DNA from: Alphaproteobacteria bacterium
Lineage (GTDB): Bacteria; Pseudomonadota; Alphaproteobacteria; Rhizobiales; GCA-2746425
Direction: 5' to 3'
Length of the DNA stretch: 64,000 nucleotides
NCBI GenBank assembly: GCA_024743215.1
Contig: JANSWZ010000001.1
Coordinates: 806,001-870,000, forward strand
Every line of letters starts with the position of its first letter. Within the stretch, counting starts at the first letter, position 1. The position numbers were made by a program, and so were the translations under genes. Shown one piece after another: positions 1-64,000 of the stretch. A model generated the notes under the pieces. The model ran no database searches. It saw only the letters and a list, made by a program, of their open reading frames with translations, and was not told the origin of the DNA.

Positions 1-531
1 AGCCAGATCAACGAGATGTTCCCCTCTTTCCAAAAAGTCAGTGTGGGGAAATTCAAGAAACGCCGCTAGAATATCCGCAGCATCCATACGCTTTTTGGTT
101 AAATGTGAATGTGGGTCTAATTCTGCCGCAACAACAACCTTCGGGCCTACGATGTTGCGTATATGCGTCAGCAAGTCCCCCTCGCAGTCATCGTAATCCC
201 GCGCAACCATGGCACCGTGCAGTCCCAACACAACACAATCAACAGGCATTGCGGCCCTTAGCTGATCCAGAATTTCATCACGCAGGGCTTCATAAACATC
301 AGTTCGAATATAGCCACCTGGTTCAGCCCAGGTTGCTGTGCCTTCAATTAACGTAAAACCCTCTTCGCGTGCACGCGCGCGTAACACCGGAATTGGCGCT
401 GAACACAAGGTTGGCCCTTCGGGATGGTCACCTGGACCTGCGTAAAATGCAGATTCAAAACTTTCCCGATCTGTAGGCACTGGTGAAAACGTATTTGTCT
501 CAGTTGCCAAAGAGGCAGTGAACACGCGCAT
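1..531 (-). CDS. M81 family (MlrC-like) metallopeptidase, 3' end cut by window
   Basis: The minus strand is open from an ATG at 531 to the window edge, giving 177 residues that start MRVFTASLATETNTFSPVPT. The TETNTF motif near the N-terminus and the later LHGAMVARDYDDCEGDLL stretch are typical of the M81/MlrC (DUF1485) family, named after microcystinase C. Family members are zinc enzymes of about 490-510 residues; the conserved E, H and D positions in TETNT, LHGAM and ELDPHSH fit metal binding. The C-terminal two thirds lie outside the window. It is the last visible gene of the ABC transporter operon, 26 bp after the RidA gene. The natural substrate is unknown; such genes often sit beside peptide or sugar importers, so microcystin need not be involved. 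Confidence 0.85.
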   Translation of the reverse strand, partial: MRVFTASLATETNTFSPVPTDRESFESAFYAGPGDHPEGPTLCSAPIPVLRARAREEGFTLIEGTATWAEPGGYIRTDVYEALRDEILDQLRAAMPVDCVVLGLHGAMVARDYDDCEGDLLTHIRNIVGPKVVVAAELDPHSHLTKKRMDAADILAAFLEFPHTDFLERGEHLVDLA

Positions 532-557
532 AAAATGAGTTCCTTGGGATGGGGAAA

Positions 558-923
558 TCAAAGTGGCTTGTAAGCGACGGCTTCCACTTCGATTTTGATA
601 TCAACCATCAATCTGGATTCAACAGTTGTTCGTGCAGGTGGATCAGTTGGAAAGAACCGTGCGTAAGCCGCGTTAAATGCTCCGAAATCCCGGGCGTCTT
701 CTAACCAGACAGTCGTTTTGACCACGTCCCTTGGCTCACATCCAGCCAGCGCCAATGCGGCCTTGACGTTCTCAAGCACCTGCTCGGTTTGCTCGGAGAT
801 CCCACCTGTCACCACTATACCGTCAGGGCCAAATGGCACCTGCCCTGAAATAAAGACAAAATCGCCTGCGCGCACCGCGGGAGACAATGGAACGTGAGAC
901 TTACCAAAGTGAGTTTTAGACAT
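558..923 (-). CDS. RidA family protein (reactive intermediate/imine deaminase)
   Basis: The product is 121 residues, the usual size for the YjgF/YER057c/UK114 (RidA) family. The ATG at 923 is chosen rather than the upstream in-frame start in the ORF track, because AGGAAAG lies just before it and the extra 56 residues only overlap the permease gene. FISGQVPFGPDG, the central TTVWLEDARDFGAFNAAYARFF and the PARTTVE segment with its conserved Arg match the family fold and active site. RidA proteins hydrolyse reactive enamines or imines released by PLP enzymes. Its place between a permease and an MlrC-like gene suggests it removes intermediates of an amino-compound pathway. The nearby D-threonine-aldolase-like remnant is a PLP-family gene, consistent with that idea. 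Confidence 0.9.
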   Translation of the reverse strand: MSKTHFGKSHVPLSPAVRAGDFVFISGQVPFGPDGIVVTGGISEQTEQVLENVKAALALAGCEPRDVVKTTVWLEDARDFGAFNAAYARFFPTDPPARTTVESRLMVDIKIEVEAVAYKPL

Positions 924-957
924 AATTGCTCTTTCCTTTTGGAACCAAGTTCTTGGG

Positions 958-1782
958 TTATTTGACGGCACCAATGGCCAGGCCGCGCACCAGATAACGC
1001 TGGAGCCAGGCAAAAATGATGGCGACCGGAATGGTCGCGACCAGCGCTGCCGCCATGACATGATGCCACTCAATTGTGTAACGACCAGCAACGAGTGAGA
1101 AAATCTGAATAGGCAATGTGTAACTCTCCTGGCGCCGCAACATCGTCAAAGCAATGACAAACTCATTCCAGGCGTTGATGAAGGAGAAAATTGCGGTGAC
1201 TGTTACGGCCGGTATTGCCAATGGTAAGAACACTTTGACCAGCGCTTTAAAGGGGCTCGCGCCCTCCATCCAGGCCGCTTCTTCCAGATCTTTCGGGATG
1301 GTAGAGAAGTAGCTTTGCAACATCCAAACGGTAAATGCGATGTTGAATGCGGCGTAGACAAAAACCACAGAATTCACATTGTCCAAAATCCCCAACCAAA
1401 CCACCAATTTGAACAGGCCAATCACGAGGACCATGGGCGACAACATTTGCGATACAATTAGAAACTGACGGAAAAAGCCCTTCCCGGTAAATTGGTATCG
1501 GGAAAGAGCATAAGCTGCCGGTATTGAGACAGAGATCGCCAACCCGGTGGACACAACTGAAACATAAACAGAATTCCACAATGCAGGTCCAAAATTAGTC
1601 GCCTCCCACATGGTCACAAAATTGCGCCATTGTATCTGACTGGGCCACCAGGTGGGGTTCAATACTTCTGTCGCCGGCTTGATCGCGGTCACAAACATCA
1701 CAGTAAACGGGAATAATACCAGTACTACGAATGGCATAAGGAATGCCCAGGACCAAAAGGTGCGTCTCCACTTTGCGCTCAT
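958..1782 (-). CDS. Carbohydrate ABC transporter permease, MalG type
   Basis: This 274-residue inner-membrane protein has about six hydrophobic helices, the first at [20 protein letters not shown]. The cytoplasmic EAA loop that contacts the ATPase reads [20 protein letters not shown] at about residues 190-210. Length and helix layout match the second permease of CUT1 sugar importers. AGGTGA precedes the ATG, which overlaps the stop of the preceding permease gene by 4 bp (ATGA), so translation is probably coupled. It should form a heterodimer with the product of 1779-2696 and use the ATPase at 5021. The substrate cannot be read from sequence. Confidence 0.93.
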
Positions 1783-2696
1783 TCTTTTTCACCTCGCATA
1801 GCCAGCACCACATAGATGAGCGTGAAGAAGAGTAGGAGGGCAAACATCATTATGGAAAGCGCCGACGCTTCCCCAAGTTTTCCAAATCGAAAACCCAATT
1901 TGTAGAGGTAGGTCACTAAAATATCTGTTGAATTAGCTGGCCCTCCCTGCGTGGTCGCCCAGATAATCGGGAAGGAATTGAATACATAAATTGTGTTCAG
2001 AACGATGGCTATGTTGAGAAACGGACGGATCAGCGGAAGAGTTATCCTCGCAAACAGCTGAAATGGGTTAGCCCCCTCAAGGCGAGCCGCTTCGTACAAG
2101 TCATCTGGAATAGAGGAGAGCCCACCCAGAAATATGGTGACGGTGAAAGGCACAGTGACCAAAATCCCGATAAGGATTTGCATTGGAAACGCCGTCGAAG
2201 ATTGTGCAAGCCATTGAATGTTCGTGTCTATCAGGCCCAGCCCCATCAGGGCTGAATTAAGCATGCCACTCTCTCCGCTGAGCGCCCAACGCCACACGAT
2301 CGCGGTCATTGTAAGGGAAACAGCCCACGGCAACATGATTATGACGCGTGCCAATCCACGACCGTAAAAGTCTTCATGAAGAACAATTGCAATGGGTAAG
2401 GCCGTACCGATTGACCCAATGACAATGCCAAATGTCCAGATTAATGTGCGCCATAACGCACCATAAAAGTCTGGATCATTGAAAACTGCCAGATAGTTCT
2501 CAAACCCTGCGAACCCGCGAATTTGCCCAAATCGATTGACCTCGCTGAGCGATATGTTGCCGAGCTGAAACAACGGCCACAGAATGATAAAAGCGGAGAG
2601 CAAAAACCCCGGTAAAATCAGAACGTATGGATTGGTGAATGGTGACCGGGTCATTTTTTGTTCCATGCAGCCATATTCAATGGCGTCTTCGGTCAA
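1779..2696 (-). CDS. Sugar ABC transporter permease, MalF type
   Basis: This is a 305-residue integral membrane protein of the CUT1 permease family, with six predicted helices and an EAA loop [20 protein letters not shown] at about residue 205. The ORF starts at 2696, but an in-frame ATG at 2666 (MEQKMTRS) starts closer to the family's usual N-terminus. Neither site has a clear Shine-Dalgarno sequence, so the start is uncertain. A stem-loop lies between the binding-protein stop and this gene. The gene overlaps the MalG-type gene by 4 bp. Confidence 0.92.
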
Positions 2697-2697
2697 A

Positions 2698-2727
2698 ACG
2701 GGCGTGATTTTGGAAAACCACGCCCGT
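2698..2727 (-). terminator. Intercistronic stem-loop after binding-protein gene
   Basis: ACGGGCGTG and CACGCCCGT form a perfect 9-bp stem with a 12-nt loop, between the stop of the SBP gene (2747) and the start of the MalF-type permease (2696). There is no long T-run, so it is more likely an RNA-stabilising or partial attenuating hairpin than a full terminator. Such hairpins often raise SBP levels over permease levels. Confidence 0.6.
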
Positions 2728-2746
2728 CGTTGATTGCTGACCTGGG

Positions 2747-3976
2747 TTAGTTACCCAGGATCCGGTCTATTTTTTCTGCAGCGCCATCAAGAGTTGCCTC
2801 AACCTCGCCGTCACCAAGATAGATTGTTTGCAATGCATCCGATGTTGCCGCGGCAATTTCTTCCCATCCAGGAATAACCGGCGCAAAACGCGCATCTGGC
2901 AATACCGCAGCAAACGCTTTCAGATCAGCATTGTCAGCAAATGCAGGTTCTGCCGCCACCGCTTTATTGACCGGCAGGAAACCTTCTCCACCGGTGAACT
3001 TTGAGCGCCACTCAGCTTCGAATAGCATGTCCAGGAATTTCCAGGCAGTCTCTTTCACTTCAGAGTTTTCAAACATGATCATGGAATCCGTCACACCGTA
3101 AGTGCCACGCGCACCACTTGGGCCTTCTGGAATAGCAGCAACGCCATAAGACAGTTCGGGCGCTTCCGTAGCTATCTGTGATGAAAGGAAGGGCGCTGTG
3201 ATCATCATGCCTACTTTGCCGCGCTTAAACAGATTTTGCACATCTTCACGTGTGTTTGATGTCACACCAGGCTGCGTAAGGCCCCCATCAATCATGGACT
3301 TGTATAGTTTTGCCGCTTGGTAGCCAGCTTCACTATCAAGTCCGGACGTGCCATCTGCATCGATAAGATTGCCGCCATATGCCCAAAACGCATAGTAGAA
3401 ATAGACGTCAGTCTCTATTTCCTTGCCTTGCATACCGTATCCGTACACATCATCGCCAAGAGCAGCGATTTTTTCTGCAGCGGCTGCCAGATCTTCCCAA
3501 GTGTTAGGCACCTGAGAAATACCGGCCTGCTCGAACAGGTCTTTATTGTAGTACATAGCCCTCGCGGATGCCGCAATTGGCAGGCCGTAGGTCTTATCAT
3601 CCATCACTGATGGGGATAGAAATGTCGGGAAGAACCGATCATTAAACTCATCGCTCATATAGCTGTCAAATGGTGCAGCAATACCTTGATCGACAAAGTC
3701 AATGAGCCAGCGCGTTCCGATAATTGAAAGGTCAGCGTTTGCACCGCCAGAAATGTCTGTGGTCAATTTCTGCAGCAAAACATCCCAGGGTACAACTTCG
3801 ATCTGCACATCTGTTTCTGGGTTAGCCGCTTCAAACGCTGTTGCAGCCTCTTCAAAATATGGCCCTGTTTTTGAACTGTATTCCGCCACTGTAACACGTA
3901 AAGTATCAGCCTGTGCTGTCGCATTCAAAGACAACAGCGCCGCCCCGGCAACGCTTAACAACCATGTTCTCTTCAT
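2747..3976 (-). CDS. Sugar ABC transporter substrate-binding protein (CUT1 type)
   Basis: The 409-residue periplasmic protein starts with a signal peptide: KR, a hydrophobic core, then a cleavage-like site after ATAQA. The mature part begins [10 protein letters not shown] and follows the type-I CUT1 binding-protein pattern, for example [12 protein letters not shown] and [15 protein letters not shown], which are common in maltose- and glycerol-phosphate-binding homologues. AGGAGAGAG precedes the ATG. It is the first gene of the minus-strand operon (SBP, MalF, MalG, RidA, MlrC). It faces the SDR-ATPase-RpiR operon across a 273-bp divergent promoter region. The ligand is unknown. Confidence 0.93.
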
Positions 3977-4095
3977 TTCTCTCTCCTAAATTCCTGGCAA
4001 ATGCTGATCATAAGCCTTCGATTTCACGCACTCCAACATTCAATTTTATTTTTATTACATAAATGCCACCCCAACAAGCAAAATATGATTTTTCG

Positions 4096-4109
4096 TTGTA
4101 TTATTACAA
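4096..4109. promoter_or_regulatory. Candidate operator TTGTATTATTACAA in divergent promoter
   Basis: TTGTA and TACAA form an inverted repeat around TTAT in the AT-rich stretch between the divergent SBP and SDR genes. The TGTA...TACA layout resembles sites bound by MurR/RpiR regulators, and an RpiR gene (6085) closes the plus-strand operon. Direct binding is inference. Confidence 0.35.
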
Positions 4110-4249
4110 AAACCATATATTGTTGCTCCGATTGCTTGACCGCACTTAATCAGTCGCGCCAATGCCTATTCGCAGAGTTCCAAACCAGGGTGATCAGATC
4201 CCCAAAATCGACCATGACTTTGATGCTAAGACCTGGATAAAACGCACAA

Positions 4250-5008
4250 ATGATCAATTTCTCAGGACAGAGAGTCGTTATTACCGGTGCGACCGGAGGT
4301 GTTGGTCGCGCACTCGTCGAAACCTTCAAAGCTTGTGGGGCAGAGATAGTTGCATATGACGTCCAGGATGCTGATTTCTCCAATCTGGAAGTTCAAGAAA
4401 TTCATCGTTTTGACCTCACAGACACAGATGCTATGCGCAAAGCCACTGCCGCAACCTGCCAGGACAAGCAGCCGCCAGTTGCAATCATTAACAATGCCGG
4501 GTGGACACGCGCCGAGACGATAAAGGACGTGACCCCTCAAGCACTTGATTACGAGCTCGATTTAAACTTTAGGGCAGTCGCAGCTCTTTCCCAGGAATTC
4601 CTGCCAATCATGCGCCAACATGGCGGCAACTTTGTGTTTATTTCCTCCCTGAACGCGCTCGCCCATTTCGGCAATCCTGCTTACGCGGCTGCAAAAGCTG
4701 GATTGCTGGCTTGGTCCCGCGCAATAGCGACAGAAGAAGGCCGCAACAAAATCCGCTCAAACGCCATTGTGCCTGGATCAATTCGAACATCAGCCTGGAC
4801 GGATAGGCTCGTGGCGGACCCTGCGCTCGCTGACCGTCTTGAGGTTTTGTATCCCCTTGGACGTTTTGTTTTTCCCAAGGAAGTAGCTCAAACAGCGGCG
4901 TTTCTAGCCTCATCACTTGCAAGTGGTATTACTGGCGTGACCTTGCCAGTGGATGCAGGCATATCGGCAGGAAACTTGCCATTCTTCGATGAAATTTCAA
5001 AGCTGTAA
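4250..5008 (+). CDS. SDR family NAD(P)-dependent oxidoreductase
   Basis: The 252-residue product is a classical short-chain dehydrogenase. The cofactor motif TGATGGVG sits at residues 13-20, NNAGW at about residue 83, the catalytic Ser in FISSLNALAHF at about residue 133, and the catalytic pair in YAAAKAG at about residues 145-151. The C-terminal PVDAGISAG is typical. It is the first gene of a plus-strand operon with an ABC ATPase 12 bp downstream and an RpiR regulator after that. It probably oxidises or reduces the sugar-like substrate brought in by the neighbouring transporter; the exact substrate is not visible. Confidence 0.92.
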   Translation: MINFSGQRVVITGATGGVGRALVETFKACGAEIVAYDVQDADFSNLEVQEIHRFDLTDTDAMRKATAATCQDKQPPVAIINNAGWTRAETIKDVTPQALDYELDLNFRAVAALSQEFLPIMRQHGGNFVFISSLNALAHFGNPAYAAAKAGLLAWSRAIATEEGRNKIRSNAIVPGSIRTSAWTDRLVADPALADRLEVLYPLGRFVFPKEVAQTAAFLASSLASGITGVTLPVDAGISAGNLPFFDEISKL

Positions 5009-5020
5009 GGAAGTCCCATC

Positions 5021-6088
5021 ATGGCCGCGCTGAACATGACCAACATCTCTAAGAGCTACGGCGGGGTCAATGTGATTGAGCAGCTCTCCTTGTCGATAAA
5101 AGATGGAGAGTTTGCTGTTTTGGTTGGCCCTTCGGGCTGCGGAAAGTCCACACTGCTACGTATGATAGCGGGCCTGGAGACAATATCAGGCGGTGACCTG
5201 ACAATTGCCGACCAAAGAGCGAACGATACGCCCCCGCAAAAGCGGAACATCGCAATGGTGTTCCAGTCCTATGCATTGTTTCCCCACATGAGCGTGCGTG
5301 AGAATATCGAATTTGGCCCCAATGTGCGTGGTGAGTCCAAAGAAAACACGGATAAATTGGTTGAGAAAGCTTCAAACATTCTGAACTTGACGGACTATTT
5401 GGACCGGTCTCCCAAACAGCTTTCCGGTGGTCAACGTCAGCGTGTCGCGATGGGGCGTTCCATCGTTCGCGATCCAAAAATCTTCCTGTTTGACGAACCT
5501 TTGTCTAATCTCGATGCAAAACTGCGTGTGCAGATGCGTACCGAGATCAAAGCGCTCCATCAAACTCTCGGCACGACAACGGTATACGTAACGCATGATC
5601 AGATTGAAGCGATGACTATGGCTGATCGCATCGTGGTGATGAACAATGGTGCTATTGAGCAAATCGGTTCACCGATGGAATTATACGACCGTCCTACCAA
5701 TCTGTTTGTGGCGAGTTTCATCGGCTCTCCCTCAATGAGTTTTCTTTCGGCCCGTCACCTGATGGAAGGCGAAAGTCCTTCCCTCAAACTGAAAGACAAT
5801 TCAGTGCTCAGTGCACCCCAAAGCATAGCTGAACACGGGGGGGATGTTGTTATCGGTATCCGTCCAGAGAATTACTGCCGCGATGACAACGGGCCACTGA
5901 CACTGAATGTACAAGTGGTTGAACCAACGGGGCCAGAGGTTCATGTTTTTGGGGAGTTGGCCGATACGGAAATTCGCGTTGTGTTTCGTGATCGAGACAT
6001 TCCAAAACCCGGTGACAAACTTAAATTGAGTGTCGATCCAGACAATATCCACCTGTTCGATGCAGCAGATGGCAAGAGAATTTCGTGA
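5021..6088 (+). CDS. Sugar ABC transporter ATP-binding protein (MalK/UgpC family)
   Basis: This 355-residue ATPase carries Walker A GPSGCGKST (about residues 37-45), the Q-loop VFQSYALFPHM, the signature LSGGQRQRVAMGR (about residue 132), Walker B IFLFDEPLSNLDA and the H-loop YVTHDQIEAM. The C-terminal roughly 120 residues form the TOBE-type regulatory domain usual for MalK/UgpC proteins. AAGGAAG precedes the ATG. It powers the CUT1 permeases encoded divergently at 958-2696, which have no ATPase gene of their own. Its stop overlaps the start of the RpiR gene. Confidence 0.94.
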   Translation: MAALNMTNISKSYGGVNVIEQLSLSIKDGEFAVLVGPSGCGKSTLLRMIAGLETISGGDLTIADQRANDTPPQKRNIAMVFQSYALFPHMSVRENIEFGPNVRGESKENTDKLVEKASNILNLTDYLDRSPKQLSGGQRQRVAMGRSIVRDPKIFLFDEPLSNLDAKLRVQMRTEIKALHQTLGTTTVYVTHDQIEAMTMADRIVVMNNGAIEQIGSPMELYDRPTNLFVASFIGSPSMSFLSARHLMEGESPSLKLKDNSVLSAPQSIAEHGGDVVIGIRPENYCRDDNGPLTLNVQVVEPTGPEVHVFGELADTEIRVVFRDRDIPKPGDKLKLSVDPDNIHLFDAADGKRIS

Positions 6089-7014
6089 CAAACAACAAAC
6101 AAAACCGCGGCAATAATGGTCCGTCGTATGACAAACGCGTCGACATTGTTGGCCGGCTCCAAAATCGCTCCGCGCTAGGCAAAGATGCGGAAAAGAGACT
6201 TGTGGAATGCATTCTTGCCGATCTGCATTTTGCAACTTATGCGCCGATTGCTGATATTGCCGCCCGCGCTGAGGTAAGTGAGCCCACCGTTACACGATTA
6301 GCCCGTGCTCTGGGATTCTCCGGCACGCGTGAAATGAAATTTCATTTGGCGCAATCGCTGGCAATTGGCGGGGCCTATCTCCGCAGCTCTGCCCAGATGG
6401 CGAACGAAGACCGACCTCTTGATGAAGTTATATCCAAGGTTTCGGAAGGAGCGCATGCTGCGCTTGAACTCATGAGCGTCGCGCTCTCTGAGGTCGATCT
6501 GCCTGCTATTACAACAGCCATAGCCAAGGCAAACCAAATATTGATTTACGGCACTGGCGGCAGTTCTTCTATGGCGGCGGTGGAATTGCAGAACCGGCTG
6601 TTTCGTCTTGGTTTACATGTATCGGCACACTCTGACCCACAGCTACAACGCATGAGTGCATCAGTGCTTGAAACCGGTGCACTTGTGATCGCTTTTTCGA
6701 TTTCCGGTCATGCCCGTTCTGTAATCGATGCCGTATCCATTGCACAACAATACAACGCAAAAGTCATTGTGGTGACATCTCTGGGTTCACCATTGGCTGA
6801 GGCTGGTGACATTCTGTTCCCTTTGACGTTCAAGGAGGATCGCGATCTTTTCAAACCAACATCGACGCGTTATGCGCTGCTTGCTGCTGTAGATTTTCTT
6901 GCTATGGGAACAGCTGTGTCCATGGGTCCCAAAGTGCTGGAACGCCTACGTCGCGTGCGACAAAGTCTTGCCAGCCAAGATATCGGATATCCTGAACTCC
7001 CACTAGGCGACTAG
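6085..7014 (+). CDS. MurR/RpiR family transcriptional regulator
   Basis: The 309-residue protein has an N-terminal RpiR-type helix-turn-helix (IADIAARAEVSEPTVTRLAR, about residues 57-76) and a C-terminal SIS domain (ILIYGTGGSSSMAAVELQNR, about residues 151-170) that binds a sugar phosphate. The start is a GTG within a 4-bp GTGA overlap with the ATPase gene, so it is translationally coupled. As the last part of the transporter operon, it likely controls both divergent operons through the 3977-4249 region. Whether it represses or activates is not known. Confidence 0.92.
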   Translation: MTNNKQNRGNNGPSYDKRVDIVGRLQNRSALGKDAEKRLVECILADLHFATYAPIADIAARAEVSEPTVTRLARALGFSGTREMKFHLAQSLAIGGAYLRSSAQMANEDRPLDEVISKVSEGAHAALELMSVALSEVDLPAITTAIAKANQILIYGTGGSSSMAAVELQNRLFRLGLHVSAHSDPQLQRMSASVLETGALVIAFSISGHARSVIDAVSIAQQYNAKVIVVTSLGSPLAEAGDILFPLTFKEDRDLFKPTSTRYALLAAVDFLAMGTAVSMGPKVLERLRRVRQSLASQDIGYPELPLGD

Positions 7015-7018
7015 AGGG

Positions 7019-7249
7019 ATGAACTTACGAGATCTCGATACGCCCTGCGGTCACGTCAAGGATACGATTGCCGAACATGACCTTGTTGACGTCTCCAAGG
7101 CTCATAAGAGACCAAGCGTTGGTGACAAGGTTCGCGTCTTTCCCAACCATGCCTGCCCCGCCTCAAACCTCTTTGACACCGTTTTTCCAATCCATGGCCA
7201 ACTGCTTACAGACACGTTGAAATTGGCCGTGCGGGGTAAATTTGATTAA
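7019..7249 (+). pseudogene. Internally deleted D-threonine aldolase/D-serine dehydratase-like (DSD1 family) gene
   Basis: The 76-codon ORF starts MNLRDLDTPCG, which looks like the extreme N-terminus of DSD1-family PLP enzymes (LDTP motif). Its remainder, RPSVGDKVRVFPNHACPASN and then NLFD...LAVRGKF, matches the family's C-terminal end. PNHACP holds the His and Cys that bind the metal in family members. Normal proteins have about 370-390 residues, so roughly 300 internal residues, including the PLP lysine, appear to be missing in frame. It follows the RpiR stop by 4 bp. The product would not be an active aldolase; it could be a decayed gene or, less likely, a small metal-binding leftover. Confidence 0.65.
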
Positions 7250-7279
7250 TTGCCATTCCCCCAAAATAAGGAGACCTGA

Positions 7280-7771
7280 ATGAACTACGAAAAGAACCCC
7301 TTCCCCACCACAGACGCTGACAGACATGCCATCTGGGAAATGTTGGTCCACAGAGATATTGACGCCTTTCTTGGACAAGACTGGTCTATGGTCAAAGATG
7401 ATTTCGTAACTGACCGATTTCTGGGCATGCACGCGCATGGAAGATCAAATCCTGATTCATGGCGGTTGGGCTTCCCCAACTTGACCATTTATCGCGACGA
7501 GTGGTTGCGACAGGCTGCACACAGTGCTGCGGTCGAATATGCAGAGCCTCTGAGGGCTGCACTATTTCGCATAACAACACTCCGCGATATTGATATGGGG
7601 GATAGTGTTGCTGTCGTTCACAAAAAGTTTGATGGAGACATAGCAAAGGCTGATGGGAGCATGGAGAACCTCAACTGGCAAACACTCTATTTCTGCGCCA
7701 AGGTAGATGGCGTCTGGAAGATTTCAGGGTTTGTCGGGTATCTGCCATTTTCTCTCGGCTCAAAAACCTAG
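7280..7771 (+). CDS. NTF2-like (SnoaL-type) fold protein of unknown function
   Basis: The 163-residue product has an AAGGAGA site before its ATG. The pattern of N-terminal helices (DRHAIWEMLVHRDIDAFLGQ), a DW-containing turn, then beta strands ending WQTLYFCAKVDGVWKISGFV resembles the NTF2/SnoaL-like superfamily, where the WKI strand near the C-terminus is characteristic. Nothing identifies a catalytic role. It follows the deleted DSD1-like gene by 30 bp and may share the transcript of the SDR-ATPase-RpiR operon. There is no signal peptide, so it should be cytoplasmic. Confidence 0.75.
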   Translation: MNYEKNPFPTTDADRHAIWEMLVHRDIDAFLGQDWSMVKDDFVTDRFLGMHAHGRSNPDSWRLGFPNLTIYRDEWLRQAAHSAAVEYAEPLRAALFRITTLRDIDMGDSVAVVHKKFDGDIAKADGSMENLNWQTLYFCAKVDGVWKISGFVGYLPFSLGSKT

Positions 7772-7955
7772 AGCAGAAAGTGCGCCAAATGCGCTCTACG
7801 CTTTGATTGAGACAAAACGCTTTTGTAGGTCTGAGCCGGACTTATATTCGCATGCACTGTGCGGAATGCAAGCTGATGCTGCAGAACAGGTTGACGCGGC
7901 GATAAAGGTGGCTATAAAGCCAGAATGAAAATGAATTGGGTAGCAATTCGGCAGC

Positions 7956-7980
7956 AAAAAACCTGAAACCGCGGTTTTTT
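7956..7980 (+). terminator. Possible rho-independent terminator upstream of tRNA-Ser
   Basis: AAAAAACC pairs with GGTTTTTT across a 9-nt loop and runs into a T-tract. It lies after the NTF2-like gene and before the tRNA. An inner palindrome AAACCGCGGTTT overlaps it. The stem is weak because it is mostly A-T, so confidence is moderate. Confidence 0.4.
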
Positions 7981-8014
7981 TGAACTATCGAAACTGTAAT
8001 GATCTCAATGCGTT

Positions 8015-8104
8015 GGATGGGTGGCCGAGCGGTTGAAGGCACCGGTCTTGAAAACCGGCGTGCGTGAAAGCGTACCGTGGGTTCGAATCCCACCCCATCC
8101 GCCA
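8015..8104 (+). tRNA. tRNA-Ser (anticodon TGA)
   Basis: The acceptor arms GGATGGG and CCCATCC pair perfectly, followed by the discriminator G and an encoded CCA. The anticodon stem CCGGT/ACCGG encloses the loop CTTGAAA, giving anticodon TGA (serine UCA codons). A long variable arm, typical of serine tRNAs, follows, then the T-loop GGTTCGAATCC. At 90 nt it is full length. Its 3' end faces an almost gene-free accessory stretch, a common integration site. Confidence 0.97.
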
Positions 8105-9022
8105 TTAACATGAATTAAATATCTGTTTTAATGAGCAAAATTGACAGACTTCTGAATACGTTCCCACATTTATTCCCACACTGGACGGCGATTTGTGATG
8201 AATGCTTGCGGACAGGCTTGGCGTGATGATTTGCAATCATTGGCCGAGTAATTGGTTCCCACGCGAATAATCTCAGTACACATAAACCCGGACGAACGTA
8301 GTGACAGCTCAGATCTGTTTTTGATGAAAGTAGCCTTGTTGTTTTTGGCTGTGTAATCTGGTCGAGTTGTCTTCCATGCAGTCATCTCGCTGGCTGCGGT
8401 ATCAACTTGGCTGACTTGCGGAAATTTCCTGCAAAGGCAGTCGAAAATGTGATCCTTGATCGCGAAGCAGACCAACAAACGCAGACGAACACGCTCCTTT
8501 CAGCGCCCGAAAAGTTCAAACTTTTCAAGAACATCATTTACGAGATATTAAATTCAGCCCCCTAAGGGCATGATCCACTAATCGATATAGAACGGATGGC
8601 CTCTCACCGAACTTCAGAGACCTTCGCATGGTAACGACTTTTAACCAGTTGGGGCGGGAGGCGGACATTTGCCGCAGATTGAACAATTGGTAGCAGTGCG
8701 CACAAAGCCGCCGAAGGTTTTGCCGAGCGCAATAACGCTCCTAATCCATTGTTGACCTTTGCCTCCTAGACACTATGCGGGGTTTGGCCTGCGGAATTAC
8801 AGTTTGACTGAAACTCAGAAATCCTTTGACTTTCAGATTATTGCATCGCAAGGAATCAGAATTTGCGTCAGCCTTATTCCACAAAATGTCGGAACTTATT
8901 TAATGCTTCGCGACTTGTTTTTTCAGTTTTAACCGCTATTGACCGCATTTCATCTGCCAGTTTCAACATAACGTTGGCATAAATAACTCTGTCAGGGTTC
9001 TGCGCTAGCAGAAGGAATGTCA
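8105..9022. other. Gene-poor stretch downstream of tRNA-Ser
   Basis: No convincing gene is visible in these 918 bases. The start contains short TTCCCACA-type repeats (about 8160-8185, and a related TTCCCACG near 8253). The only longer ORF, 8170-8478 on the minus strand, has no recognisable motif, no clear ribosome site and a low-complexity composition. The position next to a tRNA 3' end suggests a decayed integrated element, but no integrase fragment could be recognised by eye. Confidence 0.5.
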
Positions 9023-9370
9023 CTACGATTCGAGATAGGTGGAATTGGTGACATCTTCTAGTTCGGGTTGAACTTGCTTGCGTAGCTTGGCGTATGCGTT
9101 GGCAATATATCTATCGGAGGAAGTTTCAAGATCAACAATTTCAGGTAGGGACTCGAATAGGCTTTCCTCGAGAATATTCAGTGGCCTTTGGGCTGTGACA
9201 ATTTTTAAAGCTCGCGAGATTTTTGATAATCGTTTAAATTCCACTAGTGTTAAAAATCTATTGCAATCAAAGAGTTGCCTTACTGGCTCGTACGTGGGCA
9301 ATCGCCTCGGGACTTCGCAAGGTCTGCTTTCTGCGCCGCTAGTTTTCATGCACGTCCCAGCCTCGGTCAC
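9023..9370 (-). CDS. Hypothetical protein, possible small accessory gene
   Basis: This 115-codon minus-strand ORF encodes a mixed-charge, largely helical sequence (for example LTLVEFKRLSKISRALKIV) with no motif I recognise. An overlapping plus-strand ORF (9078-9395) is an alternative but has a less protein-like composition. No strong Shine-Dalgarno site is visible, and in-frame ATG 9349 is another possible start. It lies about 230 bp upstream of, and divergent from, the TIR-STAND gene, so if real it could be a partner gene or a leftover of the insertion. It may also be spurious. Confidence 0.3.
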   Translation of the reverse strand: MTEAGTCMKTSGAESRPCEVPRRLPTYEPVRQLFDCNRFLTLVEFKRLSKISRALKIVTAQRPLNILEESLFESLPEIVDLETSSDRYIANAYAKLRKQVQPELEDVTNSTYLES

Positions 9371-9566
9371 TAGGGCATCAGTGCAGCCATTCTAAATGCA
9401 CACGGGCTTGCATTCTGTTTACGGTCGGCAATGCGATATTTGGATTGGGACTAGCTCAATAGACTGCGACGTGACGATGTTGGGGTCGATTCATGTAGAT
9501 TTCCCAATTATGTCTCGCACTTTTTGATTGTTTCTGAATAAAATTTCGGCGTACTTCGTCCGTTAC

Positions 9567-9594
9567 TTGAATAAATTCCATCATCTGCAATATT
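9567..9594 (+). promoter_or_regulatory. Possible promoter giving a leaderless TIR-STAND transcript
   Basis: TTGAAT is followed after 16 bp by AATATT, ending 6 bases before the ATG at 9601. If used, transcription would start at or near the start codon. This fits the lack of any Shine-Dalgarno sequence before the gene. The -10 match is weak, so this remains a guess from pattern. Confidence 0.25.
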
Positions 9595-9600
9595 TACCAA

Positions 9601-12600
9601 ATGTCTCAGTTGTTCCTATCCCATTCGAGTTTTGATGAAGCCAAAGTGTTGGCCCTGCGGGACTGGTTGGCTGATCAGGGATGGAATGATGTTTTTCTTG
9701 ATCTTGATCCAGAATTCGGGCTGGTTGGTGGCCAGCGGTGGCAAGATGCGCTGAAGAACGCCGTGAGGCGTTGTGAAGGGGTCATTTTCTTGATCTCTCC
9801 TCACTGGGTGGAGAGCAAGTGGTGCTTAGCGGAATTTCTGTTTGCCAAGAGCCTGAACAAGCCTATCTTCGGCGTGTTGGTTGAAGCCACTCCGCTCGGC
9901 GACATTCCCATCGAAATGACTGCCGAGTGGCAACTGGTGGATCTTAGTAGAACCGGCGAAACGGAGACATTCAATGTAAGGCCGTCCAACGCAAATCAAT
10001 CGTCTACGGTAAGGTTCAACAGAGATGAGCTACGGCGTCTGAAGTCTGGATTGCTCAACACTGGACTCGACGCTGGCTATTTTGAATGGCCACCCCAATC
10101 AGATCCCGGTCGCTCACCGTATCCAGGTTTACGGGCATTACAACAAGAAGACGCCGGAATTTTCTTTGGCCGGAATGGCCAAATCCTGGAGGCGCTCGAT
10201 CGGCTGCGCGGATTGAGGGATTCACCGGCTCCGCGAATGTTGGTAGTGCTCGGGGCATCGGGTGCTGGGAAGTCCTCTTTCATGAGAGCGGGCTTACTGC
10301 CTCGTCTCAAGCGGGATGACCGCCACTTTTTCGTTTTGCCCCCGGTGCGTTTGCAAGGCGCAAAATCCGAGAACCAGAGTGGGTTGGTGGATAGCCTTTT
10401 TGAAGGATTTAAACAGCTAGGCAAGAGCAAATCCCGCAAAGCAATTAGAGACGTTTTGGCGACGGTGCGGCCAGCAAGTGCTCGGGCAAATGAAGTTGAA
10501 GAAAACAATTCTTCCAAAATTGCTGAACTGTTTTGTGAATTGCTGCAAGCCGTTTTCCCTTCCATAGACGCGGCTAGGTCAAATCCGCCGTCCATCATTC
10601 TGCCTGTTGATCAGGCAGAAGAGATGTTTTTTTCAAGCAGCGGAGTGATGGCTCAGGAGCTGGTATACGTTCTGGGTGAATTGTTGCGGGTAAATAGTCC
10701 GTCGATCATCGTTGCGCTGACCATGCGCTCAGATGCTTATGAAAAGCTCCAATATGACACTGTTTTGGGCCCTGTCTCTCATGAGATACTCAACCTGCCT
10801 CCTATGCCGTATGGAGCCTATTCACAGGTGATAAAGGGACCCATTGCCCGCATGAATGCGGGTGATGGCGACCGGTCCCCAGTGATCGAAGAGCAATTAG
10901 TTGACGAGTTACTGAAAGACATTGAAGCCGGCGGGGCCAAAGATGCGCTGCCCCTTTTGGCTTTTATTCTTGAGCGGCTTTACTCAGAATGCGGTGGTGA
11001 CGGAGAGCTGACGGTTGACCACTACGAGGCTCTTGGCCGCATCGGCGGAGCTATCGAGGCGGCGGTGGAAGGGGCGCTGAGGAAAGCGGTCGATGATGCC
11101 CGAATTCCACAAAACCGGAACCAGCAATTGGCATTATTGAGGCGCGGGCTTATTCCTTGGCTGGCAGGTGTTGATCCCGATACAAAGGAAAGCCGACGCA
11201 AGGTGGCGCGGTTATCAGATATTCCAAATAAATCCCGCCCGTTGATAGAATATCTAGTTGAACAGCGCCTGTTGGCTACCGACGTGCGGAATACCGATCG
11301 CAACCAAGACAATGACTCTGAAGTCAGCAACGTTGAAGTCACTATTGAACCAGCGCACGAGGCCTTGCTGCGGCAGTGGGGCCTGTTGGAGGGCTGGTTG
11401 GAAGAAGATTTTGAGGCTCTCGCGGCGATTGAAGGCGTACAAAGGGCGGCACTGGAATGGGAATCCAACAACCACGATGAGGGCTGGCTGGCGCATTCAG
11501 AAGGCAGACTAGAAACGGCGGAGCGGTTTGTTCAGCGCGAAGATCTGAGGGAACATCTCACGCCAACCCAACGGGACTATCTGCTTGCCTGTCGTGCCGT
11601 CGAAAACCTGCGCCGCAACCGCGAATTGAAAGCCCAAAGGCAGATAACCCGCAGAACTCGTTTGGGACTGATTGCAGCATCTGTCTTGACCCTAATTTCA
11701 GCTGCCATAGCCATTTGGGGGTGGACTGAATTCAGCGAAAGCAATCGGTTGACTGAAGATCTACGAGGGCGTGAAAAGCAGCTAGACTCGACCAATAAAG
11801 AACTAGCGCAACAGGCCGGACTGGCGATCAAAGAACGGCAGAAAGCTGAACGAGCGTTGAAGAGCGCGTTGGAGGCTTCAGCTTTGCAGGTCGCCGCAAC
11901 TCTCGGGACGGAATCTTTTAATTTGTCTGCAAATCTACTCAGATTGTTCGAAGTTTTGCCACGGCAAAATGGGCAGGAATTCAAGACCCAACCTGATCCG
12001 ACCGACATATCCTTGGTTGATGAGGCATTTGGTCACCTTCTGCGCCTTACTTCAGTCAGGCAAACCGCAACCCGGATTTTGCCAAGCAGCAATTCCAATG
12101 CCCACTTTCTGACCAAGGATGCACTCATCCTGCAAGAGTCCAATCGATTGTTTATCTATACACCGTCAATGGCGAAAAAGACCGTGCTGTTTGAGGACGC
12201 CAACGAGTCGTTCTTCTGTGAGAATTTCCATGCGCGTCTCTTTGCCACGCGGTCGCAAGCTGGCGTACACATATACCAGTTTGGGGATGATCTAGCGGTA
12301 CAGCGGGTCGCGAATATTGACCGGTCAGATATTAATGAATGCGCCATCAGTCGAGCTGGTACAGTGGCCCTGAGAACGTATGCAAGCGATGTATGGTTGA
12401 CGGAAGGCAACTTCGACCAACCGCTATTTGAGTTGCCAAGCCCCAATTTTGCCAAAAAAACACACGCCCGCATTTTGTTCTCGCCATCCGGCAACAAACT
12501 TTTTGTTGATTCAACTCATGTTCAAACAAAAGTCTTTGGTCTTCCGGTCAAAATTCCAAACTACGTGCAGGTTTACGACTTTGACCAATCGAGGATCACG

Positions 12601-14958
12601 CACACCAGCACTTATATAGGAGAATGGGTCGCTCTTTATGGATATGATAGCGGTTACCTGTTGGACTCAACAGGAGGTTCGGAGAGTATGAGTTTCTCAT
12701 ACTGGCGTGACGGATCGAACGAACGCGTGCCTTTGAGCCTAAACTTCAAGGATAACATAGAAAGCGCGACGCCTGCGTCTTCAGCGCCGATCATCGCGGT
12801 TCATCATGGTAGAGAAATACACTTTCTAAACTTAGAAAAATTAAGCAGCGGCCCATTCCATAGCTACAAACTGCCGAATGATGGCATTGGGAGCGTTGGC
12901 TGGAGCTTATCCGGTCGCCATTTCCTGATGCATCATGAAAGCGCGAGTGCCTTCATCGTCATAGAACCACTCAGCAACACCGCATTTTCACTGGTTTATG
13001 ATTTCCCGGATAGTCGCTCACGAGTTCAGATGATTGATCATCCAGAAGCGGACGAGCTTTTCATTTCTGCAGATAACCTACTGTTCGGATACACAGCAAC
13101 GCCGGAGTCCAAAAAACTAGCGCCCGGCGATGTATTGGAGGGCATGGTTGTCTCCCCGATTCATGAAAAGCAACAAATCGAAGGTGCGCTTTTGAATGGT
13201 TGGTTTTTGAATGCACACACGGTGAAATCAGTAAATCAACAAACGGCTCAATCAATTTGTAAAGGAGGTCTGTCCACCAACGGTATCGAAGCATACACTA
13301 ACGCTGATGCTCGCTTCTTTGACACTTTTTATTTGTATCAAACAGATGAACTGCCGTTGCATTTGGTTCTAGCGAGAGGCGGATGCGAAGATCTCACACT
13401 CATTGCGCTTGATGCTGCAAGTGGCTTCGATGTAAGTTCGGACTCGACCATCAGCGCCGTATTTCTCAATCGGAGCGAAGATCAAATGCTGCTTCAAATT
13501 GAGCATTTGGCTGATGGTTCTGACACCGACGAAAAAGTGATGGCTACCCTTGTCTGGTATGATCTGAACAACAGGCGAGTCTTAGCATCAGTTCCTATTG
13601 GGACACATAAATTCTCTATTTCTCGATTGGTGACAGACGACAATTTCGATCTGATAGCGATCTATGAAAATCCATATAATTCCAGCATAAATGTGATAAG
13701 CCGCAACATCGTGGTTTGGGATCAAAAAAATAACAAAAGACATGACATTGAAACACCAAGCGTTTCTGAATTGGAGGATGTGTTTGTCGATAGCGCAAGT
13801 GGTGAGGTGTTCGCAACTGACCTCGGTGGCATGCTTTATGGTTGGAAAAGAGCAAGCAAGTTTGCTGTAACATCCTCGATGGAAAACATTGGTCTTAGAA
13901 GCGATATTATCGGTCGCAGCAAATCCGGCTGGCTGCTCATTAAATCGCTATTCGGCGAAAACAAGTGTGGATTGACCGCTGTTAAGTCTGATTTTTCAAG
14001 GCAGCACATCATCGACCGTTTTGGCTGCGGTTGGTATGCCAACGAAAAGTACGATGGCACCTATGTTTCCGGCAATGTGCTGGTGTTTCCTGAACAAGGC
14101 TTCAAATTGGATCTCAGCATATTGGATCAGCCACCGCGTGACCTCATATCTGCTTGGCGGCTTCGCAATTATTCATATGGGCACAGACAAAACTTGCGTC
14201 GTTCAATCAAGCGGCGTTCAAGTGAAACCACAGAAGATGATGTTTTCGAATGTGACCGCTTGGTTTCGTTTGCATTCGATCCACAACGTCTTTTCCAAAA
14301 GGGCATTCGATACGATTTCATTATCCCCGATCTTGCAACCAAAGCCTGTTCGGAAGCGCTCGAGGAATCTAAAAACCATCCTCGGCTTCTGTTCCAGATG
14401 GGTCGGGCATTGCAAGCATCCGCTCAAGCCATGCGTGAACAGCAACAGGACTACAGGGCGACAATTGACCAAGCCTATCGTAATTATGAGGCAGCTTGGG
14501 ATGCAGGATATCCGGTTGCTGCTTACAGCATCGCAAATTTGGTTCTGGAATACGATTTAGAAGATATGAAGAGGGACAGGGCCGTTGAGCTTTATGAAGA
14601 AGCATTCAGGATGGGGGTCAGCAATGCTGCGGTTGTGCTCGGTGAACTTTATTGGAATGGTCACATCGTAAATATGGATCGCAAACGGGCAGAGGCCTAT
14701 TGGCGCGCCGCTGCGGAACAAGGCAATCCCAACGGTCACAAGCTAATGGGTGGCCTACACATGGATTCAGATCACGCCAATTTCAGTCTAAAGAAGGCCC
14801 TGCTGCACTACGCATTGTCGGTAAAAAGATTTAGTGCGCTGGGCTTAGAGGAAAGTGCCGACGAAGTACGGGCAATACGAGCATCCCTTGCGCGAGCACT
14901 CAACCACAAAGAAGTTGCTGACATCTGGGCGCAAGTGCGAGATGCGCCTGAATTTTAG
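9601..14958 (+). CDS. TIR-nSTAND1 NTPase-TM-propeller-Sel1 repeat protein, candidate defence effector
   Basis: The 1785-residue protein opens with a TIR domain (about 1-120): FLSHSSFDEA, DLDPEFGLVGG and SKWCLAEF, where Glu78 sits at the position of the catalytic Glu of TIR NADases. An nSTAND1-type NTPase follows (about 172-600), entered by SPYPGLRAL, with Walker A GASGAGKSS at 218-226 and Walker B SIILPVDQAEEMF at 331-343. The linker ends in one transmembrane helix (about 685-708) and a coiled coil (about 720-765). Residues of about 800-1560 look like degenerate beta-propeller repeats (FSPSGNKLF, VGWSLSGRHF, VVWDQKN). The C-terminus (about 1625-1730) carries Sel1-type repeats. TIR-STAND proteins are known anti-phage sensors that deplete NAD; membrane anchoring and Sel1 repeats are less common additions. 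Function here is inference. Confidence 0.85.
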   Translation: MSQLFLSHSSFDEAKVLALRDWLADQGWNDVFLDLDPEFGLVGGQRWQDALKNAVRRCEGVIFLISPHWVESKWCLAEFLFAKSLNKPIFGVLVEATPLGDIPIEMTAEWQLVDLSRTGETETFNVRPSNANQSSTVRFNRDELRRLKSGLLNTGLDAGYFEWPPQSDPGRSPYPGLRALQQEDAGIFFGRNGQILEALDRLRGLRDSPAPRMLVVLGASGAGKSSFMRAGLLPRLKRDDRHFFVLPPVRLQGAKSENQSGLVDSLFEGFKQLGKSKSRKAIRDVLATVRPASARANEVEENNSSKIAELFCELLQAVFPSIDAARSNPPSIILPVDQAEEMFFSSSGVMAQELVYVLGELLRVNSPSIIVALTMRSDAYEKLQYDTVLGPVSHEILNLPPMPYGAYSQVIKGPIARMNAGDGDRSPVIEEQLVDELLKDIEAGGAKDALPLLAFILERLYSECGGDGELTVDHYEALGRIGGAIEAAVEGALRKAVDDARIPQNRNQQLALLRRGLIPWLAGVDPDTKESRRKVARLSDIPNKSRPLIEYLVEQRLLATDVRNTDRNQDNDSEVSNVEVTIEPAHEALLRQWGLLEGWLEEDFEALAAIEGVQRAALEWESNNHDEGWLAHSEGRLETAERFVQREDLREHLTPTQRDYLLACRAVENLRRNRELKAQRQITRRTRLGLIAASVLTLISAAIAIWGWTEFSESNRLTEDLRGREKQLDSTNKELAQQAGLAIKERQKAERALKSALEASALQVAATLGTESFNLSANLLRLFEVLPRQNGQEFKTQPDPTDISLVDEAFGHLLRLTSVRQTATRILPSSNSNAHFLTKDALILQESNRLFIYTPSMAKKTVLFEDANESFFCENFHARLFATRSQAGVHIYQFGDDLAVQRVANIDRSDINECAISRAGTVALRTYASDVWLTEGNFDQPLFELPSPNFAKKTHARILFSPSGNKLFVDSTHVQTKVFGLPVKIPNYVQVYDFDQSRITHTSTYIGEWVALYGYDSGYLLDSTGGSESMSFSYWRDGSNERVPLSLNFKDNIESATPASSAPIIAVHHGREIHFLNLEKLSSGPFHSYKLPNDGIGSVGWSLSGRHFLMHHESASAFIVIEPLSNTAFSLVYDFPDSRSRVQMIDHPEADELFISADNLLFGYTATPESKKLAPGDVLEGMVVSPIHEKQQIEGALLNGWFLNAHTVKSVNQQTAQSICKGGLSTNGIEAYTNADARFFDTFYLYQTDELPLHLVLARGGCEDLTLIALDAASGFDVSSDSTISAVFLNRSEDQMLLQIEHLADGSDTDEKVMATLVWYDLNNRRVLASVPIGTHKFSISRLVTDDNFDLIAIYENPYNSSINVISRNIVVWDQKNNKRHDIETPSVSELEDVFVDSASGEVFATDLGGMLYGWKRASKFAVTSSMENIGLRSDIIGRSKSGWLLIKSLFGENKCGLTAVKSDFSRQHIIDRFGCGWYANEKYDGTYVSGNVLVFPEQGFKLDLSILDQPPRDLISAWRLRNYSYGHRQNLRRSIKRRSSETTEDDVFECDRLVSFAFDPQRLFQKGIRYDFIIPDLATKACSEALEESKNHPRLLFQMGRALQASAQAMREQQQDYRATIDQAYRNYEAAWDAGYPVAAYSIANLVLEYDLEDMKRDRAVELYEEAFRMGVSNAAVVLGELYWNGHIVNMDRKRAEAYWRAAAEQGNPNGHKLMGGLHMDSDHANFSLKKALLHYALSVKRFSALGLEESADEVRAIRASLARALNHKEVADIWAQVRDAPEF

Positions 14959-15134
14959 TGGATGAGCGAATTACAACTATAGTCAAATGGATTGGGCCAT
15001 TCCTATTTTTAGGATGCTTTGCGCGATCTGCGCGAAAATGGACCTTTCAATAAGTCACAAGATGCACTTTTGATGACTTTTTGTGTCATTTTTTCACGAA
15101 AAAGTTCCTGGCTCCGTAGCATGCAAAAAGTGGC

Positions 15135-16247
15135 TTATGGCAGGGCGCGAATGGTTCCGATCTCTATCGGCGCTCCAGTGTGTGCTGACTTTATGGCTGC
15201 GAATGTGAGCGCCAGACTTTGCAGATTTCCGCTGGCGCCATTGTTCGGTTCCCGGTTTTCTTCAATAGCACTCAAAAGCTCGCCCATAGTGCCGGCAAAC
15301 CCATCATTGAACCATGTTCCCACTAGCTCGGGGCGCGCTTCTCCGCGCTCTGTGGTCAGTGTCACACTCTGTGCGTTCAGATCTTTTCCCACGCTGTAAA
15401 GGCTGCCCTTTGTGCCACCGATGAAGGAACTGTCCAGCGCGCCATGTTTGACACTGCCGTCAAAGACCAGAGACGACTGCCCGCCCTCAAACTGAATCAG
15501 GGTCTGGCTCAAAAGAGGCGGCTTGGCACTTTGATCTTTGGCGCGGGCCTGCGTTGCAAATACAGTTTGCATACGGTCACCCAGAAGGCTGGACATGAAA
15601 TCGAACCAATGGACCCCAAAATCGTACAAAATCAGGTCATGGATATCGTTAAATGGTGTGCGTGCAATCCAGCTGTGATCCCAGTGCATGTGCGCATGGC
15701 TGCTTGTCACCTCACCGATGAGCCCGGTGCGAACGGCCTCACGCATATAGGCCATATGGGGTGCCCAGCGACCGTTTTGATTGACTGCTAGCCGCACACC
15801 ATTTTCGCGCGCCAATTTTATCATTGTTTCGCCTGCATCGAGGTCCGTAACAAATGGCTTTTGCGATAGCACATGCTTGCCTGCCGCCAGCGCTTTCTCG
15901 ATCATACCAAAGCGCACATCCGGGTGTGGCGTGATGTCAAAGACGGCAATGGATGTGTCATTGAGCAAGTCGTCATAGTTGTCTGTCGCGACTGCATTGG
16001 GGAAAAATTCGGCGCGCAAAGCCTCTGCTTTTGTGAGCGTGCGGTTGCATATGGCAGCAATATCAAAGCCTGCTTTGCGGTAGGCATCCAGATGCGCGGA
16101 CGCAATCCCGCCTGCGCCAATAAGCGCAATGCGCGGCCGATAGGATTGAGGCATGGGCGGTGTGTAATTTAAAGTCGGCGCGTCGATAATTGGCAGGTCG
16201 TAAGTGCGCAACGCATAGGTATCAGCATCCGGTGTTTCGCCACTCAT
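15135..16247 (-). CDS. Gfo/Idh/MocA family oxidoreductase (moc-like cluster)
   Basis: From the ATG at 16247 the product is 370 residues. The longer ORF start is rejected because 16244-16247 is an ATGA overlap with the upstream Gfo/Idh gene. After about 30 residues the Rossmann motif IALIGAGGIASAHLDAYRKA appears, followed by the family signature around QKPF (normally EKP; here Gln replaces Glu). The C-terminal beta-sheet domain includes HMHWDHSWIARTPFNDIHDLILYDFGVH, with the usual D-x-x-x-H active-site area. Such enzymes oxidise or epimerise sugars or inositols with NAD(P). It is the last gene of the operon running down from mocD. Confidence 0.9.
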   Translation of the reverse strand: MSGETPDADTYALRTYDLPIIDAPTLNYTPPMPQSYRPRIALIGAGGIASAHLDAYRKAGFDIAAICNRTLTKAEALRAEFFPNAVATDNYDDLLNDTSIAVFDITPHPDVRFGMIEKALAAGKHVLSQKPFVTDLDAGETMIKLARENGVRLAVNQNGRWAPHMAYMREAVRTGLIGEVTSSHAHMHWDHSWIARTPFNDIHDLILYDFGVHWFDFMSSLLGDRMQTVFATQARAKDQSAKPPLLSQTLIQFEGGQSSLVFDGSVKHGALDSSFIGGTKGSLYSVGKDLNAQSVTLTTERGEARPELVGTWFNDGFAGTMGELLSAIEENREPNNGASGNLQSLALTFAAIKSAHTGAPIEIGTIRALP

Positions 16248-17320
16248 GACACAAGCGCCAAAGTTTTTTTCTGCTGGGCGGACAGGTAGGCAGTGTCCAC
16301 GATGCGTTGCGCTGTGAGGCACAGATCTGGCGACAGTGGCCCTTCAATGGGGCGGTTATTTTCTATGCAGTTCAAAATGTATTCGATGGGATTGGTGTGT
16401 CCGGGCGCAAGCACATCGACCGGAACTTTCTTCTGGTCCGGTTCGGCGGCAGTCTGCACCGTAACAAAATCATCATAATCATAGCTGGAGATTGTGCCGC
16501 CGGTGCCAACAACAACAAAGCCGCATTGCGGTTGTGGCTGCGTTACCCATGGATCGGTAAACGTGCCCCAGCGTGTTTCCATCTTCGAAAGGCCCTGTTC
16601 ATAACGGCAGATGGTAATGGAATGTTGGTCGACTTCGATACCGGCTGTCTGGTCCACCACACAGGTCACCTCCAGCGGCGCACGTCCGTCCATGAACCAT
16701 GTGCCAAGCGTGGCACCATAACCAAGATAATCCAGCAGGCTGCCTCCCCCGGACGCTTTCCTGTACCACCATGATTCAGGTTTTTGTTGCTCAACCTGCT
16801 CTGCCGAGACCTCTACCTTGTCGGCCAAATGATAGAGCGGCCCGCGGTTGCCACCATAGTGATGAACTTCAATCAATTCGCCAATAACGCCATCTTCGAT
16901 CAACCGCTTGCAGGTGTTGTGGCTGGGGTACCATGCCAATGGCCAATTGATCGCCATCAGTTTTCCAGTCTGGGCCATTGCCGCCATCATGCGCTTCGCG
17001 TCTGCTGTGGAAGCAGCAAATGGCTTTTCCACATGGATGTGAACATTATGCTTAGCCAGAGCTACGACATGATCTGCGTGTTCGGCGGTGGCCGCACACA
17101 TGATTGCCAAATCCGGTTTCGTTTGCACTACGCACGCGTCGAGATCCGTGAATACAGCATCTTCGGGAATGTCAAAATCCGCGATGGCCTGTGCCATCTT
17201 ATCCCGAGATTTATCGTAGATTCCAACAATTTCAGCCTTTGGATGCTCATGCACCAACCGCAACAGATCGCCCATATGCATGTGATCAAAATTAATGCCG
17301 GTTACCCGAAACTTGCTCAT
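16244..17320 (-). CDS. Gfo/Idh/MocA family oxidoreductase
   Basis: The 358-residue product belongs to the same superfamily as its downstream neighbour but is clearly a different subfamily. The N-terminus MSKFRVTGINFDHMHMGDLL lacks the standard GxGxxG, instead reading GINFDHMHMGD, as in some MocA-like subfamilies. The signature HVEKPFAAS is intact at about residues 94-102. A C-terminal domain with SGGGSLLDYLGYG follows. It probably acts on the same polyol pathway as the MocD/MocE pair. It lies 36 bp after the PanB-like gene in the same operon. Confidence 0.9.
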   Translation of the reverse strand: MSKFRVTGINFDHMHMGDLLRLVHEHPKAEIVGIYDKSRDKMAQAIADFDIPEDAVFTDLDACVVQTKPDLAIMCAATAEHADHVVALAKHNVHIHVEKPFAASTADAKRMMAAMAQTGKLMAINWPLAWYPSHNTCKRLIEDGVIGELIEVHHYGGNRGPLYHLADKVEVSAEQVEQQKPESWWYRKASGGGSLLDYLGYGATLGTWFMDGRAPLEVTCVVDQTAGIEVDQHSITICRYEQGLSKMETRWGTFTDPWVTQPQPQCGFVVVGTGGTISSYDYDDFVTVQTAAEPDQKKVPVDVLAPGHTNPIEYILNCIENNRPIEGPLSPDLCLTAQRIVDTAYLSAQQKKTLALVS

Positions 17321-17356
17321 AGAACCCTCCCCCTTTTTTGCCGATTTTTCTCGACC

Positions 17357-18157
17357 TTATTTCGTTTCAAGCGTCTCTAAAATCGCTTTTTGCGCATCAT
17401 GATCAAGTGGAACCAATTCATCCGCGACAGGAAATGCACCTGAAGCCACATCTGACGCGTAGTCTTGAAAGGCCTTTATGCGCATGGCTTGCAGCTTCTG
17501 ATATTCCGATTGCAGATCGGCATATCGCCTTGCATGGCGTGGATAATGCCCGTCATGGGCGCCCAGTACATCGCACGCGAACAGATATTGCGCGTCGCAT
17601 CCCATGCCCGCACCCATCGAAATCATCAACATCGCAGTTTGCGCTGAGATGGCTTTGGCGACGGCGGCCGGCACGACTTCGATCTCGGCAGCAAAAGCGC
17701 CTGCTTCTTCCAGCGCCTTTGTCTCCTCAAGGATCCAAAGGGCACTTTCCGGTGTTTTGCCCACGGCTTTGAACCCACCAGTCCATGTTCGGCGCGACGG
17801 GATGAGACCAACATGACCGACAACCGGAATTCCCTCATCTCGCAGCCGCCGGACAATGGGAAGACTGGCCCCGCAATAGACGGCATTTGCCCCCGCATTC
17901 AGCAGCTTGAAGGCAATGCGCAAATAGTCTTCTTCAGTCACAAACAGACCGGGCTCCAGGCCCCCCACAACAAATGGGCTGGGGCAAATCCGCCTGAATT
18001 CTGGCAGGAGTAAAAGCTCTGGCGGAACCGACAGCATGTCGATGCCTGCGGCGCTAGCCGCCGCTGCGTCGTCCAATGTCTCCACGCGCAATTTCGTCAG
18101 TTGCCGAACGCCCTTCAACGCTAACAGTTCAGCAACACTCAGGGGATCATTGGCCAT
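17357..18157 (-). CDS. PanB-like (ketopantoate hydroxymethyltransferase family) protein, apparently without metal ligands
   Basis: The 266-residue product aligns by eye with PanB: GHVGLIPSRRTWTGGFKAVG corresponds to GHLGLTPQ...GGYKVQGR, and ISMGAGMGCDAQYLF to the IGIGAGN..DGQ stretch. PanB transfers a one-carbon unit from methylene-tetrahydrofolate to a 2-oxoacid. However, where PanB has VGDSLG, DLPF and the K-x-E of VKIEGG, this protein reads SVPPEL, GGLEPG and VYCGAS, so the Mg2+-binding Asp/Glu residues appear absent. The catalytic Glu region (EIEVVP) is kept. It is probably a paralogue with another role, such as lyase or one-carbon handling next to the MocD/MocE oxygenase, rather than pantothenate synthesis. 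Confidence 0.75.
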   Translation of the reverse strand: MANDPLSVAELLALKGVRQLTKLRVETLDDAAAASAAGIDMLSVPPELLLLPEFRRICPSPFVVGGLEPGLFVTEEDYLRIAFKLLNAGANAVYCGASLPIVRRLRDEGIPVVGHVGLIPSRRTWTGGFKAVGKTPESALWILEETKALEEAGAFAAEIEVVPAAVAKAISAQTAMLMISMGAGMGCDAQYLFACDVLGAHDGHYPRHARRYADLQSEYQKLQAMRIKAFQDYASDVASGAFPVADELVPLDHDAQKAILETLETK

Positions 18158-18219
18158 ATTTACTCCTCCAGATTATGGCAGAAAGGCACGTCAGACAGCG
18201 ATCTGTCCGCATCTCGGTA

Positions 18220-18534
18220 TCAATCCAGTTTGAAAAACAAACGTCCGCCCCGAATGTCTGTCTCATAAGTTTTCAGATTGACGCAAACCGGCGCGCCCTT
18301 TGCTTCACCTGTGGTGAAATCAAAACGGCCATTGTGTTTCGGGCATTCAATTATTTTGCCCATGACCAGACCATTGGCGAGCGGCACCCGCTCATGCGTA
18401 CACAGGCCATCAGTCACATAGTATTGGTCATCTTCAGTCCGGTAGAGCGCATAATACCCACCATCATGTTTGAACGTGATCGCGTCTTCCTCGTCGATAT
18501 CGTCCAGCGCGCATGCATCAATCCAATCACTCAT
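18220..18534 (-). CDS. mocE: Rieske-type [2Fe-2S] ferredoxin, MocE family
   Basis: The 104-residue soluble Rieske protein has both cluster-binding motifs: CTHERV (Cys-x-His) at about residues 45-50 and CPKHNGRF (Cys-x-x-His) at about 64-71. Its length and order fit the MocE ferredoxins of rhizopine catabolism, which feed electrons to MocD. The gene lies 18 bp downstream of the MocD-like gene on the same strand. No ferredoxin reductase (MocF) was found in the window, so the electron donor must be encoded elsewhere. Confidence 0.88.
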   Translation of the reverse strand: MSDWIDACALDDIDEEDAITFKHDGGYYALYRTEDDQYYVTDGLCTHERVPLANGLVMGKIIECPKHNGRFDFTTGEAKGAPVCVNLKTYETDIRGGRLFFKLD

Positions 18535-18552
18535 TCTTGTATTCCTTGCCCT

Positions 18553-19632
18553 CTAGCTTGAAGTTTGAAAGACCGCGCCAGGATTATGTGGCACGGGCTC
18601 TGCGCCATTGGGTAAAGTGCGGCGCACGAAAAAACCCGGCTCTTTCAACTGGCGCAGAAGTGTCGGAATTATCTCGCGATAGGCAGCGATTGAACTTGGA
18701 TAAGGTTCAGGACAATCATGCTTGATAGCCTCATGCAATTGCGGCAGTGCATGAAACGGAACCATCGGGAACATGTGATGTTCGATATGATAATTCATGT
18801 TCCAATACAAAAAGCGGAAGATCGGGTTCATATAAACAGTACGGGAATTCAATCGGTGGTCGAGTACATCCTCGGCCAATCCAGAATGCTGCGTCAAACC
18901 AAAATAAATTGCCATGAACCCGCCATAGAGGGACGGCAAACCGACCAGCATAGCCGGTAAAATTGACCCCGTGGCAATGCACACCAAGACAACACCGAGC
19001 AGAATTGCAATGTATAGACGAGCGATCCAATAGACTTTGGATCGCTCGCTCTCCGGCACAAATGTCGCTTCATTTGGTGTAAGTTTCCCACCTGCGTGCA
19101 GGAACAGTGCTTTTATGGTTTTCCATGTGCTGACAAGGGCGAAGATATTCAACAGCATCGCCTTGATATCAGGCGGTCGCGGCGTTGCGATCTCCGGATC
19201 ACGCCCGACAATGATGGTATCGGTATGGTGGCGTGTATGACTCCAGAGCCAGATGGTGGGTTCACGCAAAATCAAAAAGCTGGAAAAATAGTACAGCGCG
19301 CTGTTCATCCAACGGGTTTTAAACGCGGTTCCATGGCCGGATTCATGCCAGCGACTGTCTGACGAGGAACCGTAAAGAACGCCATAGACCAGAAAAAACG
19401 GAACGCACCACCACGTGCCCCAGAAATAGGCGCCGCCTGCGCCAGAGACCAGCAAAAGCCCGAGCCAAATCAAAGTGTCTCGAATGGCTGGAGAATCCGA
19501 TCGCCGCATGAGGCGTTTGATTTCCTTGCGATCAATATCCACTGAATACCAATCGGCAGCCACTAGGCCGTTTTGCTCGGCGAGTTCTGAATCGCGGCCC
19601 ACAAGGCTGTAGTCGCGTGCTGTTGGTGTCAT
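18553..19632 (-). CDS. mocD: MocD-type membrane di-iron oxygenase (fatty acid desaturase family)
   Basis: The 359-residue protein has the three histidine boxes of membrane di-iron enzymes: HESGH (about residue 95), HTRHH (about residue 132) and HIEHH (about residue 287), spaced by hydrophobic helices such as LIWLGLLLVSGAGGAYFW. The pairing with a MocE ferredoxin identifies it as MocD, described in Sinorhizobium and Rhizobium as part of the oxygenase that demethylates the rhizopine 3-O-methyl-scyllo-inosamine. Oxidative O-demethylation would release formaldehyde. It heads the minus-strand operon and faces a LacI regulator. The substrate here could be another O-methylated polyol. Confidence 0.86.
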   Translation of the reverse strand: MTPTARDYSLVGRDSELAEQNGLVAADWYSVDIDRKEIKRLMRRSDSPAIRDTLIWLGLLLVSGAGGAYFWGTWWCVPFFLVYGVLYGSSSDSRWHESGHGTAFKTRWMNSALYYFSSFLILREPTIWLWSHTRHHTDTIIVGRDPEIATPRPPDIKAMLLNIFALVSTWKTIKALFLHAGGKLTPNEATFVPESERSKVYWIARLYIAILLGVVLVCIATGSILPAMLVGLPSLYGGFMAIYFGLTQHSGLAEDVLDHRLNSRTVYMNPIFRFLYWNMNYHIEHHMFPMVPFHALPQLHEAIKHDCPEPYPSSIAAYREIIPTLLRQLKEPGFFVRRTLPNGAEPVPHNPGAVFQTSS

Positions 19633-19642
19633 GACAATAACC

Positions 19643-19655
19643 CATCAAATTGATG
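19643..19655. promoter_or_regulatory. Candidate operator CATCA-AAT-TGATG
   Basis: A perfect 5-bp-arm inverted repeat lies 10 bp upstream of the mocD start and divergent from the LacI gene. It is a plausible LacI-family site, but no consensus is known for this regulator. Confidence 0.35.
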
Positions 19656-19755
19656 TACCTTGTGATCATGGTCCGTTCAGAAAACGCCTTGGTCAAGCAA
19701 TTTTCGTACGCAATTCCCTTAAAACAGTCGCTTTTTGACAATTTTTCTTGATAAC

Positions 19756-19770
19756 ACCTCAAAATGAGGT
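19756..19770. promoter_or_regulatory. Candidate operator ACCTC-AAAAT-GAGGT
   Basis: A perfect inverted repeat with 5-bp arms lies 25 bp upstream of the preferred LacI start codon. Together with the repeat near 19643 it could allow LacI autoregulation and control of mocD. Confidence 0.4.
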
Positions 19771-19795
19771 CTTATTGCGTGTCATGAAGGATAAA

Positions 19796-20827
19796 ATGTT
19801 GACAAAACCCGGCACAACCAAAGTCACAGTGTCAGAGATCGCCAAACGCGCCGGTGTGTCAAAAGCCACTGTGGACCGGGTGCTCAACAGCCGGGATGGC
19901 GTGCAGATACACACAAGGCAGCACGTCTTGTCTATTGTGCGCCATTTGAAGGGCGACGTGTCAAAAGCTCCGACAGGTCTTCTTGAAACGATAGAACTCG
20001 ACTTTGTTATCCCTGATTATCGCAACGCATTTTTGGCCGAACAGGCACATCATATAGAAAGCTATTGTCGGTCAATTGACGGTGTGGCCTCGACCATTCA
20101 CCACCTCAACAGCGCCAATGAAGAGGCTGTTCTGCAAGCGATAGGCGAGATAAGCGACGCGTCTGACGGCGTAGGCATAATTGGTGTGGACACGGCCAAG
20201 GTGCGCCATGCGCTTCGCGGTCTCAACACACGCAATATTCCAGTTGTCACACTTGCCTCCGATATCCGTCAGATTAATCGGCGCGCCTATATCGGCATAG
20301 ACAATTACGCAGCCGGCCGCCTTGCGGGCTATTTGATGGGTAAGCTTATCGCCGCACCAAGCGCCAAAACGGCTATCATCTTGGGGCTACGTGCATATCT
20401 GGGGCATGAGGAACGTGAGATGGGTTTCAGAAGCGTTCTGCGTGAACAATGCCCGCACCTCAAAATTGTAGCAGAACATGAAGTCGCTGAAGACAATATC
20501 TGCGCGCGGGACACGCTGCTTGATCTACTCAAAGTCCAACCTGATCTCAATGGCATCTATTGCATTGGGTCAGGACAAACCGGCATCATCGATGCTCTGA
20601 ATATCACAGGTAAGGCGCAGAGTGTGACCGTCATAGGTCATGGCCTGACCGACGACACGCGGCAATATCTCATTGATGGCGCCATGGATGCGATCATCAA
20701 CGAAAACGCCAAGGACGAGGCTCGCGGCGCTGTTGATCATTTGGTTGCGGCTGCACGTGGCCTTGCGCAACCGGAACTGAATCCCATCGCCATTCAAGCG
20801 ATTTTCCCGGAAAACATACCACTATGA
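19796..20827 (+). CDS. LacI family transcriptional regulator
   Basis: Starting at the ATG at 19796, which has AAGGA just before it, the protein has 343 residues. The ORF track's earlier TTG at 19748 is less likely because it would place coding sequence over an inverted repeat. The N-terminal HTH VTVSEIAKRAGVSKATVDRV is the LacI signature, with VDRVLN forming the hinge start. The rest is a periplasmic-binding-protein-like sensor domain (DLDFVIPDYRN type through HGLTDDTRQYLIDGAMDAII) close to ribose/inositol-type LacI sensors. Its stop overlaps the next gene by ATGA. It likely represses the divergent mocD operon and perhaps the downstream importer. Confidence 0.93.
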   Translation: MLTKPGTTKVTVSEIAKRAGVSKATVDRVLNSRDGVQIHTRQHVLSIVRHLKGDVSKAPTGLLETIELDFVIPDYRNAFLAEQAHHIESYCRSIDGVASTIHHLNSANEEAVLQAIGEISDASDGVGIIGVDTAKVRHALRGLNTRNIPVVTLASDIRQINRRAYIGIDNYAAGRLAGYLMGKLIAAPSAKTAIILGLRAYLGHEEREMGFRSVLREQCPHLKIVAEHEVAEDNICARDTLLDLLKVQPDLNGIYCIGSGQTGIIDALNITGKAQSVTVIGHGLTDDTRQYLIDGAMDAIINENAKDEARGAVDHLVAAARGLAQPELNPIAIQAIFPENIPL

Positions 20828-21948
20828 CAAAGACCAATTGCACTGATCACATCAGCAATGAAGCAATGACAGACGCGCACGTATCTTTTGACTTTGACCG
20901 TCAAGGCGGCATGATCAGAAATTTCACGATAACGTCCCAGACGAACACAGAGATAAAGCCGCTGCACACGGCGCCATGGGCGTTGGACCCGGTTGAGGTT
21001 TTTGACGATATCTCTTTGGTCGAACAAAAGCTTTCAGGCGATTTTTTCTGCGCGCCATTCGGTGGCGGTGGTGACACCCCGATCCACGGCCACACGGCTA
21101 ATGGCCATTGGAGCCCGTTGCCTCTGACCGATGATGGCGCTTCCGATGATGCAATATCCGCTGCATATCAACTGCGTGAAAAGGTGAATGGCGCTGTTGT
21201 GACAAAGCGATTTGAACTTCATCCCGGCGACCCACTGCTCTATCAAAGCCATCAGTTTCAAGGCGGCGCAGGCCATTTGCCGATTGGTCACCATGCCATG
21301 ATTTGTGTACCAGGCGGCGCAAGTTTGAGCTTCTCTGACAAACAGTTTGCAGCAACTCCTGCGCAGGCACCCGAGCCTGATGCCTCGAGAGGCACGTCCC
21401 TGCTAAAATACCCGCAGAAGACCGACGGATTTGGATTCTTGGAAAAGCAATCCGGCGAACGGGTCGACATCAGCAATTACCCCTTTGCTGAGAACCATGA
21501 GGATCTGGTCATCATGGCAGAACCCCCCTCTGCGCGGCTCGGCTGGACAGCGGCCCTGGCGCAGCGGGATGGTTTTCTGTTTTTTTCAATCAAGGACGCA
21601 ACATTTTTGCCCGAAACGTTGTTATGGATGAGCAATGGCGGGCGCAACTATGCGCCATGGCTGAGCAGGCACAGGCATGTGCTCGGCATTGAAGAAGTCT
21701 CTACCAGTTGCCACAGCAATGGCAGCCTCGCCAGCGCCGCTGAGCGGTCGCCCTATGGACTGCCTCAAGGCCTGACGCTGTCCACGGATTGTGTGGCCAC
21801 CATCAATTATGCATTTGGTGCAATTGAACCGCCAAGCGGATGGACCAAAATCAGTGATGTTCAAATCAACGCCGACCATCTCGTCTTGGAGGATGTCAGT
21901 GGCGATTCCCGGTCTGTGACATTTCATGGCGCGCATTTTGGCCTGTGA
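20824..21948 (+). CDS. Aldose-epimerase-like (galactose mutarotase fold) protein
   Basis: The 374-residue product appears to have the beta-sandwich pattern of galactose-mutarotase-like proteins. An early GGMIRNF segment is followed by FCAPFGGGGDTPIHGHTANG (about residues 75-95), where the HGHT and surrounding G/H residues resemble the DUF4432/aldose 1-epimerase active-site region. A later SNGGRNYAPWLSRHRHVLGIE contains further histidines. It would convert anomers or bind a cyclic sugar or polyol product. It is co-transcribed with the LacI gene through a 4-bp overlap. Its stop codon directly abuts, with zero gap, the stop of the convergent permease gene. Confidence 0.7.
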   Translation: MTKTNCTDHISNEAMTDAHVSFDFDRQGGMIRNFTITSQTNTEIKPLHTAPWALDPVEVFDDISLVEQKLSGDFFCAPFGGGGDTPIHGHTANGHWSPLPLTDDGASDDAISAAYQLREKVNGAVVTKRFELHPGDPLLYQSHQFQGGAGHLPIGHHAMICVPGGASLSFSDKQFAATPAQAPEPDASRGTSLLKYPQKTDGFGFLEKQSGERVDISNYPFAENHEDLVIMAEPPSARLGWTAALAQRDGFLFFSIKDATFLPETLLWMSNGGRNYAPWLSRHRHVLGIEEVSTSCHSNGSLASAAERSPYGLPQGLTLSTDCVATINYAFGAIEPPSGWTKISDVQINADHLVLEDVSGDSRSVTFHGAHFGL

Positions 21949-22929
21949 TCAGCGGTCCTGTGTGAGACGCACATAGATCGCGGTAACACCCAAAATGATG
22001 AGGCCGAAGAAGATGCGGCGCGTGCCTTCAGGTATCTGCATGACCGTAAGCATGGTTGCCAAAACTGTGAGGATCAACGCGCCGACAATGGTACCCGAAT
22101 AGCCGCCACGGCCTCCAAAAATTGATGTGCCGCCGATAACGGCAGCAGCGACCGAAGGCAAAACCCTCGGTTCAACAAGCGAAAGCGACGGTGCTTTGAT
22201 CAGTCCGAGATAAAGCAGGCCCGTAATGCCAGCGATCAAACCTGAAATAACATACAGTGTAATGAGCACTTGCCATGTGCGCACACCGGCCAAACGGGCC
22301 GCCTCTTCATTTTCGCCCACAGCATAAAGCAGCCGTCCAAAACCGGTTCGGCGCAGCCCAACAATTATGATAACCGCCAGGGGTACGAAAATGATCAGCG
22401 AATTTGGGACCCCATAACTCAACCCGGTTCCCAGCCAGGACAGGATATCGGGAACAGATGAGCCAGATGCAATGACTGTGCGTTGGTAAACGAGCAAACA
22501 ACCCGTTCCGATCAGGCCTGTCCCCAACGTCATGATCAACGGATGCACCCGAAACAGAGCAACCCCCACCCCATTGACAAGGCCAATGAGCAGCGGCGGA
22601 ACAAGCGCGACAAGAATGGCCCCTGTGGGTCCGAGCACCGTCAATTGGCTTGCAGCCACAAAAGCACTGACGGTCGCGGCCACACCAACTGACAGATCAA
22701 TTCCGCCTGTGAGCATCGTCAGGGTTTGACAGGCAGCAAGCATGGCGAGTGGAATTGCAAATTTGACGGTGTTTGCCATCCAACGCTCGTTGATGATGCC
22801 AGGCCGCATCACCTCAAGGGCTACCACAAGGCCTAACAACAGGATGATCAACGGGATAATGGGATAGTCCCGGACCAGCGTACGCAGGCCTTTCAACCAG
22901 TTATTTGATTTGCTGGATACAGCCGTCAT
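21949..22929 (-). CDS. Ribose-type ABC transporter permease 2 (moc importer)
   Basis: This 326-residue RbsC-family (CUT2) membrane protein has eight to ten hydrophobic segments and the family-typical stretches MLTGGIDLSVGVAATVSAF and AAVIGGTSIFGGRGGYSGTI. The paired permease gene overlaps its start by 4 bp. With the ATPase and periplasmic protein upstream it makes a full ribose/inositol-type importer in which the two permease subunits differ. The substrate is likely the polyol degraded by the nearby Gfo/Idh, MocD and isomerase enzymes. Confidence 0.92.
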   Translation of the reverse strand: MTAVSSKSNNWLKGLRTLVRDYPIIPLIILLLGLVVALEVMRPGIINERWMANTVKFAIPLAMLAACQTLTMLTGGIDLSVGVAATVSAFVAASQLTVLGPTGAILVALVPPLLIGLVNGVGVALFRVHPLIMTLGTGLIGTGCLLVYQRTVIASGSSVPDILSWLGTGLSYGVPNSLIIFVPLAVIIIVGLRRTGFGRLLYAVGENEEAARLAGVRTWQVLITLYVISGLIAGITGLLYLGLIKAPSLSLVEPRVLPSVAAAVIGGTSIFGGRGGYSGTIVGALILTVLATMLTVMQIPEGTRRIFFGLIILGVTAIYVRLTQDR

Positions 22930-23900
22930 CTTGTCTTCCGCCTGGCTGCCATAAATCCTCCTGCCATCACCACAACAACCATGATCGTGCCTTCAACAAT
23001 GGTTGTAATGTTGGGATCAACCGACATCAGTGTGAGGTCTGTTCGGATCAAACGAAGTATCAATACTGCAATAATGGGGCCGAGCAGACCGCCAACGCCG
23101 CCGCCCAAAGTTACGCCGCCAAGCACCACCGCTGCAACACTGGCCAACAGATATGGGCCAGGAATAGGTGCTCCAATGCCAGTGCTGGCTGTCAGCACCA
23201 AACCGCCCATCGCTGCAAACAATCCGCAAATTGCATAAGCAGCAATCTTGGTTCGGTTGACATTAACGCCAGACCGGAACGCTGCCATGTCAGATGAACC
23301 GATCGCATAAACCGACAGGCCGAAATTCGACCTGCGCAGTGGTATCCACACAATGCACAAAAACACCACCATCACGATGAAAGCTTTGGGCACCCATTGA
23401 GTCACGATTTCGGGAATAAACCCCAGCACAATCGAGCCGACAAGCATTCCCTGGACCCACTCGGCAGAACCGCCCCCGGGCGAATTCAAAATCATCAGGG
23501 CGACGCCTTCCCACACAAACAACATCGCCAGCGTCACCACAATGTCCGGGACACGCGTGATAACGATCAAGACGCCGTTTATCGCTCCCATGGTCGCGCC
23601 GACCAGCAGTACGACAGGGATCACAAGAAATGCGAATTGTTCGCTGGCGCCGTCCATCAAGACAGCCGCAGTAACGCTGGAAACCGCCATCATCGATGCA
23701 ATTGACAGATCTATACCACCTGCAATCACGACAATCGCCTGTGCCGCCGTTGCAAAAGCGAAAGGCAAAGCGGCCCGTGTCAGAGCTTCCAATCCGAATG
23801 TGCCGAAATTTGGTTGGATCACGCGGGTGAAAACCAACAATGCGATCAAGATCAGCAGCAGTCCGAAAGTCCAATAATGTTTGCGCAAAAAACGGAACAT
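22926..23900 (-). CDS. Ribose-type ABC transporter permease 1 (moc importer)
   Basis: The 324-residue product belongs to the same CUT2 permease family as its downstream partner, with VIAGGIDLSIASMMAVSSV and VLGGVTLGGGVGGLLGPII as the conserved stretches. The ATG overlaps the stop of the ATPase gene by one base and is preceded by a GGTGA-containing purine run. Two different permeases next to a single two-domain ATPase suggest a heteromeric channel. The many neighbouring polyol dehydrogenases point to an inositol-like ligand. Confidence 0.92.
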   Translation of the reverse strand: MFRFLRKHYWTFGLLLILIALLVFTRVIQPNFGTFGLEALTRAALPFAFATAAQAIVVIAGGIDLSIASMMAVSSVTAAVLMDGASEQFAFLVIPVVLLVGATMGAINGVLIVITRVPDIVVTLAMLFVWEGVALMILNSPGGGSAEWVQGMLVGSIVLGFIPEIVTQWVPKAFIVMVVFLCIVWIPLRRSNFGLSVYAIGSSDMAAFRSGVNVNRTKIAAYAICGLFAAMGGLVLTASTGIGAPIPGPYLLASVAAVVLGGVTLGGGVGGLLGPIIAVLILRLIRTDLTLMSVDPNITTIVEGTIMVVVVMAGGFMAARRKTR

Positions 23901-25420
23901 CAGGTCACCGTCCCCTGCGCTGCAGTCTGTGCGGCCTCAGGCAGAGTGTCATCAGCCGTTAATCCATAGGCTGCGCGCATCAATGTTGGTTCATCTGCTT
24001 GCTCGGCGTCCATCTGGTCCACCACCCGGCCATTGAATATGACAACAACTCGGTCACAGGCTTGTTGCACCTCAGCCAATTCTGAAGTGTAAAACAAGAC
24101 TGATGAGCCTTGTTCAGCAAGTTCGCGCAACAATGGATAAATCTGATGTTTTGTACGCACATCAATCCCGCGCGTCGGATCAAAACACAGGATCGTTTGA
24201 AAACCCATTGCTAACCAGCGAGCAATCGTCACTTTTTGCTGATTGCCACCAGACAATCGCTGCACCTCGCCCTGCGCGCGTGTATCTATCTGCAGTCGTT
24301 CAATCGCAGCGTCCACTTTTGCCTTTTCCGCTGCCATATCAATCAAGCCCCATTGTGAGGGCTTGGTGTGAAATGGAACGGCTATATTTTCACGCACAGA
24401 GCGCTGCATCAGCAATGCCTCGGCGCGGTCGCCTGGCACATAGACATGGCCTGCGGCAATTGCATCGGCCGGATGTTTGAATCGGCAAGGCGTGCCATCA
24501 ATTGAAAATCCGCCGCCGTCTGGTTGGGCCATACCAGCCAAAACTTCAAACAGTTCATCTTGCCCTTGTCCTTCAAGGGCGACTACGCCGAGCACCTCGC
24601 CAGCACGCAGATCAAATGAAACATCAGTCAGTTTTGAACCAGCAGATAATTGCGATACTTCCAGTCGCGGTTTGAGCACCTCTTTGACTGATGCGGTGGC
24701 ATAGGCTCTCTTCTTGGCTTTGATGGCATCGCCCAGCATCAACTCGACGATTTCCTCTTCGACCCCATCAGTGATGGCCAGATCGCCCACCGTTTTACCA
24801 TCACGCAGCACCATCGCACGGTCGCAAACTGCCGCAATTTCAGGAAACCGGTGGGAAATATAAATCACCGACCGATCCAACGGCTTTTGCTGTTTCACGA
24901 CATCAAGAACGCGGTCGACAAGATTGGCGGGCAGCGCGGCTGTCATCTCATCGAGCAATAAAATAGCCGGCTCGCTGGCAAGGGCGCGGGCCAAGTCAAT
25001 CACGCGCTGAACTGCTAATGGCTGATGCCGGGCCAACTCACTCAAATCCACATCAGGCACACCCAATTCATCAAGCCAATGGCGAAAAGGATCAACGGGC
25101 GTACTGCCAAGCTTCAAATTGTCCAGAATATTCAAATCGGGAATGAGGGATGGTTCCTGATAGACTGGTACGAGTCCTGCGCGGCGTGCATCCGCTGGAG
25201 AGCTGACTTTGAAACGGTTCCCACGGATGGTAATTTCCCCGTCGCTTGGACTGATAGCGCCAGTCAATATTTTTACGAGTGTGGATTTTCCCGCGCCATT
25301 TGCACCCATAAGCGCAATTACTTCACCAGGTGCGACATCGAGTGAAGCATCCTTGAGCGCAGCAACCGCACCATAGTTTTTGGCCACATTCCGAGCGCTC
25401 AAAATCGGGCTTAGCGCCAT
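23900..25420 (-). CDS. Two-domain sugar ABC transporter ATPase (RbsA/MglA type)
   Basis: The 506-residue ATPase has two fused nucleotide-binding domains. The first carries Walker A GANGAGKSTLVKIL, Walker B AILLLDEMTAAL and the H-loop YISHRFPEIA, but a degenerate signature (LARHQPLAVQRVIDLARAL). The second has the family's reduced P-loop ALEGQGQDELFEVL and a good signature LSGGNQQKVTIARWL. This asymmetry is usual in RbsA-type proteins, though LARHQPLAVQ in the first domain is unusually far from LSGGQ. GAGGGGA precedes the ATG. It follows the SBP gene across a strong stem-loop. Confidence 0.93.
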   Translation of the reverse strand: MALSPILSARNVAKNYGAVAALKDASLDVAPGEVIALMGANGAGKSTLVKILTGAISPSDGEITIRGNRFKVSSPADARRAGLVPVYQEPSLIPDLNILDNLKLGSTPVDPFRHWLDELGVPDVDLSELARHQPLAVQRVIDLARALASEPAILLLDEMTAALPANLVDRVLDVVKQQKPLDRSVIYISHRFPEIAAVCDRAMVLRDGKTVGDLAITDGVEEEIVELMLGDAIKAKKRAYATASVKEVLKPRLEVSQLSAGSKLTDVSFDLRAGEVLGVVALEGQGQDELFEVLAGMAQPDGGGFSIDGTPCRFKHPADAIAAGHVYVPGDRAEALLMQRSVRENIAVPFHTKPSQWGLIDMAAEKAKVDAAIERLQIDTRAQGEVQRLSGGNQQKVTIARWLAMGFQTILCFDPTRGIDVRTKHQIYPLLRELAEQGSSVLFYTSELAEVQQACDRVVVIFNGRVVDQMDAEQADEPTLMRAAYGLTADDTLPEAAQTAAQGTVT

Positions 25421-25450
25421 ACATCAAAGTCCCCTCAGACCGAAAAAACG

Positions 25451-25485
25451 TGCGGGTCGCTGGCGTCAAACGCCAGCGACCCGCA
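25451..25485 (-). terminator. Strong stem-loop with T-run between SBP and ATPase genes
   Basis: TGCGGGTCGCTGGCG and CGCCAGCGACCCGCA form a perfect 15-bp stem with a 5-nt loop. On the minus strand it is followed by CGTTTTTTCGG. This looks like a rho-independent terminator or attenuator that lets only part of transcription pass from the binding-protein gene into the ATPase and permease genes. Confidence 0.8.
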
Positions 25486-25497
25486 GCCGGGCGATTG

Positions 25498-26541
25498 TTA
25501 TTCGCCAGGACCTTTACAAGCGATGATCTGCTCTTTGGTGTAGTTCGTCCATTCTGGGATCATGATGGAAACGGGCCATTCCGGATCCAGCGATGGATCG
25601 GCTGCTGCTTGCAACTTTGCCTTTCCTGCATCAGTGGCATTTTCCCACAATTCAGGATCAACCAGAACCACGCGGTCAGCGGGTTTTTCACCTTCCAACA
25701 AACTGATTGCCAGCGCAACACCTGCACCACCAACAGAACCTGGGTTGGTGACAGCTGCACCGATTAGCCCATCCACGGAATTAAGCTGACCGACAAAACC
25801 GGCATTATCCGCGCCGACGATTGGCACAAGTGGCGTATCGGATTCAACGAACGCGTCGACAATGACATTATCGATGCCCGACGTCCAAACACCGTCAAAT
25901 GGAATGCCGGTCGCAATGTAATCCAGGATTTGCTGTTTTCCCTGATCCTGTTGCCAGCCGGTGAAAACTTCCAGTGCAATACTGACGTCAGGGAATTCCG
26001 CCAGCGCCTTTTTGAAGCCTTTGTCGCGGTCATCATCGGCAGATGCACCCGCAGCGCCGCGCATATAGACAACAGTCCCCTTGCCCTCGATTTGCTCGAA
26101 CAACCATTTTGCACCCAAATAGGCGTATTCTTCTTGGTTGTTCGACAGCACATAGGCGGAATCTTCATTCACCGTTTGATCAACGGCCACCACCACGATG
26201 CCACGATCGGTCGCAGCTTTCACAGCAGATTTAATGCCATCAGGGTTGGAAGGGTTGACCACAATTGCGTCTACACCAGCTTGGATGAGGTTGTTGATAT
26301 CCTCAATTTGCCCGGCTGCATCGGTATTGCGGTGCGCAATGTTGAGCGATTTCACTTTGCCGGATGCCAGCGCTTCCGCTTTCATGGCGCAAACCATCTC
26401 TTCACGCCAACCATTGCCCTGAACCGTATTGGAAATGCCAATTGTATAATCAGCTGCCATCGCAGTTGACATCAAACCAAGCGTGAAGGCACCCAAAAGT
26501 GCGCCCTTGAGTAATCTCTTGCTCATATTCATTTCTCCCAT
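25498..26541 (-). CDS. Periplasmic sugar/polyol-binding protein (MocB-like)
   Basis: The 347-codon ORF encodes a secreted type-I (RbsB-like) binding protein. The signal peptide runs MSKRLLKGALLGAFTLGLMS with cleavage likely after AMA, giving mature ADYTIGISNTVQGNGWREEM. The family's core segments are present: AGVDAIVVNPSN and VVAVDQTV. Start sites are crowded: ATG 26541 has GGAGAATCT upstream, while the third ATG (MSKR) has GGGAGAA upstream; the protein from MSKR is a typical length. Rhizopine importers use MocB of this fold. It is the first gene of the importer operon. Confidence 0.9.
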   Translation of the reverse strand: MGEMNMSKRLLKGALLGAFTLGLMSTAMAADYTIGISNTVQGNGWREEMVCAMKAEALASGKVKSLNIAHRNTDAAGQIEDINNLIQAGVDAIVVNPSNPDGIKSAVKAATDRGIVVVAVDQTVNEDSAYVLSNNQEEYAYLGAKWLFEQIEGKGTVVYMRGAAGASADDDRDKGFKKALAEFPDVSIALEVFTGWQQDQGKQQILDYIATGIPFDGVWTSGIDNVIVDAFVESDTPLVPIVGADNAGFVGQLNSVDGLIGAAVTNPGSVGGAGVALAISLLEGEKPADRVVLVDPELWENATDAGKAKLQAAADPSLDPEWPVSIMIPEWTNYTKEQIIACKGPGE

Positions 26542-26622
26542 ATTAGATTCTCCTCATTTTCAGTCCACTCCGGGCGGTTAGCCCCGAATTCAAATCCCAA
26601 TCATTGCACTTAAGCCGCCGCA

Positions 26623-27537
26623 TTAATGAATGTATGGCCGCAATGTATCACGAGCCAGCAAAAAGCCGCGCTTTATACCAGCGTCGTCACCTTCAAAGTC
26701 ACGATCCTCGTGCTCGATGATGACAGGACCATCATAGCCTGCCCTGTACAGGTCGGCGAAAAAGTGGCTCCAGTTCACATCACCAAGACCCGGCATACGA
26801 GGCACCTGCCACCCCATTCCACCAGACATGATGCCGCGCTCATAAAGCCCATCATGGTCAATCATTAAATCCTTGGCATGAACATGAAGCATATGTGCAC
26901 CAAATTCACGCACAAAACGACGCTGGTCTATCATTTGCCAAACCAGATGGCTTGGATCGAAATTCATGCCGACGTCGCCACCCCAAGCTTCCAGAATGCG
27001 CCGCCAGATATAGGGTGAATAGGCAATGTTATGTCCGCCTGGCCATTCATCGTGGCTGAAGATCATAGGACAGTTTTCAAATGCGATCTTCACGCCCTTG
27101 TCACGGGCATAGCTGATCATATCTGGCCAAACGGTCTGTGCACGTTTCCAGTTTTCATCAATATTGACCGATGCATCTCCGCCGCAAAACGTATTGACCA
27201 GTTGAACGCCCATCTTGGACGCCCCATCAATCACCGACTTCAAATGCGCCAACACCACGTCGCGATGCGCAGCGTCCGGGTGTAATGGGTTTGGATAGTA
27301 GCCAAGCCCGGATATGAAGATGCCCTTGCTGGATAATTCAGCAACCGTGTCAGCGCCCTGTGCAGCCGAGATATTGGCCACATCAATATGCGTTGTACCC
27401 GCATAACGTCTGACCGGCCCGTCGGCCACCGGCCAACACGCCACTTCGAGCGCCGTAAAGCCTGAAGATGCGGCCCAATCTGCCACGTCAATCAAATCCG
27501 TTTCGGGAAACGGTGCGGTCAATATTCCAAGCTGCAT
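26623..27537 (-). CDS. Sugar phosphate isomerase/epimerase, xylose-isomerase-like TIM barrel
   Basis: The ATG at 27537 (MQLGILTAPFPETDL) is preferred over the track's 27567 because AGAGGTGAC precedes it and it clears the upstream gene; the product is then 304 residues. The AP-endonuclease-2-like TIM barrel shows LVNTFCGG, KIAFENCPMIF, GMNFDPSHLVW, HVHAKD and IIEHEDRD. These are the metal-binding Glu, Asp, His and Glu positions of the family. MocC and the inosose dehydratase/isomerase IolE/IolI share this fold. It sits between a Gfo/Idh enzyme and the importer, consistent with inosose or keto-polyol turnover. Confidence 0.88.
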   Translation of the reverse strand: MQLGILTAPFPETDLIDVADWAASSGFTALEVACWPVADGPVRRYAGTTHIDVANISAAQGADTVAELSSKGIFISGLGYYPNPLHPDAAHRDVVLAHLKSVIDGASKMGVQLVNTFCGGDASVNIDENWKRAQTVWPDMISYARDKGVKIAFENCPMIFSHDEWPGGHNIAYSPYIWRRILEAWGGDVGMNFDPSHLVWQMIDQRRFVREFGAHMLHVHAKDLMIDHDGLYERGIMSGGMGWQVPRMPGLGDVNWSHFFADLYRAGYDGPVIIEHEDRDFEGDDAGIKRGFLLARDTLRPYIH

Positions 27538-27553
27538 GTCACCTCTCTTTGTT

Positions 27554-28720
27554 TCAAGAACCTGCATCTGATTTGAGGTCTACCCAACGCCCAAGGCGCG
27601 CACTTTCCAGAACGGCATCACATACATACATTTCGTAACAACCATCTGCAAAACTTGCATAACTGGGCTTTCCGGGTGGCCGTCCTGCCTCAATGGCCCC
27701 ATAGATCTCACGAAACAATGCGAAAAAGGAGTCTGCGAAACCCTCGACATGTCCCCCGGGCAATGCAGTTGCAGCAGCACCCGCTGCGTTCATCAAAGCC
27801 GCATCACGTTGCAATGTTTGATTTGGCTGGTCGCGATGCCCGATAGCTAAGTGATCTGGTTTTTCAGAATCCCAGGCTGCTGACGATTTTGACCCGTCGA
27901 TTTGCCAGCACAGAGAATTTTTCTTGCCCGGGCTCACTTGGCTAACGACCACGGAACCGCGCGCACCATTTTCATAACGCAGCAGCAACAACGCTGTGTC
28001 TTCAGTTGTTACGTTCCTGGCAACGGTTTCACCCGAACGGTCTTGCGAGAATGTTTCAACTGGTCCAACAGGCTGTTGGCGAGTTTTCACAAAAGTTGAT
28101 AATTCTGCCATTACAGATGTGACTTTAAGGCCGCTGACAAAACTGGTGAGATCAATCCAATGCGTTCCAATGTCACCAAATGCGCGCAGCAGGCCACCCT
28201 TGTCAGCTTCCAGCCGCCAGTTCCAGTCCGTGTCGAACAACAACCAATCTTGCATGTAGTGGCCAGTAATCAGACGCACATCACCCAAGTCGCCATTTGC
28301 CACCATGGCGCGACTGTGCTGATTCAGCGGATAATATCGAATGTTGTAATTCACGGCTGTGATGAGATTGCTGGCTTTTGCAAGTGCGACCAGTTCAGCT
28401 GCCTCAACCGAGGTCATCGTCAGCGGTTTTTCACACACCACATGCCGTCCGGCAGCCAAAATTTGCTTCACTTGCAAGAAGTGAAACTGATTGGGCGAAG
28501 TGACATGCACGACTTTCACGCCATCGTCCGCGAGCAATGCTTCCAGAGAAGCATAGGCTTTTGGAACACCTATCGTTTGTGCGGCCTCTGCGCCCCGCGC
28601 AGCACTTGATCCCAACACACCCAGGACATTGACACCCAGCCGTCGAAGCGCCTGAACGTGGACCGTGCCGATGAAACCCGTGCCGATAACTGCGGCACCA
28701 TTTGCCCCACCACTAATCAT
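27554..28720 (-). CDS. Gfo/Idh/MocA family oxidoreductase
   Basis: The 388-residue enzyme starts MISGGANGAAVIGTGFIGTVHVQALRR, with the Rossmann glycines GTGFIG at about residues 13-18. The signature CEKPLTM at about residue 95 is intact. HWIDLTSFVSGL at about residue 185 gives the conserved active-site His region (DIGTHWIDL). AAAGGGAG precedes the ATG. It is 16 bp upstream of the isomerase gene, so the two are probably coupled as a dehydrogenase/isomerase pair, as in inositol and rhizopine catabolism. Confidence 0.92.
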   Translation of the reverse strand: MISGGANGAAVIGTGFIGTVHVQALRRLGVNVLGVLGSSAARGAEAAQTIGVPKAYASLEALLADDGVKVVHVTSPNQFHFLQVKQILAAGRHVVCEKPLTMTSVEAAELVALAKASNLITAVNYNIRYYPLNQHSRAMVANGDLGDVRLITGHYMQDWLLFDTDWNWRLEADKGGLLRAFGDIGTHWIDLTSFVSGLKVTSVMAELSTFVKTRQQPVGPVETFSQDRSGETVARNVTTEDTALLLLRYENGARGSVVVSQVSPGKKNSLCWQIDGSKSSAAWDSEKPDHLAIGHRDQPNQTLQRDAALMNAAGAAATALPGGHVEGFADSFFALFREIYGAIEAGRPPGKPSYASFADGCYEMYVCDAVLESARLGRWVDLKSDAGS

Positions 28721-28755
28721 TCACGTGCTCCCTTTTGCCAATGGCATGACGATCT

Positions 28756-29484
28756 TTAAACAACCGAGTAACCTCCATCGACCTTCAAACATGTGCCCGT
28801 CATGAAAGCCGATGCGGGCGATGCCAGAAACAGTGTGGGACCCGCCAAATCCTCCGGCTGCCCCCAACGCTTCATGGGTGTGCGCGCATTGACGGCATCA
28901 ACATGCGCCGGATTTGTTCTGCTTTTGGCAGATTGTTCCGTAATGATGAATCCGGGTGCAATGCAGTTGACACGAATGTCGTGCTCCGCCCAAGCGATTG
29001 CCAGTGATTTCGTGAGCTGTTTGACGGCTGCTTTGGAAGCACCGTATGCCGGGTTCATCGGGCTGCCGAACGAGCCATACATCGATGAGATATTTATCAC
29101 CTTGCCCTTCGATCCCTTCAGGTGATCGAGCAGTGCGGTGCTCACACGAAAGGTACCTTCCAGATTGACCTCAACGACCCTGGAGAAAAAGTCAGGGTTC
29201 ATCTCCTCGCCCCGAGAAGTGATTGAAGCGCAATTAACCAGAATGTCCAATGCACCGATGTCGCCAGCCAATCTATCGATCGATGCACCATCTGTTACAT
29301 CAAATTGCCTGTATGCATAAACACCCCGATCTAACGGTGCAGGCTCTGGTTCAACGCCGGTTATCGTGACGTTGGCGGAGGCAGCCTTGAACGCAGCGGC
29401 GATAGCTGATCCGATGCCGCCACGACTAGCGCCAACGACAAGAACTCGTTGATTTGAAAAGTCAAAAAACCCTGATGGTTCCAT
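28756..29484 (-). CDS. SDR family oxidoreductase
   Basis: The 242-residue short-chain dehydrogenase has a cofactor motif written GASRGGIGSAIA (about residues 18-29), NCAS at about residue 88, the catalytic Ser in NISSMYGSFG and YGASKAAVKQ for Tyr and Lys. The end KVDGGYSVV is canonical. The shorter N-terminal loop and GGxG-like spacing are normal for the family. GGGGAG precedes the start. It leads the operon that continues through Gfo/Idh, isomerase and importer genes, so it probably oxidises the imported polyol or a derived keto-sugar. Confidence 0.92.
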   Translation of the reverse strand: MEPSGFFDFSNQRVLVVGASRGGIGSAIAAAFKAASANVTITGVEPEPAPLDRGVYAYRQFDVTDGASIDRLAGDIGALDILVNCASITSRGEEMNPDFFSRVVEVNLEGTFRVSTALLDHLKGSKGKVINISSMYGSFGSPMNPAYGASKAAVKQLTKSLAIAWAEHDIRVNCIAPGFIITEQSAKSRTNPAHVDAVNARTPMKRWGQPEDLAGPTLFLASPASAFMTGTCLKVDGGYSVV

Positions 29485-29520
29485 ATCATTTTGCTCCCCA
29501 GCACGCGCAGTCTTCCATGG

Positions 29521-29533
29521 GTTTTCGCAAAAC
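29521..29533. promoter_or_regulatory. Candidate operator GTTTT-CGC-AAAAC
   Basis: A perfect inverted repeat with 5-bp arms lies about 37 bp upstream of the SDR start, between it and an RpiR gene on the same strand. An AT-rich promoter-like stretch lies next to it. It may be the target of the RpiR regulator or of the LacI protein. Confidence 0.3.
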
Positions 29534-29605
29534 GCAAGCCGATTTTCATTATTTAAATTTTAGAAATATCTGTCCAAAACGAACATCAAACAGTCTGAGA
29601 AGCGC

Positions 29606-30481
29606 TCAACTGACACCATCTTGGCGCTGACCAACACTTACAATGATCGATTGGCAAAGTACGAGCGCTGGCACCTGAGATCTGAAATGCCCCAAGCGTG
29701 CCTCTTTGACATAAAGGACATGTTTGGCGAGCTTTACCACGGGACTTAACTCATTGTCGGTAATGGCGATAACGGTTTTGTTTTGCTGGACTGCCATCGT
29801 GGCAACATCGACAGTTTCAGGCGAGTAATCATCAAAGGTCAGCACCAAGAGCACCTCATCATCGCGGATGGCACCAACTTGCTGCGCACGCATTGCGCCG
29901 AGATTATCAATCATATGCGCGCGTTTCCCCGTTTTGGAAAACCCATAAAAGCAATAGGCACCCACCCCATAGGCACCACGCGCCGCAGCAATATGAACGG
30001 CAGACGCACCGGCCAAACAATCAATAAAATCTTCCAAAGGCTGCTCTTGAACATCGTCCCGAAGCCGCAAGAGCGAATCCACTCCGGTTTGAAAAAACGT
30101 GTCAAAAATTGCCCTTGGATGCTCAAGATCGACGTTGACCCCATCACGCTGCGCGCTCGCATCGCCCATGGCTTTGATGCGGTCAGCATAGGTCATACGC
30201 GGACCAATCAGGCGTTGGCGAAATACCGCCTGCAGTTCGGTAAAGCCTGCAAACCCCATTTCCTTGGCAAAGCGGGTTATGGTTGCGGCGGGCACACCTG
30301 CCAATTGAGACAGGCTCACAATGTTGTACATTGCGATATCTTCAGGATTGTTCAGACAAAACTGAGCAAACTCACGGAGCCGTTTGGGCAGGCTTGATTG
30401 ACGCTCCACCAGGATATCCACCAGCTTGGCAAAATCTATGGCAAGTTCTGCGGCCTCAGTGTCGGCCCGTTTGGAAGACAT
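29606..30481 (-). CDS. MurR/RpiR family transcriptional regulator
   Basis: The ATG at 30481 (MSSKRADTEAA) is chosen, giving 291 residues. The track's start at 30574 adds 31 residues of non-family sequence that overlap the intergenic region. The RpiR HTH reads SLSQLAGVPAATITRFAKEM at about residues 55-75. The SIS domain region (VHIAAARGAYGVGAYCFYGF, later LLVLTFDDYSPETVDVATMA) is present, although its glycine-rich sugar-phosphate loop is less typical than in the 6085 regulator. It sits between two polyol gene groups that run the same way and may regulate either or both. Confidence 0.9.
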   Translation of the reverse strand: MSSKRADTEAAELAIDFAKLVDILVERQSSLPKRLREFAQFCLNNPEDIAMYNIVSLSQLAGVPAATITRFAKEMGFAGFTELQAVFRQRLIGPRMTYADRIKAMGDASAQRDGVNVDLEHPRAIFDTFFQTGVDSLLRLRDDVQEQPLEDFIDCLAGASAVHIAAARGAYGVGAYCFYGFSKTGKRAHMIDNLGAMRAQQVGAIRDDEVLLVLTFDDYSPETVDVATMAVQQNKTVIAITDNELSPVVKLAKHVLYVKEARLGHFRSQVPALVLCQSIIVSVGQRQDGVS

Positions 30482-30582
30482 GTCAGTAGAGCACCTTGTT
30501 GTGAATTGATGCGGAAGGTGTTTCGCCGGTCGGCCACATGCTATTAACACGATATTGAGCTGATTGCAGAACAAGTTCCAAT

Positions 30583-31368
30583 TTATGCATCAAGCCCTCC
30601 TGCGACCGATTGTTCCTGATCGATAATTGCACCAGTCATGGGTGATGAACTTTCGCTGATGAGGTAGACGGCCAACCGGGCGATATCGTCCGCATGAAGC
30701 AATCTGCCGAACGGTTGCTTTTTTACAGCCTCCTCTAACCATCCATCGCCATGACCAAGCGTTTCCGCTTGCATGGTCCATTCTCCCGGCGTATCTGCCC
30801 AGCCAACATTTATCCCATTTGCGCGAATGCGATCCCATCTATGATGCTGTGCGACATTCTTGGTGATCAAGGCCAGCGCCGCTTTGGTGGCTGAATAGAC
30901 TGTCAGATCCTTTCGTCCCCCATGCACGTTTATGGATAATATATTGACGATGGATCCGCCTCGCTTTTCAGCTTTCAAATGCTGGATCATCCGCTGCATC
31001 AGGAAAAATGGTTCTTCGGTGTTTACTTTGAACAGGGCCTGCCATGTGCCCCGGTCCGCATCTTCTGCCCCTGCGCGGGTCGTGAGTCCCGCAGAATTGA
31101 CCAGCGCGTCGACCCGGCCGAATGCAGATAGAGCGTGATCGAAAATACGTTCGCTTGCCTGCTCGGCCAGCAAGTCAACTGCCACCATGGTCGCCTTCAC
31201 GCCAAGCTTCTCGATCTCTTCAACGACCGCTTGACCGGCATCGGCTCTACGCCCGGTGATGACAATGCCTGCAGCCCCGCTTCGCGCGCATTCCAACGCA
31301 ACCGCGTGGCCGATACCTTGCGTGGCCCCTGTTATCAGGACCACTTTGCCATTCACATTTATGTCCAC
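30583..31368 (-). CDS. SDR family oxidoreductase
   Basis: The 261-residue product is a short-chain dehydrogenase starting at a GTG (AAAGGGACGATA just upstream). The cofactor motif TGATQGIG is at about residues 14-21, NSAGL at about residue 90, the catalytic Ser in NILSINVHGG and YSATKAALAL for Tyr and Lys. HHRWDRIRANGINVGWADTPGE shows the usual substrate loop. It is the last gene of a seven-gene cassette (SBP, permease, ATPase, D-2-hydroxyacid dehydrogenase, Gfo/Idh, this SDR, RpiR) read in one direction. Confidence 0.92.
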   Translation of the reverse strand: MDINVNGKVVLITGATQGIGHAVALECARSGAAGIVITGRRADAGQAVVEEIEKLGVKATMVAVDLLAEQASERIFDHALSAFGRVDALVNSAGLTTRAGAEDADRGTWQALFKVNTEEPFFLMQRMIQHLKAEKRGGSIVNILSINVHGGRKDLTVYSATKAALALITKNVAQHHRWDRIRANGINVGWADTPGEWTMQAETLGHGDGWLEEAVKKQPFGRLLHADDIARLAVYLISESSSPMTGAIIDQEQSVAGGLDA

Positions 31369-31404
31369 TATCGTCCCTTTACATTCGTGCGTTTCATGTG
31401 GGCA

Positions 31405-32502
31405 TCATGCCGGGTTTTTGGGCCGAACAGCGCCCTTGTTTAACATTATCTCGTGCCCGATACGGATGCTTTCGTCAGCTGCAAGGCATATTTCAAGCGA
31501 CTGCACCGCATCCCGCATATGGCGGGATAAATCCAAATCATCTTTAATTGCCCTGAGCATGAATGCCTGTTGCCGATCACACAATTCCTGGTGACCCGGT
31601 TCGCTTTCCATAGCGATCACATGATCTGCTTTGACGAAGTTCCCGTCCTTATCCAACGCGGCGTTGTGGAGTTGGAGGTGGCTTGCCTTGGTATGATTAT
31701 CGATGGACTGAGAGTCGGCGGCGGGATCTGGAACAATAGACACAGCACCATTCGGCGACACAATGTCTTTAACGAAGTGTGCGGTTTCAGACATCATCGG
31801 GCCCCAGCCCGCCTCATACCAGCCCACGGACCCATCATCGAAGATCACCTGAAAATGACCGTAATTATACATGTCTGCCGCAATTTCCTGAGACAGACGC
31901 ACGCCCATGCCACGCACGCTAACGGGTTTCGCGTCCGTAATCTGGCACATCACATCCACATAATGCACACCGCAATCAACGATGGGTGACAAAGATTGCA
32001 TGAGATTCTTGTGCGCCTCCCATGTCTCGGCAAAAGACTGCTGATTGAGATTCAGACGAAACACATACGGGCCGCCAAGTGCCCTCGCCTCATCAATCAA
32101 CCGCACCCATGACGGATGATGCCGCAGGATATATCCCACTACCAATTTCCGACCATGTCGCTCGGCCACCTCGACAACACGGTGTGCGTCTAGTGCATTG
32201 GCCGCAATGGGTTTTTCCAGGAAGACGTGAGCACCTGTTTCCATGGCGGATATTGCATAGGACGCATGGCTATCCGGATAGGTCGCGATGGCCACAAGGT
32301 CAGGCTCTACGGCAGACAATGCTTTTTCGAAATCAGTGAAAAGCGGATAATTTGACAACACTTCCGACGGTGCTCGACCACTGCGATTGACCAAGCCGAC
32401 AATCTCAAATCCCGGATTTGTGTGATAGGCCAGTGCATGGCTTTCGCCCATGGTGCCAAGCCCCACCACCAATACCCGCACTGTTCTTGCCTGATCTGTC
32501 AC
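31405..32502 (-). CDS. Gfo/Idh/MocA family oxidoreductase
   Basis: A GTG at 32502 is chosen because AAGGAGGG lies about 8 bases upstream. The ORF track's ATG at 32529 would put that Shine-Dalgarno inside the coding sequence. The product is 365 residues. The Rossmann motif VLVVGLGTMGESHALAY is near the N-terminus, the signature LEKPIAAN at about residue 95, and DCGVHYVDVMCQIT at about residue 175 is the active-site His stretch. It likely oxidises or interconverts a cyclic polyol or sugar delivered by the Frc-type importer of this cassette. Confidence 0.92.
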   Translation of the reverse strand: MTDQARTVRVLVVGLGTMGESHALAYHTNPGFEIVGLVNRSGRAPSEVLSNYPLFTDFEKALSAVEPDLVAIATYPDSHASYAISAMETGAHVFLEKPIAANALDAHRVVEVAERHGRKLVVGYILRHHPSWVRLIDEARALGGPYVFRLNLNQQSFAETWEAHKNLMQSLSPIVDCGVHYVDVMCQITDAKPVSVRGMGVRLSQEIAADMYNYGHFQVIFDDGSVGWYEAGWGPMMSETAHFVKDIVSPNGAVSIVPDPAADSQSIDNHTKASHLQLHNAALDKDGNFVKADHVIAMESEPGHQELCDRQQAFMLRAIKDDLDLSRHMRDAVQSLEICLAADESIRIGHEIMLNKGAVRPKNPA

Positions 32503-32592
32503 AAGGTGCCCTCCTTCGCTTGCTATCATTTGGTCCGCAGCGCCACCGGAATGCGCTATATTTCACAGGGAACCATCCGCTACAGAAGCCTG

Positions 32593-33621
32593 TCAGCTTT
32601 TCTCCACTGGCTTGGAACGCATCATGCCAACTGTCTCACGTTCAGCACGCTTGCACCGCATGGGTGGCAAGCCGCGATCCATCAATGCCATATCTTCAAG
32701 AACCATATCACCCATGCGCTTGAAAGCGATGTCCATAGCGCCTGCCCGGTGGGCCGAGCGAATGAAGTTTTTGGTCTTGCGCACTCTATGGTTTCGCGAC
32801 AATGGCTCTTCGGGAAACACATCACTGGCCGCAACGATATGGCCAGATTCCACAGCGTCAATCAAATCATCAAAATTGACCACCGCGGCACGGCTGACCA
32901 GAATGAGCGCGGCGCCTGCGCGCATTGACGCAAACTGATTTGCGCTCAGAAATCCCTCATTCTCGCTTGTGACGGACGCTACCACAAATACAAAGTCACT
33001 GCCTTTAAGAACGGTGTCCAGGCTGGCGGGGCTAACCCCTTGCTGCTTCAACACAGACGCAGGGAGCCACGGGTCGTAGGCAATGACATTGGGCTGAAAA
33101 CCGGCCAGCAGCTTGTTAATCGCCTTGCCCAATTCGCCGAAACCGACAAATCCCACATCCGCGCCCGACAACAGTCTTGTATTATGGTTGCCTTCCAGCC
33201 CCCATTTTTCATCCCCTGTATTGAACGCCTGATCGGCATCAATAATGCCGCGCGCCAAATTCAAAGCCATGGCAAGACCAAGTTCCGCGACGGGTTCTGC
33301 AAACACCGCCATGGTGGTCAGCACATGAATGCCGCGCGCAAACAAAGTGTCATAGGGCATGTTGTCAAACAGATTGCCCTCGACATTGAGCACCGCCCGC
33401 AAGGATGTGAGTTTGCCAAGCAACTCGTCTGAAATTGGAGGCTGACCCAATACGTAGCTTGCTTCGCTCAATATGGCGGGATCAAGCTGGTCCAGTTCAT
33501 CCGCGTCGCATTCCACAATACGATAATTGTCAAACAGGGCTTTGCGTGCGTCTTTCGAGAAAATCAAATCAAGGTCGCGGGGGTCCGGCGCACTGATGAT
33601 CAGGGGTTTTAAGTCGCTCAT
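32593..33621 (-). CDS. D-2-hydroxyacid dehydrogenase family protein
   Basis: The 342-residue NAD-dependent enzyme has the Rossmann motif GFVGFGELGKAINKLL at about residues 155-170. The catalytic triad appears as Arg in VSRAAVVN, Glu in DVFPEEPL and His in RSAHRAGA, matching the D-isomer-specific family of 2-hydroxyacid dehydrogenases (the phosphoglycerate, glyoxylate or hydroxypyruvate reductase group). AGAGGTC precedes the ATG. It lies 9 bp downstream of the importer ATPase gene. It may reduce a 2-keto acid from sugar acid cleavage; the actual substrate is unclear. Confidence 0.88.
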   Translation of the reverse strand: MSDLKPLIISAPDPRDLDLIFSKDARKALFDNYRIVECDADELDQLDPAILSEASYVLGQPPISDELLGKLTSLRAVLNVEGNLFDNMPYDTLFARGIHVLTTMAVFAEPVAELGLAMALNLARGIIDADQAFNTGDEKWGLEGNHNTRLLSGADVGFVGFGELGKAINKLLAGFQPNVIAYDPWLPASVLKQQGVSPASLDTVLKGSDFVFVVASVTSENEGFLSANQFASMRAGAALILVSRAAVVNFDDLIDAVESGHIVAASDVFPEEPLSRNHRVRKTKNFIRSAHRAGAMDIAFKRMGDMVLEDMALMDRGLPPMRCKRAERETVGMMRSKPVEKS

Positions 33622-33630
33622 TCAGACCTC

Positions 33631-34380
33631 TTAACTGTCCATTCCGGTGATGATGCGCTCAACTGCATCAACCGTTGTCGTTTTGGGATCAATGTCATCG
33701 GCTACAATCGCGCCGCGCCGCATGACAACAATGCGGTCGACCACCTGGAAAACGTGATGGATGTTGTGAGCGATGAAAATGCAGGAATGGCCGGAAGCTT
33801 TTGCGTTGCGAACAAATTGCAAAACACCCTGCGTTTCGGCAACGCCAAGATTATTGGTCGGCTCATCCAGGATAATCAAATCACTTTCGAAATGCATGGC
33901 GCGGGCAATTGCCACTGCTTGTCGCTCACCACCGGATAACGCACTGATTGGTGTTGTTGGCGGAATATTTTTCGAAATACCAACTTCTTTCAGAAGCTCA
34001 GATGCGACTGCCTCCATCTTCGCTTCATCCATCCTTCCGAAAAATTTCGAGCCTTTTATCGGCTCGCGACCGAGAAAGAGATTTCGTGCAATCGACAACT
34101 GGGTTACCAGCGCGGAGTCCTGATAAATGGTCTCAATGCCATTGTCGATCGCATCGGTGGTGCTGTTCATTTCCACCTGTCTGCCTTTAATCGAGATCGT
34201 TCCACCTGTCGCCCTGACAGCGCCGGAAAGCACCTTGATCAAAGTAGATTTCCCTGCCCCATTATCACCCAGCAAGCCAACCACTTCACCGCGATAGACC
34301 GATAGATTGACGCCGCCGAGCGCAGTAATCGGTCCATAGCTTTTGGACACATTGTCCATCTGCACAAGTAACTCCGACAT
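33631..34380 (-). CDS. Single-domain sugar ABC transporter ATPase (FrcA type)
   Basis: A 249-residue nucleotide-binding protein starts at the ATG at 34380; the track's GTG at 34383 is one codon earlier. Walker A GDNGAGKSTLIKVL, the signature LSGGERQAVAIARAM, Walker B LIILDEPTNNLG and the H-loop IFIAHNIHHVF are all present. Single-domain ATPases of this kind serve CUT2 importers such as the fructose transporter FrcBCA. The gene follows the permease by 5 bp. It should work as a homodimer. Confidence 0.92.
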   Translation of the reverse strand: MSELLVQMDNVSKSYGPITALGGVNLSVYRGEVVGLLGDNGAGKSTLIKVLSGAVRATGGTISIKGRQVEMNSTTDAIDNGIETIYQDSALVTQLSIARNLFLGREPIKGSKFFGRMDEAKMEAVASELLKEVGISKNIPPTTPISALSGGERQAVAIARAMHFESDLIILDEPTNNLGVAETQGVLQFVRNAKASGHSCIFIAHNIHHVFQVVDRIVVMRRGAIVADDIDPKTTTVDAVERIITGMDS

Positions 34381-34385
34381 CACAC

Positions 34386-35366
34386 CTAGCCTCCCGAATG
34401 ATTGCGGCGGTCAAGCCATGAATGAAGAGCCATCATTCCTAGAATAATTGCACCGATGAAAATGTTGTATGCTAGGCCCGGCACGCCAATCATCACAATA
34501 CCATTGCGCATTAATCGTAGAATAAAAATACCTATGACTGTGCCGACAATTGTGCCGCGACCGCCCATAAGAGCAGTGCCGCCGATAACGACCATGGCGA
34601 TCACTTCCAATTCGTAGCCAGTGCCGCTGTTCGGGTTAGCGGCCGACGTACGTATGGAACTGATGATGCCAGCAAAACCGGCCAGAGCAGAGCTCAAGAC
34701 GAACAGTTTTATCTTTGTCGCATCAACCCTCACGCCACGTGCACGGGCCGCATGAGCGTTACCGCCGGAAGCCTGAATCCAATTGCCAAATTTTGTCTTT
34801 TGCAGCGTGTAATGCAGCAGGACAGCGGCCAAAATGAACCAGAACAGCGACATATAGAGCCGCAGAGCGCCAATCTGGATATCGCCGACTAATACTGCTG
34901 ATAGCCATTCATCGCTTGCATTCCAGGTCCGCTGAGGAAAGCCATCCGTGATGTAAAGCGCGGTGCCCCGCGCCACCAGCAACATGCCGAGCGTGACCAA
35001 AAAAGATGGAATTTTGAGATAAGTGACAAACCATCCATTGATCAAACCAATGCAGATCGCAATTGCCATCGCGAACAGAAAGGCAAATTCCAGCGGAATG
35101 TCTGTCCCGTTGAAAAGCGCCCACATGATGACCGGCGTCAGACCGAACACTGACCCCACGGACAAATCAAACTCACCCGATGTCATAAGAAGGGTCATGG
35201 CCAACGCGATCAAACCAAGCTCAACCGTGAATGCGAGTGTATTGCTGATATTCAGAATGGACAGGAATTTGGGGTTTATAGAGGTGAATATAACGATCAG
35301 CAAAACCAGCAATACGGCTGGTCCCACCTCTGGTCTGACACTCAAAAGCTTAGACAACTTTCCCAT
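34386..35366 (-). CDS. Sugar ABC transporter permease (FrcC/RbsC type)
   Basis: The 326-residue integral membrane protein has about nine hydrophobic segments, with the family motifs LMTSGEFDLSVGSVFGLTPV and MVVIGGTALMGGRGTIVGTV. The single permease gene matches the single-domain ATPase and implies a homodimeric channel, unlike the moc importer upstream. There is a 115-bp gap with a strong stem-loop between the SBP stop and this gene. The substrate is unknown, but the co-located Gfo/Idh, SDR and hydroxyacid dehydrogenase suggest a sugar acid or polyol. Confidence 0.92.
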   Translation of the reverse strand: MGKLSKLLSVRPEVGPAVLLVLLIVIFTSINPKFLSILNISNTLAFTVELGLIALAMTLLMTSGEFDLSVGSVFGLTPVIMWALFNGTDIPLEFAFLFAMAIAICIGLINGWFVTYLKIPSFLVTLGMLLVARGTALYITDGFPQRTWNASDEWLSAVLVGDIQIGALRLYMSLFWFILAAVLLHYTLQKTKFGNWIQASGGNAHAARARGVRVDATKIKLFVLSSALAGFAGIISSIRTSAANPNSGTGYELEVIAMVVIGGTALMGGRGTIVGTVIGIFILRLMRNGIVMIGVPGLAYNIFIGAIILGMMALHSWLDRRNHSGG

Positions 35367-35442
35367 GAGCTCATGACTACTTTCAAAAAGAGACTTTAAG
35401 GAATTCAGGACAGATAGCGCTGGGTACTTCGCCCAACATGCA

Positions 35443-35476
35443 AACGCCAGCGCCCAACTTTAAAGGCGCTGGCGTT
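35443..35476 (-). terminator. Strong intercistronic stem-loop after SBP gene
   Basis: AACGCCAGCGCC and GGCGCTGGCGTT form a perfect 12-bp stem with a 10-nt loop just beyond the SBP stop (35482). On the minus strand no T-run follows, so it is probably an mRNA-stabilising hairpin or partial attenuator rather than a full terminator. Confidence 0.7.
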
Positions 35477-35481
35477 CTGTT

Positions 35482-36423
35482 TTAATTTCCGCTCAGAACG
35501 TCATCATAAACCTGTGCTGTGTCTTTCTCGTACAGCGCACCTGTGATGATATCAAAGCCGGGAGGAATGCCGCTGGCGGCCATCGCTGCCAATGAAAGTG
35601 CAACATAGCTCGTTGCCTGTGGATCCTGCCATTGTGCAGCGTTCACATATCCAGCAAGTACTGACTGCGTGGTATCAAGCGAATTGCCCCAACCGACAAC
35701 TGGAATGTCGCCTGCCTTGACGCCAACCTGGTCGAAGACGCGGCGTACTGATCCGGTCACCAGGTCGCCAAGACCGATAATCGCATCGATTTTGTCGCCA
35801 TTGGCTGTCATGTAATCAGTCATGCGTGTGATGATTTCGCCCTGGTCAAGCGTCGCGTCGGTGACTTCCCAAGTGATGTTCATCGGCTCAAAGACGCTGG
35901 CAATGCCTTCTTCTTCCTGAACGCCATATGTCGCACCAGGCACTTCAACAGGCATCCAGACAAAATCACCTTCTTTGACCAAATCATTGTCAACGAGGTA
36001 TTGAGCCCAGCTGCGCCCGTAAACGACCAGATCGCCGCCAACATAAGCGTCAAAGCTGGCAGATGGATCAGGCGTATTCATATTGATGATCGGGATGCCG
36101 GCAGCGTTCGCTTCTTTTGCCACCTCCACAAGACTGCCTGGATCAGGGCTTGATGTCACAATGCCATCTGCGCCACTGGCGATTGCCGCACGGATTGCTT
36201 CTTGATGAGATGGCACATCGCCGCTGTGGAACGAGGTATTAACATTGTTGCCAGTGTCCTCTCCCCATTGCTTGGCGCCATCCAGAAAATAAGTCCATAC
36301 CGGATCTGCCGGTGAGCCATGCGAAACCCAGAAAAAGGTTTTCTCGGCCTGGGCTGCACCAACAGGCATGGCCACTGCCAACAAAGCCGTTGCGGCCAGA
36401 ACCTTCAATTTATTTAGCATCAT
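35482..36423 (-). CDS. Periplasmic sugar-binding protein (FrcB/RbsB type)
   Basis: Starting at the ATG at 36423 (GGGAG upstream), the protein has 313 residues; the track's longer start adds 29 residues with no signal-peptide features. The signal peptide MMLNKLKVLAATALLAVAMP ends with a likely cleavage after AQA. Mature segments AIASGADGIVTSSPD, IPIINMNTPDPSA and DAIIGLGDLVTGSVRRVFDQ show the type-I binding-protein fold. It is the first gene of the importer cassette. The ligand is unknown; its neighbours suggest a polyol or sugar acid. Confidence 0.92.
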   Translation of the reverse strand: MMLNKLKVLAATALLAVAMPVGAAQAEKTFFWVSHGSPADPVWTYFLDGAKQWGEDTGNNVNTSFHSGDVPSHQEAIRAAIASGADGIVTSSPDPGSLVEVAKEANAAGIPIINMNTPDPSASFDAYVGGDLVVYGRSWAQYLVDNDLVKEGDFVWMPVEVPGATYGVQEEEGIASVFEPMNITWEVTDATLDQGEIITRMTDYMTANGDKIDAIIGLGDLVTGSVRRVFDQVGVKAGDIPVVGWGNSLDTTQSVLAGYVNAAQWQDPQATSYVALSLAAMAASGIPPGFDIITGALYEKDTAQVYDDVLSGN

Positions 36424-36985
36424 ATTTTCTCCCATGTGAAAGCGGCAATGGAAAAGTGTTTGTTTCTCTAAATGTACGTCCTTCAAATTACGAACACACT
36501 CACCGCACATCGACTATGGAAAAGAAAATTCAAAAATGCAATATTGGAAATAACTAACCATTCATCACCATCGACATCAGAGATCAACTCATACGGGTAA
36601 TTCCTGACGAGACAGCTTCAGCTGACCGGTCTGGAAATGTCGGTTATCCAACAGCGCCATTCTGCCCGACCAAGGCCGGTAACTGGCGGGCAAAAGCATC
36701 GCCCAAGATGACCCATACCGCCCGGAATTCCGTTGCTTCAGGCTCTTTTTGATCACACCTTTTGATTGTTTTGACGCCCAGACACCCGCAGGCCTGAGTG
36801 GCGAGAGTCTGGCCAACAATATTCCTACCAATTGCGGCGAACCCACGTGACCGAAACATCTCGACGAGAATTGCCTTGCGTGATTGAAGTTGCACTCTTA
36901 TGCTCATTTATGTTCATATCTGCTTAAACATGCAAAACAGTGACGGAATGCTCCTCGTTTCAGAGGAGTGTGCGATGAGGTGAAA
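36424..36985. other. Intergenic region between divergent SBP and DeoR genes
   Basis: These 562 bases should hold promoters for both directions. No convincing gene was found. Two overlapping minus-strand ORFs (36589-36846 and 36644-36907) lack recognisable motifs and good ribosome sites; one could be a decayed gene. The stretch next to the SBP start is AT-rich and promoter-like. Confidence 0.5.
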
Positions 36986-37765
36986 ATGTCAGAACACTTA
37001 GATTTGGCAGCGGTCCGACGGCAGAAAATTGCCCTGATTGTCAGGGCTCGTGGATCAATGGGCATTCGGGACCTCAGCGAAGAATTTGGTGTCTCTGAGG
37101 CCACGATCCGTCGCGATCTGAGGGCGCTCGATGACGGAGGCGTCGTGGTTCGAACGCATGGCGGCGTTTTGGTTAATTCAAACGTCATGGTCGATCTTCC
37201 GAACGAAGAGCGAAAATCGGTTGGCGCTGAGGAAAAGCGTCGTATCGGTGAAGCCGCTATTGAAATGCTTTCTGGCGACGAGGTGGTTTTTCTGGATGCT
37301 GGAACCACGGCACATGCGGTTGCAGCCTATGCCCACAAGAAGCCTGGGTGCAATTATGTCACCACCTCCCTCGGGGTTGCCAATCAGTTGCAAGCTCAGG
37401 GGATTTCAAATTTTTACATGATCGGGGGCGCCTACCAGCCGGTGAACGATTCCTTTACCGGGACACTCGCGATTTCTGCACTCAGAGGGCTTTCATTCGA
37501 CATAGCTTTTTTGTGCTGTTCAGCGGTCGATGTGCATAAAAGCTCGATCAGCGTTGCCAGCGAAGCCTATTCGCAGGTTCAAAAGGAAGTCATCCTGAAC
37601 AGCCGAAGGCGCTTTGTGGTGGCTGACAGCAGCAAGTTCAAATCCAACGCTTTCATGCGTACCGCACGGTTCGATCAAATCACCGGGATCATCACCAATG
37701 TCGAATTGGATGAGGGCACGGCTGCCCAGGTCGCGGAAGCAAATCTGGAGCTCCTGTTAGTATGA
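36986..37765 (+). CDS. DeoR/GlpR family transcriptional regulator
   Basis: The ATG at 36986 is preferred over the GTG at 36968 because GAGGTG stands before it; the product has 259 residues. The N-terminal DeoR HTH runs MGIRDLSEEFGVSEATIRRD at about residues 29-48, followed by VVRTHGGV, a family hallmark. The C-terminal DeoR sensor domain has FLDAGTTAHAVA and VVADSSKF, sugar-phosphate-binding features. Its stop overlaps the next gene by ATGA. It most likely controls the following Ugp-type importer and phosphatase operon in response to a phosphorylated metabolite. Confidence 0.92.
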   Translation: MSEHLDLAAVRRQKIALIVRARGSMGIRDLSEEFGVSEATIRRDLRALDDGGVVVRTHGGVLVNSNVMVDLPNEERKSVGAEEKRRIGEAAIEMLSGDEVVFLDAGTTAHAVAAYAHKKPGCNYVTTSLGVANQLQAQGISNFYMIGGAYQPVNDSFTGTLAISALRGLSFDIAFLCCSAVDVHKSSISVASEAYSQVQKEVILNSRRRFVVADSSKFKSNAFMRTARFDQITGIITNVELDEGTAAQVAEANLELLLV

Positions 37766-38826
37766 CAAATACGGGCGTTTCATTGAATGTTTTGAACCTG
37801 AGGAAGCATTGGGGCCAAACCGAAGTTCTTACGGGAATTGATTTCCAGATTGCGCCCGGAGGGTTTTTGACTCTGCTCGGCCCCTCAGGGTGTGGCAAAA
37901 GTACGGCGTTGCGGTTGATTTCCGGTCTTGATGAGATGAGCGACGGCAAAATCCTGATCGACGGAAAAGACGTATCGCGCCTTCCGGCAGACCAACGAAA
38001 CATCGGCATGGTCTTCCAGAACTATGCGTTGTTTCCGCATATGACAGTGGCCGACAACATCGCCTACGGTCTCAAAGTTCGAAAGGTAGCGAAGCAGACC
38101 CGAGAAAAATCGGTTGATCGCGTTGCCGACCTTATGGCGCTTGGTCCGCTTCTGGACCGCAAACCGGCACAGCTTTCTGGAGGTCAACAGCAGCGTGTTG
38201 CGCTTGCGCGGGTATTGGTTTCAGAGCGCCCCCTGGTGCTTATGGACGAACCACTTTCGAACCTGGATGCAAAGCTGCGCACGGAAATTCGCAGCGAGAT
38301 CAGAGCGCTGAACAAGGAACTTGGCATCACAATCGTCTATGTGACCCACGATCAAAGCGAAGCACTGTCGATGTCGGATACCGTTGTCTTGATGAATGCA
38401 GGACGTGCGGAACAAATTGGCACGCCAAAAGAGCTCTATGACAATCCAGCCTCGGTTTTTGCTGCTGGCTTCATCGGAACGCCGCCGATGAACCTGCTAA
38501 AAGTGTCAGACGTCACCATGCCCCAAGACATTTTGGCAACCACCGCAGCAAATCCGGATGACTTTCTTATCGGCGTGCGTCCAGAGAGCCTGAAGTTCCC
38601 TGGACAGGCCATGGACCTGTCCGCAACCTGCCAGGTCGCAAGTGTTGAATACGAAGGCAGCGTGTTCCTGGTCCATCTGGTTTCGTCATCTGGGTCAAAG
38701 TTCATTTTATCACATACAGGCGAAGACGTGCCGACACAGGGCACGGAAGTCGTCGTGGGTTGGGACAGTTCGGCAACGCATCTGTTTTCAAAATCTACCG
38801 GGAAAAATGTCCCGCTCGAAACATAA
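37762..38826 (+). CDS. ABC transporter ATP-binding protein (UgpC/MalK family)
   Basis: The 354-residue ATPase has Walker A GPSGCGKSTALRLI (about residues 39-52), the Q-loop VFQNYALFPHMTV, the signature LSGGQQQRVALARVL (about residue 135), Walker B LVLMDEPLSNLDAKL and the H-loop YVTHDQSEAL. A C-terminal TOBE domain follows. It is coupled to the DeoR gene by a 4-bp overlap and precedes the binding protein and two permeases. In Ugp systems this subunit drives uptake of glycerol 3-phosphate and its diesters. Confidence 0.93.
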   Translation: MTNTGVSLNVLNLRKHWGQTEVLTGIDFQIAPGGFLTLLGPSGCGKSTALRLISGLDEMSDGKILIDGKDVSRLPADQRNIGMVFQNYALFPHMTVADNIAYGLKVRKVAKQTREKSVDRVADLMALGPLLDRKPAQLSGGQQQRVALARVLVSERPLVLMDEPLSNLDAKLRTEIRSEIRALNKELGITIVYVTHDQSEALSMSDTVVLMNAGRAEQIGTPKELYDNPASVFAAGFIGTPPMNLLKVSDVTMPQDILATTAANPDDFLIGVRPESLKFPGQAMDLSATCQVASVEYEGSVFLVHLVSSSGSKFILSHTGEDVPTQGTEVVVGWDSSATHLFSKSTGKNVPLET

Positions 38827-38877
38827 AAGATCGGTGGAAAAACCGCCGACTATTCACAAAAAGAAGAGGAAACAACA

Positions 38878-40164
38878 ATGAAATTCCGGAATTCCCATGC
38901 AATAACTTTCGGCATCGCTGGCCTTATGGGGGTTAGCTCAACAGCCCTTTCTGCAGCCGATCTTGAATTCTACTTTCCAGTTGGCGTGAATGCGCCTGCG
39001 GTTGCTACCATTCAGGAATTGACCGACGAATGGGCAGCGATGAACCCACAGCACACGGTCAAGGCGGTTTATGCAGGCAACTATGAAGAGACGACAACCA
39101 AAGCATTGACTGCCGCGAATGCGGGACAACCGCCACAGGTCGCCGTATTGCTTTCAATCGATCTTTTCACACTGATTGAAGAAGATGTGATCCTTCCGAT
39201 CTCCGATATTGCGAATTCGGATGCAGACAAGGAATGGATTGCCGGTTTCTACCCTGGCTTCATGAAAGATGCGCAGTTCGAGGGCAAGACCTACGCAATC
39301 CCGTTTCAGCGCTCAACACCTGTGTTTTACTATAACAAGGATGCATTCCGCGAAGCGGGTCTGGACCCAGAAGCACCTCCTGCCTCATGGGACGAGATGA
39401 TTGAGGCCGGCAAGGCACTGACAGTCAAGGACGACAATGGAAACGTGACACGCTGGGGCACCCGCATTCCGACCTTGGGCCTTGGTGGCGCATGGCTCTT
39501 TGGCGGCTTGGTGGTGTCCAAGGGTGATGTCCTGACGACAGAGACAGGAACGGAAGCCCGTATCGACACACCGGCAACCGTCGCATCATTGGAATTCCTG
39601 CTGGAGTTGGCGAAACAGGAAGTCATGGCTCCAGGTGGCATCACCTGGGGCGACACACCAAAGGCGTTCCTGGAAGGACAAACAGCCTCCATGTGGACGT
39701 CGACCGGCAACCTGGCCTTCATCGAAGAAAATGCCGAGTTTGACTGGGGTGTTGGTTTTCTTCCAGGTGGAGATGGACCTGGCGCACCAATCGGCGGGGG
39801 AAACTTCTACATCTTCCAGGAAACGACAGACGAAGAGCGTGAAGCAGCAATGGACTTTATCCGGTTCATGACATCGCCTGAAAGTGCTGCTCGCTGGAGC
39901 ATCGCAACCGGTTATGTGGCCCCGCGGCCTGACACCTGGGAAACGCCAGCCATGAAGGCATACACCGAACGCTTGCCACAGGCGTTGGTCGCGTTGGACC
40001 AACTTGCATATGCCGAACGTGAGTTCGCAACCTTCCAGCGCGCCAAGGTTACGCAGTATCTGGTCGATGCAATCGAGAGTGCCGTCACTGGCAACGCTGA
40101 ACCAGCGGCCGCATTGGCAGAAGCCCAAAAAGGTGCCGACAAGGTGCTTGGCGAATATCAATAA
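38878..40164 (+). CDS. Extracellular solute-binding protein, UgpB-like
   Basis: The 428-residue protein has a signal peptide (MKFRNSHAITFGIAGLMGVS, cleavage after LSA) and the type-II CUT1 binding fold. AADLEFYFPVGVNAPAVATI is the mature N-terminus; YAGNYEETTTKALTA and YYNKDAFREAGLDPEAPP are similar to UgpB glycerol-3-phosphate-binding proteins. AAGAAGAGGAAAC precedes the ATG. The later phosphodiesterase and phosphatase genes support a glycerophosphodiester ligand. Because CUT1 binding proteins share these motifs, a different sugar is possible. Confidence 0.88.
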   Translation: MKFRNSHAITFGIAGLMGVSSTALSAADLEFYFPVGVNAPAVATIQELTDEWAAMNPQHTVKAVYAGNYEETTTKALTAANAGQPPQVAVLLSIDLFTLIEEDVILPISDIANSDADKEWIAGFYPGFMKDAQFEGKTYAIPFQRSTPVFYYNKDAFREAGLDPEAPPASWDEMIEAGKALTVKDDNGNVTRWGTRIPTLGLGGAWLFGGLVVSKGDVLTTETGTEARIDTPATVASLEFLLELAKQEVMAPGGITWGDTPKAFLEGQTASMWTSTGNLAFIEENAEFDWGVGFLPGGDGPGAPIGGGNFYIFQETTDEEREAAMDFIRFMTSPESAARWSIATGYVAPRPDTWETPAMKAYTERLPQALVALDQLAYAEREFATFQRAKVTQYLVDAIESAVTGNAEPAAALAEAQKGADKVLGEYQ

Positions 40165-40184
40165 GGCTGACCTCTGACGAAACA

Positions 40185-40215
40185 GGCTCCGCGCATACGA
40201 AGCGTGCGCGGAGCC
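40185..40215 (+). terminator. Stem-loop after UgpB-like gene
   Basis: GGCTCCGCGC and GCGCGGAGCC form a 10-bp perfect stem with an 11-nt loop, followed by TTTCTTTC. It lies 20 bp after the SBP stop and 105 bp before the permease gene. It is probably a partial terminator or stabilising hairpin, as in the other transporter operons of this window. Confidence 0.7.
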
Positions 40216-40320
40216 TTTCTTTCATCACTTAACTTATTAGGAAACTGGGGCATGTTTTATGATTATTGAACCATTTGATAATGACTCAACAATCATAAAA
40301 TCTGCATCAAGCGGGGCATC

Positions 40321-41196
40321 ATGAATAAGCGACTGCCCATTGGACTGGCAATCATCATGCTGGGTGTTCCCTGCTCCCTGCTGGTGGCGTTCACGCATTA
40401 CCCTGCCATTCAGGCTCTGATCAATTCCTTCTGGAACAACGCCAGTTCGCGCCGTCCGTCGCGTTTCGTCGGGGTGGAAAACTATCAGGCACTTTTTGAA
40501 GACGACAGGCTTGCACAAGTGCTGATAAACAGCACGATCTATGCGCTGGGAACAATACCACTGGCAATTGGTCTGGCCATCGGGATGGCCTTGCTGGTGA
40601 ATTCGAGGCTGCCGGGGACAACCCTGATGCGCTTGTCGTTCTTCATGCCAACCATGTTGCCCATGATTGCTGTTGCAAACATCTGGTTGTTCTTCTATGC
40701 GCCAGGAATCGGTCTTGCGTCGCAGATACTCGGCATCTTCGGGTTGCCATCTATCAATTTTCTCGGCAGCACCGATACGTCTTTGGCATCAATGATGTTT
40801 GTGGCTGTCTGGAAAGAGGCCGGCCTGTTCATGATATTCTATCTGGCAGCTTTGCAGTCGGTACCTACAAACCTGAAGGACGCGGCGAAACTAGAGGGTG
40901 CTGGTTCGGTCCGGATTTTCATAGATGTCGTCATGCCATTGCTACGGCCGACAACGATTTTTGTTGCGGTTAATGCGCTCATCAATGCCTTCCGGCTTGT
41001 GGACCACGTCATTGTCATGACAGAGGGCGGCCCCAACAACTCAAGTGCTTTGCTGCTTTACTATATTTACGAAGTCACATTCCGCCAAAGAGACTTTGCC
41101 TATGGCGCCACTTTGACGGTGTTGATGGTCATCATGCTTGGAATTCTAGCAATTTTCCAATTCTGGGTTTTGAACAGGAAGGCGCATTATCAATGA
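40321..41196 (+). CDS. ABC transporter permease, UgpA-like
   Basis: The 291-residue inner-membrane protein has six hydrophobic helices (first LPIGLAIIMLGVPCSLLVAF) and the EAA loop LKDAAKLEGAGSVRIFIDVV at about residue 187. Family-typical LVDHVIVMTEGGPNNSSALL is near the C-terminus. It follows the SBP gene by 156 bp across a stem-loop and overlaps the UgpE-like gene by 4 bp. The pair forms the channel of this importer. Confidence 0.92.
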   Translation: MNKRLPIGLAIIMLGVPCSLLVAFTHYPAIQALINSFWNNASSRRPSRFVGVENYQALFEDDRLAQVLINSTIYALGTIPLAIGLAIGMALLVNSRLPGTTLMRLSFFMPTMLPMIAVANIWLFFYAPGIGLASQILGIFGLPSINFLGSTDTSLASMMFVAVWKEAGLFMIFYLAALQSVPTNLKDAAKLEGAGSVRIFIDVVMPLLRPTTIFVAVNALINAFRLVDHVIVMTEGGPNNSSALLLYYIYEVTFRQRDFAYGATLTVLMVIMLGILAIFQFWVLNRKAHYQ

Positions 41197-42005
41197 GCAA
41201 TGGTTTGAACAAAATCCTGCTGTCGACATTTGCGGCAGTCATCGCCGCGCTCTGGGCGCTGCCGTTCATTTATTCAGTCTGGACTGCGTTTCATGATGAA
41301 AAATACTCGGCTAATTTTCAATGGGATGCGCCATGGACCATTGCCAATTTCCTGGAAGCTTGGCAGGCCGCCCCTTTTTCAGTGTACTTCTTCAATACAC
41401 TGATCCTGATAACCATCATTCTGATCGCCAATCTGATTCTGTGTACACTCGTCGCCTACGCCTTTGTGCGTTACAAATTCAGATGGGCAGGCTTTCTGTT
41501 TGCCCTGATCATGGTTCAGTTGCTGATCTCGCCGGAAATCCTGATCGTCGAAAACTATCTGACATTGTCGCGGGTGGGACTGACTGACACCATCATTGGT
41601 ATCGCCCTGCCCTACCTGACGTCAGCGTTCGGCATTTTCCTGTTACGACAAACCTTCCTCACCGTGCCCAAATCTCTGGATGAAGCTGCCCAGATCGAAG
41701 GCGCCGGGGCGTGGCGGGTGCTCTGGAACATTTACGTTCCTTTGGCCTGGCCCATCTACCTTGCCTATTCTCTGGTTTCGATCAGTTTTCACTGGAACAA
41801 TTTTCTCTGGCCGCTCATCGTCACGAATTCGCCCGAAGTGCGGCCTCTGACGGTCGGACTCAGCGTCTTCGCAACCGTGGACAGTGGTGTGGAGTGGTCA
41901 CTGGTCAATGCGGCCACGCTTATGACGACCGCGCCCTTGATCATCGCGTTCATAATCTTTCAACGCCAATTCGTGGCCAATTTCATGCGCGCAGGTATCA
42001 AATAG
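41193..42005 (+). CDS. ABC transporter permease, UgpE-like
   Basis: The 270-residue membrane protein is the partner of the UgpA-like permease. It has six helices and the EAA loop LDEAAQIEGAGAWRVLWNIY at about residue 160, followed by VPLAWPIYLAYSLVSISFHW. The ATG overlaps the upstream stop (ATGA). The next gene starts 52 bp on, in the same direction, so transport and the following phosphodiesterase are probably transcribed together. Confidence 0.92.
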   Translation: MSNGLNKILLSTFAAVIAALWALPFIYSVWTAFHDEKYSANFQWDAPWTIANFLEAWQAAPFSVYFFNTLILITIILIANLILCTLVAYAFVRYKFRWAGFLFALIMVQLLISPEILIVENYLTLSRVGLTDTIIGIALPYLTSAFGIFLLRQTFLTVPKSLDEAAQIEGAGAWRVLWNIYVPLAWPIYLAYSLVSISFHWNNFLWPLIVTNSPEVRPLTVGLSVFATVDSGVEWSLVNAATLMTTAPLIIAFIIFQRQFVANFMRAGIK

Positions 42006-42057
42006 GCATTCCATGCACCGCTCTTCACGCGCCTAAACAAACAACCAGGATCACGGG

Positions 42058-42837
42058 ATGCTCATTGCACATATCTCAGATTTCCATGTCTTCGCGCACG
42101 CTGCAGAAACATCAGTCGTTCGCGCGGATGCCGCTGATGCAGCGCGCAAGGTCGTTGCAGATATTGCTGCGTTCACACCAAAGATCGAAGCGATCATGTT
42201 CACAGGTGACCTGACTGATGGAGGCTCCAGCGAAGATTATGCGCTTTTGGCCGATATTCTGGCGCCGATCGATGTTCCCATTTTTGTCGTTCCTGGCAAC
42301 CATGACAAACGCGCTGGCCTTCGCGCCATGTTCGACGGCAAGCTGCCCTTTGAACCCGGTGCCTCTCTACACTACGAAACAAGCTTCAAAGGCATTCGTA
42401 TCCTTGCGCTCGATACGCTTTTGGACGGCCGGGTCCATGGTGCGCTCAATCAGATACAACTTTCCTGGCTTGATGGAAAACTGGCGGCGCCTTCCAAAGA
42501 CCTGACTCTGATATTAATGCACCATCCCGCATTTCCTTCGGCCATTGCCCCACTTGATGACATGGCGTTGCAGGACGGGCGCGACACGTTCGAACGGCTG
42601 ATCGTGGCCCATCAAGGACCACTTCGCATTCTTTCGGGGCATATCCATCGACCATTTCAAACGCTGTGGAATGGTATCTTCTGTGCAGTTAGTGGTGGCC
42701 CTGCTTTCCAGCACGCTTTGGCGCTTGATCCTGCCGCACCCGAACCTGCGACAGTAAACGAGCCCTACGCCTACTTCATTCATCGGATATCGGATGAAAG
42801 AAACGTTTCCATTCACACAAGGTATGTTGAACTTTGA
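42058..42837 (+). CDS. GpdQ-like glycerophosphodiesterase (metallophosphoesterase)
   Basis: The 259-residue enzyme shows all five metallophosphoesterase blocks: ISDFHVF (D-x-H), FTGDLTDGG (GD), PGNHDK (GNHD), LMHHPAF (H) and SGHIHRPF (GHxH). Their order and length fit GpdQ, a cytoplasmic enzyme that cleaves glycerophosphodiesters to glycerol 3-phosphate and an alcohol. Other phosphodiesterases of the family, such as cyclic-nucleotide ones, share these motifs. Its place behind a Ugp-type importer supports diester hydrolysis. It overlaps the next gene by TTGA. Confidence 0.85.
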   Translation: MLIAHISDFHVFAHAAETSVVRADAADAARKVVADIAAFTPKIEAIMFTGDLTDGGSSEDYALLADILAPIDVPIFVVPGNHDKRAGLRAMFDGKLPFEPGASLHYETSFKGIRILALDTLLDGRVHGALNQIQLSWLDGKLAAPSKDLTLILMHHPAFPSAIAPLDDMALQDGRDTFERLIVAHQGPLRILSGHIHRPFQTLWNGIFCAVSGGPAFQHALALDPAAPEPATVNEPYAYFIHRISDERNVSIHTRYVEL

Positions 42838-43637
42838 CCCAAACTTCAGTGCAAGATCACGCCATGATCGTTGAAACTCTGGCTCGTGAGGCTGGGGAAA
42901 TTGCAATGTCCCATTTTGAGACACTGGCAACTGTACCCGTTGAATCCAAGGGTCATCTCGATTTGGTAACTGCAGCCGATCAGGAGGTTGAACGCTTTTT
43001 GACCGAACGTCTTGGACAGGCATTCCCCGACGATGGCATATTCGGCGAAGAGGGAGCCGCACGTCAGGGCACTACGAGCCGCATCTGGGTGGTAGATCCC
43101 ATTGATGGCACATTCAACTTTGTTCGTGGAGGAGATCAGTGGGCAGTCTCGATCGGTCTGTATGAGAATTTTTGCCCCACCTTCGGCGTAATCCATGCGC
43201 CTGTTCGCTCTCAGACATTGATTGGCGGGGTTGGACACGCCAGCACGCTCAACGGTGCCGCAATGGCTCAGCGAGGCGGGCTCAATGAAAACCGAGCCGC
43301 ATGCGGTGTTGGTTTTCATCCAACGATTGCAGTCGACCAACGGCTGCAAACACTCCGTTACGTGCTGGAAGACGCGCGCATGTCGTTCCGTTGCTGCGGC
43401 TCGGCCACTGTATCGCTGATTGAGGTGGCGCTTGGGCAAGTCGATGGATATCTCGGCATTGGCGAGTCGACCTGGGACTTGATGGCAGCTTTACCCATTC
43501 TTGAACAAATCGGCATTCACAGCACTGTGGACTGGAGTAAGACAGATCTGACGTCCAAACTTCGTTTTGCTTGTGGCACGCCAGAGTTTCTTCAAGCCGT
43601 TTCCACCATCGTGCCATATGGAACAACACTCGATTAA
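42834..43637 (+). CDS. Inositol monophosphatase family protein
   Basis: The 267-residue phosphatase has the metal-binding motifs GEEGAARQ (Glu), DPIDGTFNFV (Asp-Pro-Ile-Asp-Gly) and a C-terminal STWDLMAALPIL (WD). These define the IMPase/SuhB/HisN superfamily. The start is a TTG in a TTGA overlap with the phosphodiesterase gene; ATG 42864 is an alternative. Substrates in the family include inositol, histidinol and fructose phosphates. Next to a diesterase and near polyol-degrading genes, inositol phosphate is an attractive candidate. Confidence 0.88.
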   Translation: MTQTSVQDHAMIVETLAREAGEIAMSHFETLATVPVESKGHLDLVTAADQEVERFLTERLGQAFPDDGIFGEEGAARQGTTSRIWVVDPIDGTFNFVRGGDQWAVSIGLYENFCPTFGVIHAPVRSQTLIGGVGHASTLNGAAMAQRGGLNENRAACGVGFHPTIAVDQRLQTLRYVLEDARMSFRCCGSATVSLIEVALGQVDGYLGIGESTWDLMAALPILEQIGIHSTVDWSKTDLTSKLRFACGTPEFLQAVSTIVPYGTTLD

Positions 43638-43741
43638 TCCAGTGAACAGCCCCTAAAATGCACCCTGTTTTGTTTTGACAGTTCAAGGCCGATATGGTGA
43701 TTGTTTTGGTGTGATGCACGAAACCATGAGGGGAGCCGAGG

Positions 43742-44605
43742 TTGATTAGTGGTTCGCCAAATCTTCTGGAACACATCTCTCGCTCGTTGGACAAGCTTCG
43801 TAAGTCAGACCGGAAAGTTGCCGAAAAGATTCTGGAAGACCCAAACAGCGCGACTGAGTTGAAACTGGCTGATCTGGCGCGATTGGCAGAAGTCAGCGAG
43901 CCCACCGTGATAAGATTCTGCAGTGCCATCGGTTGCGATGGATTTCAGGATATGAAGATCAAGCTGGCGCGATCTCTGGCGTTTGGATTATCCACGTCAC
44001 AAGCCGAAATCTCAGATGATGACGATGTTGAAACTGTTGTGGGAAAGATATTTGATTTCAACCTAACCAGTTTGGATTGGGTGCGCAGCAGACTCGATAT
44101 GCAGGCGTTAGATGCAGCAGTGGACATTCTCCACAATGCAAAAAACATACATTTTATTGGCTTGGGCGCGTCCTCTATCGTCGCAATGGATGCCCAACAG
44201 AAATTCCCTCTTTTTGGCGTGCCCTGTAGTGCAATCGTCGATGCACATCAGATGCTGATTGCCGCTTCCATGATGGGTGACGGCGATGTGTTGGTCGCCA
44301 TATCCAACTCTGGCTCAACCAAAGAGGTTGCTCAAACCATGCGTGCGGCCAAGGCGCACGGTGCAAAGACAATTGGAATAACGGGATCGAACAGCCCGTT
44401 GCTGCGATTTTGTGATGTTGGATTGCTTGTCGAAACGCTCGAAAACACAGATCAGTACACACCGCAAATTTCGCGCGTGGCTGCACTGGTCATTGTCGAT
44501 ATTCTATCAACGATCGTTGCGTTCAAGAAGTCGCCCGACCACAGACTGCGGATCGCAGACATGAAGCGCTTTCTTGCGGATATTCGATCAACCGATAACC
44601 AGTAA
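43742..44605 (+). CDS. MurR/RpiR family regulator, HexR-like
   Basis: The 287-residue protein starts at a TTG with GGGGAG upstream. Its HTH region (LADLARLAEVSEPTVIRFCS, then IGCDGFQDMKIKLARSLA) closely resembles HexR, the regulator of glycolytic genes in proteobacteria. The SIS domain has FIGLGASSIVAMDAQQKFPL and VAISNSGSTKEVAQTMRAAK, sugar-phosphate binding features. Two TGTAGT...ACTACA inverted repeats near 47.3 kb look like its targets. It converges on the MBL hydrolase gene with only 19 bp between stops. Confidence 0.9.
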   Translation: MISGSPNLLEHISRSLDKLRKSDRKVAEKILEDPNSATELKLADLARLAEVSEPTVIRFCSAIGCDGFQDMKIKLARSLAFGLSTSQAEISDDDDVETVVGKIFDFNLTSLDWVRSRLDMQALDAAVDILHNAKNIHFIGLGASSIVAMDAQQKFPLFGVPCSAIVDAHQMLIAASMMGDGDVLVAISNSGSTKEVAQTMRAAKAHGAKTIGITGSNSPLLRFCDVGLLVETLENTDQYTPQISRVAALVIVDILSTIVAFKKSPDHRLRIADMKRFLADIRSTDNQ

Positions 44606-44624
44606 CGCTGCAAAGGATCGTGGT

Positions 44625-45497
44625 TCACGTCTGACTCCAGGAAACCGAAACGGAGACCCTGATCCGAGTCTCTGCATTCGCGGGATGTATACGCAGCAAC
44701 TTGCCACAAACCGGAAGCACAATCTGTGAGGTTGTGCATTCATTTGCTGCCGCCGCGATCAATTCCGGATCAATGGTGTTGAAGGAAAACATACCCCAGT
44801 GGTGTGGGACGATGACCGGTATGTTCCGACCAAGGTCAATTGCCTCCGCAAGGCTCATATTGCCGGGAATCCCTTGCTCCAGCCTTATCTTGTCCCGGCC
44901 ATTGACAGGAAGAAGGGCGATATCGGGCGCAAATTTACTGATCCGTTCGGAAAGTTCTGGAAATGGAATGGTATCGCCTGGGTGAAGCATCTTGAGGCCG
45001 GCCGATTCAATGCCGAAACCCAAAAAGACATCGCGCCCGTTATCGTCATATGTGCGTTCCTCGTGGGCGGCGGGAAAGATTGTTAGGGTTAGTCCGTCAA
45101 CGGGGGTGATCGTTTCATCTGTATCAGCGCCGATAAGTTTGGCACGCTTCCCGATCCGATTTTGTGCTTCTTCAAGCTTGGATCTCGGTACAACAAATGG
45201 AACGTCTGGGTATCGTGCGTATAATGGTGCCAGCGTGTCGGGATCCATGTGATCTGTATGTGCGTGTGTGATCAGTATGACATCGGGGCGCGGGACGTCC
45301 TCAATTGCGCATGGGGCCGGCATCATCCGATGATAATCATTTGGGGCCCCTTTGTATTTTTGTTCCAGGCTGTCGGATAAATAGGGATCAACAAGGATTC
45401 TGTGCTGCCCGGTTTCAATCCAGAAACCTGCCTGACCAAGCCAGACAAGCCCGGCAGAACTGGCGCTTGGCCAACGAACTTCGTTCTTGATCCGCAT
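44625..45497 (-). CDS. MBL-fold metal-dependent hydrolase, UlaG-like
   Basis: The 290-residue protein has the metallo-beta-lactamase-fold metal motif HAHTDHMD at about residues 78-85, then AAHEERTY and LHPGDTIPF, and the late HHWGMFSFNTIDPE. The N-terminal VWLGQAGFWIETGQHRILVD is typical of UlaG-type hydrolases such as L-ascorbate-6-phosphate lactonase, which use Mn2+ or Zn2+. Such enzymes open lactones of sugar phosphates. AAGGA precedes the ATG. It ends a minus-strand group of cupin isomerase, shikimate-dehydrogenase-like enzyme and this protein. The true lactone substrate is unknown. Confidence 0.85.
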   Translation of the reverse strand: MRIKNEVRWPSASSAGLVWLGQAGFWIETGQHRILVDPYLSDSLEQKYKGAPNDYHRMMPAPCAIEDVPRPDVILITHAHTDHMDPDTLAPLYARYPDVPFVVPRSKLEEAQNRIGKRAKLIGADTDETITPVDGLTLTIFPAAHEERTYDDNGRDVFLGFGIESAGLKMLHPGDTIPFPELSERISKFAPDIALLPVNGRDKIRLEQGIPGNMSLAEAIDLGRNIPVIVPHHWGMFSFNTIDPELIAAAANECTTSQIVLPVCGKLLRIHPANAETRIRVSVSVSWSQT

Positions 45498-45584
45498 TTG
45501 CTTTCAGTCCTTTGAACGAATTTTTGGCCAGAGGGTTTATTTCGGATGTTCAACATCGATTGCTTCAGTAGCAAAAGATCATGA

Positions 45585-46535
45585 CTATCGTCCGCTCGCT
45601 GCTGATGCAATTTCAGCAATCTTGTCAAACTCCGGCCCTGACGTCGGTATCGATATATGGAAGACTTCGCCAATCACCTGAGTCCAGCCATGAATAAAAT
45701 ACGTCCATCCATCTTCAATCGATAATTGTTTTGCCGATGCCTGCGCGCGTGCCTGATCCAAAAATACCAATTCGCCACGGTAGTTGAGATCCCAAACTAT
45801 GGCGTTTTCGGGAAATTGAGCAGCGTTGGAAAAAGGTGAGCCAGGGGCGTCTTTCCCCAGGCCGGTCGCATTGATCACCAGACTACCAGATTTTAAATCT
45901 TCCAGGATTTCATCATTATGTTCCGGTCTTATCGCCAACACGTACTCAACGGGAATGTCGTGTCCCAGTTGTTCATGAATATGACGAACGTGATCGAGTC
46001 TCGGTTGCGATCTGTTTGAAATCACGATCCGGGATGGCCGGTCAACCCCTTTGAAGGTCTGCGTGAGATGCCATGTCAAAGCGATGGTAGAGCCGCCTGC
46101 CCCCATCGAGAAGACCTCTGCCCCTGTTTTGGAAAAATGACTTTCCGGAAGGAAGCCATCAAGAGACAGACCGGACGAAATAGGATCTTTTGCGTGACAA
46201 ACCAACTTACCATTCTGTTTTGACAGACAACTTGTTTCTGCCATGAGATCAGCGTGATCGTCGACTTTGTCGAACATGTGCTGACAGGCGTCATACAGGT
46301 CAAGTTTGTGGGTTGTGACAAGCGCTCCCACTGAGAGCGGATCTGATTTGATGAACGCGACTGCATCTCTGTAGTTTTGTGGTTTGTCATGTGGTGGGAA
46401 ATCGATGCCTTTGATTTCCACGTCTCCCAGACCCAGATGGGCTGCCCATTTTGGAAAGACCTTCATGATCGATGAGTGCTGCGTTGTAACTCCGATAAAA
46501 TAGAAAGTTGGAATTTTTGCGGGTGTGTAGCTCAT
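45585..46535 (-). CDS. Shikimate dehydrogenase-like protein in a sugar cluster
   Basis: The 316-residue product resembles AroE-type enzymes. GALVTTHKLDLYDACQ (about residue 70) has the catalytic Lys in the VxTxHK setting; HAKDPISSGLSLDGFL gives the Asp of the substrate site. The Rossmann loop FSMGAGGSTIALTW (about residue 140) binds NAD(P). The C-terminal WTYFIHGWTQVIGEVF resembles the AroE Gln motif. Its location among sugar-handling genes, not aromatic ones, suggests a related dehydrogenase for a cyclic polyol such as quinate-like compounds or a keto-inositol. Its start overlaps the stop of a tiny ORF. Confidence 0.78.
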   Translation of the reverse strand: MSYTPAKIPTFYFIGVTTQHSSIMKVFPKWAAHLGLGDVEIKGIDFPPHDKPQNYRDAVAFIKSDPLSVGALVTTHKLDLYDACQHMFDKVDDHADLMAETSCLSKQNGKLVCHAKDPISSGLSLDGFLPESHFSKTGAEVFSMGAGGSTIALTWHLTQTFKGVDRPSRIVISNRSQPRLDHVRHIHEQLGHDIPVEYVLAIRPEHNDEILEDLKSGSLVINATGLGKDAPGSPFSNAAQFPENAIVWDLNYRGELVFLDQARAQASAKQLSIEDGWTYFIHGWTQVIGEVFHISIPTSGPEFDKIAEIASAASGR

Positions 46536-46624
46536 AGCGTGCCTCGAAGCTTAGCAATCAGATCAAAAGCTGCCTTGGTAATTGTGTCTGGTGACAGGAC
46601 CAACATCATGGTTTGCTTGCTCAT
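46532..46624 (-). CDS. Possible 30-codon ORF coupled to the shikimate-dehydrogenase-like gene
   Basis: An ATG at 46624 opens a short frame ending TIAKAAFDLIAKLRGTL-like residues (MSKQTMMLVLSPDTITKAAF at the start) whose stop overlaps the next gene by ATGA. A weak GATGG precedes it. It could be a leader or coupling peptide, the C-terminal scrap of a lost gene, or chance. Confidence 0.25.
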   Translation of the reverse strand: MSKQTMMLVLSPDTITKAAFDLIAKLRGTL

Positions 46625-46640
46625 TGAAAACGGCCATCCG

Positions 46641-47261
46641 TCAGTCCCGGGTGGCGTGAATTGCCTCGATCTGTTCTTCCGTGCGCGGCTCATAATCCGT
46701 GTTGTCAATCGCTTTCCATCCGCTTCCATCTGCGACAATGCGGACAGCCATGCCCCCAGACTGGGCGATAATTTCATAATCCTGTCCAGAATCAACCGGG
46801 TAGCAAAAGCTCATGACCAGTGGCGTATTGCCGACATTGACTGAGCGGTGAATCCACATGGGCGGAACATAAATGAGGGCCTTTGGTTTGACCTCCATAA
46901 TACGAATGTCGCCGCGTGGCGATTCCAGCAGCATCAACCCGTTCCCGCTTTCACCGTAATATGTTTCTGGCCGATTTGCGCGGGCGTGAATGTGTCCTCT
47001 TGTAACAAAGAACTCATCGCCGACTTTTCCGGGCTCCATGTGGGTCGTTCCGAAAATCAGATCTCCAGACTCAGCTTGTGGGCGCACTTCGCAAACCTCG
47101 TAAACAATCCTGTCAGGGTCATCGGCACACATGCGAGCGAACATGATTTTGTGCGCATATATGCCATAGAGGTCAGATATTTTCTTTTGATATCGGCCTG
47201 TGGAATTGGATAGGCTACCCGTCATGCTGTTGACGGTGTGGATGGTCGGTTCAACGTACAT
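46641..47261 (-). CDS. Cupin-type glucose-6-phosphate isomerase (archaeal-type PGI family)
   Basis: The ATG at 47261 has GGAGG upstream, so it replaces the ORF track's 47303 start; the product is 206 residues. The cupin core shows RGHIHARANRPETYYGESGN, where two His and a Glu bind the metal, and YVPPMWIHRSVNVGNTPLV with another His. This is the PF06560-type phosphoglucose isomerase known from archaea and some bacteria. It interconverts aldose and ketose phosphates. It is divergent from an FGGY kinase across a region with two HexR-like operators, so the two may handle one sugar. Confidence 0.85.
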   Translation of the reverse strand: MYVEPTIHTVNSMTGSLSNSTGRYQKKISDLYGIYAHKIMFARMCADDPDRIVYEVCEVRPQAESGDLIFGTTHMEPGKVGDEFFVTRGHIHARANRPETYYGESGNGLMLLESPRGDIRIMEVKPKALIYVPPMWIHRSVNVGNTPLVMSFCYPVDSGQDYEIIAQSGGMAVRIVADGSGWKAIDNTDYEPRTEEQIEAIHATRD

Positions 47262-47277
47262 AAAGCCTCCAATTATC

Positions 47278-47292
47278 TGTAGTAATACTACA
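47278..47292. promoter_or_regulatory. Candidate HexR/RpiR operator TGTAGTAATACTACA
   Basis: TGTAGTA and TACTACA form a perfect inverted repeat around a single A, 16 bp upstream of the cupin isomerase start. The TGTA-N7-TACA layout resembles published HexR sites. A HexR-like regulator is encoded at 43742, 3.5 kb away. Confidence 0.6.
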
Positions 47293-47339
47293 TTTATTTT
47301 CAAAAATATTCAACGCGTATCCCATTCAGCCATATGAAA

Positions 47340-47352
47340 GTAGTTGCACTAC
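47340..47352. promoter_or_regulatory. Second candidate HexR/RpiR operator GTAGT-TGC-ACTAC
   Basis: A related inverted repeat lies 47 bp beyond the first, in the same divergent promoter region, closer to the FGGY kinase side. The two sites share the GTAGT/ACTAC arms, so paired binding by the same regulator is plausible. Confidence 0.5.
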
Positions 47353-47504
47353 AAATCCAGATTGATTTGTCGGAAACCTTGAGTCATGGTCGACCGTACG
47401 TTTGAGGGAGAATGCCAAGACCATGGCCGAATTTCAGAGCCAGACAGATGATCAAAAAATTTCACTCATGTCGTTGATGCTCAAACCGGAAAGGACGTTG
47501 AGTG

Positions 47505-49013
47505 ATGCGTGATCTGTATCTTGCAATTGATGTTGGCACCGGCAGCATTCGCGCGGCGTTGGTAGATCTGACCGGCAAAATTATCGCGATTTGCCATAAG
47601 GAGCATGAGCAAATCGTGCCCCAACACGGTTGGTCCGAACAACGTCCCCAGGATTGGTGGGATGGCACAATTGCGAGTGTTCAGGATGTCTTGAAGACAG
47701 TTGAAAACGCTGCAGACCGTGTTGCATGCATATGTTCATGTGGGCAAATGCACGGTTCAGTTCTGATTGATGATGATGGCAACCTGACCCGGGCGGAGGC
47801 ATTGCTTTGGAATGACAAAAGAACGCAGCCCCAGGTCGACGCTTTTACAGCCCGGGCACACTCAACGGACCTGCTTCCAATCACAGCAAATATGCCAGCG
47901 ACCGCTTGGCCGGCTTTCAAATTGCTCTGGCTGCAGAAGAACGACCCGGTAGCGGTTGAATCGGCCAGCACACTTTTGATGCCGAAAGACTGGATCAATT
48001 ACAAACTCACAGGTGAAAGAGCGCAGGATTTTACCGAAGGCTCGTTGAGTTATCTCATGGATAGCACAACGAAGACTTGGTCAGAGCAGCTCATCAAACT
48101 AACCGGCATTCCAAAACAACTGCTGCCAGAGATCAAAAGCCCGGCAGACGTACTTGGAACACTGTCTCAAGAAACCGCGTCGCTCTTGGGTTTACCCGAA
48201 GGGATTCCAGTTCTGGTGGGGGCCGGAGATTATCCGATGGCCTTATTGGGTTCTGGTGTCTCAAAGCCTGGCCTTGGCTCTGATGTCACAGGCACGTCCT
48301 CGATTATTACCTTTGTCCATGAAACGCCGGTGATAAATGAAGAGGTTTCAAACCTGGCAACGGTTGAGGGAAATTGGGGAAGCTTTACGCTTCTTGATGC
48401 GGGCGGTGATGCGGTGCGATGGGCCAGACGCGCCTTTCATGGCAATCGCAGAGACTATGCAGAGGTCGCAGATTTGGCCACGCAGGCAGAACCAGGTTCT
48501 GACGGCCTGTTCTTTCTGCCTTACCTGTCCGGAGAACGGTTTGGCAGTCATAGTAATTCACGCGCCCAGTTTTTTGGATTGACCGCGACCCATGACCTTC
48601 CGGATTTACACAGAGCTGTTCTGGAAGGCGTTGCCTTCTCGGTCCGGCAAAAGCTCGATTCAGTCGAAGGCGGCGCAGGACGACCGGATCGCATTGTAGC
48701 AGCTTCCGGAGGAGCAAAGTCTGAGCTTTGGCTCAATATAAAGGCCAGTATGTATGGCGTTCCGTATCTGGTTCCGGAAGAACTGGAATGTGGTGTTGTT
48801 GGAGCAGCAATACTGATGGCAGTTGCTTCCGGATACAAGTCAGACATCGATGAGGCAACGCGCGGAATGGTGCGTTACGGACAGCAATTTGATCCGATAC
48901 CTGCATGGACAGAGCTTTACGACAAAATGATGCCGATCTACTCTGACCTTTATGAGTCCTCTCAACAATTCTATGACAGAATTGATGCTCTGCCCCTTGC
49001 CAGGAAACCTTGA
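47505..49013 (+). CDS. FGGY-family carbohydrate kinase (xylulokinase-like)
   Basis: The 502-residue kinase starts at an ATG immediately after a GTG (track start 47502). N-terminal LYLAIDVGTGSIRAALVDLT is the phosphate-binding loop (DxGT). SCGQMHGSVLIDDDG and LLWNDKRTQPQVDAF are common in xylulokinase-like enzymes. The C-terminal GGAKSELWLNIKASMYGVPY is the second FGGY signature. Family members phosphorylate xylulose, glycerol, fuculose or related sugars. Divergent from the cupin isomerase, it may phosphorylate the sugar that the isomerase then converts. Exact specificity is not readable. Confidence 0.9.
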   Translation: MRDLYLAIDVGTGSIRAALVDLTGKIIAICHKEHEQIVPQHGWSEQRPQDWWDGTIASVQDVLKTVENAADRVACICSCGQMHGSVLIDDDGNLTRAEALLWNDKRTQPQVDAFTARAHSTDLLPITANMPATAWPAFKLLWLQKNDPVAVESASTLLMPKDWINYKLTGERAQDFTEGSLSYLMDSTTKTWSEQLIKLTGIPKQLLPEIKSPADVLGTLSQETASLLGLPEGIPVLVGAGDYPMALLGSGVSKPGLGSDVTGTSSIITFVHETPVINEEVSNLATVEGNWGSFTLLDAGGDAVRWARRAFHGNRRDYAEVADLATQAEPGSDGLFFLPYLSGERFGSHSNSRAQFFGLTATHDLPDLHRAVLEGVAFSVRQKLDSVEGGAGRPDRIVAASGGAKSELWLNIKASMYGVPYLVPEELECGVVGAAILMAVASGYKSDIDEATRGMVRYGQQFDPIPAWTELYDKMMPIYSDLYESSQQFYDRIDALPLARKP

Positions 49014-49175
49014 GCAGACCGCAGTTAGAATTCAATTGGAATTGGTTTTTACCCTCTCAGCATCGTCTTGAAAAGGAAAACAAAATGGACCACATCTTCC
49101 AATGATAGTTCTTTTGCACTCTGCTGAGCTTTCCATTAAGACCAACACATATTTCCTGATCAAAAGAGAGAACCT

Positions 49176-50048
49176 ATGACCGTCGTATTGACGCTGACGT
49201 GTCCGGACAGACCCGGCATCGTGGCTGGTTTGTCTAAAATTCTGGCGGAGAAGAAATGCAATATTCTCCAAAGCTCCCAATTCTTTCAACCGACCCCAGG
49301 AACCACACGAGCGGACGGTAATGGGCAGTTCTTTTTACGTGTCGAATTTTCTGCACCGGCCTCTGTTTCGTTAGAAGACCTGCAAAATTCGATCGTTGGT
49401 TTCTCCAATGAATTCGATGCGGAAACACATTTGTTTACGGACGGGACACCGATCAAATGTATCGTCATGGTATCCAAATTTGACCATTGCCTTCAGGATA
49501 TCTTTTACCGGACAAAAACGGGTGTCTTACCTATCGAGATTGTTGCGGTCGTCTCCAATCATGACGTGACGCGCGCGGATGTCGAGCGCCTTGGAATACC
49601 GTTTCATTTGCTGCAAGTCACGCCGGAGACCAAGGCAGCGCAGGAAATACGGCTGGATGAGATAGTCAGCCGCACCGGGGCCGAACTGGTGGTTCTAGCG
49701 CGATATATGCAAGTTCTATCCGATACGTTCAGCTCCAAGCACTTTGGCAAAATCATCAATATTCACCACTCGTTTCTGCCTGCTTTCAAAGGCGCAAAGC
49801 CTTATCACAGGGCCTATGATCGGGGCGTAAAAATGATTGGTGCAACAGCGCATTACGTAACGCCGGATCTTGATGAGGGTCCGATTATCGAACAGGATGC
49901 CGAGCGCGTAACACACGCCCTGAATGCAGACGATCTGGTGGCCAAAGGCCGTGCAATTGAAGCGCGCGTCCTGTCAAAAGCCATTCAACTACATGCTGAG
50001 CGGCGCGTCTTCATAAACGAGCATCGCACTGTGGTGTTCGAACGGTAG
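49176..50048 (+). CDS. purU: Formyltetrahydrofolate deformylase
   Basis: The 290-residue enzyme has an N-terminal ACT domain (VLTLTCPDRPGIVAGLSKIL) and a C-terminal formyltransferase-like domain. The catalytic residues appear in VVSNHD (Asn and nearby His), INIHHSFLPAFKGAKPYHRA (His) and TPDLDEGPIIEQD (Asp). PurU hydrolyses 10-formyl-THF to formate and THF, balancing one-carbon pools. It begins 162 bp after the kinase gene and may be transcribed alone. Its nearness to a MocDE oxygenase, which would release formaldehyde, is notable but could be chance. Confidence 0.95.
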   Translation: MTVVLTLTCPDRPGIVAGLSKILAEKKCNILQSSQFFQPTPGTTRADGNGQFFLRVEFSAPASVSLEDLQNSIVGFSNEFDAETHLFTDGTPIKCIVMVSKFDHCLQDIFYRTKTGVLPIEIVAVVSNHDVTRADVERLGIPFHLLQVTPETKAAQEIRLDEIVSRTGAELVVLARYMQVLSDTFSSKHFGKIINIHHSFLPAFKGAKPYHRAYDRGVKMIGATAHYVTPDLDEGPIIEQDAERVTHALNADDLVAKGRAIEARVLSKAIQLHAERRVFINEHRTVVFER

Positions 50049-50096
50049 TCGGAGAATACAGCCAGTCCTGAGCGACAGAAATACTACTCTGCCACC

Positions 50097-50879
50097 CTAG
50101 ATGATAGATGGTCGACCGATGATTGTCCGGTGCCCAATGCCTGATTCCAGCAGGTTTTGTGCTATATCAGCTCTCGCACTAGCCCCTTTTTTGCGGATAA
50201 GGTCTGTCTCGCGTCCCGTCAACAATGTCAGTGATACGAGTTCAATGTCCCCCAAGGGGCCATCCACATAAAGCGTTTCAAAGTCTGCCTTCGGGCCACC
50301 GAGCAAAATCCCCGCGCTGCCATCAGACGTGAGATGGGTTGCCGGTAAATCACTTTCGGGGATCTCCATCGAAATCAGGCCGTATTCATCCAGGAGGTCT
50401 TCCACCCCTCCCCGCGCAACCGTGTTGTAGGCAATGGTCATGAGTGTTTCGACGGCGATATGGCGCGACTGTTCTGATAAAGGTCGCTCTGTGATGTCTA
50501 TGAAGAACTCAACACGGAAACCCTGACTACTGCGGTTTTGATCCTCAAACGGGTCGGACAATCCATCTGTGGCCATTATCGTTGAGGCTTCCCGTTCGAT
50601 GGTCAGGAACGCAAGCCGGTCCGAAGGCCATGCGGGAACATTCTTGTAGATCGGATTAACCTGCGGGGCGATCAAATCGGGCGCGAGATCGCCAAGCGTG
50701 TTCCAATAGGTCCAGCGGGCGCGAATGCTTTCTGTCAGAGCACCGTCAAAAGCTTCTTCTGCGGCAATATCGGTGATGTCATCAACTTCGCGAACACGCC
50801 TTCTGGAGCCGCTACGTTTGGCGGGCACAACCGGTTCGATTTCCGGGCGCCGTCCCATCATTCGCTTCCAAAGACTCAT
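50097..50879 (-). CDS. Suppressor-of-fused-like domain protein, unknown function
   Basis: The 260-residue product has a basic, low-complexity N-terminus (about 1-45) with paired Arg residues. Then comes a domain that resembles bacterial Sufu-like proteins: WPSDRLAFLTIEREASTIMA, then TDGLSDPFEDQN and GFRVEFFIDITERP. The match is by eye and tentative. The C-terminus IGHRTIIGRPSII is not recognised. It lies beyond the stem-loop after the BMP-family gene, transcribed in the same direction, so it may receive read-through. No membrane segment or signal peptide is seen. Confidence 0.6.
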   Translation of the reverse strand: MSLWKRMMGRRPEIEPVVPAKRSGSRRRVREVDDITDIAAEEAFDGALTESIRARWTYWNTLGDLAPDLIAPQVNPIYKNVPAWPSDRLAFLTIEREASTIMATDGLSDPFEDQNRSSQGFRVEFFIDITERPLSEQSRHIAVETLMTIAYNTVARGGVEDLLDEYGLISMEIPESDLPATHLTSDGSAGILLGGPKADFETLYVDGPLGDIELVSLTLLTGRETDLIRKKGASARADIAQNLLESGIGHRTIIGRPSII

Positions 50880-50977
50880 TCAGTTCACCCCCGCCCAAAG
50901 ATGCTTGCCACAAAGAATTCTTAGAGCGTTTCGTAAGAATTGTCACCGCTTTGTGTCGGCTTATCGATATATCGCAA

Positions 50978-51001
50978 GAAGCCGGCCATGTGGCCGGCTT
51001 C
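50978..51001 (-). terminator. Stem-loop downstream of BMP-family binding-protein gene
   Basis: GAAGCCGGCC and GGCCGGCTTC pair perfectly with a 4-nt loop (ATGT). It lies 25 bp beyond the binding-protein stop on the minus strand, where only a short CTTCTT follows. It is a likely terminator or 3' stabilising hairpin for the purine operon. Confidence 0.65.
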
Positions 51002-51025
51002 CAGAGTTTCGAATAGGTCGGGCGC

Positions 51026-52108
51026 CTATTGCGGGAGATCCCCATCGACGCCTTTGACGTAGAAGTTCATACCAAGCAGCGTGCCATCATCAACAATCTC
51101 TCCCTCGCCCACCAACAAGGAACCGTCTTGTTTGTAGATCGGCCCGGTGAAAGGATGAAACGCACCACTATGGATGGATTCCTGAGTTACAGCAGCCTCT
51201 GCAGCAACGTCGTCTGGTAGATTTGTGTAAGCTGCCATTTCAACCATATCTGCATCCAGGCCGCCCCACGTGTCGGTTGATTCCCATGTGCCATCCATGA
51301 CGGCCTGCACACGCGAAACGTAATAGGCATCCCAAACGTCCACGATGGAAGTCAACTGGGCTTCCGGTGCAAATCTGATCATGTCTGAAGCCTGACCAAA
51401 TCCCTTGATCCCACGTTCCGCAGCTACTTGCAGCGGTGCAGGTGAATCTGTGTGCTGGGTAATGATGTCAACGCCCTGGTCGATGAGAGCCTTGGCAGCG
51501 TCAGCTTCCTTGCCGGGGTCGAACCATGTGTTGACCCAAACCACTTTCAATTTGAAATCCGGGTCAACAGATTGGGCACCCAGCATGAACGCGTTGATGC
51601 CGCGTACCACTTCAGGAATCGGGAACGAAGCGATGTAACCGGCTGTTCCGGTTTCAGACACCTTTGCGGCAATCTGACCAATGATGTAACGGCCTTCATA
51701 GAAGCGGGACGAATAGGTGGAAACATTGTCAGCACGCTTGTAACCAGTGGCATGTTCGAAGTGGATGTCCGGAAATTTTGCGGCCACTTTCACAGTCGGG
51801 TTCATGAAGCCGAATGATGTTGTGAAAATCATATCAAACCCTTCACGGGCGAGACGCTCGATTGCGCGCTCGGCGTCGGGACCTTCCGACACATTTTCCA
51901 CATATGTAGTTTCGACTTTGTCGCCAAAGGCTTCTTCAATGGCCAGGCGTCCCTGATTGTGCTGGTAGGACCAACCATGATCACCAATGGGTCCGACATA
52001 AATGAAGCCAACCTTGGTTTTACCGTGGCTTGCTGCAAGTGCGGGTCCGGCAAGTGTAAGCGCTGAGAGCGCGATCACACCTGCAAGTATTTTTGCAATA
52101 CGATTCAT
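51026..52108 (-). CDS. BMP-family ABC transporter substrate-binding protein (nucleoside/purine type)
   Basis: From the ATG at 52108 the product has 360 residues; the track's 52156 start lies in the spacer before the signal peptide. The signal peptide MNRIAKILAGVIALSALTLA ends with AALAA-type cleavage. Mature segments GFIYVGPIGDHGWSYQHNQG and the later GADGIDIITQHTDSPAPLQV-like stretch (VDIITQHTDSPAPLQVAAER) match the BMP/Med family, which binds purine nucleosides or bases. It is last in the operon with two permeases, an ATPase and Xdh/HIU genes, so a purine such as hypoxanthine, xanthine or urate is the likely cargo. Confidence 0.9.
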   Translation of the reverse strand: MNRIAKILAGVIALSALTLAGPALAASHGKTKVGFIYVGPIGDHGWSYQHNQGRLAIEEAFGDKVETTYVENVSEGPDAERAIERLAREGFDMIFTTSFGFMNPTVKVAAKFPDIHFEHATGYKRADNVSTYSSRFYEGRYIIGQIAAKVSETGTAGYIASFPIPEVVRGINAFMLGAQSVDPDFKLKVVWVNTWFDPGKEADAAKALIDQGVDIITQHTDSPAPLQVAAERGIKGFGQASDMIRFAPEAQLTSIVDVWDAYYVSRVQAVMDGTWESTDTWGGLDADMVEMAAYTNLPDDVAAEAAVTQESIHSGAFHPFTGPIYKQDGSLLVGEGEIVDDGTLLGMNFYVKGVDGDLPQ

Positions 52109-52155
52109 AGAGAAATATCCCTGATTAATTGAGTGATTAGCTCGCCCATTCGCCA

Positions 52156-53076
52156 TTAGACATCAGGCACGAAGGGTTTGCCAAGGCATGCGGGTGAATT
52201 CTTTTTCACCAGAGTACGATTCCTGGAAATCAGAACAAGTACGATTATGGTTGCAAGATATGGCAAACTGGAGAGGAACTGCGATGGAATATTGACGCCT
52301 GCAGCCTGCGCATGCAGTTGAAGGATAAGAACGGCCCCAAACAGATAGGCACCGGCCAAAAGCCGCCCTGGCATCCACGTTGCAAAAACGACCAGAACAA
52401 CGGCGATCCAGCCGCGGCCTGCGGTCATGCCTTCTGTCCATTGCGGCGTATAGACCAGCGACAGATAGGCCCCCGCCAGCCCGGCACAAGCTCCGCCAAA
52501 AATAACGGCCAGATAACGCACTTTGCGTACCGATACGCCCAATGCGTGGGCAGAAGAATGGCTGTCGCCAACCGCCCTCAGCGACAAGCCCGCGCGGGTT
52601 TTGAAGAGAAAGAACCAGACGATCAGCAACAAAAGCACCGAGGCATAGACAATCACGTCCTGAGAAAACAGGATTTTGCCAACATATGGAAGATCAGATA
52701 GCCCTTCGATGCTGATTGGTGTCAGTTTCACGCCGGGTTGTCCTATATAGGCATCGCCAATCATGCCAGACAAGCCAAGGCCCAGTATCGTAAGCGCAAG
52801 TCCTGTTGCCACCTGATTGGTCACCATGGATATGGTCAGGAAAGCAAAGGGAAGCGATGCAGCGGCACCAGCCGCAATGCCCGCAGCGATCCCCAGATAG
52901 GGCGATCCGGTTGAGAACGCGACGGCAAAGGCAGCTACAGCACCCATGATCATCATGCCCTCGACGCCCAGATTCAGGACACCAGCGCGCTCTGCAACCA
53001 ATTCTCCGCATGCTGCCAGCAGCAATGGCGTTGCAGCTGTTATGATGGTTAGGATTATGGCTTCGTACATTTCCAT
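52156..53076 (-). CDS. Nucleoside-type ABC transporter permease 2
   Basis: The 306-residue membrane protein belongs to the BPD_transp_2/nucleoside importer family. TPLLLAACGELVAERAGVLN, then NLGVEGMMIMGAVAAFAVAF, are its N-terminal hallmarks. Eight or more helices are apparent. GGGAGG lies upstream of the ATG, which overlaps the stop of the preceding permease by one base. With that permease and the two-domain ATPase it forms the channel of the BMP-type importer. Confidence 0.92.
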   Translation of the reverse strand: MEMYEAIILTIITAATPLLLAACGELVAERAGVLNLGVEGMMIMGAVAAFAVAFSTGSPYLGIAAGIAAGAAASLPFAFLTISMVTNQVATGLALTILGLGLSGMIGDAYIGQPGVKLTPISIEGLSDLPYVGKILFSQDVIVYASVLLLLIVWFFLFKTRAGLSLRAVGDSHSSAHALGVSVRKVRYLAVIFGGACAGLAGAYLSLVYTPQWTEGMTAGRGWIAVVLVVFATWMPGRLLAGAYLFGAVLILQLHAQAAGVNIPSQFLSSLPYLATIIVLVLISRNRTLVKKNSPACLGKPFVPDV

Positions 53077-54152
53077 CAGCTTGCCTCCCTGACAACGCCA
53101 ACGCGGCGGAAGGTGTAGACAATGAAGGTGTCACAGGCCAGCACGTAAAACAGCAAAAGCCCCTGGAAAACCCGGGCGATCTTGTCAGAAATTCCAAGCG
53201 TCACCTGAGCCGCCTCGCCACCCAGATAGGACAACGCAAGAACAAAGCCTGCGATTACGATCCCGATCGGGTTCAGCCTGCCCAGAAAGGCAACGATAAT
53301 GGCCGTAAAGCCATAGCCCGGTGAAATAACCGGCCGCAATTGACCAATGGGACCAGCCACTTCAAGAATACCGGCCAAACCAGCCAAAGCACCGGAAACT
53401 GCGAAGGCAAAAATGATCATTTTGCTCTGGCTGAAACCTGCAAACCGAGCTGCACGCGGCGATTCTCCTATTACCTGTATCTGAAACCCGTGAATGGTGC
53501 GGGTCAGATAAAATGCCGCCAGCAATGCTATTATGAGCGCAATCGGAAAACCGATATGCATCCGGCCTCCCTCGATTATCAGAGGCGTTACCGCGTCACT
53601 GGGAAACAGACGGCTTTCTGGAAAGTTGAACCCTTCAGGGTCCCGCCAAGGACCGCGAACCAGCCAATCCAGGAAAAACTGAGCCACATAAACCAGCAAA
53701 AGACTGGTAAGGATCTCATTTGCGCCAAAGCGAATTTTCAAAGCAGCGGGTATGAGTGCAAACAATGCGCCCCCCGCCATGCCAGCTGCAATCATTGCGG
53801 GAAACACAAATGGGCCGTCCCAACCAACCATCATGATCGGAAAATAGGAGCCAGCCAGAGCACCGGCAACAAACTGACCTTCAGCTCCGATGTTCCAGAT
53901 ATTGGCGCGATAACAGATCGACAGGCCAATACCAATCAGGATCAAGGGAGTCGCCTTGACCACAAGTTCCTGAAGCGACCAGGCGCTTTGCAACGGCTCC
54001 AGAAAGTAGACGCTCAGTCCTTTGACAGGATCGATGCCCAGACTGGCGAACAGTACGGCACCGGTCGCCAACATCAAAGCAACGGCGATCAGAGGTGAAA
54101 ACAGCGCCATCCACGCTGAATGCTCTTCTCTGCGTTGTAGTTTAAACGGCAT
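53076..54152 (-). CDS. Nucleoside-type ABC transporter permease 1
   Basis: The ATG at 54152 (MPFKLQRREEH) is chosen because GGGAGGCGG stands before it, within the end of the ATPase gene (11-bp overlap); the track's start at 54170 is a GTG in that ribosome site. The product is 358 residues. The family stretch NIGAEGQFVAGALAGSYFPI and the FGANEILTSLLLVYVAQFFL helix identify a nucleoside/BMP importer permease. Roughly ten helices are visible. It is translated with its partner permease. Confidence 0.92.
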   Translation of the reverse strand: MPFKLQRREEHSAWMALFSPLIAVALMLATGAVLFASLGIDPVKGLSVYFLEPLQSAWSLQELVVKATPLILIGIGLSICYRANIWNIGAEGQFVAGALAGSYFPIMMVGWDGPFVFPAMIAAGMAGGALFALIPAALKIRFGANEILTSLLLVYVAQFFLDWLVRGPWRDPEGFNFPESRLFPSDAVTPLIIEGGRMHIGFPIALIIALLAAFYLTRTIHGFQIQVIGESPRAARFAGFSQSKMIIFAFAVSGALAGLAGILEVAGPIGQLRPVISPGYGFTAIIVAFLGRLNPIGIVIAGFVLALSYLGGEAAQVTLGISDKIARVFQGLLLFYVLACDTFIVYTFRRVGVVREAS

Positions 54153-55746
54153 CTTCCGCCTCCCTGTCACGCATCAGCGACTGCGCCATGGCTTCCGCCG
54201 TAACTTCGGGTGGCCCATTGAGGTCCATGCCGCCCATCAACAGTCCGACCTGTTCCCGTGTCACCTCGTCGATCGGGTACATGTCCGACATGTGGCCCTC
54301 AGAGATAACGGCGACCTGATCTGCGATTTCAAAAATCTCATCCAGATCCTGGCTGATGACGACAATCGTCGTGCCGGCTCGAGACAGATCCACCAGTTTT
54401 TGCCGGATCAGACTGGCTGCTCCTGCGTCCACACCCCAGGTCGGCTGGGAAACAATCAGCAATTTCGGTCTGCGTTTGACTTCTCGACCCATGACAAACT
54501 TTTGCAGATTGCCACCGGACAGAGCCCCTGCCTCCACATCTGGATGGGCCATGCGCACATCAAAGGCCTCGGTAATTGCCCCCTCCAGACGTGCCAGAGC
54601 CATGCGGTCGATAATACCCTTTCTTGTGGTGCCATCATTGGCATTGTTCCACGACAGAAGAATATTTTTGCTGAGCTTCAAGCTGGCCAATGCGCCGTGA
54701 CCATTACGCTCTTCGGGCACGAATGCCGCACCGCGCCTGCGACGTTCCGCTATGCCATCAGCGCCACAGGGCCATCCTTCAAAAACAATCGCACCGACAT
54801 CCGAGACAGGCGTTTCGCCCGATAAGGCGCTGAATAACTCGGCCTGGCCATTGCCCGCAATGCCAGCAATGCAGAGGATTTCGCCCTTTGCAACATCGAA
54901 GGACACATCAACGAGACTGGTTCCGGTGTTCAGATCAGGTTCCAAATTCAACGCTCTGACCACGAGACATTTTTTGGCGTCGTGCAAATCCTGCGGTACG
55001 CGTTTGACATCAGCAACTTCACTGCCAACCATCATTGCAGCCAGCGTTTTTGCGTTCTCTTGCTGTGGGTCACATTCAGAAATGAGTTTGCCATGACGCA
55101 GAATAGTGGCGCGGTGACACAGCCGCTTCACCTCATCCAGTCGGTGACTGATATACAAAATGCTTTTATGCTCGGACGCCAGTTTTTCAAGGACAAGAAA
55201 CAACTCGTCCGCTTCCTGGGGTGTCAGAACCGATGTCGGCTCATCCATGATAATGAGATCAGGCTCCTGAAGCAGACATCTCACGATCTCAACTCGTTGC
55301 CTTTCACCAACCGATAGGTCCGCAATTGTTGCTGTTGGATCAAGCGGAAGGCCATAATCAGTGGATACAGTTTTAATTCGTTGTCGCAGATTTTTTGCCT
55401 GTTGCGGCGGCAGCGCCAACAGAATGTTTTCTTCCACTGTGAGCGCTTCAAACAATGAGAAGTGCTGGAACACCATGCCAATGCCAAATTGCCGAGCCAT
55501 AGCCGGGTTCTTGATGGAAACCTCAGCACCTTTCCAGCTCAGCATGCCTTCATCGGGTCGCAAACTGCCATAAAGCATTTTTACGAAGGTGGATTTCCCA
55601 GCACCGTTTTCCCCCAGGAGGGCATGAATTTCACCGGGAAAAAGAGAAAGGTCGATGTAATCATTTGCCGTCAGGGATCCAAAACGTTTTACGATACCTC
55701 TGGCCTGCAACAATGGTGTTGCATTATGTGATTGTTCGTCTGTCAA
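54142..55746 (-). CDS. Two-domain nucleoside-type ABC transporter ATPase
   Basis: The 534-residue ATPase begins at a TTG with GGGGTG upstream. Domain one has Walker A GENGAGKSTFVKMLYG, the signature LSVGERQRVEIVRCL, Walker B LIIMDEPTSVLT and the H-loop YISHRLDEVK. Domain two has the reduced P-loop GIAGNGQAELFSALSG and the signature LSGGNLQKFVMGREV. This is the usual layout of BMP-type nucleoside importers (NupA/YufO). The preceding gene is xdhC, so the importer is in the same transcript as xanthine oxidation. Confidence 0.93.
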   Translation of the reverse strand: MTDEQSHNATPLLQARGIVKRFGSLTANDYIDLSLFPGEIHALLGENGAGKSTFVKMLYGSLRPDEGMLSWKGAEVSIKNPAMARQFGIGMVFQHFSLFEALTVEENILLALPPQQAKNLRQRIKTVSTDYGLPLDPTATIADLSVGERQRVEIVRCLLQEPDLIIMDEPTSVLTPQEADELFLVLEKLASEHKSILYISHRLDEVKRLCHRATILRHGKLISECDPQQENAKTLAAMMVGSEVADVKRVPQDLHDAKKCLVVRALNLEPDLNTGTSLVDVSFDVAKGEILCIAGIAGNGQAELFSALSGETPVSDVGAIVFEGWPCGADGIAERRRRGAAFVPEERNGHGALASLKLSKNILLSWNNANDGTTRKGIIDRMALARLEGAITEAFDVRMAHPDVEAGALSGGNLQKFVMGREVKRRPKLLIVSQPTWGVDAGAASLIRQKLVDLSRAGTTIVVISQDLDEIFEIADQVAVISEGHMSDMYPIDEVTREQVGLLMGGMDLNGPPEVTAEAMAQSLMRDREAEDAV

Positions 55747-55811
55747 GTTCGTTCACCCCACTATCCAGAGATGTATTAGGGCGCGTTGCCTTACAAAAAA
55801 CAAGTTCCGTT

Positions 55812-56711
55812 TTAGGTTTTGGCGGGTTTTCCCATAAAAAGCTGCGCAGAAACGGAGGCTGCGATTACGCTCGGTTCCTTGTTTTCAAGGCCCGGAATAC
55901 CAATTGGACAATGAAAACTTCTGGCTAATTCCTCATTCAACCCGGCTTTGAGCAGCATTGATTCGAACCTTGCTCGTTTTGTCTTGCTGCCAATTACACC
56001 AACAAAGGAAAAGTCCGATTTCAACGCGGCCTCCAATATAGCCAGGTCCTGTGCGTGGCTGTGTGTAAGGATAATGATAGATGTTTCCGACCTCAGGTCA
56101 GCGAGAATTGTGCGCGGATCAGACAGCGCATGCATGCTGACATTGTCCGGTGCAAGACCGGGAAACATGTCTGCACGGCTGTCGACCCAGACGATCCGCA
56201 CAGGCAGCAGCGACAGCGACTTCATCAATGCCTTTCCAACATGCCCTGCGCCGAATATGGCAACCGGAATCGATCTGATGCCGAAGCGTTCGGTTCCTTC
56301 AGATTCGACAATTGTGCGGTGAATGAGATCGGTGTCAGTGCGTGATTTTGTGGTCTCAAAGCGCCCAGCGCTTTCTGCCTGCGCCAAAACACCTGCTTCT
56401 TTCAGGCGTTCCGGGTTCCATGCTTCATAAGTGAGCGCAACATGCCCCCCGCAACACTGTCCCAGATTTGGACCAAGAGGCACACTCAGTTGCTCAAACA
56501 CTTTGCCCGCCTCAGCAAACCTCCTCGCATGGCTCAGCGCTTCCCATTCGAGTGCGCCACCGCCAATGGTTCCATAAAACTCGCCATTGGGGAGCACGAC
56601 CAGCCCTGCGCCCGCACCACGTGGCACCGAACCACGGGCTTCCTGAACAAGCACAAGAACCACCGACTGGTGCTCAGACAGGCATTTTGCAAGGGGTTGC
56701 CACAACTTCAT
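55812..56711 (-). CDS. xdhC: Xanthine dehydrogenase accessory protein XdhC
   Basis: Starting at ATG 56711 (MKLWQPLAKCL), the protein has 299 residues. The N-terminal block VVLVLVQEARGSVPRGAGAG, then FYGTIGGGALEWEAL and GQCCGGHVALTYE, are XdhC/CoxI features tied to molybdenum cofactor binding. The C-terminal Rossmann region has VAIFGAGHVGKALMKSLSLL and a GSKTKRARF segment. XdhC holds and sulfurates the Mo cofactor before insertion into XdhB. The track's longer start overlaps xdhB. The gene follows xdhB by about 19 bp. Confidence 0.93.
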   Translation of the reverse strand: MKLWQPLAKCLSEHQSVVLVLVQEARGSVPRGAGAGLVVLPNGEFYGTIGGGALEWEALSHARRFAEAGKVFEQLSVPLGPNLGQCCGGHVALTYEAWNPERLKEAGVLAQAESAGRFETTKSRTDTDLIHRTIVESEGTERFGIRSIPVAIFGAGHVGKALMKSLSLLPVRIVWVDSRADMFPGLAPDNVSMHALSDPRTILADLRSETSIIILTHSHAQDLAILEAALKSDFSFVGVIGSKTKRARFESMLLKAGLNEELARSFHCPIGIPGLENKEPSVIAASVSAQLFMGKPAKT

Positions 56712-56730
56712 GGGTGACAAATCATGACCG

Positions 56731-59034
56731 CTACGACGGCTCCAATGATGCAATTGCGGACAAGATGGCCTCAGGTGTGGCCGGTGCGTCCAATTGCGGT
56801 TTGGTGCCCGGCTTTATGCTGGCAATCGCATGATAGATGGCACTGAACACAGATATGCCATGCATAAGTGGCGGCTCACCCACCGCCTTGGAGCGATAGA
56901 TTGTGTCTTCCCGATTGCCGGAACTTTCATACAGATTGGTTACAAAATGCTCCGGGACATCGGACGCACAAGGGATTTTGTAGGTTGATGGCGCGTGCGT
57001 GCGCAATCGGCCCTGATCATCCCACACCAGTTCTTCTGTGGTCAGCCAACCCATGCCCTGCACGAAGCCGCCCTCAATCTGTCCAATATCGACAGCCGGA
57101 TTGAGCGATTTCCCCACATCATGCAGAATATCAACCGCAGCTACCTTCATCTCACCGGTCATTGTATCAATCTGTACTTCCGAGCACGCCGCCCCATAGG
57201 AAAAATAGAAAAATGGACGGCCTTTGACCTCGTCCCGGTTCCAGGAGACTTTTGGTGTGCGATAAAACCCGGAAGCAGACAGCGAAATCCGATCAAGATG
57301 CATTTCCTGGGCAAGGTCGCTGAAATTCATGCTGCTTTCGCCGACAGATACTTTGTTATCGGCAAAGACCACGTCGTCCTGCTGGGCTTGAAAACGTTCT
57401 GCCACAAAGACCCGCATGCGGGCTTTTATCTGATCTGCAGCCGCCTTTGCCGCCATACCATTCAAATCTGACCCAGACGAGGCCGCAGTCGGACCCGTAT
57501 TTGGCACCTTGTCTGTGACAGTGGCACCAATTTTGACTTTATCGAGATCGATGCCGAATTCCTCGGCCACGACTTGCGCTACTTTAATGTAAAGGCCCTG
57601 CCCCATTTCGGTCCCGGCATGGGTGAGATACACTGAGCCATCCGTATAGACATGCACCAACGCCCCTGCTTGATTGAGGTGGTTCAGAGTGAAGGCGATG
57701 CCGAATTTTACCGGCGTCAGCGCTATTCCCTTTTTCAGGAAACGGCTGGTTTTGTTAAATGCCTCAATTTCCGAGCGTCTGTCCCGATAGTGACTGGTCT
57801 TTTCCAACTGAGTGACCAGATCATCAATAATATTATCTTCAATGATCATGCCAAACGGTGTGACATTGCGGCTGTCCTGACCATAAAAATTGGCCCTTCG
57901 CACATCCAACGGGTCCAGGCCCGTTTCGATAGCGATTTCGTCCATCATACGCTCGGCAAACAGAACCCCTTGAGGCCCACCAAAGCCCCGAAAAGCTGTT
58001 GCAGAGACGGTGTTGGTGCGCAACCGGTGTGACTTGATGCGCACATCAGGATAGAAATATGCGTTGTCAGAATGGAACATGGCGCGGTCGTTGACGCCCA
58101 ACGACAAGTCTGCGGAATGACCACAACGGCTGGCCAGATCCGTATCAACAGCGATCAACCGGCCATTTTCGTCAAAACCTGCCTCAAAACCGACCTCAAA
58201 ATCATGACGTTTGCCGGTCATGATCATATCATCATCGCGATCAAGCCGAAGCTTGCAGGCCTTACCGGTGACCTGTGCCGCGAGCGCAGAAATGGCCGCC
58301 CATTGCGAGGCCTGACTTTCCTTGCCACCAAATCCGCCACCCATCCGTCTTGTTTCAACCGTCACGGCGTGCTGAGGCACATGCAGCACATGAGCCACAA
58401 CATGCTGAACTTCTGTCGGGTGCTGGGTGGAGGACAAGACGGTCATATCTCCGTCCTCTCCCGGAATGGCCATGGCGATCTGGCCTTCCAGATAAAAATG
58501 TTCCTGACCGCCAATTTTCATTTCTGACTTCAGGCGATGCGGCGCAGCCTTGATTGCTTCGATAGGCTCTCCGCGCAAAAACTGATAGGTTTCCAGCACC
58601 TCTGAGCCGACCTTGCGCGCATCTGCAACAGAGATAAGCGGTGCTTCATCAGCTTCATACACCACCTTGGCAAGGCGCGCTGCTTTGCGCGCAGCCAGAC
58701 GATTGGTTGCCACAACTGCAAATAATGCCTGCCCATGAAAGGTCACGACATTCTCGGCAAAAACCGGGTCGTCGCCAGTCCCTGCCGGGCTGGTGTCATT
58801 GGCGCCGCGTATATGGTCCCGTGTTAAAACAGCCACCACGCCGGGTGCCTGCTTCACGGGGTCCAAATCAATGCTTTTAATCTGACCACTTGCGATAGTA
58901 GCAAGACCGGGAACCACATGCAGAGTTCCTGCAGGTTCCGGCATATCATCAATGTATCGGGCCCGGCCGCTGACATGTTTGATGCCGCTGTCATGTTTTT
59001 TGGCTTTGTGAACTGTGGCAGTGGTGCTGGTCAT
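56731..59034 (-). CDS. xdhB: Xanthine dehydrogenase molybdopterin-binding subunit
   Basis: The 767-residue subunit has the N-terminal KKHDSGIKHVSGRARYIDDM and the molybdopterin motifs RRMGGGFGGKESQASQWAAI (about residue 233) and TAFRGFGGPQGVLFAERMMD (about residue 347). GTEMGQGLYIKVAQVVAEEF and the C-terminal SKAVGEPPLMHGISVFSAIY follow; GEPP contains the catalytic Glu of bacterial Xdh. It hydroxylates hypoxanthine to xanthine and xanthine to urate. Its start overlaps the xdhA stop by ATGA, so the two subunits are made together. Confidence 0.95.
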   Translation of the reverse strand: MTSTTATVHKAKKHDSGIKHVSGRARYIDDMPEPAGTLHVVPGLATIASGQIKSIDLDPVKQAPGVVAVLTRDHIRGANDTSPAGTGDDPVFAENVVTFHGQALFAVVATNRLAARKAARLAKVVYEADEAPLISVADARKVGSEVLETYQFLRGEPIEAIKAAPHRLKSEMKIGGQEHFYLEGQIAMAIPGEDGDMTVLSSTQHPTEVQHVVAHVLHVPQHAVTVETRRMGGGFGGKESQASQWAAISALAAQVTGKACKLRLDRDDDMIMTGKRHDFEVGFEAGFDENGRLIAVDTDLASRCGHSADLSLGVNDRAMFHSDNAYFYPDVRIKSHRLRTNTVSATAFRGFGGPQGVLFAERMMDEIAIETGLDPLDVRRANFYGQDSRNVTPFGMIIEDNIIDDLVTQLEKTSHYRDRRSEIEAFNKTSRFLKKGIALTPVKFGIAFTLNHLNQAGALVHVYTDGSVYLTHAGTEMGQGLYIKVAQVVAEEFGIDLDKVKIGATVTDKVPNTGPTAASSGSDLNGMAAKAAADQIKARMRVFVAERFQAQQDDVVFADNKVSVGESSMNFSDLAQEMHLDRISLSASGFYRTPKVSWNRDEVKGRPFFYFSYGAACSEVQIDTMTGEMKVAAVDILHDVGKSLNPAVDIGQIEGGFVQGMGWLTTEELVWDDQGRLRTHAPSTYKIPCASDVPEHFVTNLYESSGNREDTIYRSKAVGEPPLMHGISVFSAIYHAIASIKPGTKPQLDAPATPEAILSAIASLEPS

Positions 59035-60500
59035 TCGGCGGCCTCTAGATCATCAGGCCTTGTCGCCGTTACCCGTGTTGCACTGCTGGATGTTCCACCG
59101 ATTTCCAGCAAGGCTTTGCGCAGAAGGTTTTGCGCTGCTGTCATCCTGTAGGACGCACTTGCTCGCATATCGCTCATGGGCGCAAAATCATCACTCAATG
59201 CGGTGATCGCAGGCAACCAGGCTACCTCATCTGATATGGACACGCCTTGCAGCAATTGCTCAGCGTGGTTTGCACGTTTTGGTGTGCCGGCCATGCCGCC
59301 ATAGGCTATCCGCGCCGCAGCAATTCGCTCGCCCTCCAATGTGAACTTGAAGGCAGCCATGACGGCCGAAATATCCTGATCGAAACGCTTGGTGATTTTA
59401 CCGCACCGCAAATGTTCTTCTCGCTGCAGTGCAGGAATCTGGATTGACGTCAGCAGTTCGCCAGCGTTGCGGTCCTGCTTGCCATACTCAATGAAAAACT
59501 CTTCGATGGGCATGGAGCGCTTGTTGTCCACACTCTGCAATTCAACGGCAGCCTCGAGCACAATCAACAGCGGCGGCGTATCGCCGATAGGAGATCCGTT
59601 CGCTATGTTGCCACCAATGGTGCCGCTTGCCCGGACTTGACGAGACCCGATGCGTAAAATCAACTCTGCAATATCTGGATCAATGTCTGCCAGATGAGAC
59701 AGAGCAGCCTCATAGGTCACACCTGCGCCCATTGTTAAGCCATCGGTGTTGACCACGATATCCGAAAAGCCCTGAATACGGCCCAAATGCAGGATCTTGG
59801 GAAGCTCATCCAGCCGTTTGGTGACCCATAGCCCGACATCGGTCGCACCAGCAACGGGCGTTGAATCAGGATGTTTTGCGTATAATTCCAGCGCATCCTT
59901 CAATGTGGCAGGCGCTGCGAAAAACGCGTCATCATTCCCGACAAACAGCGATTGTGATGAATCAATTGCGCCCATCTCGCCAGAGGGATGGTTTGAAGGA
60001 ACAATAGGTCCAAAACAACTTTCCATTGCGGCATCAATAATCGGGCGGTAACCGGTACACCGACACAGATTACCCGCCAGCCAGGTGTTGACTGTTTCGC
60101 GTGTCGGCGGGTCCTTTCGGTCCTCATGCAGACAATACAGCGACATCACAATGCCTGGAGTGCAGAAGCCGCATTGCGAGCCATGATGGCGTGCCATGGC
60201 GTCCTGCACAGGGTGCAGTGCCCCGCCCTCTTTTGAAAGATGGTCCACCGTAATCATGTGCCTGCCATGAGCCATGCCGAGTAATTGGATACAGGCATTG
60301 ACCGGACGGTAGACCAATTCGCCATCTTCCAATTCACCCATGGCGATTGTACAAGCGCCGCAATCACCTTCGTTACAGCCTTCTTTTGTGCCGGACAGAT
60401 TCTTCCGCTCGCGAATGAAGTCGAGCAGCGTATCAGTTGGACCAAAATCGGTCAGTGTAATGATTTCATCATTCAGCCGAAAGCAAAGCTCATGCAGCAT
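59031..60500 (-). CDS. xdhA: Xanthine dehydrogenase small subunit (FeS and FAD domains)
   Basis: The ATG at 60500 has GGGAG upstream and removes 18 spurious N-terminal residues from the track's ORF; the product is 489 residues. The first [2Fe-2S] motif is GCNEGDCGACTIAMG, the second CGFCTPGIVMSLYCLHE together with CRCTGYRPIIDAAM. A FAD-binding domain follows with VAGATDVGLWVTKRL and TIGGNIANGSPIGDTPPLLI. This is the bacterial two-subunit Xdh layout. The stop overlaps xdhB, and the HIU hydrolase gene ends 1 base upstream of the start. Confidence 0.95.
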   Translation of the reverse strand: MLHELCFRLNDEIITLTDFGPTDTLLDFIRERKNLSGTKEGCNEGDCGACTIAMGELEDGELVYRPVNACIQLLGMAHGRHMITVDHLSKEGGALHPVQDAMARHHGSQCGFCTPGIVMSLYCLHEDRKDPPTRETVNTWLAGNLCRCTGYRPIIDAAMESCFGPIVPSNHPSGEMGAIDSSQSLFVGNDDAFFAAPATLKDALELYAKHPDSTPVAGATDVGLWVTKRLDELPKILHLGRIQGFSDIVVNTDGLTMGAGVTYEAALSHLADIDPDIAELILRIGSRQVRASGTIGGNIANGSPIGDTPPLLIVLEAAVELQSVDNKRSMPIEEFFIEYGKQDRNAGELLTSIQIPALQREEHLRCGKITKRFDQDISAVMAAFKFTLEGERIAAARIAYGGMAGTPKRANHAEQLLQGVSISDEVAWLPAITALSDDFAPMSDMRASASYRMTAAQNLLRKALLEIGGTSSSATRVTATRPDDLEAAE

Positions 60501-60501
60501 G

Positions 60502-60840
60502 TCAACTCCCGCGATAGGTGGAATAACCGAAAGGTGAGAGCAGCAACGGCACATGATGGTGCGGACGCCCGGCGCTGTAGCGGAAGCGGATGCTTATGAC
60601 ATCAAAGAATGGCGGTTCTTTGGGAAAACTCTTCAGATAATCCTCGACGAAGAAACGAATTTCGTAAAATCCATCCTCTGCGTCGTCTGCAGCAACCAAT
60701 GGTGTATCGGTGCGGCCATCGTTATTTGTGACCCGCTCAGCCAAACGGTTTTGTCCGTCTGCAGACCATAACTCGATCTTGAGGCCAGACACCGGAAGGC
60801 CTGTGGCCGTATCGAGCACATGTGTTGTCAATCCTGCCAT
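60502..60840 (-). CDS. uraH: 5-hydroxyisourate hydrolase (transthyretin-like)
   Basis: The 112-residue protein starts AGLTTHVLDTATGLPVSGLK, with the active-site His of HIU hydrolases, and ends SPFGYSTYRGS, the YRGS signature of the family. HHHVPLLLSP supplies a further active-site His. The enzyme converts 5-hydroxyisourate, the product of urate oxidation, to OHCU. The operon therefore expects a urate oxidase, but none is visible in this window; it may lie outside or be replaced by another oxygenase. AAAGAGAAG precedes the ATG. Confidence 0.94.
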   Translation of the reverse strand: MAGLTTHVLDTATGLPVSGLKIELWSADGQNRLAERVTNNDGRTDTPLVAADDAEDGFYEIRFFVEDYLKSFPKEPPFFDVISIRFRYSAGRPHHHVPLLLSPFGYSTYRGS

Positions 60841-60900
60841 ACTTCTCTTTCAGATTTGGCTCATGCAAGCTGCATCAGCTCCATTTGTCGCCGTGTTGTT

Positions 60901-61878
60901 CTAAACCGTCAGAATACTGGCACCTGTCGTCCGGCGACTTTCGAGTGCTTCATGTGCCGCTCCGGCATCTGCCAATGCATATTCCTGATGGACTGGAATT
61001 TTGACACGGCCAGACGATACGACGTTGAACAGGTCATTTGCACTTTGCTCCAGGTCTGACCGCTCCGCAATATAATTGAATATGGTCGGACGCGTTGCAA
61101 ATAGCGATCCCTTCAAGGCCAGATCGGCCAGATTGAAATTTGAGATCGGGCCTGATGCCTGGCCAAATGAGACCCACATGCCAAGCGGCTTCAAACTATC
61201 AAGTGATCCGGGATACGTATCCTGCCCAATGGAATCATAGACAACATCAACGCCCTTGCCGCCCGTAATTTCCCGAACGCGGGTAACAAAATCCTCAGTT
61301 CGGTAGTTGATGGTGTGATGTGCGCCATGTGCTTTTGCCAACTCAGCTTTTTCAGGCGACCCGACAGTTCCAATGATTGTTGCTCCAAGTGCCTTGGCCC
61401 ACTGACAGGCAATCAACCCAACCCCGCCCGATGCTGCATGAAAGAGAATGGTGTGCCCTTCGGCGACCTTGAATGTGCGGCACAAAAGATATTGCGCGGT
61501 AATGCCTTTCAGCATCATGGCTGCTGCGGTCTTGTCTGAAATGTCGTCCGGCAGCGCCACCAACCGATCCGCAGGTACAATTCGGCTTTCAGCATAGGAA
61601 CCAATGGGCCCCACATAGGCAACGCGATCTCCAGCTTTCACATGTGAGACGCCCGGCCCAACGGCTTCCACAATTCCTGCTCCCTCATTGCCAGGAATGA
61701 ATGGCATTCCAGTTGGCGAGGGATAAAGCCCAGAGCGGAAATAAACATCGATGAAATTGACACCAATTGCGGCATGGCGAACAAGCGCTTCGCCTTCCTT
61801 CGGATCTGCCAAATCAATGGTCTCATACTTCAGAACCTCGGGGCCTCCGGTTTCGCGGACCACAATTGCCTTTGTCAT
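60901..61878 (-). CDS. Zinc-independent quinone oxidoreductase (MDR family)
   Basis: The 325-residue enzyme begins at ATG 61878 with AAGGAG upstream; the track's first codon is TTG. It is a medium-chain reductase without structural zinc cysteines. MPFIPGNEGAGIVEAVGPGV and the NADPH loop ILFHAASGGVGLIACQWAKA are the family hallmarks. It resembles QorA/crystallin-like NADPH:quinone reductases that make one- or two-electron reductions of quinones or unsaturated ketones. It lies 60 bp upstream of the HIU hydrolase gene on the same strand. A link to purine breakdown is not established. Confidence 0.9.
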   Translation of the reverse strand: MTKAIVVRETGGPEVLKYETIDLADPKEGEALVRHAAIGVNFIDVYFRSGLYPSPTGMPFIPGNEGAGIVEAVGPGVSHVKAGDRVAYVGPIGSYAESRIVPADRLVALPDDISDKTAAAMMLKGITAQYLLCRTFKVAEGHTILFHAASGGVGLIACQWAKALGATIIGTVGSPEKAELAKAHGAHHTINYRTEDFVTRVREITGGKGVDVVYDSIGQDTYPGSLDSLKPLGMWVSFGQASGPISNFNLADLALKGSLFATRPTIFNYIAERSDLEQSANDLFNVVSSGRVKIPVHQEYALADAGAAHEALESRRTTGASILTV

Positions 61879-61894
61879 CAAGTCTCCTTCAAGA

Positions 61895-63052
61895 TCATTT
61901 TGGTTTTAGCGATGGTGCCAAAAAATACCCAAGAATGCAAAATGGAAGCAGTGCCATCAATCCGTTTTGCAGCCCAACCAACTTTGCAACAAAGCCGATC
62001 AGGGGTGGACCAATGACAAATGCCGTGAAAGCGACCAGAAACACGCTCGCTACGTTCACTGCCGCAGGTCGATCATCACGCTCTGCTGCTGCCGTCACAG
62101 CCAGTGGGAAAGCCATGGAGGCGCCAAGCCCCACCAGGCCCCATGCCAAAATCGAACCAATGGCTGTTTCCGTAAGTCCCAGGATAAGCAAACCCAAACA
62201 GCCGATTAATGTTGTAATCCGCGCAAGCCGAACTGGGCCCAAAACCGTGCGGAAGTGGTCACCAAAGAACCGTCCAATGGCCATAGGAAGTGTGAAAGAA
62301 AAATAGGCCATGCCAATGAACGTCGCGTTGGCACCTACAACCTCCCTCATATAGATACCACTCCAGTCGAATGCAGCGCCTTCTGACATCTGCAAACCAA
62401 CCGCAAATACAGCAACGCCCAGCAATGCCCGGGTAGGCAAGGCAAAGGTAGGTGCCAATTGGGCCGAAGGTGGTGGTACCGGGATGGGGGTGCGCAATTG
62501 GATAATCAGAATTCCCGCTATTCCGAAGATCGGGGAAATAATCATGATTTGTTGCAGCGGCGAAATTCCCATTCCGGCGCATAATGCGCCTAGCCCGGTT
62601 CCAATGAGTGCGCCAACGCTCCAGAAACCGTGACAGGAACTCATGATGGGCTTCGACACCCATTTCTCAACCCGATCGGCATCTACGTTCATTCCGATCT
62701 CGATGAGAGCCAAAGACAACCCAACCACGAACAAAGCGACAAACAGAGCCATCATGGACACGGCCAACGTCGGCAGAACCATGGAAATTGCCACCAGGCT
62801 AATGCCAATCAATGATGCACGCCGAGTTCCCAGGCGATCCACCAGGCCACCCGCCAAAATGAGCGACAAAAGTGTCCCCAATGGCAGGCCCAGAAGGCTC
62901 AAGCCCAGTTGGGCATGATCCAGAGCGAGCGTTTCCTTCAAATCAGGAAAGCGCGGAAAGATTGACGTCAGAACAACGGCTTCGCACAAAAACAAAGCTC
63001 TTATGTTCCAAACTGATGCAGATTTTGCTGAAGGTGAAACTACGGTGGTCAT
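61895..63052 (-). CDS. MFS transporter
   Basis: The ATG at 63052 (MTTVVSPSAKSAS) gives a 385-residue protein with 12 predicted helices. The track start at 63406 adds 118 residues of non-membrane, non-family sequence and would run over a promoter region. The helix 2-3 loop VDRLGTRRAS is the MFS motif A (G-x-x-x-D-R-x-G-R-R type, with substitutions). The weak AAGG before the start suggests modest translation. Closest in style are fucose-permease or drug-efflux-like MFS proteins; the substrate could be a purine or pathway product, but this is unknown. Confidence 0.85.
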   Translation of the reverse strand: MTTVVSPSAKSASVWNIRALFLCEAVVLTSIFPRFPDLKETLALDHAQLGLSLLGLPLGTLLSLILAGGLVDRLGTRRASLIGISLVAISMVLPTLAVSMMALFVALFVVGLSLALIEIGMNVDADRVEKWVSKPIMSSCHGFWSVGALIGTGLGALCAGMGISPLQQIMIISPIFGIAGILIIQLRTPIPVPPPSAQLAPTFALPTRALLGVAVFAVGLQMSEGAAFDWSGIYMREVVGANATFIGMAYFSFTLPMAIGRFFGDHFRTVLGPVRLARITTLIGCLGLLILGLTETAIGSILAWGLVGLGASMAFPLAVTAAAERDDRPAAVNVASVFLVAFTAFVIGPPLIGFVAKLVGLQNGLMALLPFCILGYFLAPSLKPK

Positions 63053-63143
63053 GCGCAATGCCTTAAACCAAGAGGTGAATTGATTGAAGCCATTTTTTAG
63101 CTGTATGGTTTGGGGTCCAAAGTTCATTACGCTGCACGAACCC

Positions 63144-63165
63144 GTCTGGAGTGACATTTCCAGAC
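63144..63165. promoter_or_regulatory. Candidate operator GTCTGGA-N8-TCCAGAC
   Basis: A perfect inverted repeat with 7-bp arms lies in the divergent region between the MFS gene and the UbiH-like gene. A further CCAGACAT occurs about 30 bp away, so a regulator that binds repeated half-sites is possible. No purine regulator gene is visible in the window. Confidence 0.4.
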
Positions 63166-63271
63166 ACTTGTCGCCGACATATCGCCAGACATCACCTATT
63201 ACCCTATATGTACGGAAATGGTTATGCGTGAGAACGAATCTTCGCATGTGTGTCGGGATCAATTGGGTATT

Positions 63272-64000
63272 ATGGATCATCCGGAAATCAATAATCAAAC
63301 TCGTGCCATCATAATAGGTGGCGGTCCTGTTGGCTGGTTGTCTGCGCTGGCGCTGGCCAGGACTGGTTTGAAAACAGTGCTGGTCGCAGGCGACAACCCA
63401 CTGCAAGATCAGCGTACAATCGCACTGATGCAGGGCTCACTGGCGTTTCTGGACGAAATTGGTGTTGATGCGTCATCAATCAGCGATGCCACGCCTTTGG
63501 AGACAATGCGGCTGATTGACGGAACTTCACGGCTGATACGCGCACCGGAAGTCAGCTTTCAAGCAGGCGAAATCGGACACTCATTCTTCGCGCTCAATAT
63601 TCCGGTTAGTAATCTTGTCAAACAGATTCAGGATGTCGCCTCAACCCATTCTAATTTTACATTTAAACCAGGTCTAGCTCAGGAAATTTCCTTTGACGAT
63701 GAGGTGACTGTGACACTGGAAAGTGGTGAAATCATCAAGGCTGACCTTGTGGTCGGTGCTGACGGACGGCAGTCGAAAGTTCGACAAGCTGCCGGCATTG
63801 CTGTCCGGCAATGGGACTACCCACAAACGGCGGTGGTGACTCACTTTCACCATGAAAAGTCACATCAGAACATTTCAACCGAATTCCACACTGAAACCGG
63901 ACCATTTACCTTGGTGCCACTTCAAGGCAAAAGATGCAGTCTGGTTTGTGTTGTGTCGCCTGATGAAGCAGAGCGTTTGATGGCGGTCAGCGATGCAGAA
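63272..64000 (+). CDS. UbiH/COQ6-type FAD-dependent monooxygenase, 3' end cut by window
   Basis: The open frame from ATG 63272 runs to the window edge, giving 243 residues so far. The FAD-binding motif AIIIGGGPVGWLSALALART begins at residue 12. QRTIALMQGSLAFLDEIGV and LVVGADGRQSKVRQAAGI (GD motif) are features of UbiH/UbiF aromatic hydroxylases. An earlier in-frame ATG at 63224 with GGAAA upstream is an alternative start. The function is most likely ubiquinone ring hydroxylation. A FAD-dependent urate hydroxylase (HpxO) is a less likely alternative that the adjacent purine genes make worth testing. Confidence 0.85.
   Translation, partial: MDHPEINNQTRAIIIGGGPVGWLSALALARTGLKTVLVAGDNPLQDQRTIALMQGSLAFLDEIGVDASSISDATPLETMRLIDGTSRLIRAPEVSFQAGEIGHSFFALNIPVSNLVKQIQDVASTHSNFTFKPGLAQEISFDDEVTVTLESGEIIKADLVVGADGRQSKVRQAAGIAVRQWDYPQTAVVTHFHHEKSHQNISTEFHTETGPFTLVPLQGKRCSLVCVVSPDEAERLMAVSDAE

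What the first reader, a model, noticed from the sequence alone, without database searches (positions are those of the whole stretch)
15135..19632. Moc-type oxygenase operon with a PanB-like protein and two Gfo/Idh enzymes
MocD and MocE form a di-iron oxygenase with Rieske ferredoxin used in rhizopine O-demethylation. Here they share an operon with a PanB-like protein and two different Gfo/Idh enzymes. Demethylation would give formaldehyde, and the PanB family handles one-carbon units, so the operon might couple demethylation to one-carbon transfer. No MocF reductase is present. I do not recall this combination as a named pathway.
Basis: partly seen in the sequence, partly recalled or inferred. 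Interest (0 to 1): 0.7.

Follow-up and report, generated by a model that had tools for sequence, protein, structure and literature searches.

The report
Demethylation operon feeding one-carbon metabolism
This bacterial operon looks like a demethylation system for methylated sugars or sugar alcohols in which a repurposed vitamin-B5-type enzyme appears to hand the released one-carbon unit to folate; the same overlooked pairing sits in many rhizobial genomes, including the classical rhizopine genes of legume symbionts.

Summary
The operon is real: on the minus strand, MocD-like membrane di-iron oxygenase, MocE Rieske ferredoxin, a PanB paralogue (here PanB*), two Gfo/Idh dehydrogenases; divergent LacI regulator and sugar ABC transporter. 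It is not unique. MocD-MocE-[MocF]-PanB* is a widespread module of Rhizobiales (S. meliloti SM_b20818-20820 plus the next gene). The missing MocF is a lineage-specific loss; the Gfo pair is clade-specific. PanB* has the PanB fold, but all 84 members lack the alpha-keto-acid/Mg ligands (D45, D84, E114, also K112) and keep H136 and E181; this genome has no true panB or panC, so it is not pantothenate synthesis. Key new evidence: in a rhizopine locus with a bona fide MocR, and in about 20 of 127 loci, purU (formyl-THF deformylase) directly follows panB*, sometimes with folD next; panB*-purU-folD also occurs without mocD, and PanB* also sits beside two other oxygenase types. Best model: oxidative O-demethylation, with PanB* moving the one-carbon unit to tetrahydrofolate, then FolD and PurU to formate. 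New variant of a known kind, directly testable in S. meliloti.

The parts
18553..19632 (-). mocD-like: membrane di-iron oxygenase of the fatty-acid-desaturase superfamily
   Evidence: PF00487 E 9.6e-39; three His boxes; 57-62% identical to MocD of rhizopine loci L172/L175/L176
18220..18534 (-). mocE: Rieske [2Fe-2S] ferredoxin
   Evidence: TIGR02377 above cut-off; the only protein of the genome above that cut-off
17357..18157 (-). panB*: PanB/KPHMT paralogue lacking the Mg/keto-acid site, keeping H115 (=H136) and E160 (=E181)
   Evidence: 60% identical to PanB* of the rhizopine locus
16244..17320 (-). Gfo/Idh/MocA-type dehydrogenase A (clade-specific addition)
   Evidence: PF01408, PF22725; nearest solved structures glucose-fructose oxidoreductase; conserved after panB* in L036-L041, L128, L146
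15135..16154 (-). Gfo/Idh/MocA-type dehydrogenase B (ORF open to 16322; likely start ATG 16154)
   Evidence: PF01408, PF22725, PF02894; nearest solved structures 1,5-anhydrofructose reductase and inositol 2-dehydrogenase
19748..20827 (+). divergent LacI-family regulator of the operon
   Evidence: PF00356 and PF13407; same divergent place in homologous loci
20824..21948 (+). protein of unknown family, 45-86% identical to the product at the same place in sister loci
   Evidence: no Pfam hit, no PDB hit
21949..25420 (-). sugar ABC transporter: two RbsC-type permeases and one RbsA-type ATPase
   Evidence: PF02653, PF00005; conserved next to the operon
25498..26541 (-). sugar-binding protein of the ABC transporter
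   Evidence: PF13407
26623..29484 (-). TIM-barrel (AP_endonuc_2), third Gfo/Idh and SDR dehydrogenase; travel with MocD/PanB* in L134 and L137, in part in L128 and L158
49176..50048 (+). purU (formyltetrahydrofolate deformylase), the genome's only full-length copy; about 30 kb from panB*, role in this pathway inferred only
   Evidence: TIGR00655 315 bits, above cut-off

Best explanation
The operon encodes oxidative demethylation of an imported methylated polyol, most likely an O-methyl inositol or O-methyl sugar, with folate-linked capture of the methyl carbon. MocD, fed electrons by MocE (from MocF in most relatives, from a reductase encoded elsewhere here), hydroxylates the O-methyl group to R-O-CH2OH, which yields formaldehyde. 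PanB* takes this one-carbon unit, from the hemiacetal or as formaldehyde, and passes it to tetrahydrofolate as methylene-THF: half of the normal PanB reaction run without the alpha-keto-acid partner. FolD oxidises it to 10-formyl-THF and PurU releases formate and THF. The Gfo/Idh pair then oxidises the demethylated polyol. Shown: gene content, conservation, loss of the keto-acid site, purU/folD linkage in relatives. Inferred: substrate, each catalytic step, and THF binding by PanB*.
For: (1) PanB* accompanies MocD in 101 of 125 counted loci. (2) It also accompanies FA_hydroxylase (PF04116) oxygenases, mostly with MocE (L142, L158, L155, L159), and a Rieske ring-hydroxylating oxygenase (L150), so it follows the oxygenase reaction, not one substrate. 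(3) purU lies directly downstream on the same strand in 20 of 127 loci, in Sinorhizobium/Ensifer, Rhizobium, Phyllobacterium and Devosia; at least 10 changes of state on the tree. (4) folD follows purU in L049, L085, L091, L095 and L176. (5) L172 is a true rhizopine locus (MocR 756 bits, cut-off 650) with mocDEF-panB*-purU; L176 adds folD. (6) L091 has panB*-purU-folD with no mocD, beside unrelated genes, so the folate link does not depend on mocD. (7) All 84 PanB* lack D45, D84 and E114 but keep H136 and E181. (8) No panB or panC in this genome; purU and folD are present. (9) Precedent: glyA-soxBDAG-purU, where demethylation yields methylene-THF (PMC3691474).
Against: In the window itself purU is 30 kb away and folD is on another contig. 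Most PanB* loci (103 of 119 with room downstream) have no adjacent purU. In Phyllobacterium a betaine-demethylase-like cluster (gbcAB type) lies nearby and could be what purU serves. THF-binding residues of PanB are not established well enough here to test their retention. Formaldehyde reacts with THF spontaneously, so an enzyme is not strictly needed. Some rhizopine records carry frameshifts (mocD in L172, panB* in L175, panB* and purU in L176). No expression or biochemical data.
Confidence: 0.55

Rival explanations
1. PanB* is a metal-independent aldolase that joins the released formaldehyde to the demethylated keto-polyol (or splits a hydroxymethyl group off it); PurU and FolD only clear formaldehyde that has reacted with THF by itself.
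For: E. coli KPHMT can use free formaldehyde and aldoses as electrophiles (PMC7610986); Gfo/Idh and TIM-barrel enzymes nearby could make keto-polyols.
Against: The Mg site that activates the enolate in KPHMT is lost in all members. Loci differ in their sugar enzymes while PanB* stays. panB*-purU-folD occurs with no sugar genes beside it in L091.
Confidence: 0.15
2. PanB* is an accessory or scavenging protein for formaldehyde or the hemiacetal (for example through the near-invariant Tyr94-Cys95) and does not use folate.
For: Y94-C95 replaces K112-I113 and is invariant in the core family; formaldehyde control is a need common to all demethylases.
Against: Distant members have T, S or F in place of C (L148, L149, L155, L158). 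Repeated purU/folD linkage points to folate.
Confidence: 0.15
3. MocDE is a C-hydroxylase or desaturase for a sugar or other compound without a methyl ether, and PanB* cleaves the hydroxylated product; no one-carbon unit is involved.
For: The substrate is unknown for all LacI/PanB*-linked clusters; MocD belongs to the fatty-acid-desaturase superfamily.
Against: The closest MocD with a known pathway is in rhizopine loci, where the substrate carries an O-methyl group, and PanB* and PurU are in that operon.
Confidence: 0.1
4. The PanB-like protein is an ordinary ketopantoate hydroxymethyltransferase of pantothenate synthesis, as automatic annotation says.
For: PF02548 hit and PanB fold.
Against: Below the curated PanB cut-offs; metal and keto-acid ligands absent; no panC in the genome.
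Confidence: 0.03

Closest known systems
Rhizopine catabolism moc operon (mocDEF, mocR, mocBA, mocC) of S. meliloti L5-30 and R. leguminosarum bv. viciae
   Same: Homologous MocD (57-62%) and MocE (59-62%); PanB* present in the same operon (60% identical); sugar-type binding protein and Gfo/Idh enzymes nearby
   Different: Window operon is under LacI, not MocR; lacks mocF and adjacent purU; has two extra Gfo/Idh genes and its own Rbs-type transporter; substrate unknown
S. meliloti 1021 SM_b20817-20820 (LacI, mocD, mocE, mocF) with the next, PanB-like gene
   Same: LacI divergent from mocD-mocE-panB* (PMC11387232)
   Different: Has mocF between mocE and panB*; no Gfo/Idh pair
PanB, ketopantoate hydroxymethyltransferase (PF02548)
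   Same: Fold, H136 and E181, family known for one-carbon transfer at the formaldehyde level
   Different: No Mg/keto-acid ligands, divergent N-terminal part, below PanB cut-offs, different gene neighbourhood
Sarcosine oxidase operons glyA-soxBDAG-purU
   Same: Logic: demethylation gives methylene-THF; purU in the operon recycles THF as formate (PMC3691474)
   Different: Flavin oxidase acting on an N-methyl group; here a di-iron/Rieske oxygenase and a PanB paralogue

Membership tests
MocDE-type oxygenase system | MocD: PF00487 membrane di-iron protein with the histidine boxes | tested here: met
MocDE-type oxygenase system | MocE family Rieske ferredoxin (TIGR02377 above cut-off) | tested here: met
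MocDE-type oxygenase system | MocF ferredoxin reductase in the operon | tested here: not met
   absent here and in L036, L038, L040, L146; present in L037, L039, L041; a 41% homologue elsewhere
Rhizopine (moc) catabolic locus | MocR regulator with mocA, mocB and mocC/iolE next to mocDEF | tested here: not met
   the operon has a LacI regulator and no adjacent MocR; its binding protein scores only 20.2 bits on the rhizopine SBP model, cut-off 420
Rhizopine (moc) catabolic locus | growth on 3-O-methyl-scyllo-inosamine | not testable with these tools
   needs culture
PanB (ketopantoate hydroxymethyltransferase) | Mg and keto-acid ligands D45, D84, K112, E114 (E. coli numbering, roles from knowledge of the family) | tested here: not met
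   D84 to G66, K112 to Y94, E114 to G96; D45 region not retained
PanB (ketopantoate hydroxymethyltransferase) | catalytic E181 and H136 | tested here: met
   E160 and H115
PanB (ketopantoate hydroxymethyltransferase) | score above the curated PanB cut-off | tested here: not met
   TIGR00222 105.9 against 207.55; NF001452 124.9 against 272
PanB (ketopantoate hydroxymethyltransferase) | pantothenate context (panC in the genome) | tested here: not met
   no PF02569 in a genome scored 100% complete; no second PF02548
Folate-coupled demethylation pathway | purU and/or folD in the operon | tested here: inconclusive
   met in about 20 of 127 homologous loci but not in the window operon; purU 30 kb away
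Folate-coupled demethylation pathway | THF-dependent one-carbon transfer by PanB* | not testable with these tools
   needs biochemistry

The most novel reading that the evidence does not exclude
PanB* is a new enzyme family: a tetrahydrofolate-dependent acceptor of the one-carbon unit released by non-heme-iron demethylases, derived from PanB by loss of the keto-acid site. It would be the missing last component of MocDEF (including rhizopine catabolism) and a general partner of at least three oxygenase types.
Probability: 0.5. Interest if true: 0.8.

Novelty: new variant of a known kind. Interest (0 to 1): 0.62.

Why it matters
Many genomes carry this gene annotated as a pantothenate enzyme; if the model holds, that annotation is wrong and a step of rhizopine and methylated-polyol catabolism has been overlooked. 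It would say where the methyl carbon of rhizopine goes, give an enzymatic way to catch demethylation formaldehyde on folate, and supply a genomic marker (mocDE-panB*) for use of O-methyl polyols such as pinitol, which is common in legumes. All of it can be tested with existing S. meliloti genetics.

Tried and rejected
Ordinary PanB: rejected by score, residues and absence of panC. Isocitrate-lyase/PEP-mutase type enzyme: the fold search puts PanB structures first (E about 1e-17) and that group far behind (about 1e-8). Finding authentic rhizopine MocD in Rhizobium pisi DSM 30132: that assembly has only the LacI/PanB*-linked copy. Pinning the substrate from solved structures of the binding protein and the two Gfo/Idh enzymes: only distant hits. 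Literature search for PanB with MocD/MocE or with Rieske demethylation found no description of the pairing; papers mention mocDEF and the LacI neighbour only (PMC3538637, PMC11387232). An operator for LacI: only one weak inverted repeat (19647-19659/19691-19703, 77%), not convincing.
Full report
OBSERVATION. The five genes exist as described on the minus strand. MocD-like 19632-18553 is a PF00487 membrane di-iron protein with the three histidine boxes. MocE 18534-18220 passes the TIGR02377 cut-off. The PanB-like protein 18157-17357 hits PF02548 but misses the curated PanB cut-offs by about half. Two Gfo/Idh enzymes follow (17320-16244; 16154-15135). A LacI regulator is divergent (19748-20827). 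An Rbs-type sugar ABC transporter (21949-26541), a TIM barrel, a third Gfo/Idh and an SDR (26623-29484) lie beyond; the last group travels with MocD/PanB* in other genomes (L134, L137, partly L128, L158). The closest named genome is Rhizobiales bacterium IMCC20636 (PanB* 91%, L036).

NOT UNIQUE. PanB* homologues are common in Rhizobiales and on rhizobial plasmids (633 plasmid records with a match, true PanB included). In most of 80 named genome loci and in others the order is LacI divergent from mocD-mocE-mocF-panB*. S. meliloti 1021 has it as SM_b20817-20820 plus the next gene (the SM_b numbers are from PMC11387232; that the PanB-like gene is SM_b20821 is my inference from order). Of 125 counted loci, 101 have MocD within 4 kb and 81 have MocD+MocE+MocF. 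The window's clade (L036-L041, L146) adds the two Gfo/Idh genes; within it mocF is present in L037, L039 and L041 and absent in the window, L036, L038, L040 and L146. A 41% identical reductase is encoded elsewhere in this genome and could serve in its place.

PANB* IS NOT PANB. AlphaFold gives a confident model (mean pLDDT 88, pTM 0.79) and the best PDB matches are all KPHMT structures. But in an alignment with E. coli PanB, D84 is G (A or S in a few), K112 is Y (rarely I, M or F), E114 is A, S, G or P in nearly all, and the D45 strand end is not retained in any of 84 PanB* sequences, while H136 and E181 are kept in all. The functional roles of these E. coli residues are from my knowledge of the family. 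The genome has neither a second PF02548 protein nor PanC, so pantothenate synthesis by this route is absent.

THE FOLATE LINK. A plasmid of S. meliloti RCAM1115 (L172) holds an authentic rhizopine locus: MocR scores 756.5 on the rhizopine_MocR equivalog model (cut-off 650), with mocA, mocB and iolE-type genes. Downstream of mocDEF are panB* and then purU. BL225C (L175) and R. leguminosarum RCAM2802 (L176) have the same order, the latter followed by folD. purU, a bona fide TIGR00655 member, directly follows panB* on the same strand in 20 of 127 loci; counting loci with at least 800 bases downstream, 16 of 119. These fall in Sinorhizobium/Ensifer, several Rhizobium groups, Phyllobacterium and Devosia; the label needs at least 10 changes on the PanB* tree (the row choice kept close pairs that differ in the label, so this number is a description, not a test). 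folD follows purU in L049, L085, L091, L095 and L176. In L091 panB*-purU-folD stands without mocD beside homogentisate genes. In a beta-proteobacterial MAG (L048) purU is divergent from panB* and no mocD was detected.

TIED TO THE OXYGENASE, NOT TO ONE SUBSTRATE. In L142, L155, L158 and L159 the oxygenase beside PanB* is of the FA_hydroxylase family PF04116, mostly with MocE; in L150 it is a Rieske ring-hydroxylating alpha subunit. The sugar enzymes vary. A partner common to three oxygenase types and to purU/folD is most simply explained if it handles the common product of oxidative demethylation, the formaldehyde-level carbon, and passes it to THF.

MECHANISM. MocD, reduced through MocE, hydroxylates the O-methyl group; the hemiacetal or formaldehyde is taken by PanB*, which makes methylene-THF; FolD and PurU turn this to formate and THF. 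PanB normally moves such a unit between methylene-THF and a keto acid held by Mg; loss of the Mg site fits loss of the keto-acid partner. Sarcosine oxidase operons with purU are a precedent for this logic (PMC3691474). Steps beyond gene content are inferred. In this genome folD is on another contig and the only full-length purU lies at 49176-50048 of the window, next to an FGGY kinase; whether it serves this operon is unknown.

SUBSTRATE. LacI, Rbs-type transporter, Gfo/Idh, TIM-barrel and SDR enzymes point to a sugar or cyclitol. O-methyl inositols or O-methyl sugars are the best guess; nothing here singles one out. R. mesoamericanum mocDEF homologues are induced by Mimosa root exudate (PMC5789663), in line with a plant compound, for relatives only.

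LIMITS. Loci were collected by similarity to PanB*, so frequencies describe that sample. Gene calls in high-GC loci are approximate. Some records have frameshifts (L172 mocD, L175 panB*, L176 panB* and purU). Phyllobacterium loci also carry gbcAB-like genes, which could explain their purU.

VERDICT. Observation confirmed. Novelty: new variant of a known kind, with a good chance that PanB* is a distinct, unrecognised enzyme family.

Noticed in passing
window 9601-14958 (+): 1785-aa protein with an N-terminal TIR domain, an nSTAND1 NTPase domain and an apparent C-terminal Sel1-like repeat region (by eye); looks like a STAND-type defence or signalling protein.
   Followed up: partly
genome G000 (whole): No panC and no true panB although completeness is scored 100; the organism probably needs pantothenate or pantoate from outside.
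   Followed up: partly
window 20824-21948 (+): 374-aa protein with no Pfam or PDB hit, conserved beside the operon and partly in other PanB* loci (L132, L173); DUF4432 (PF14486) proteins lie near other PanB* operons (L134), so it may be a divergent aldose-mutarotase-like protein.
   Followed up: partly
L149 8335-9690: An M24/creatinase-like protein sits between mocE and panB* in one genome, which may point to an N-methyl substrate (creatine-like) for that variant.
   Followed up: no
L147 (G003, same genus) 5-11 kb: A second, distant PanB* (35%) with MocE, an FA_hydroxylase-type oxygenase and a reductase nearby, in a genome that also has the window-type operon.
   Followed up: no
L034, L035, L174: In Rhizobium etli, R. 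leguminosarum and R. beringeri the module lies between cob genes and an NrtR-like gene plus nadABC on a plasmid; no link to the pathway is evident.
   Followed up: no
window 51026-60554 (-): By sequence reading, a nucleoside/purine-type ABC transporter followed by XdhC and xanthine-dehydrogenase-like genes, close to the window's purU.
   Followed up: no

Follow-up and report, generated by a model that had tools for sequence, protein, structure and literature searches.

The window, by which we mean the whole 64,000-nucleotide stretch of DNA analysed here, carries on its reverse strand a gene (17357 to 18157) for a 266-amino-acid protein that resembles PanB, ketopantoate hydroxymethyltransferase. 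PanB shifts a CH2 unit between methylene-tetrahydrofolate (methylene-THF) and an enolate held by Mg2+. The protein encoded in the window, which we call PanBL, is a PanB-fold protein without the Mg2+ ligands of PanB, and its gene shares an operon with MocD- and MocE-type genes. The locus raises the question of whether the metal site has truly gone and, if so, what such a protein does in such an operon.

RESULTS

PanBL is a selected protein of the PanB fold

PF02548 (ketopantoate hydroxymethyltransferase) was the sole Pfam match of PanBL (140.8 bits; cut-off, 28.7), and the protein scored below both NCBIfam cut-offs for PanB (124.9 versus 272 bits and 105.9 versus 207.55 bits). The nearest solved structures by sequence are PanBs. 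An AlphaFold model, made with 34 sequences as input, predicted a TIM barrel with a mean pLDDT of 89.5 (the loop at residues 120 to 128 was poor), and the top matches to this fold in the PDB were again PanBs (Foldseek E value of ~1e-17 and TM score of ~0.67). A dN/dS of 0.06 to 0.09, together with invariant active-site residues, rules out a pseudogene, and the same dN/dS argues that the loss of the metal site is not a matter of chance or decay.

The metal ligands of PanB are lost throughout the PanBL family

We aligned 91 close relatives of PanBL (the main group) and 23 divergent ones with 32 PanB-like rows drawn from the order (31 canonical); PanB residues (D45, D84, E114, K112, and E181) are named after E. 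coli PanB. In the first-pass annotation, the motifs SVPPEL, GGLEPG, and VYCGAS had been placed by eye at the Mg2+ ligands of PanB, and the alignment bore this out, setting D45 on P46 (in SVPP; codon at 18020 to 18022), D84 on G66 (in GGLEPG; 17960 to 17962), and E114 on G96 (in VYCGAS; 17870 to 17872), all on the reverse strand. The D/D/E triad is intact in none of the 114 PanBL relatives, compared with 31 of the 32 PanB-like rows. The first Asp alone persists in two relatives, main-group sequences have P, G, and A/S/G at the three columns, and K112 of PanB is replaced by Y94. In the AlphaFold model, the three motifs lie at the ends of strands 41 to 44, 62 to 67, and 92 to 95, the ligand positions of PanB, a placement that rests on strand positions and the fold search rather than on residue-level superposition.

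It had been allowed that the ligands might instead sit at shifted positions. No acidic residue is conserved from −3 to +5 of the three columns (such residues peaked at 77% in the main group and at 43% in the divergent one), so that no nearby shift of PanB's own site was seen. Judged by the alignment, the Mg2+ site of PanB is gone from PanBL, and E158, on another strand, is the sole remaining candidate for a relocated ligand.

That annotation was also right in finding GHVGL and GAG retained. H115, the conserved His of GHVGL (codon at 17813 to 17815, reverse strand), is invariant in the family save for one gapped row; E160, the counterpart of the catalytic Glu of PanB (E181), is invariant, and D196 and the GAG region, D188 included, persist as well. 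New in PanBL are W125 (91 of 91 in the main group), H208, R226 (within a segment absent from PanB), and E158. This last Glu is present in all 114 relatives, whereas the residue is hydrophobic (V or L) in 31 of the 32 PanB-like rows, and it lies two residues ahead of E160 on the same strand (codons of E158-I159-E160 at 17678 to 17686, reverse strand). A new site was possibly built on E158, with E160 and H115.

Two other proteins were seen in passing. A PanB-like protein at locus L128 (6268 to 7182, forward strand) keeps D45, has Ser for D84 and Gln for E114, and carries the PanBL-specific Glu; by these residues, it may be an evolutionary intermediate between PanB and PanBL. At locus L121 (about 7500 to 8600, reverse strand), a genus mate encodes an odd PF02548 protein (207 bits) with WAQFGVTP in place of GHVGL.

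PanBL is not a true PanB

A likely ortholog has been studied genetically. The "second panB" of Rhizobium etli CFN42, RHE_PE00443 on plasmid p42e, was reported in 2011 to have no detectable metal-binding domain; an R. etli panB mutant stayed auxotrophic despite RHE_PE00443 at its own locus, and plasmid-borne RHE_PE00443 did not complement it (PMC3082293). Near the end of p42e, we found a PanB-annotated gene (488817 to 489632) whose product shares 60% identity with PanBL over 260 amino acids and scores 466 bits with the PanBL family model. The record carries newer locus tags, and we identify this gene as presumably RHE_PE00443. For the R. etli ortholog, the missing metal site and the lack of PanB function are thus already published. 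The earlier view that PanBL cannot work as a standard PanB is upheld by this failed complementation (PMC3082293) and by the family-wide loss of metal and keto-acid residues; ligand loss, the missed NCBIfam cut-offs, and the R. etli genetics together rule out a true PanB.

The window's genome has no PF02548 gene besides PanBL, and PanC (PF02569) was absent from that genome and from four others of the genus (0 of 5). A separate true panB-panC pair, which the first-pass annotation had expected elsewhere in the genome, was looked for there and not found. By these searches, a true PanB in the window's genome and PanC in the genus seem to be missing, and with no panB-panC pair, the organism is predicted to be a pantothenate auxotroph. 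PanBL relatives carry the PanB annotation on many rhizobial plasmids, so that genomes can be credited with a pantothenate pathway that they lack.

PanBL lies in an operon with MocD- and MocE-type genes

Directly upstream of PanBL, on the same reverse strand, are genes for a MocE-type Rieske ferredoxin (18220 to 18534; TIGR02377, 147.4 bits, above the cut-off) and a MocD-type membrane di-iron oxygenase of the fatty-acid-desaturase fold (18553 to 19632; assigned by PF00487 and neighbourhood comparison). Directly downstream, also on the reverse strand, is a Gfo/Idh/MocA oxidoreductase gene (B, 16244 to 17320; Pfam), and a second (A) lies at 15135 to 16322, its best NCBIfam model, inositol 2-dehydrogenase, being below the cut-off. 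A LacI-type regulator (19748 to 20827, forward strand; Pfam) is divergent from mocD and is adjoined by a conserved protein without a Pfam match that also occurs in loci L002 to L007 (20824 to 21948, forward strand). Then follow, on the reverse strand, a ribose-type ABC transporter of two permeases, an ATPase, and a binding protein (21949 to 26541; ORFs and NCBIfam) and a xylose-isomerase-like TIM-barrel protein (26623 to 27567; PF01261).

Several rhizopine-associated features were looked for around this operon. No mocF adjoins it (the best homolog in the genome, at 40%, is on contig C14), no MocR was met beside it, the adjoining regulator being of the LacI type, and the binding protein scored 20.2 with the rhizopine model, whose cut-off is 420. 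A literature search for a PanB-like protein tied to mocE or mocD or to rhizopine found nothing. A PurU-like protein (formyl-THF deformylase; 49176 to 50048, forward strand; PF00551 plus ACT), the only full-length PurU match in the genome, is encoded immediately 3′ of an FGGY sugar kinase, ~31 kb from PanBL and unlinked to it here.

Elsewhere in the window, a 1785-amino-acid protein (9601 to 14958, forward strand) has, by eye, a TIR-like start, a P-loop region, and Sel1-like repeats near its end; such a layout is possibly that of a defence or signalling protein.

PanBL is a recurrent, optional module of oxygenase pathways

A scan of GTDB genomes gave 503 stretches encoding relatives, and the best 80 were kept, the rest possibly including true PanBs. 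Neighbour genes at GC-rich loci were called by tblastn and codon-position GC; greedy longest-ORF calls gave false genes. Among the best 80 of the 503 loci, 75 contained mocD, 72 mocE, and 46 mocF, and mocD lay no more than 6 kb from PanBL in 95 of 113 loci, where mocE and mocF frequently accompanied it. At most loci, PanBL is surrounded by Gfo/Idh dehydrogenases, xylose-isomerase-like proteins, and sugar ABC transporters; one locus carries TRAP-transporter-like genes.

At five divergent PanBL loci, mocD is replaced by a sterol-desaturase-type oxygenase (PF04116 confirmed in three), and at two others by a Rieske-type oxygenase (PF00848 confirmed in L126). That divergent PanBLs adjoin other oxygenases implies that what PanBL itself requires is shared by several of them.

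Individual divergent loci were laid out as follows. Two Bradyrhizobium plasmid clusters (L114, 7971 to 13470; L115, 7519 to 13337) contain a ribokinase, a divergent PanBL, a sterol-desaturase-type oxygenase, a Rieske ferredoxin, a TIM-barrel protein, and an FAD reductase. In L126 (6253 to 8243, reverse strand), PanBL adjoins the alpha subunit of a Rieske ring-hydroxylating oxygenase, and L127 (3910 to 7521, forward strand) has a row of MocD-like, MocE-like, M24 creatinase-type peptidase, and divergent PanBL genes.

Across 399 genomes, PanBL and MocD occurred together in 18, MocD alone in 11, and PanBL alone in 1 (Fisher p of ~1e-22, uncorrected for kinship). Fifteen MocD loci without an adjoining PanBL were sampled: six came from genomes with PanBL elsewhere and nine from genomes in which no PanBL was found, so this type of demethylation can do without PanBL. 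On a quick MocD tree, the presence of PanBL changes at least six to nine times, a figure biased by the choice of rows through PanBL. PanBL is a recurrent, optional module of these oxygenase pathways.

In some lineages, purU directly follows PanBL

In 15 of 116 loci, the purU gene lies directly 3′ of PanBL and on its strand; in one more it is divergent and adjoining. The gap is within ~100 bases in most of the 15, and purU sometimes overlaps the PanBL stop codon. The adjacency is found in both alpha- and betaproteobacteria, its lineages including Phyllobacterium, Devosia, and Paramesorhizobium on the one hand and Leptothrix and Sphaerotilus on the other. In six of the 16 purU-adjacent loci, a glycine-betaine-type Rieske oxygenase is near and could account for purU. 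In the arrangements glyA-soxBDAG-purU and MABO-folD-purU, purU accompanies demethylation enzymes that yield methylene-THF (PMC3691474, PMC6214936), and it is from this genomic link via purU that we infer a connection of PanBL to folate.

PanBL is a distinct, conserved, and selected subfamily, partly described before; what is new relative to the 2011 report is that this conserved, selected family is tied to oxygenases and is sometimes directly followed by purU.

DISCUSSION

With its fold, metal-site loss, new invariant residues, selection, operon membership, oxygenase links, and, in some lineages, purU link established, and with the published failure of an ortholog to act as PanB, PanBL probably handles a one-carbon unit derived from demethylation rather than making vitamin B5. 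The reading that we favour, with a confidence somewhat short of even, is that PanBL is an enzyme that arose from PanB and took on a new role in oxidative demethylation, that of loading the released carbon onto THF; we infer its reaction, its substrate, and its use of THF. MocD and MocE, together with a reductase, would hydroxylate an O-methyl group on an inositol or sugar derivative, and the product would then release that carbon at the formaldehyde level. PanBL, having kept the tetrahydrofolate/one-carbon half of the PanB site and lost the Mg2+/keto-acid half, would join this carbon to THF to give methylene-THF, and downstream folate enzymes, including a co-transcribed PurU in some lineages, would take it on to formate. 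We read PanBL in this way because the catalytic Glu and core motifs are kept while the enolate-holding half is lost, and because of the partners of PanBL. Several observations count against it: purU adjoins PanBL at a minority of loci, and at six of these 16 the glycine-betaine-type oxygenase offers another reason for it; some genomes with MocD yielded no PanBL; and in the window, purU is ~31 kb distant and mocF does not adjoin the operon. The earlier suggestion of a different step in a moc-like pathway is consistent with the mocD and mocE linkage, the reaction itself being the conjectural part. A more specific form, possible but distinctly tentative, is that PanBL is a dedicated formaldehyde:THF condensing enzyme, or a hydroxymethyl transferase from the oxidised O-methyl group directly to THF, and acts as a plug-in one-carbon module shared by no fewer than three unrelated types of oxygenase.

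The parent substrates of the pathway are likely O-methyl inositols or sugars, since inositol derivatives have been connected with the LacI-type regulator that lies divergently from mocDEF (PMC3538637), since Mimosa exudate, whose most concentrated compound is pinitol, induces the mocDEF homologs of R. mesoamericanum (PMC5789663), and since Gfo/Idh, TIM-barrel, and sugar ABC genes lie around PanBL. Should the one-carbon reading be true, PanBL would supply a formaldehyde-to-folate step missing from the utilisation of methylated inositols and sugars. Such compounds are abundant around legume roots.

Other functions must be weighed. PanBL might work on the sugar or inositol carbon skeleton downstream of the oxygenase, as an isomerase, dehydratase, or metal-free lyase. 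We consider this unlikely, though it deserves serious attention: the Gfo/Idh, xylose-isomerase-like, and sugar ABC genes around most loci fit it, as do the MocD clusters without PanBL, which are expected if PanBL is substrate specific, and the repeated changes on the (biased) MocD tree. However, the oxygenases and transporters to which PanBL is tied differ widely, a Rieske oxygenase and the TRAP-transporter-like locus among them; PanB-fold lyases depend on the metal that PanBL has lost; and purU would be left unexplained.

It is rather improbable that PanBL is still a hydroxymethyltransferase acting on another acceptor through a rebuilt site, perhaps a new metal or catalytic centre of E158, E160, and H115. 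The invariance and position of E158 would suit such a site, as would the protein at L128, which has this Glu and D45 without D84 and E114, but PanB's acceptor-side residues S46 and K112 have likewise been lost, and the neighbourhood suggests no acceptor beyond carbohydrates.

The tight operon link to mocD and mocE would also be expected of a non-catalytic partner that helps to assemble or regulate the MocDE oxygenase. This role is very doubtful, in that many MocDEF clusters lack PanBL, PanBL also occurs with unrelated oxygenases, and H115, E158, E160, D188, and D196 are invariant at the active-site end of the barrel. That PanBL functions as a PanB and serves pantothenate synthesis, as its being the sole PF02548 gene of the genome might suggest, is scarcely credible against the absence of PanC in five of five genomes of the genus, the lost Mg2+ ligands, and the failure of the R. 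etli ortholog in panB complementation (PMC3082293).

Comparison with known systems

PanBL shares with PanB (PF02548; PDB 1m3u, 1oy0, and 3vav) the TIM-barrel fold, the GHVGL and GAG motifs, the catalytic Glu, and the Asp of the D-x-LG motif. It differs in lacking D45, D84, E114, and K112, in a shorter segment after strand 2, in the new invariant E158, H208, and R226 and near-invariant W125, in missing the PanB model cut-offs, and in a locus that is not a pan operon. RHE_PE00443 is an ortholog of the window's PanBL and has the mocD-mocE-FAD reductase neighbourhood in common with it, but the R. etli genome also holds a true panCB pair and the window's genome has none.

As in rhizopine-type MocDEF systems, MocD- and MocE-type partners stand directly upstream of PanBL in the window, and a LacI-type regulator is divergent, as at other mocDEF loci; in contrast, the published moc lists (mocRABCDEF) contain no PanB-like gene, and the window operon has no adjoining mocF. 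In the folate-linked demethylation operons (glyA-soxBDAG-purU and MABO-folD-purU), the demethylase has its own folate step, whereas at PanBL loci a PanB-fold protein with a putative link to folate stands in that place; in some PanBL lineages, as in those operons, purU lies beside an oxidative demethylation module.
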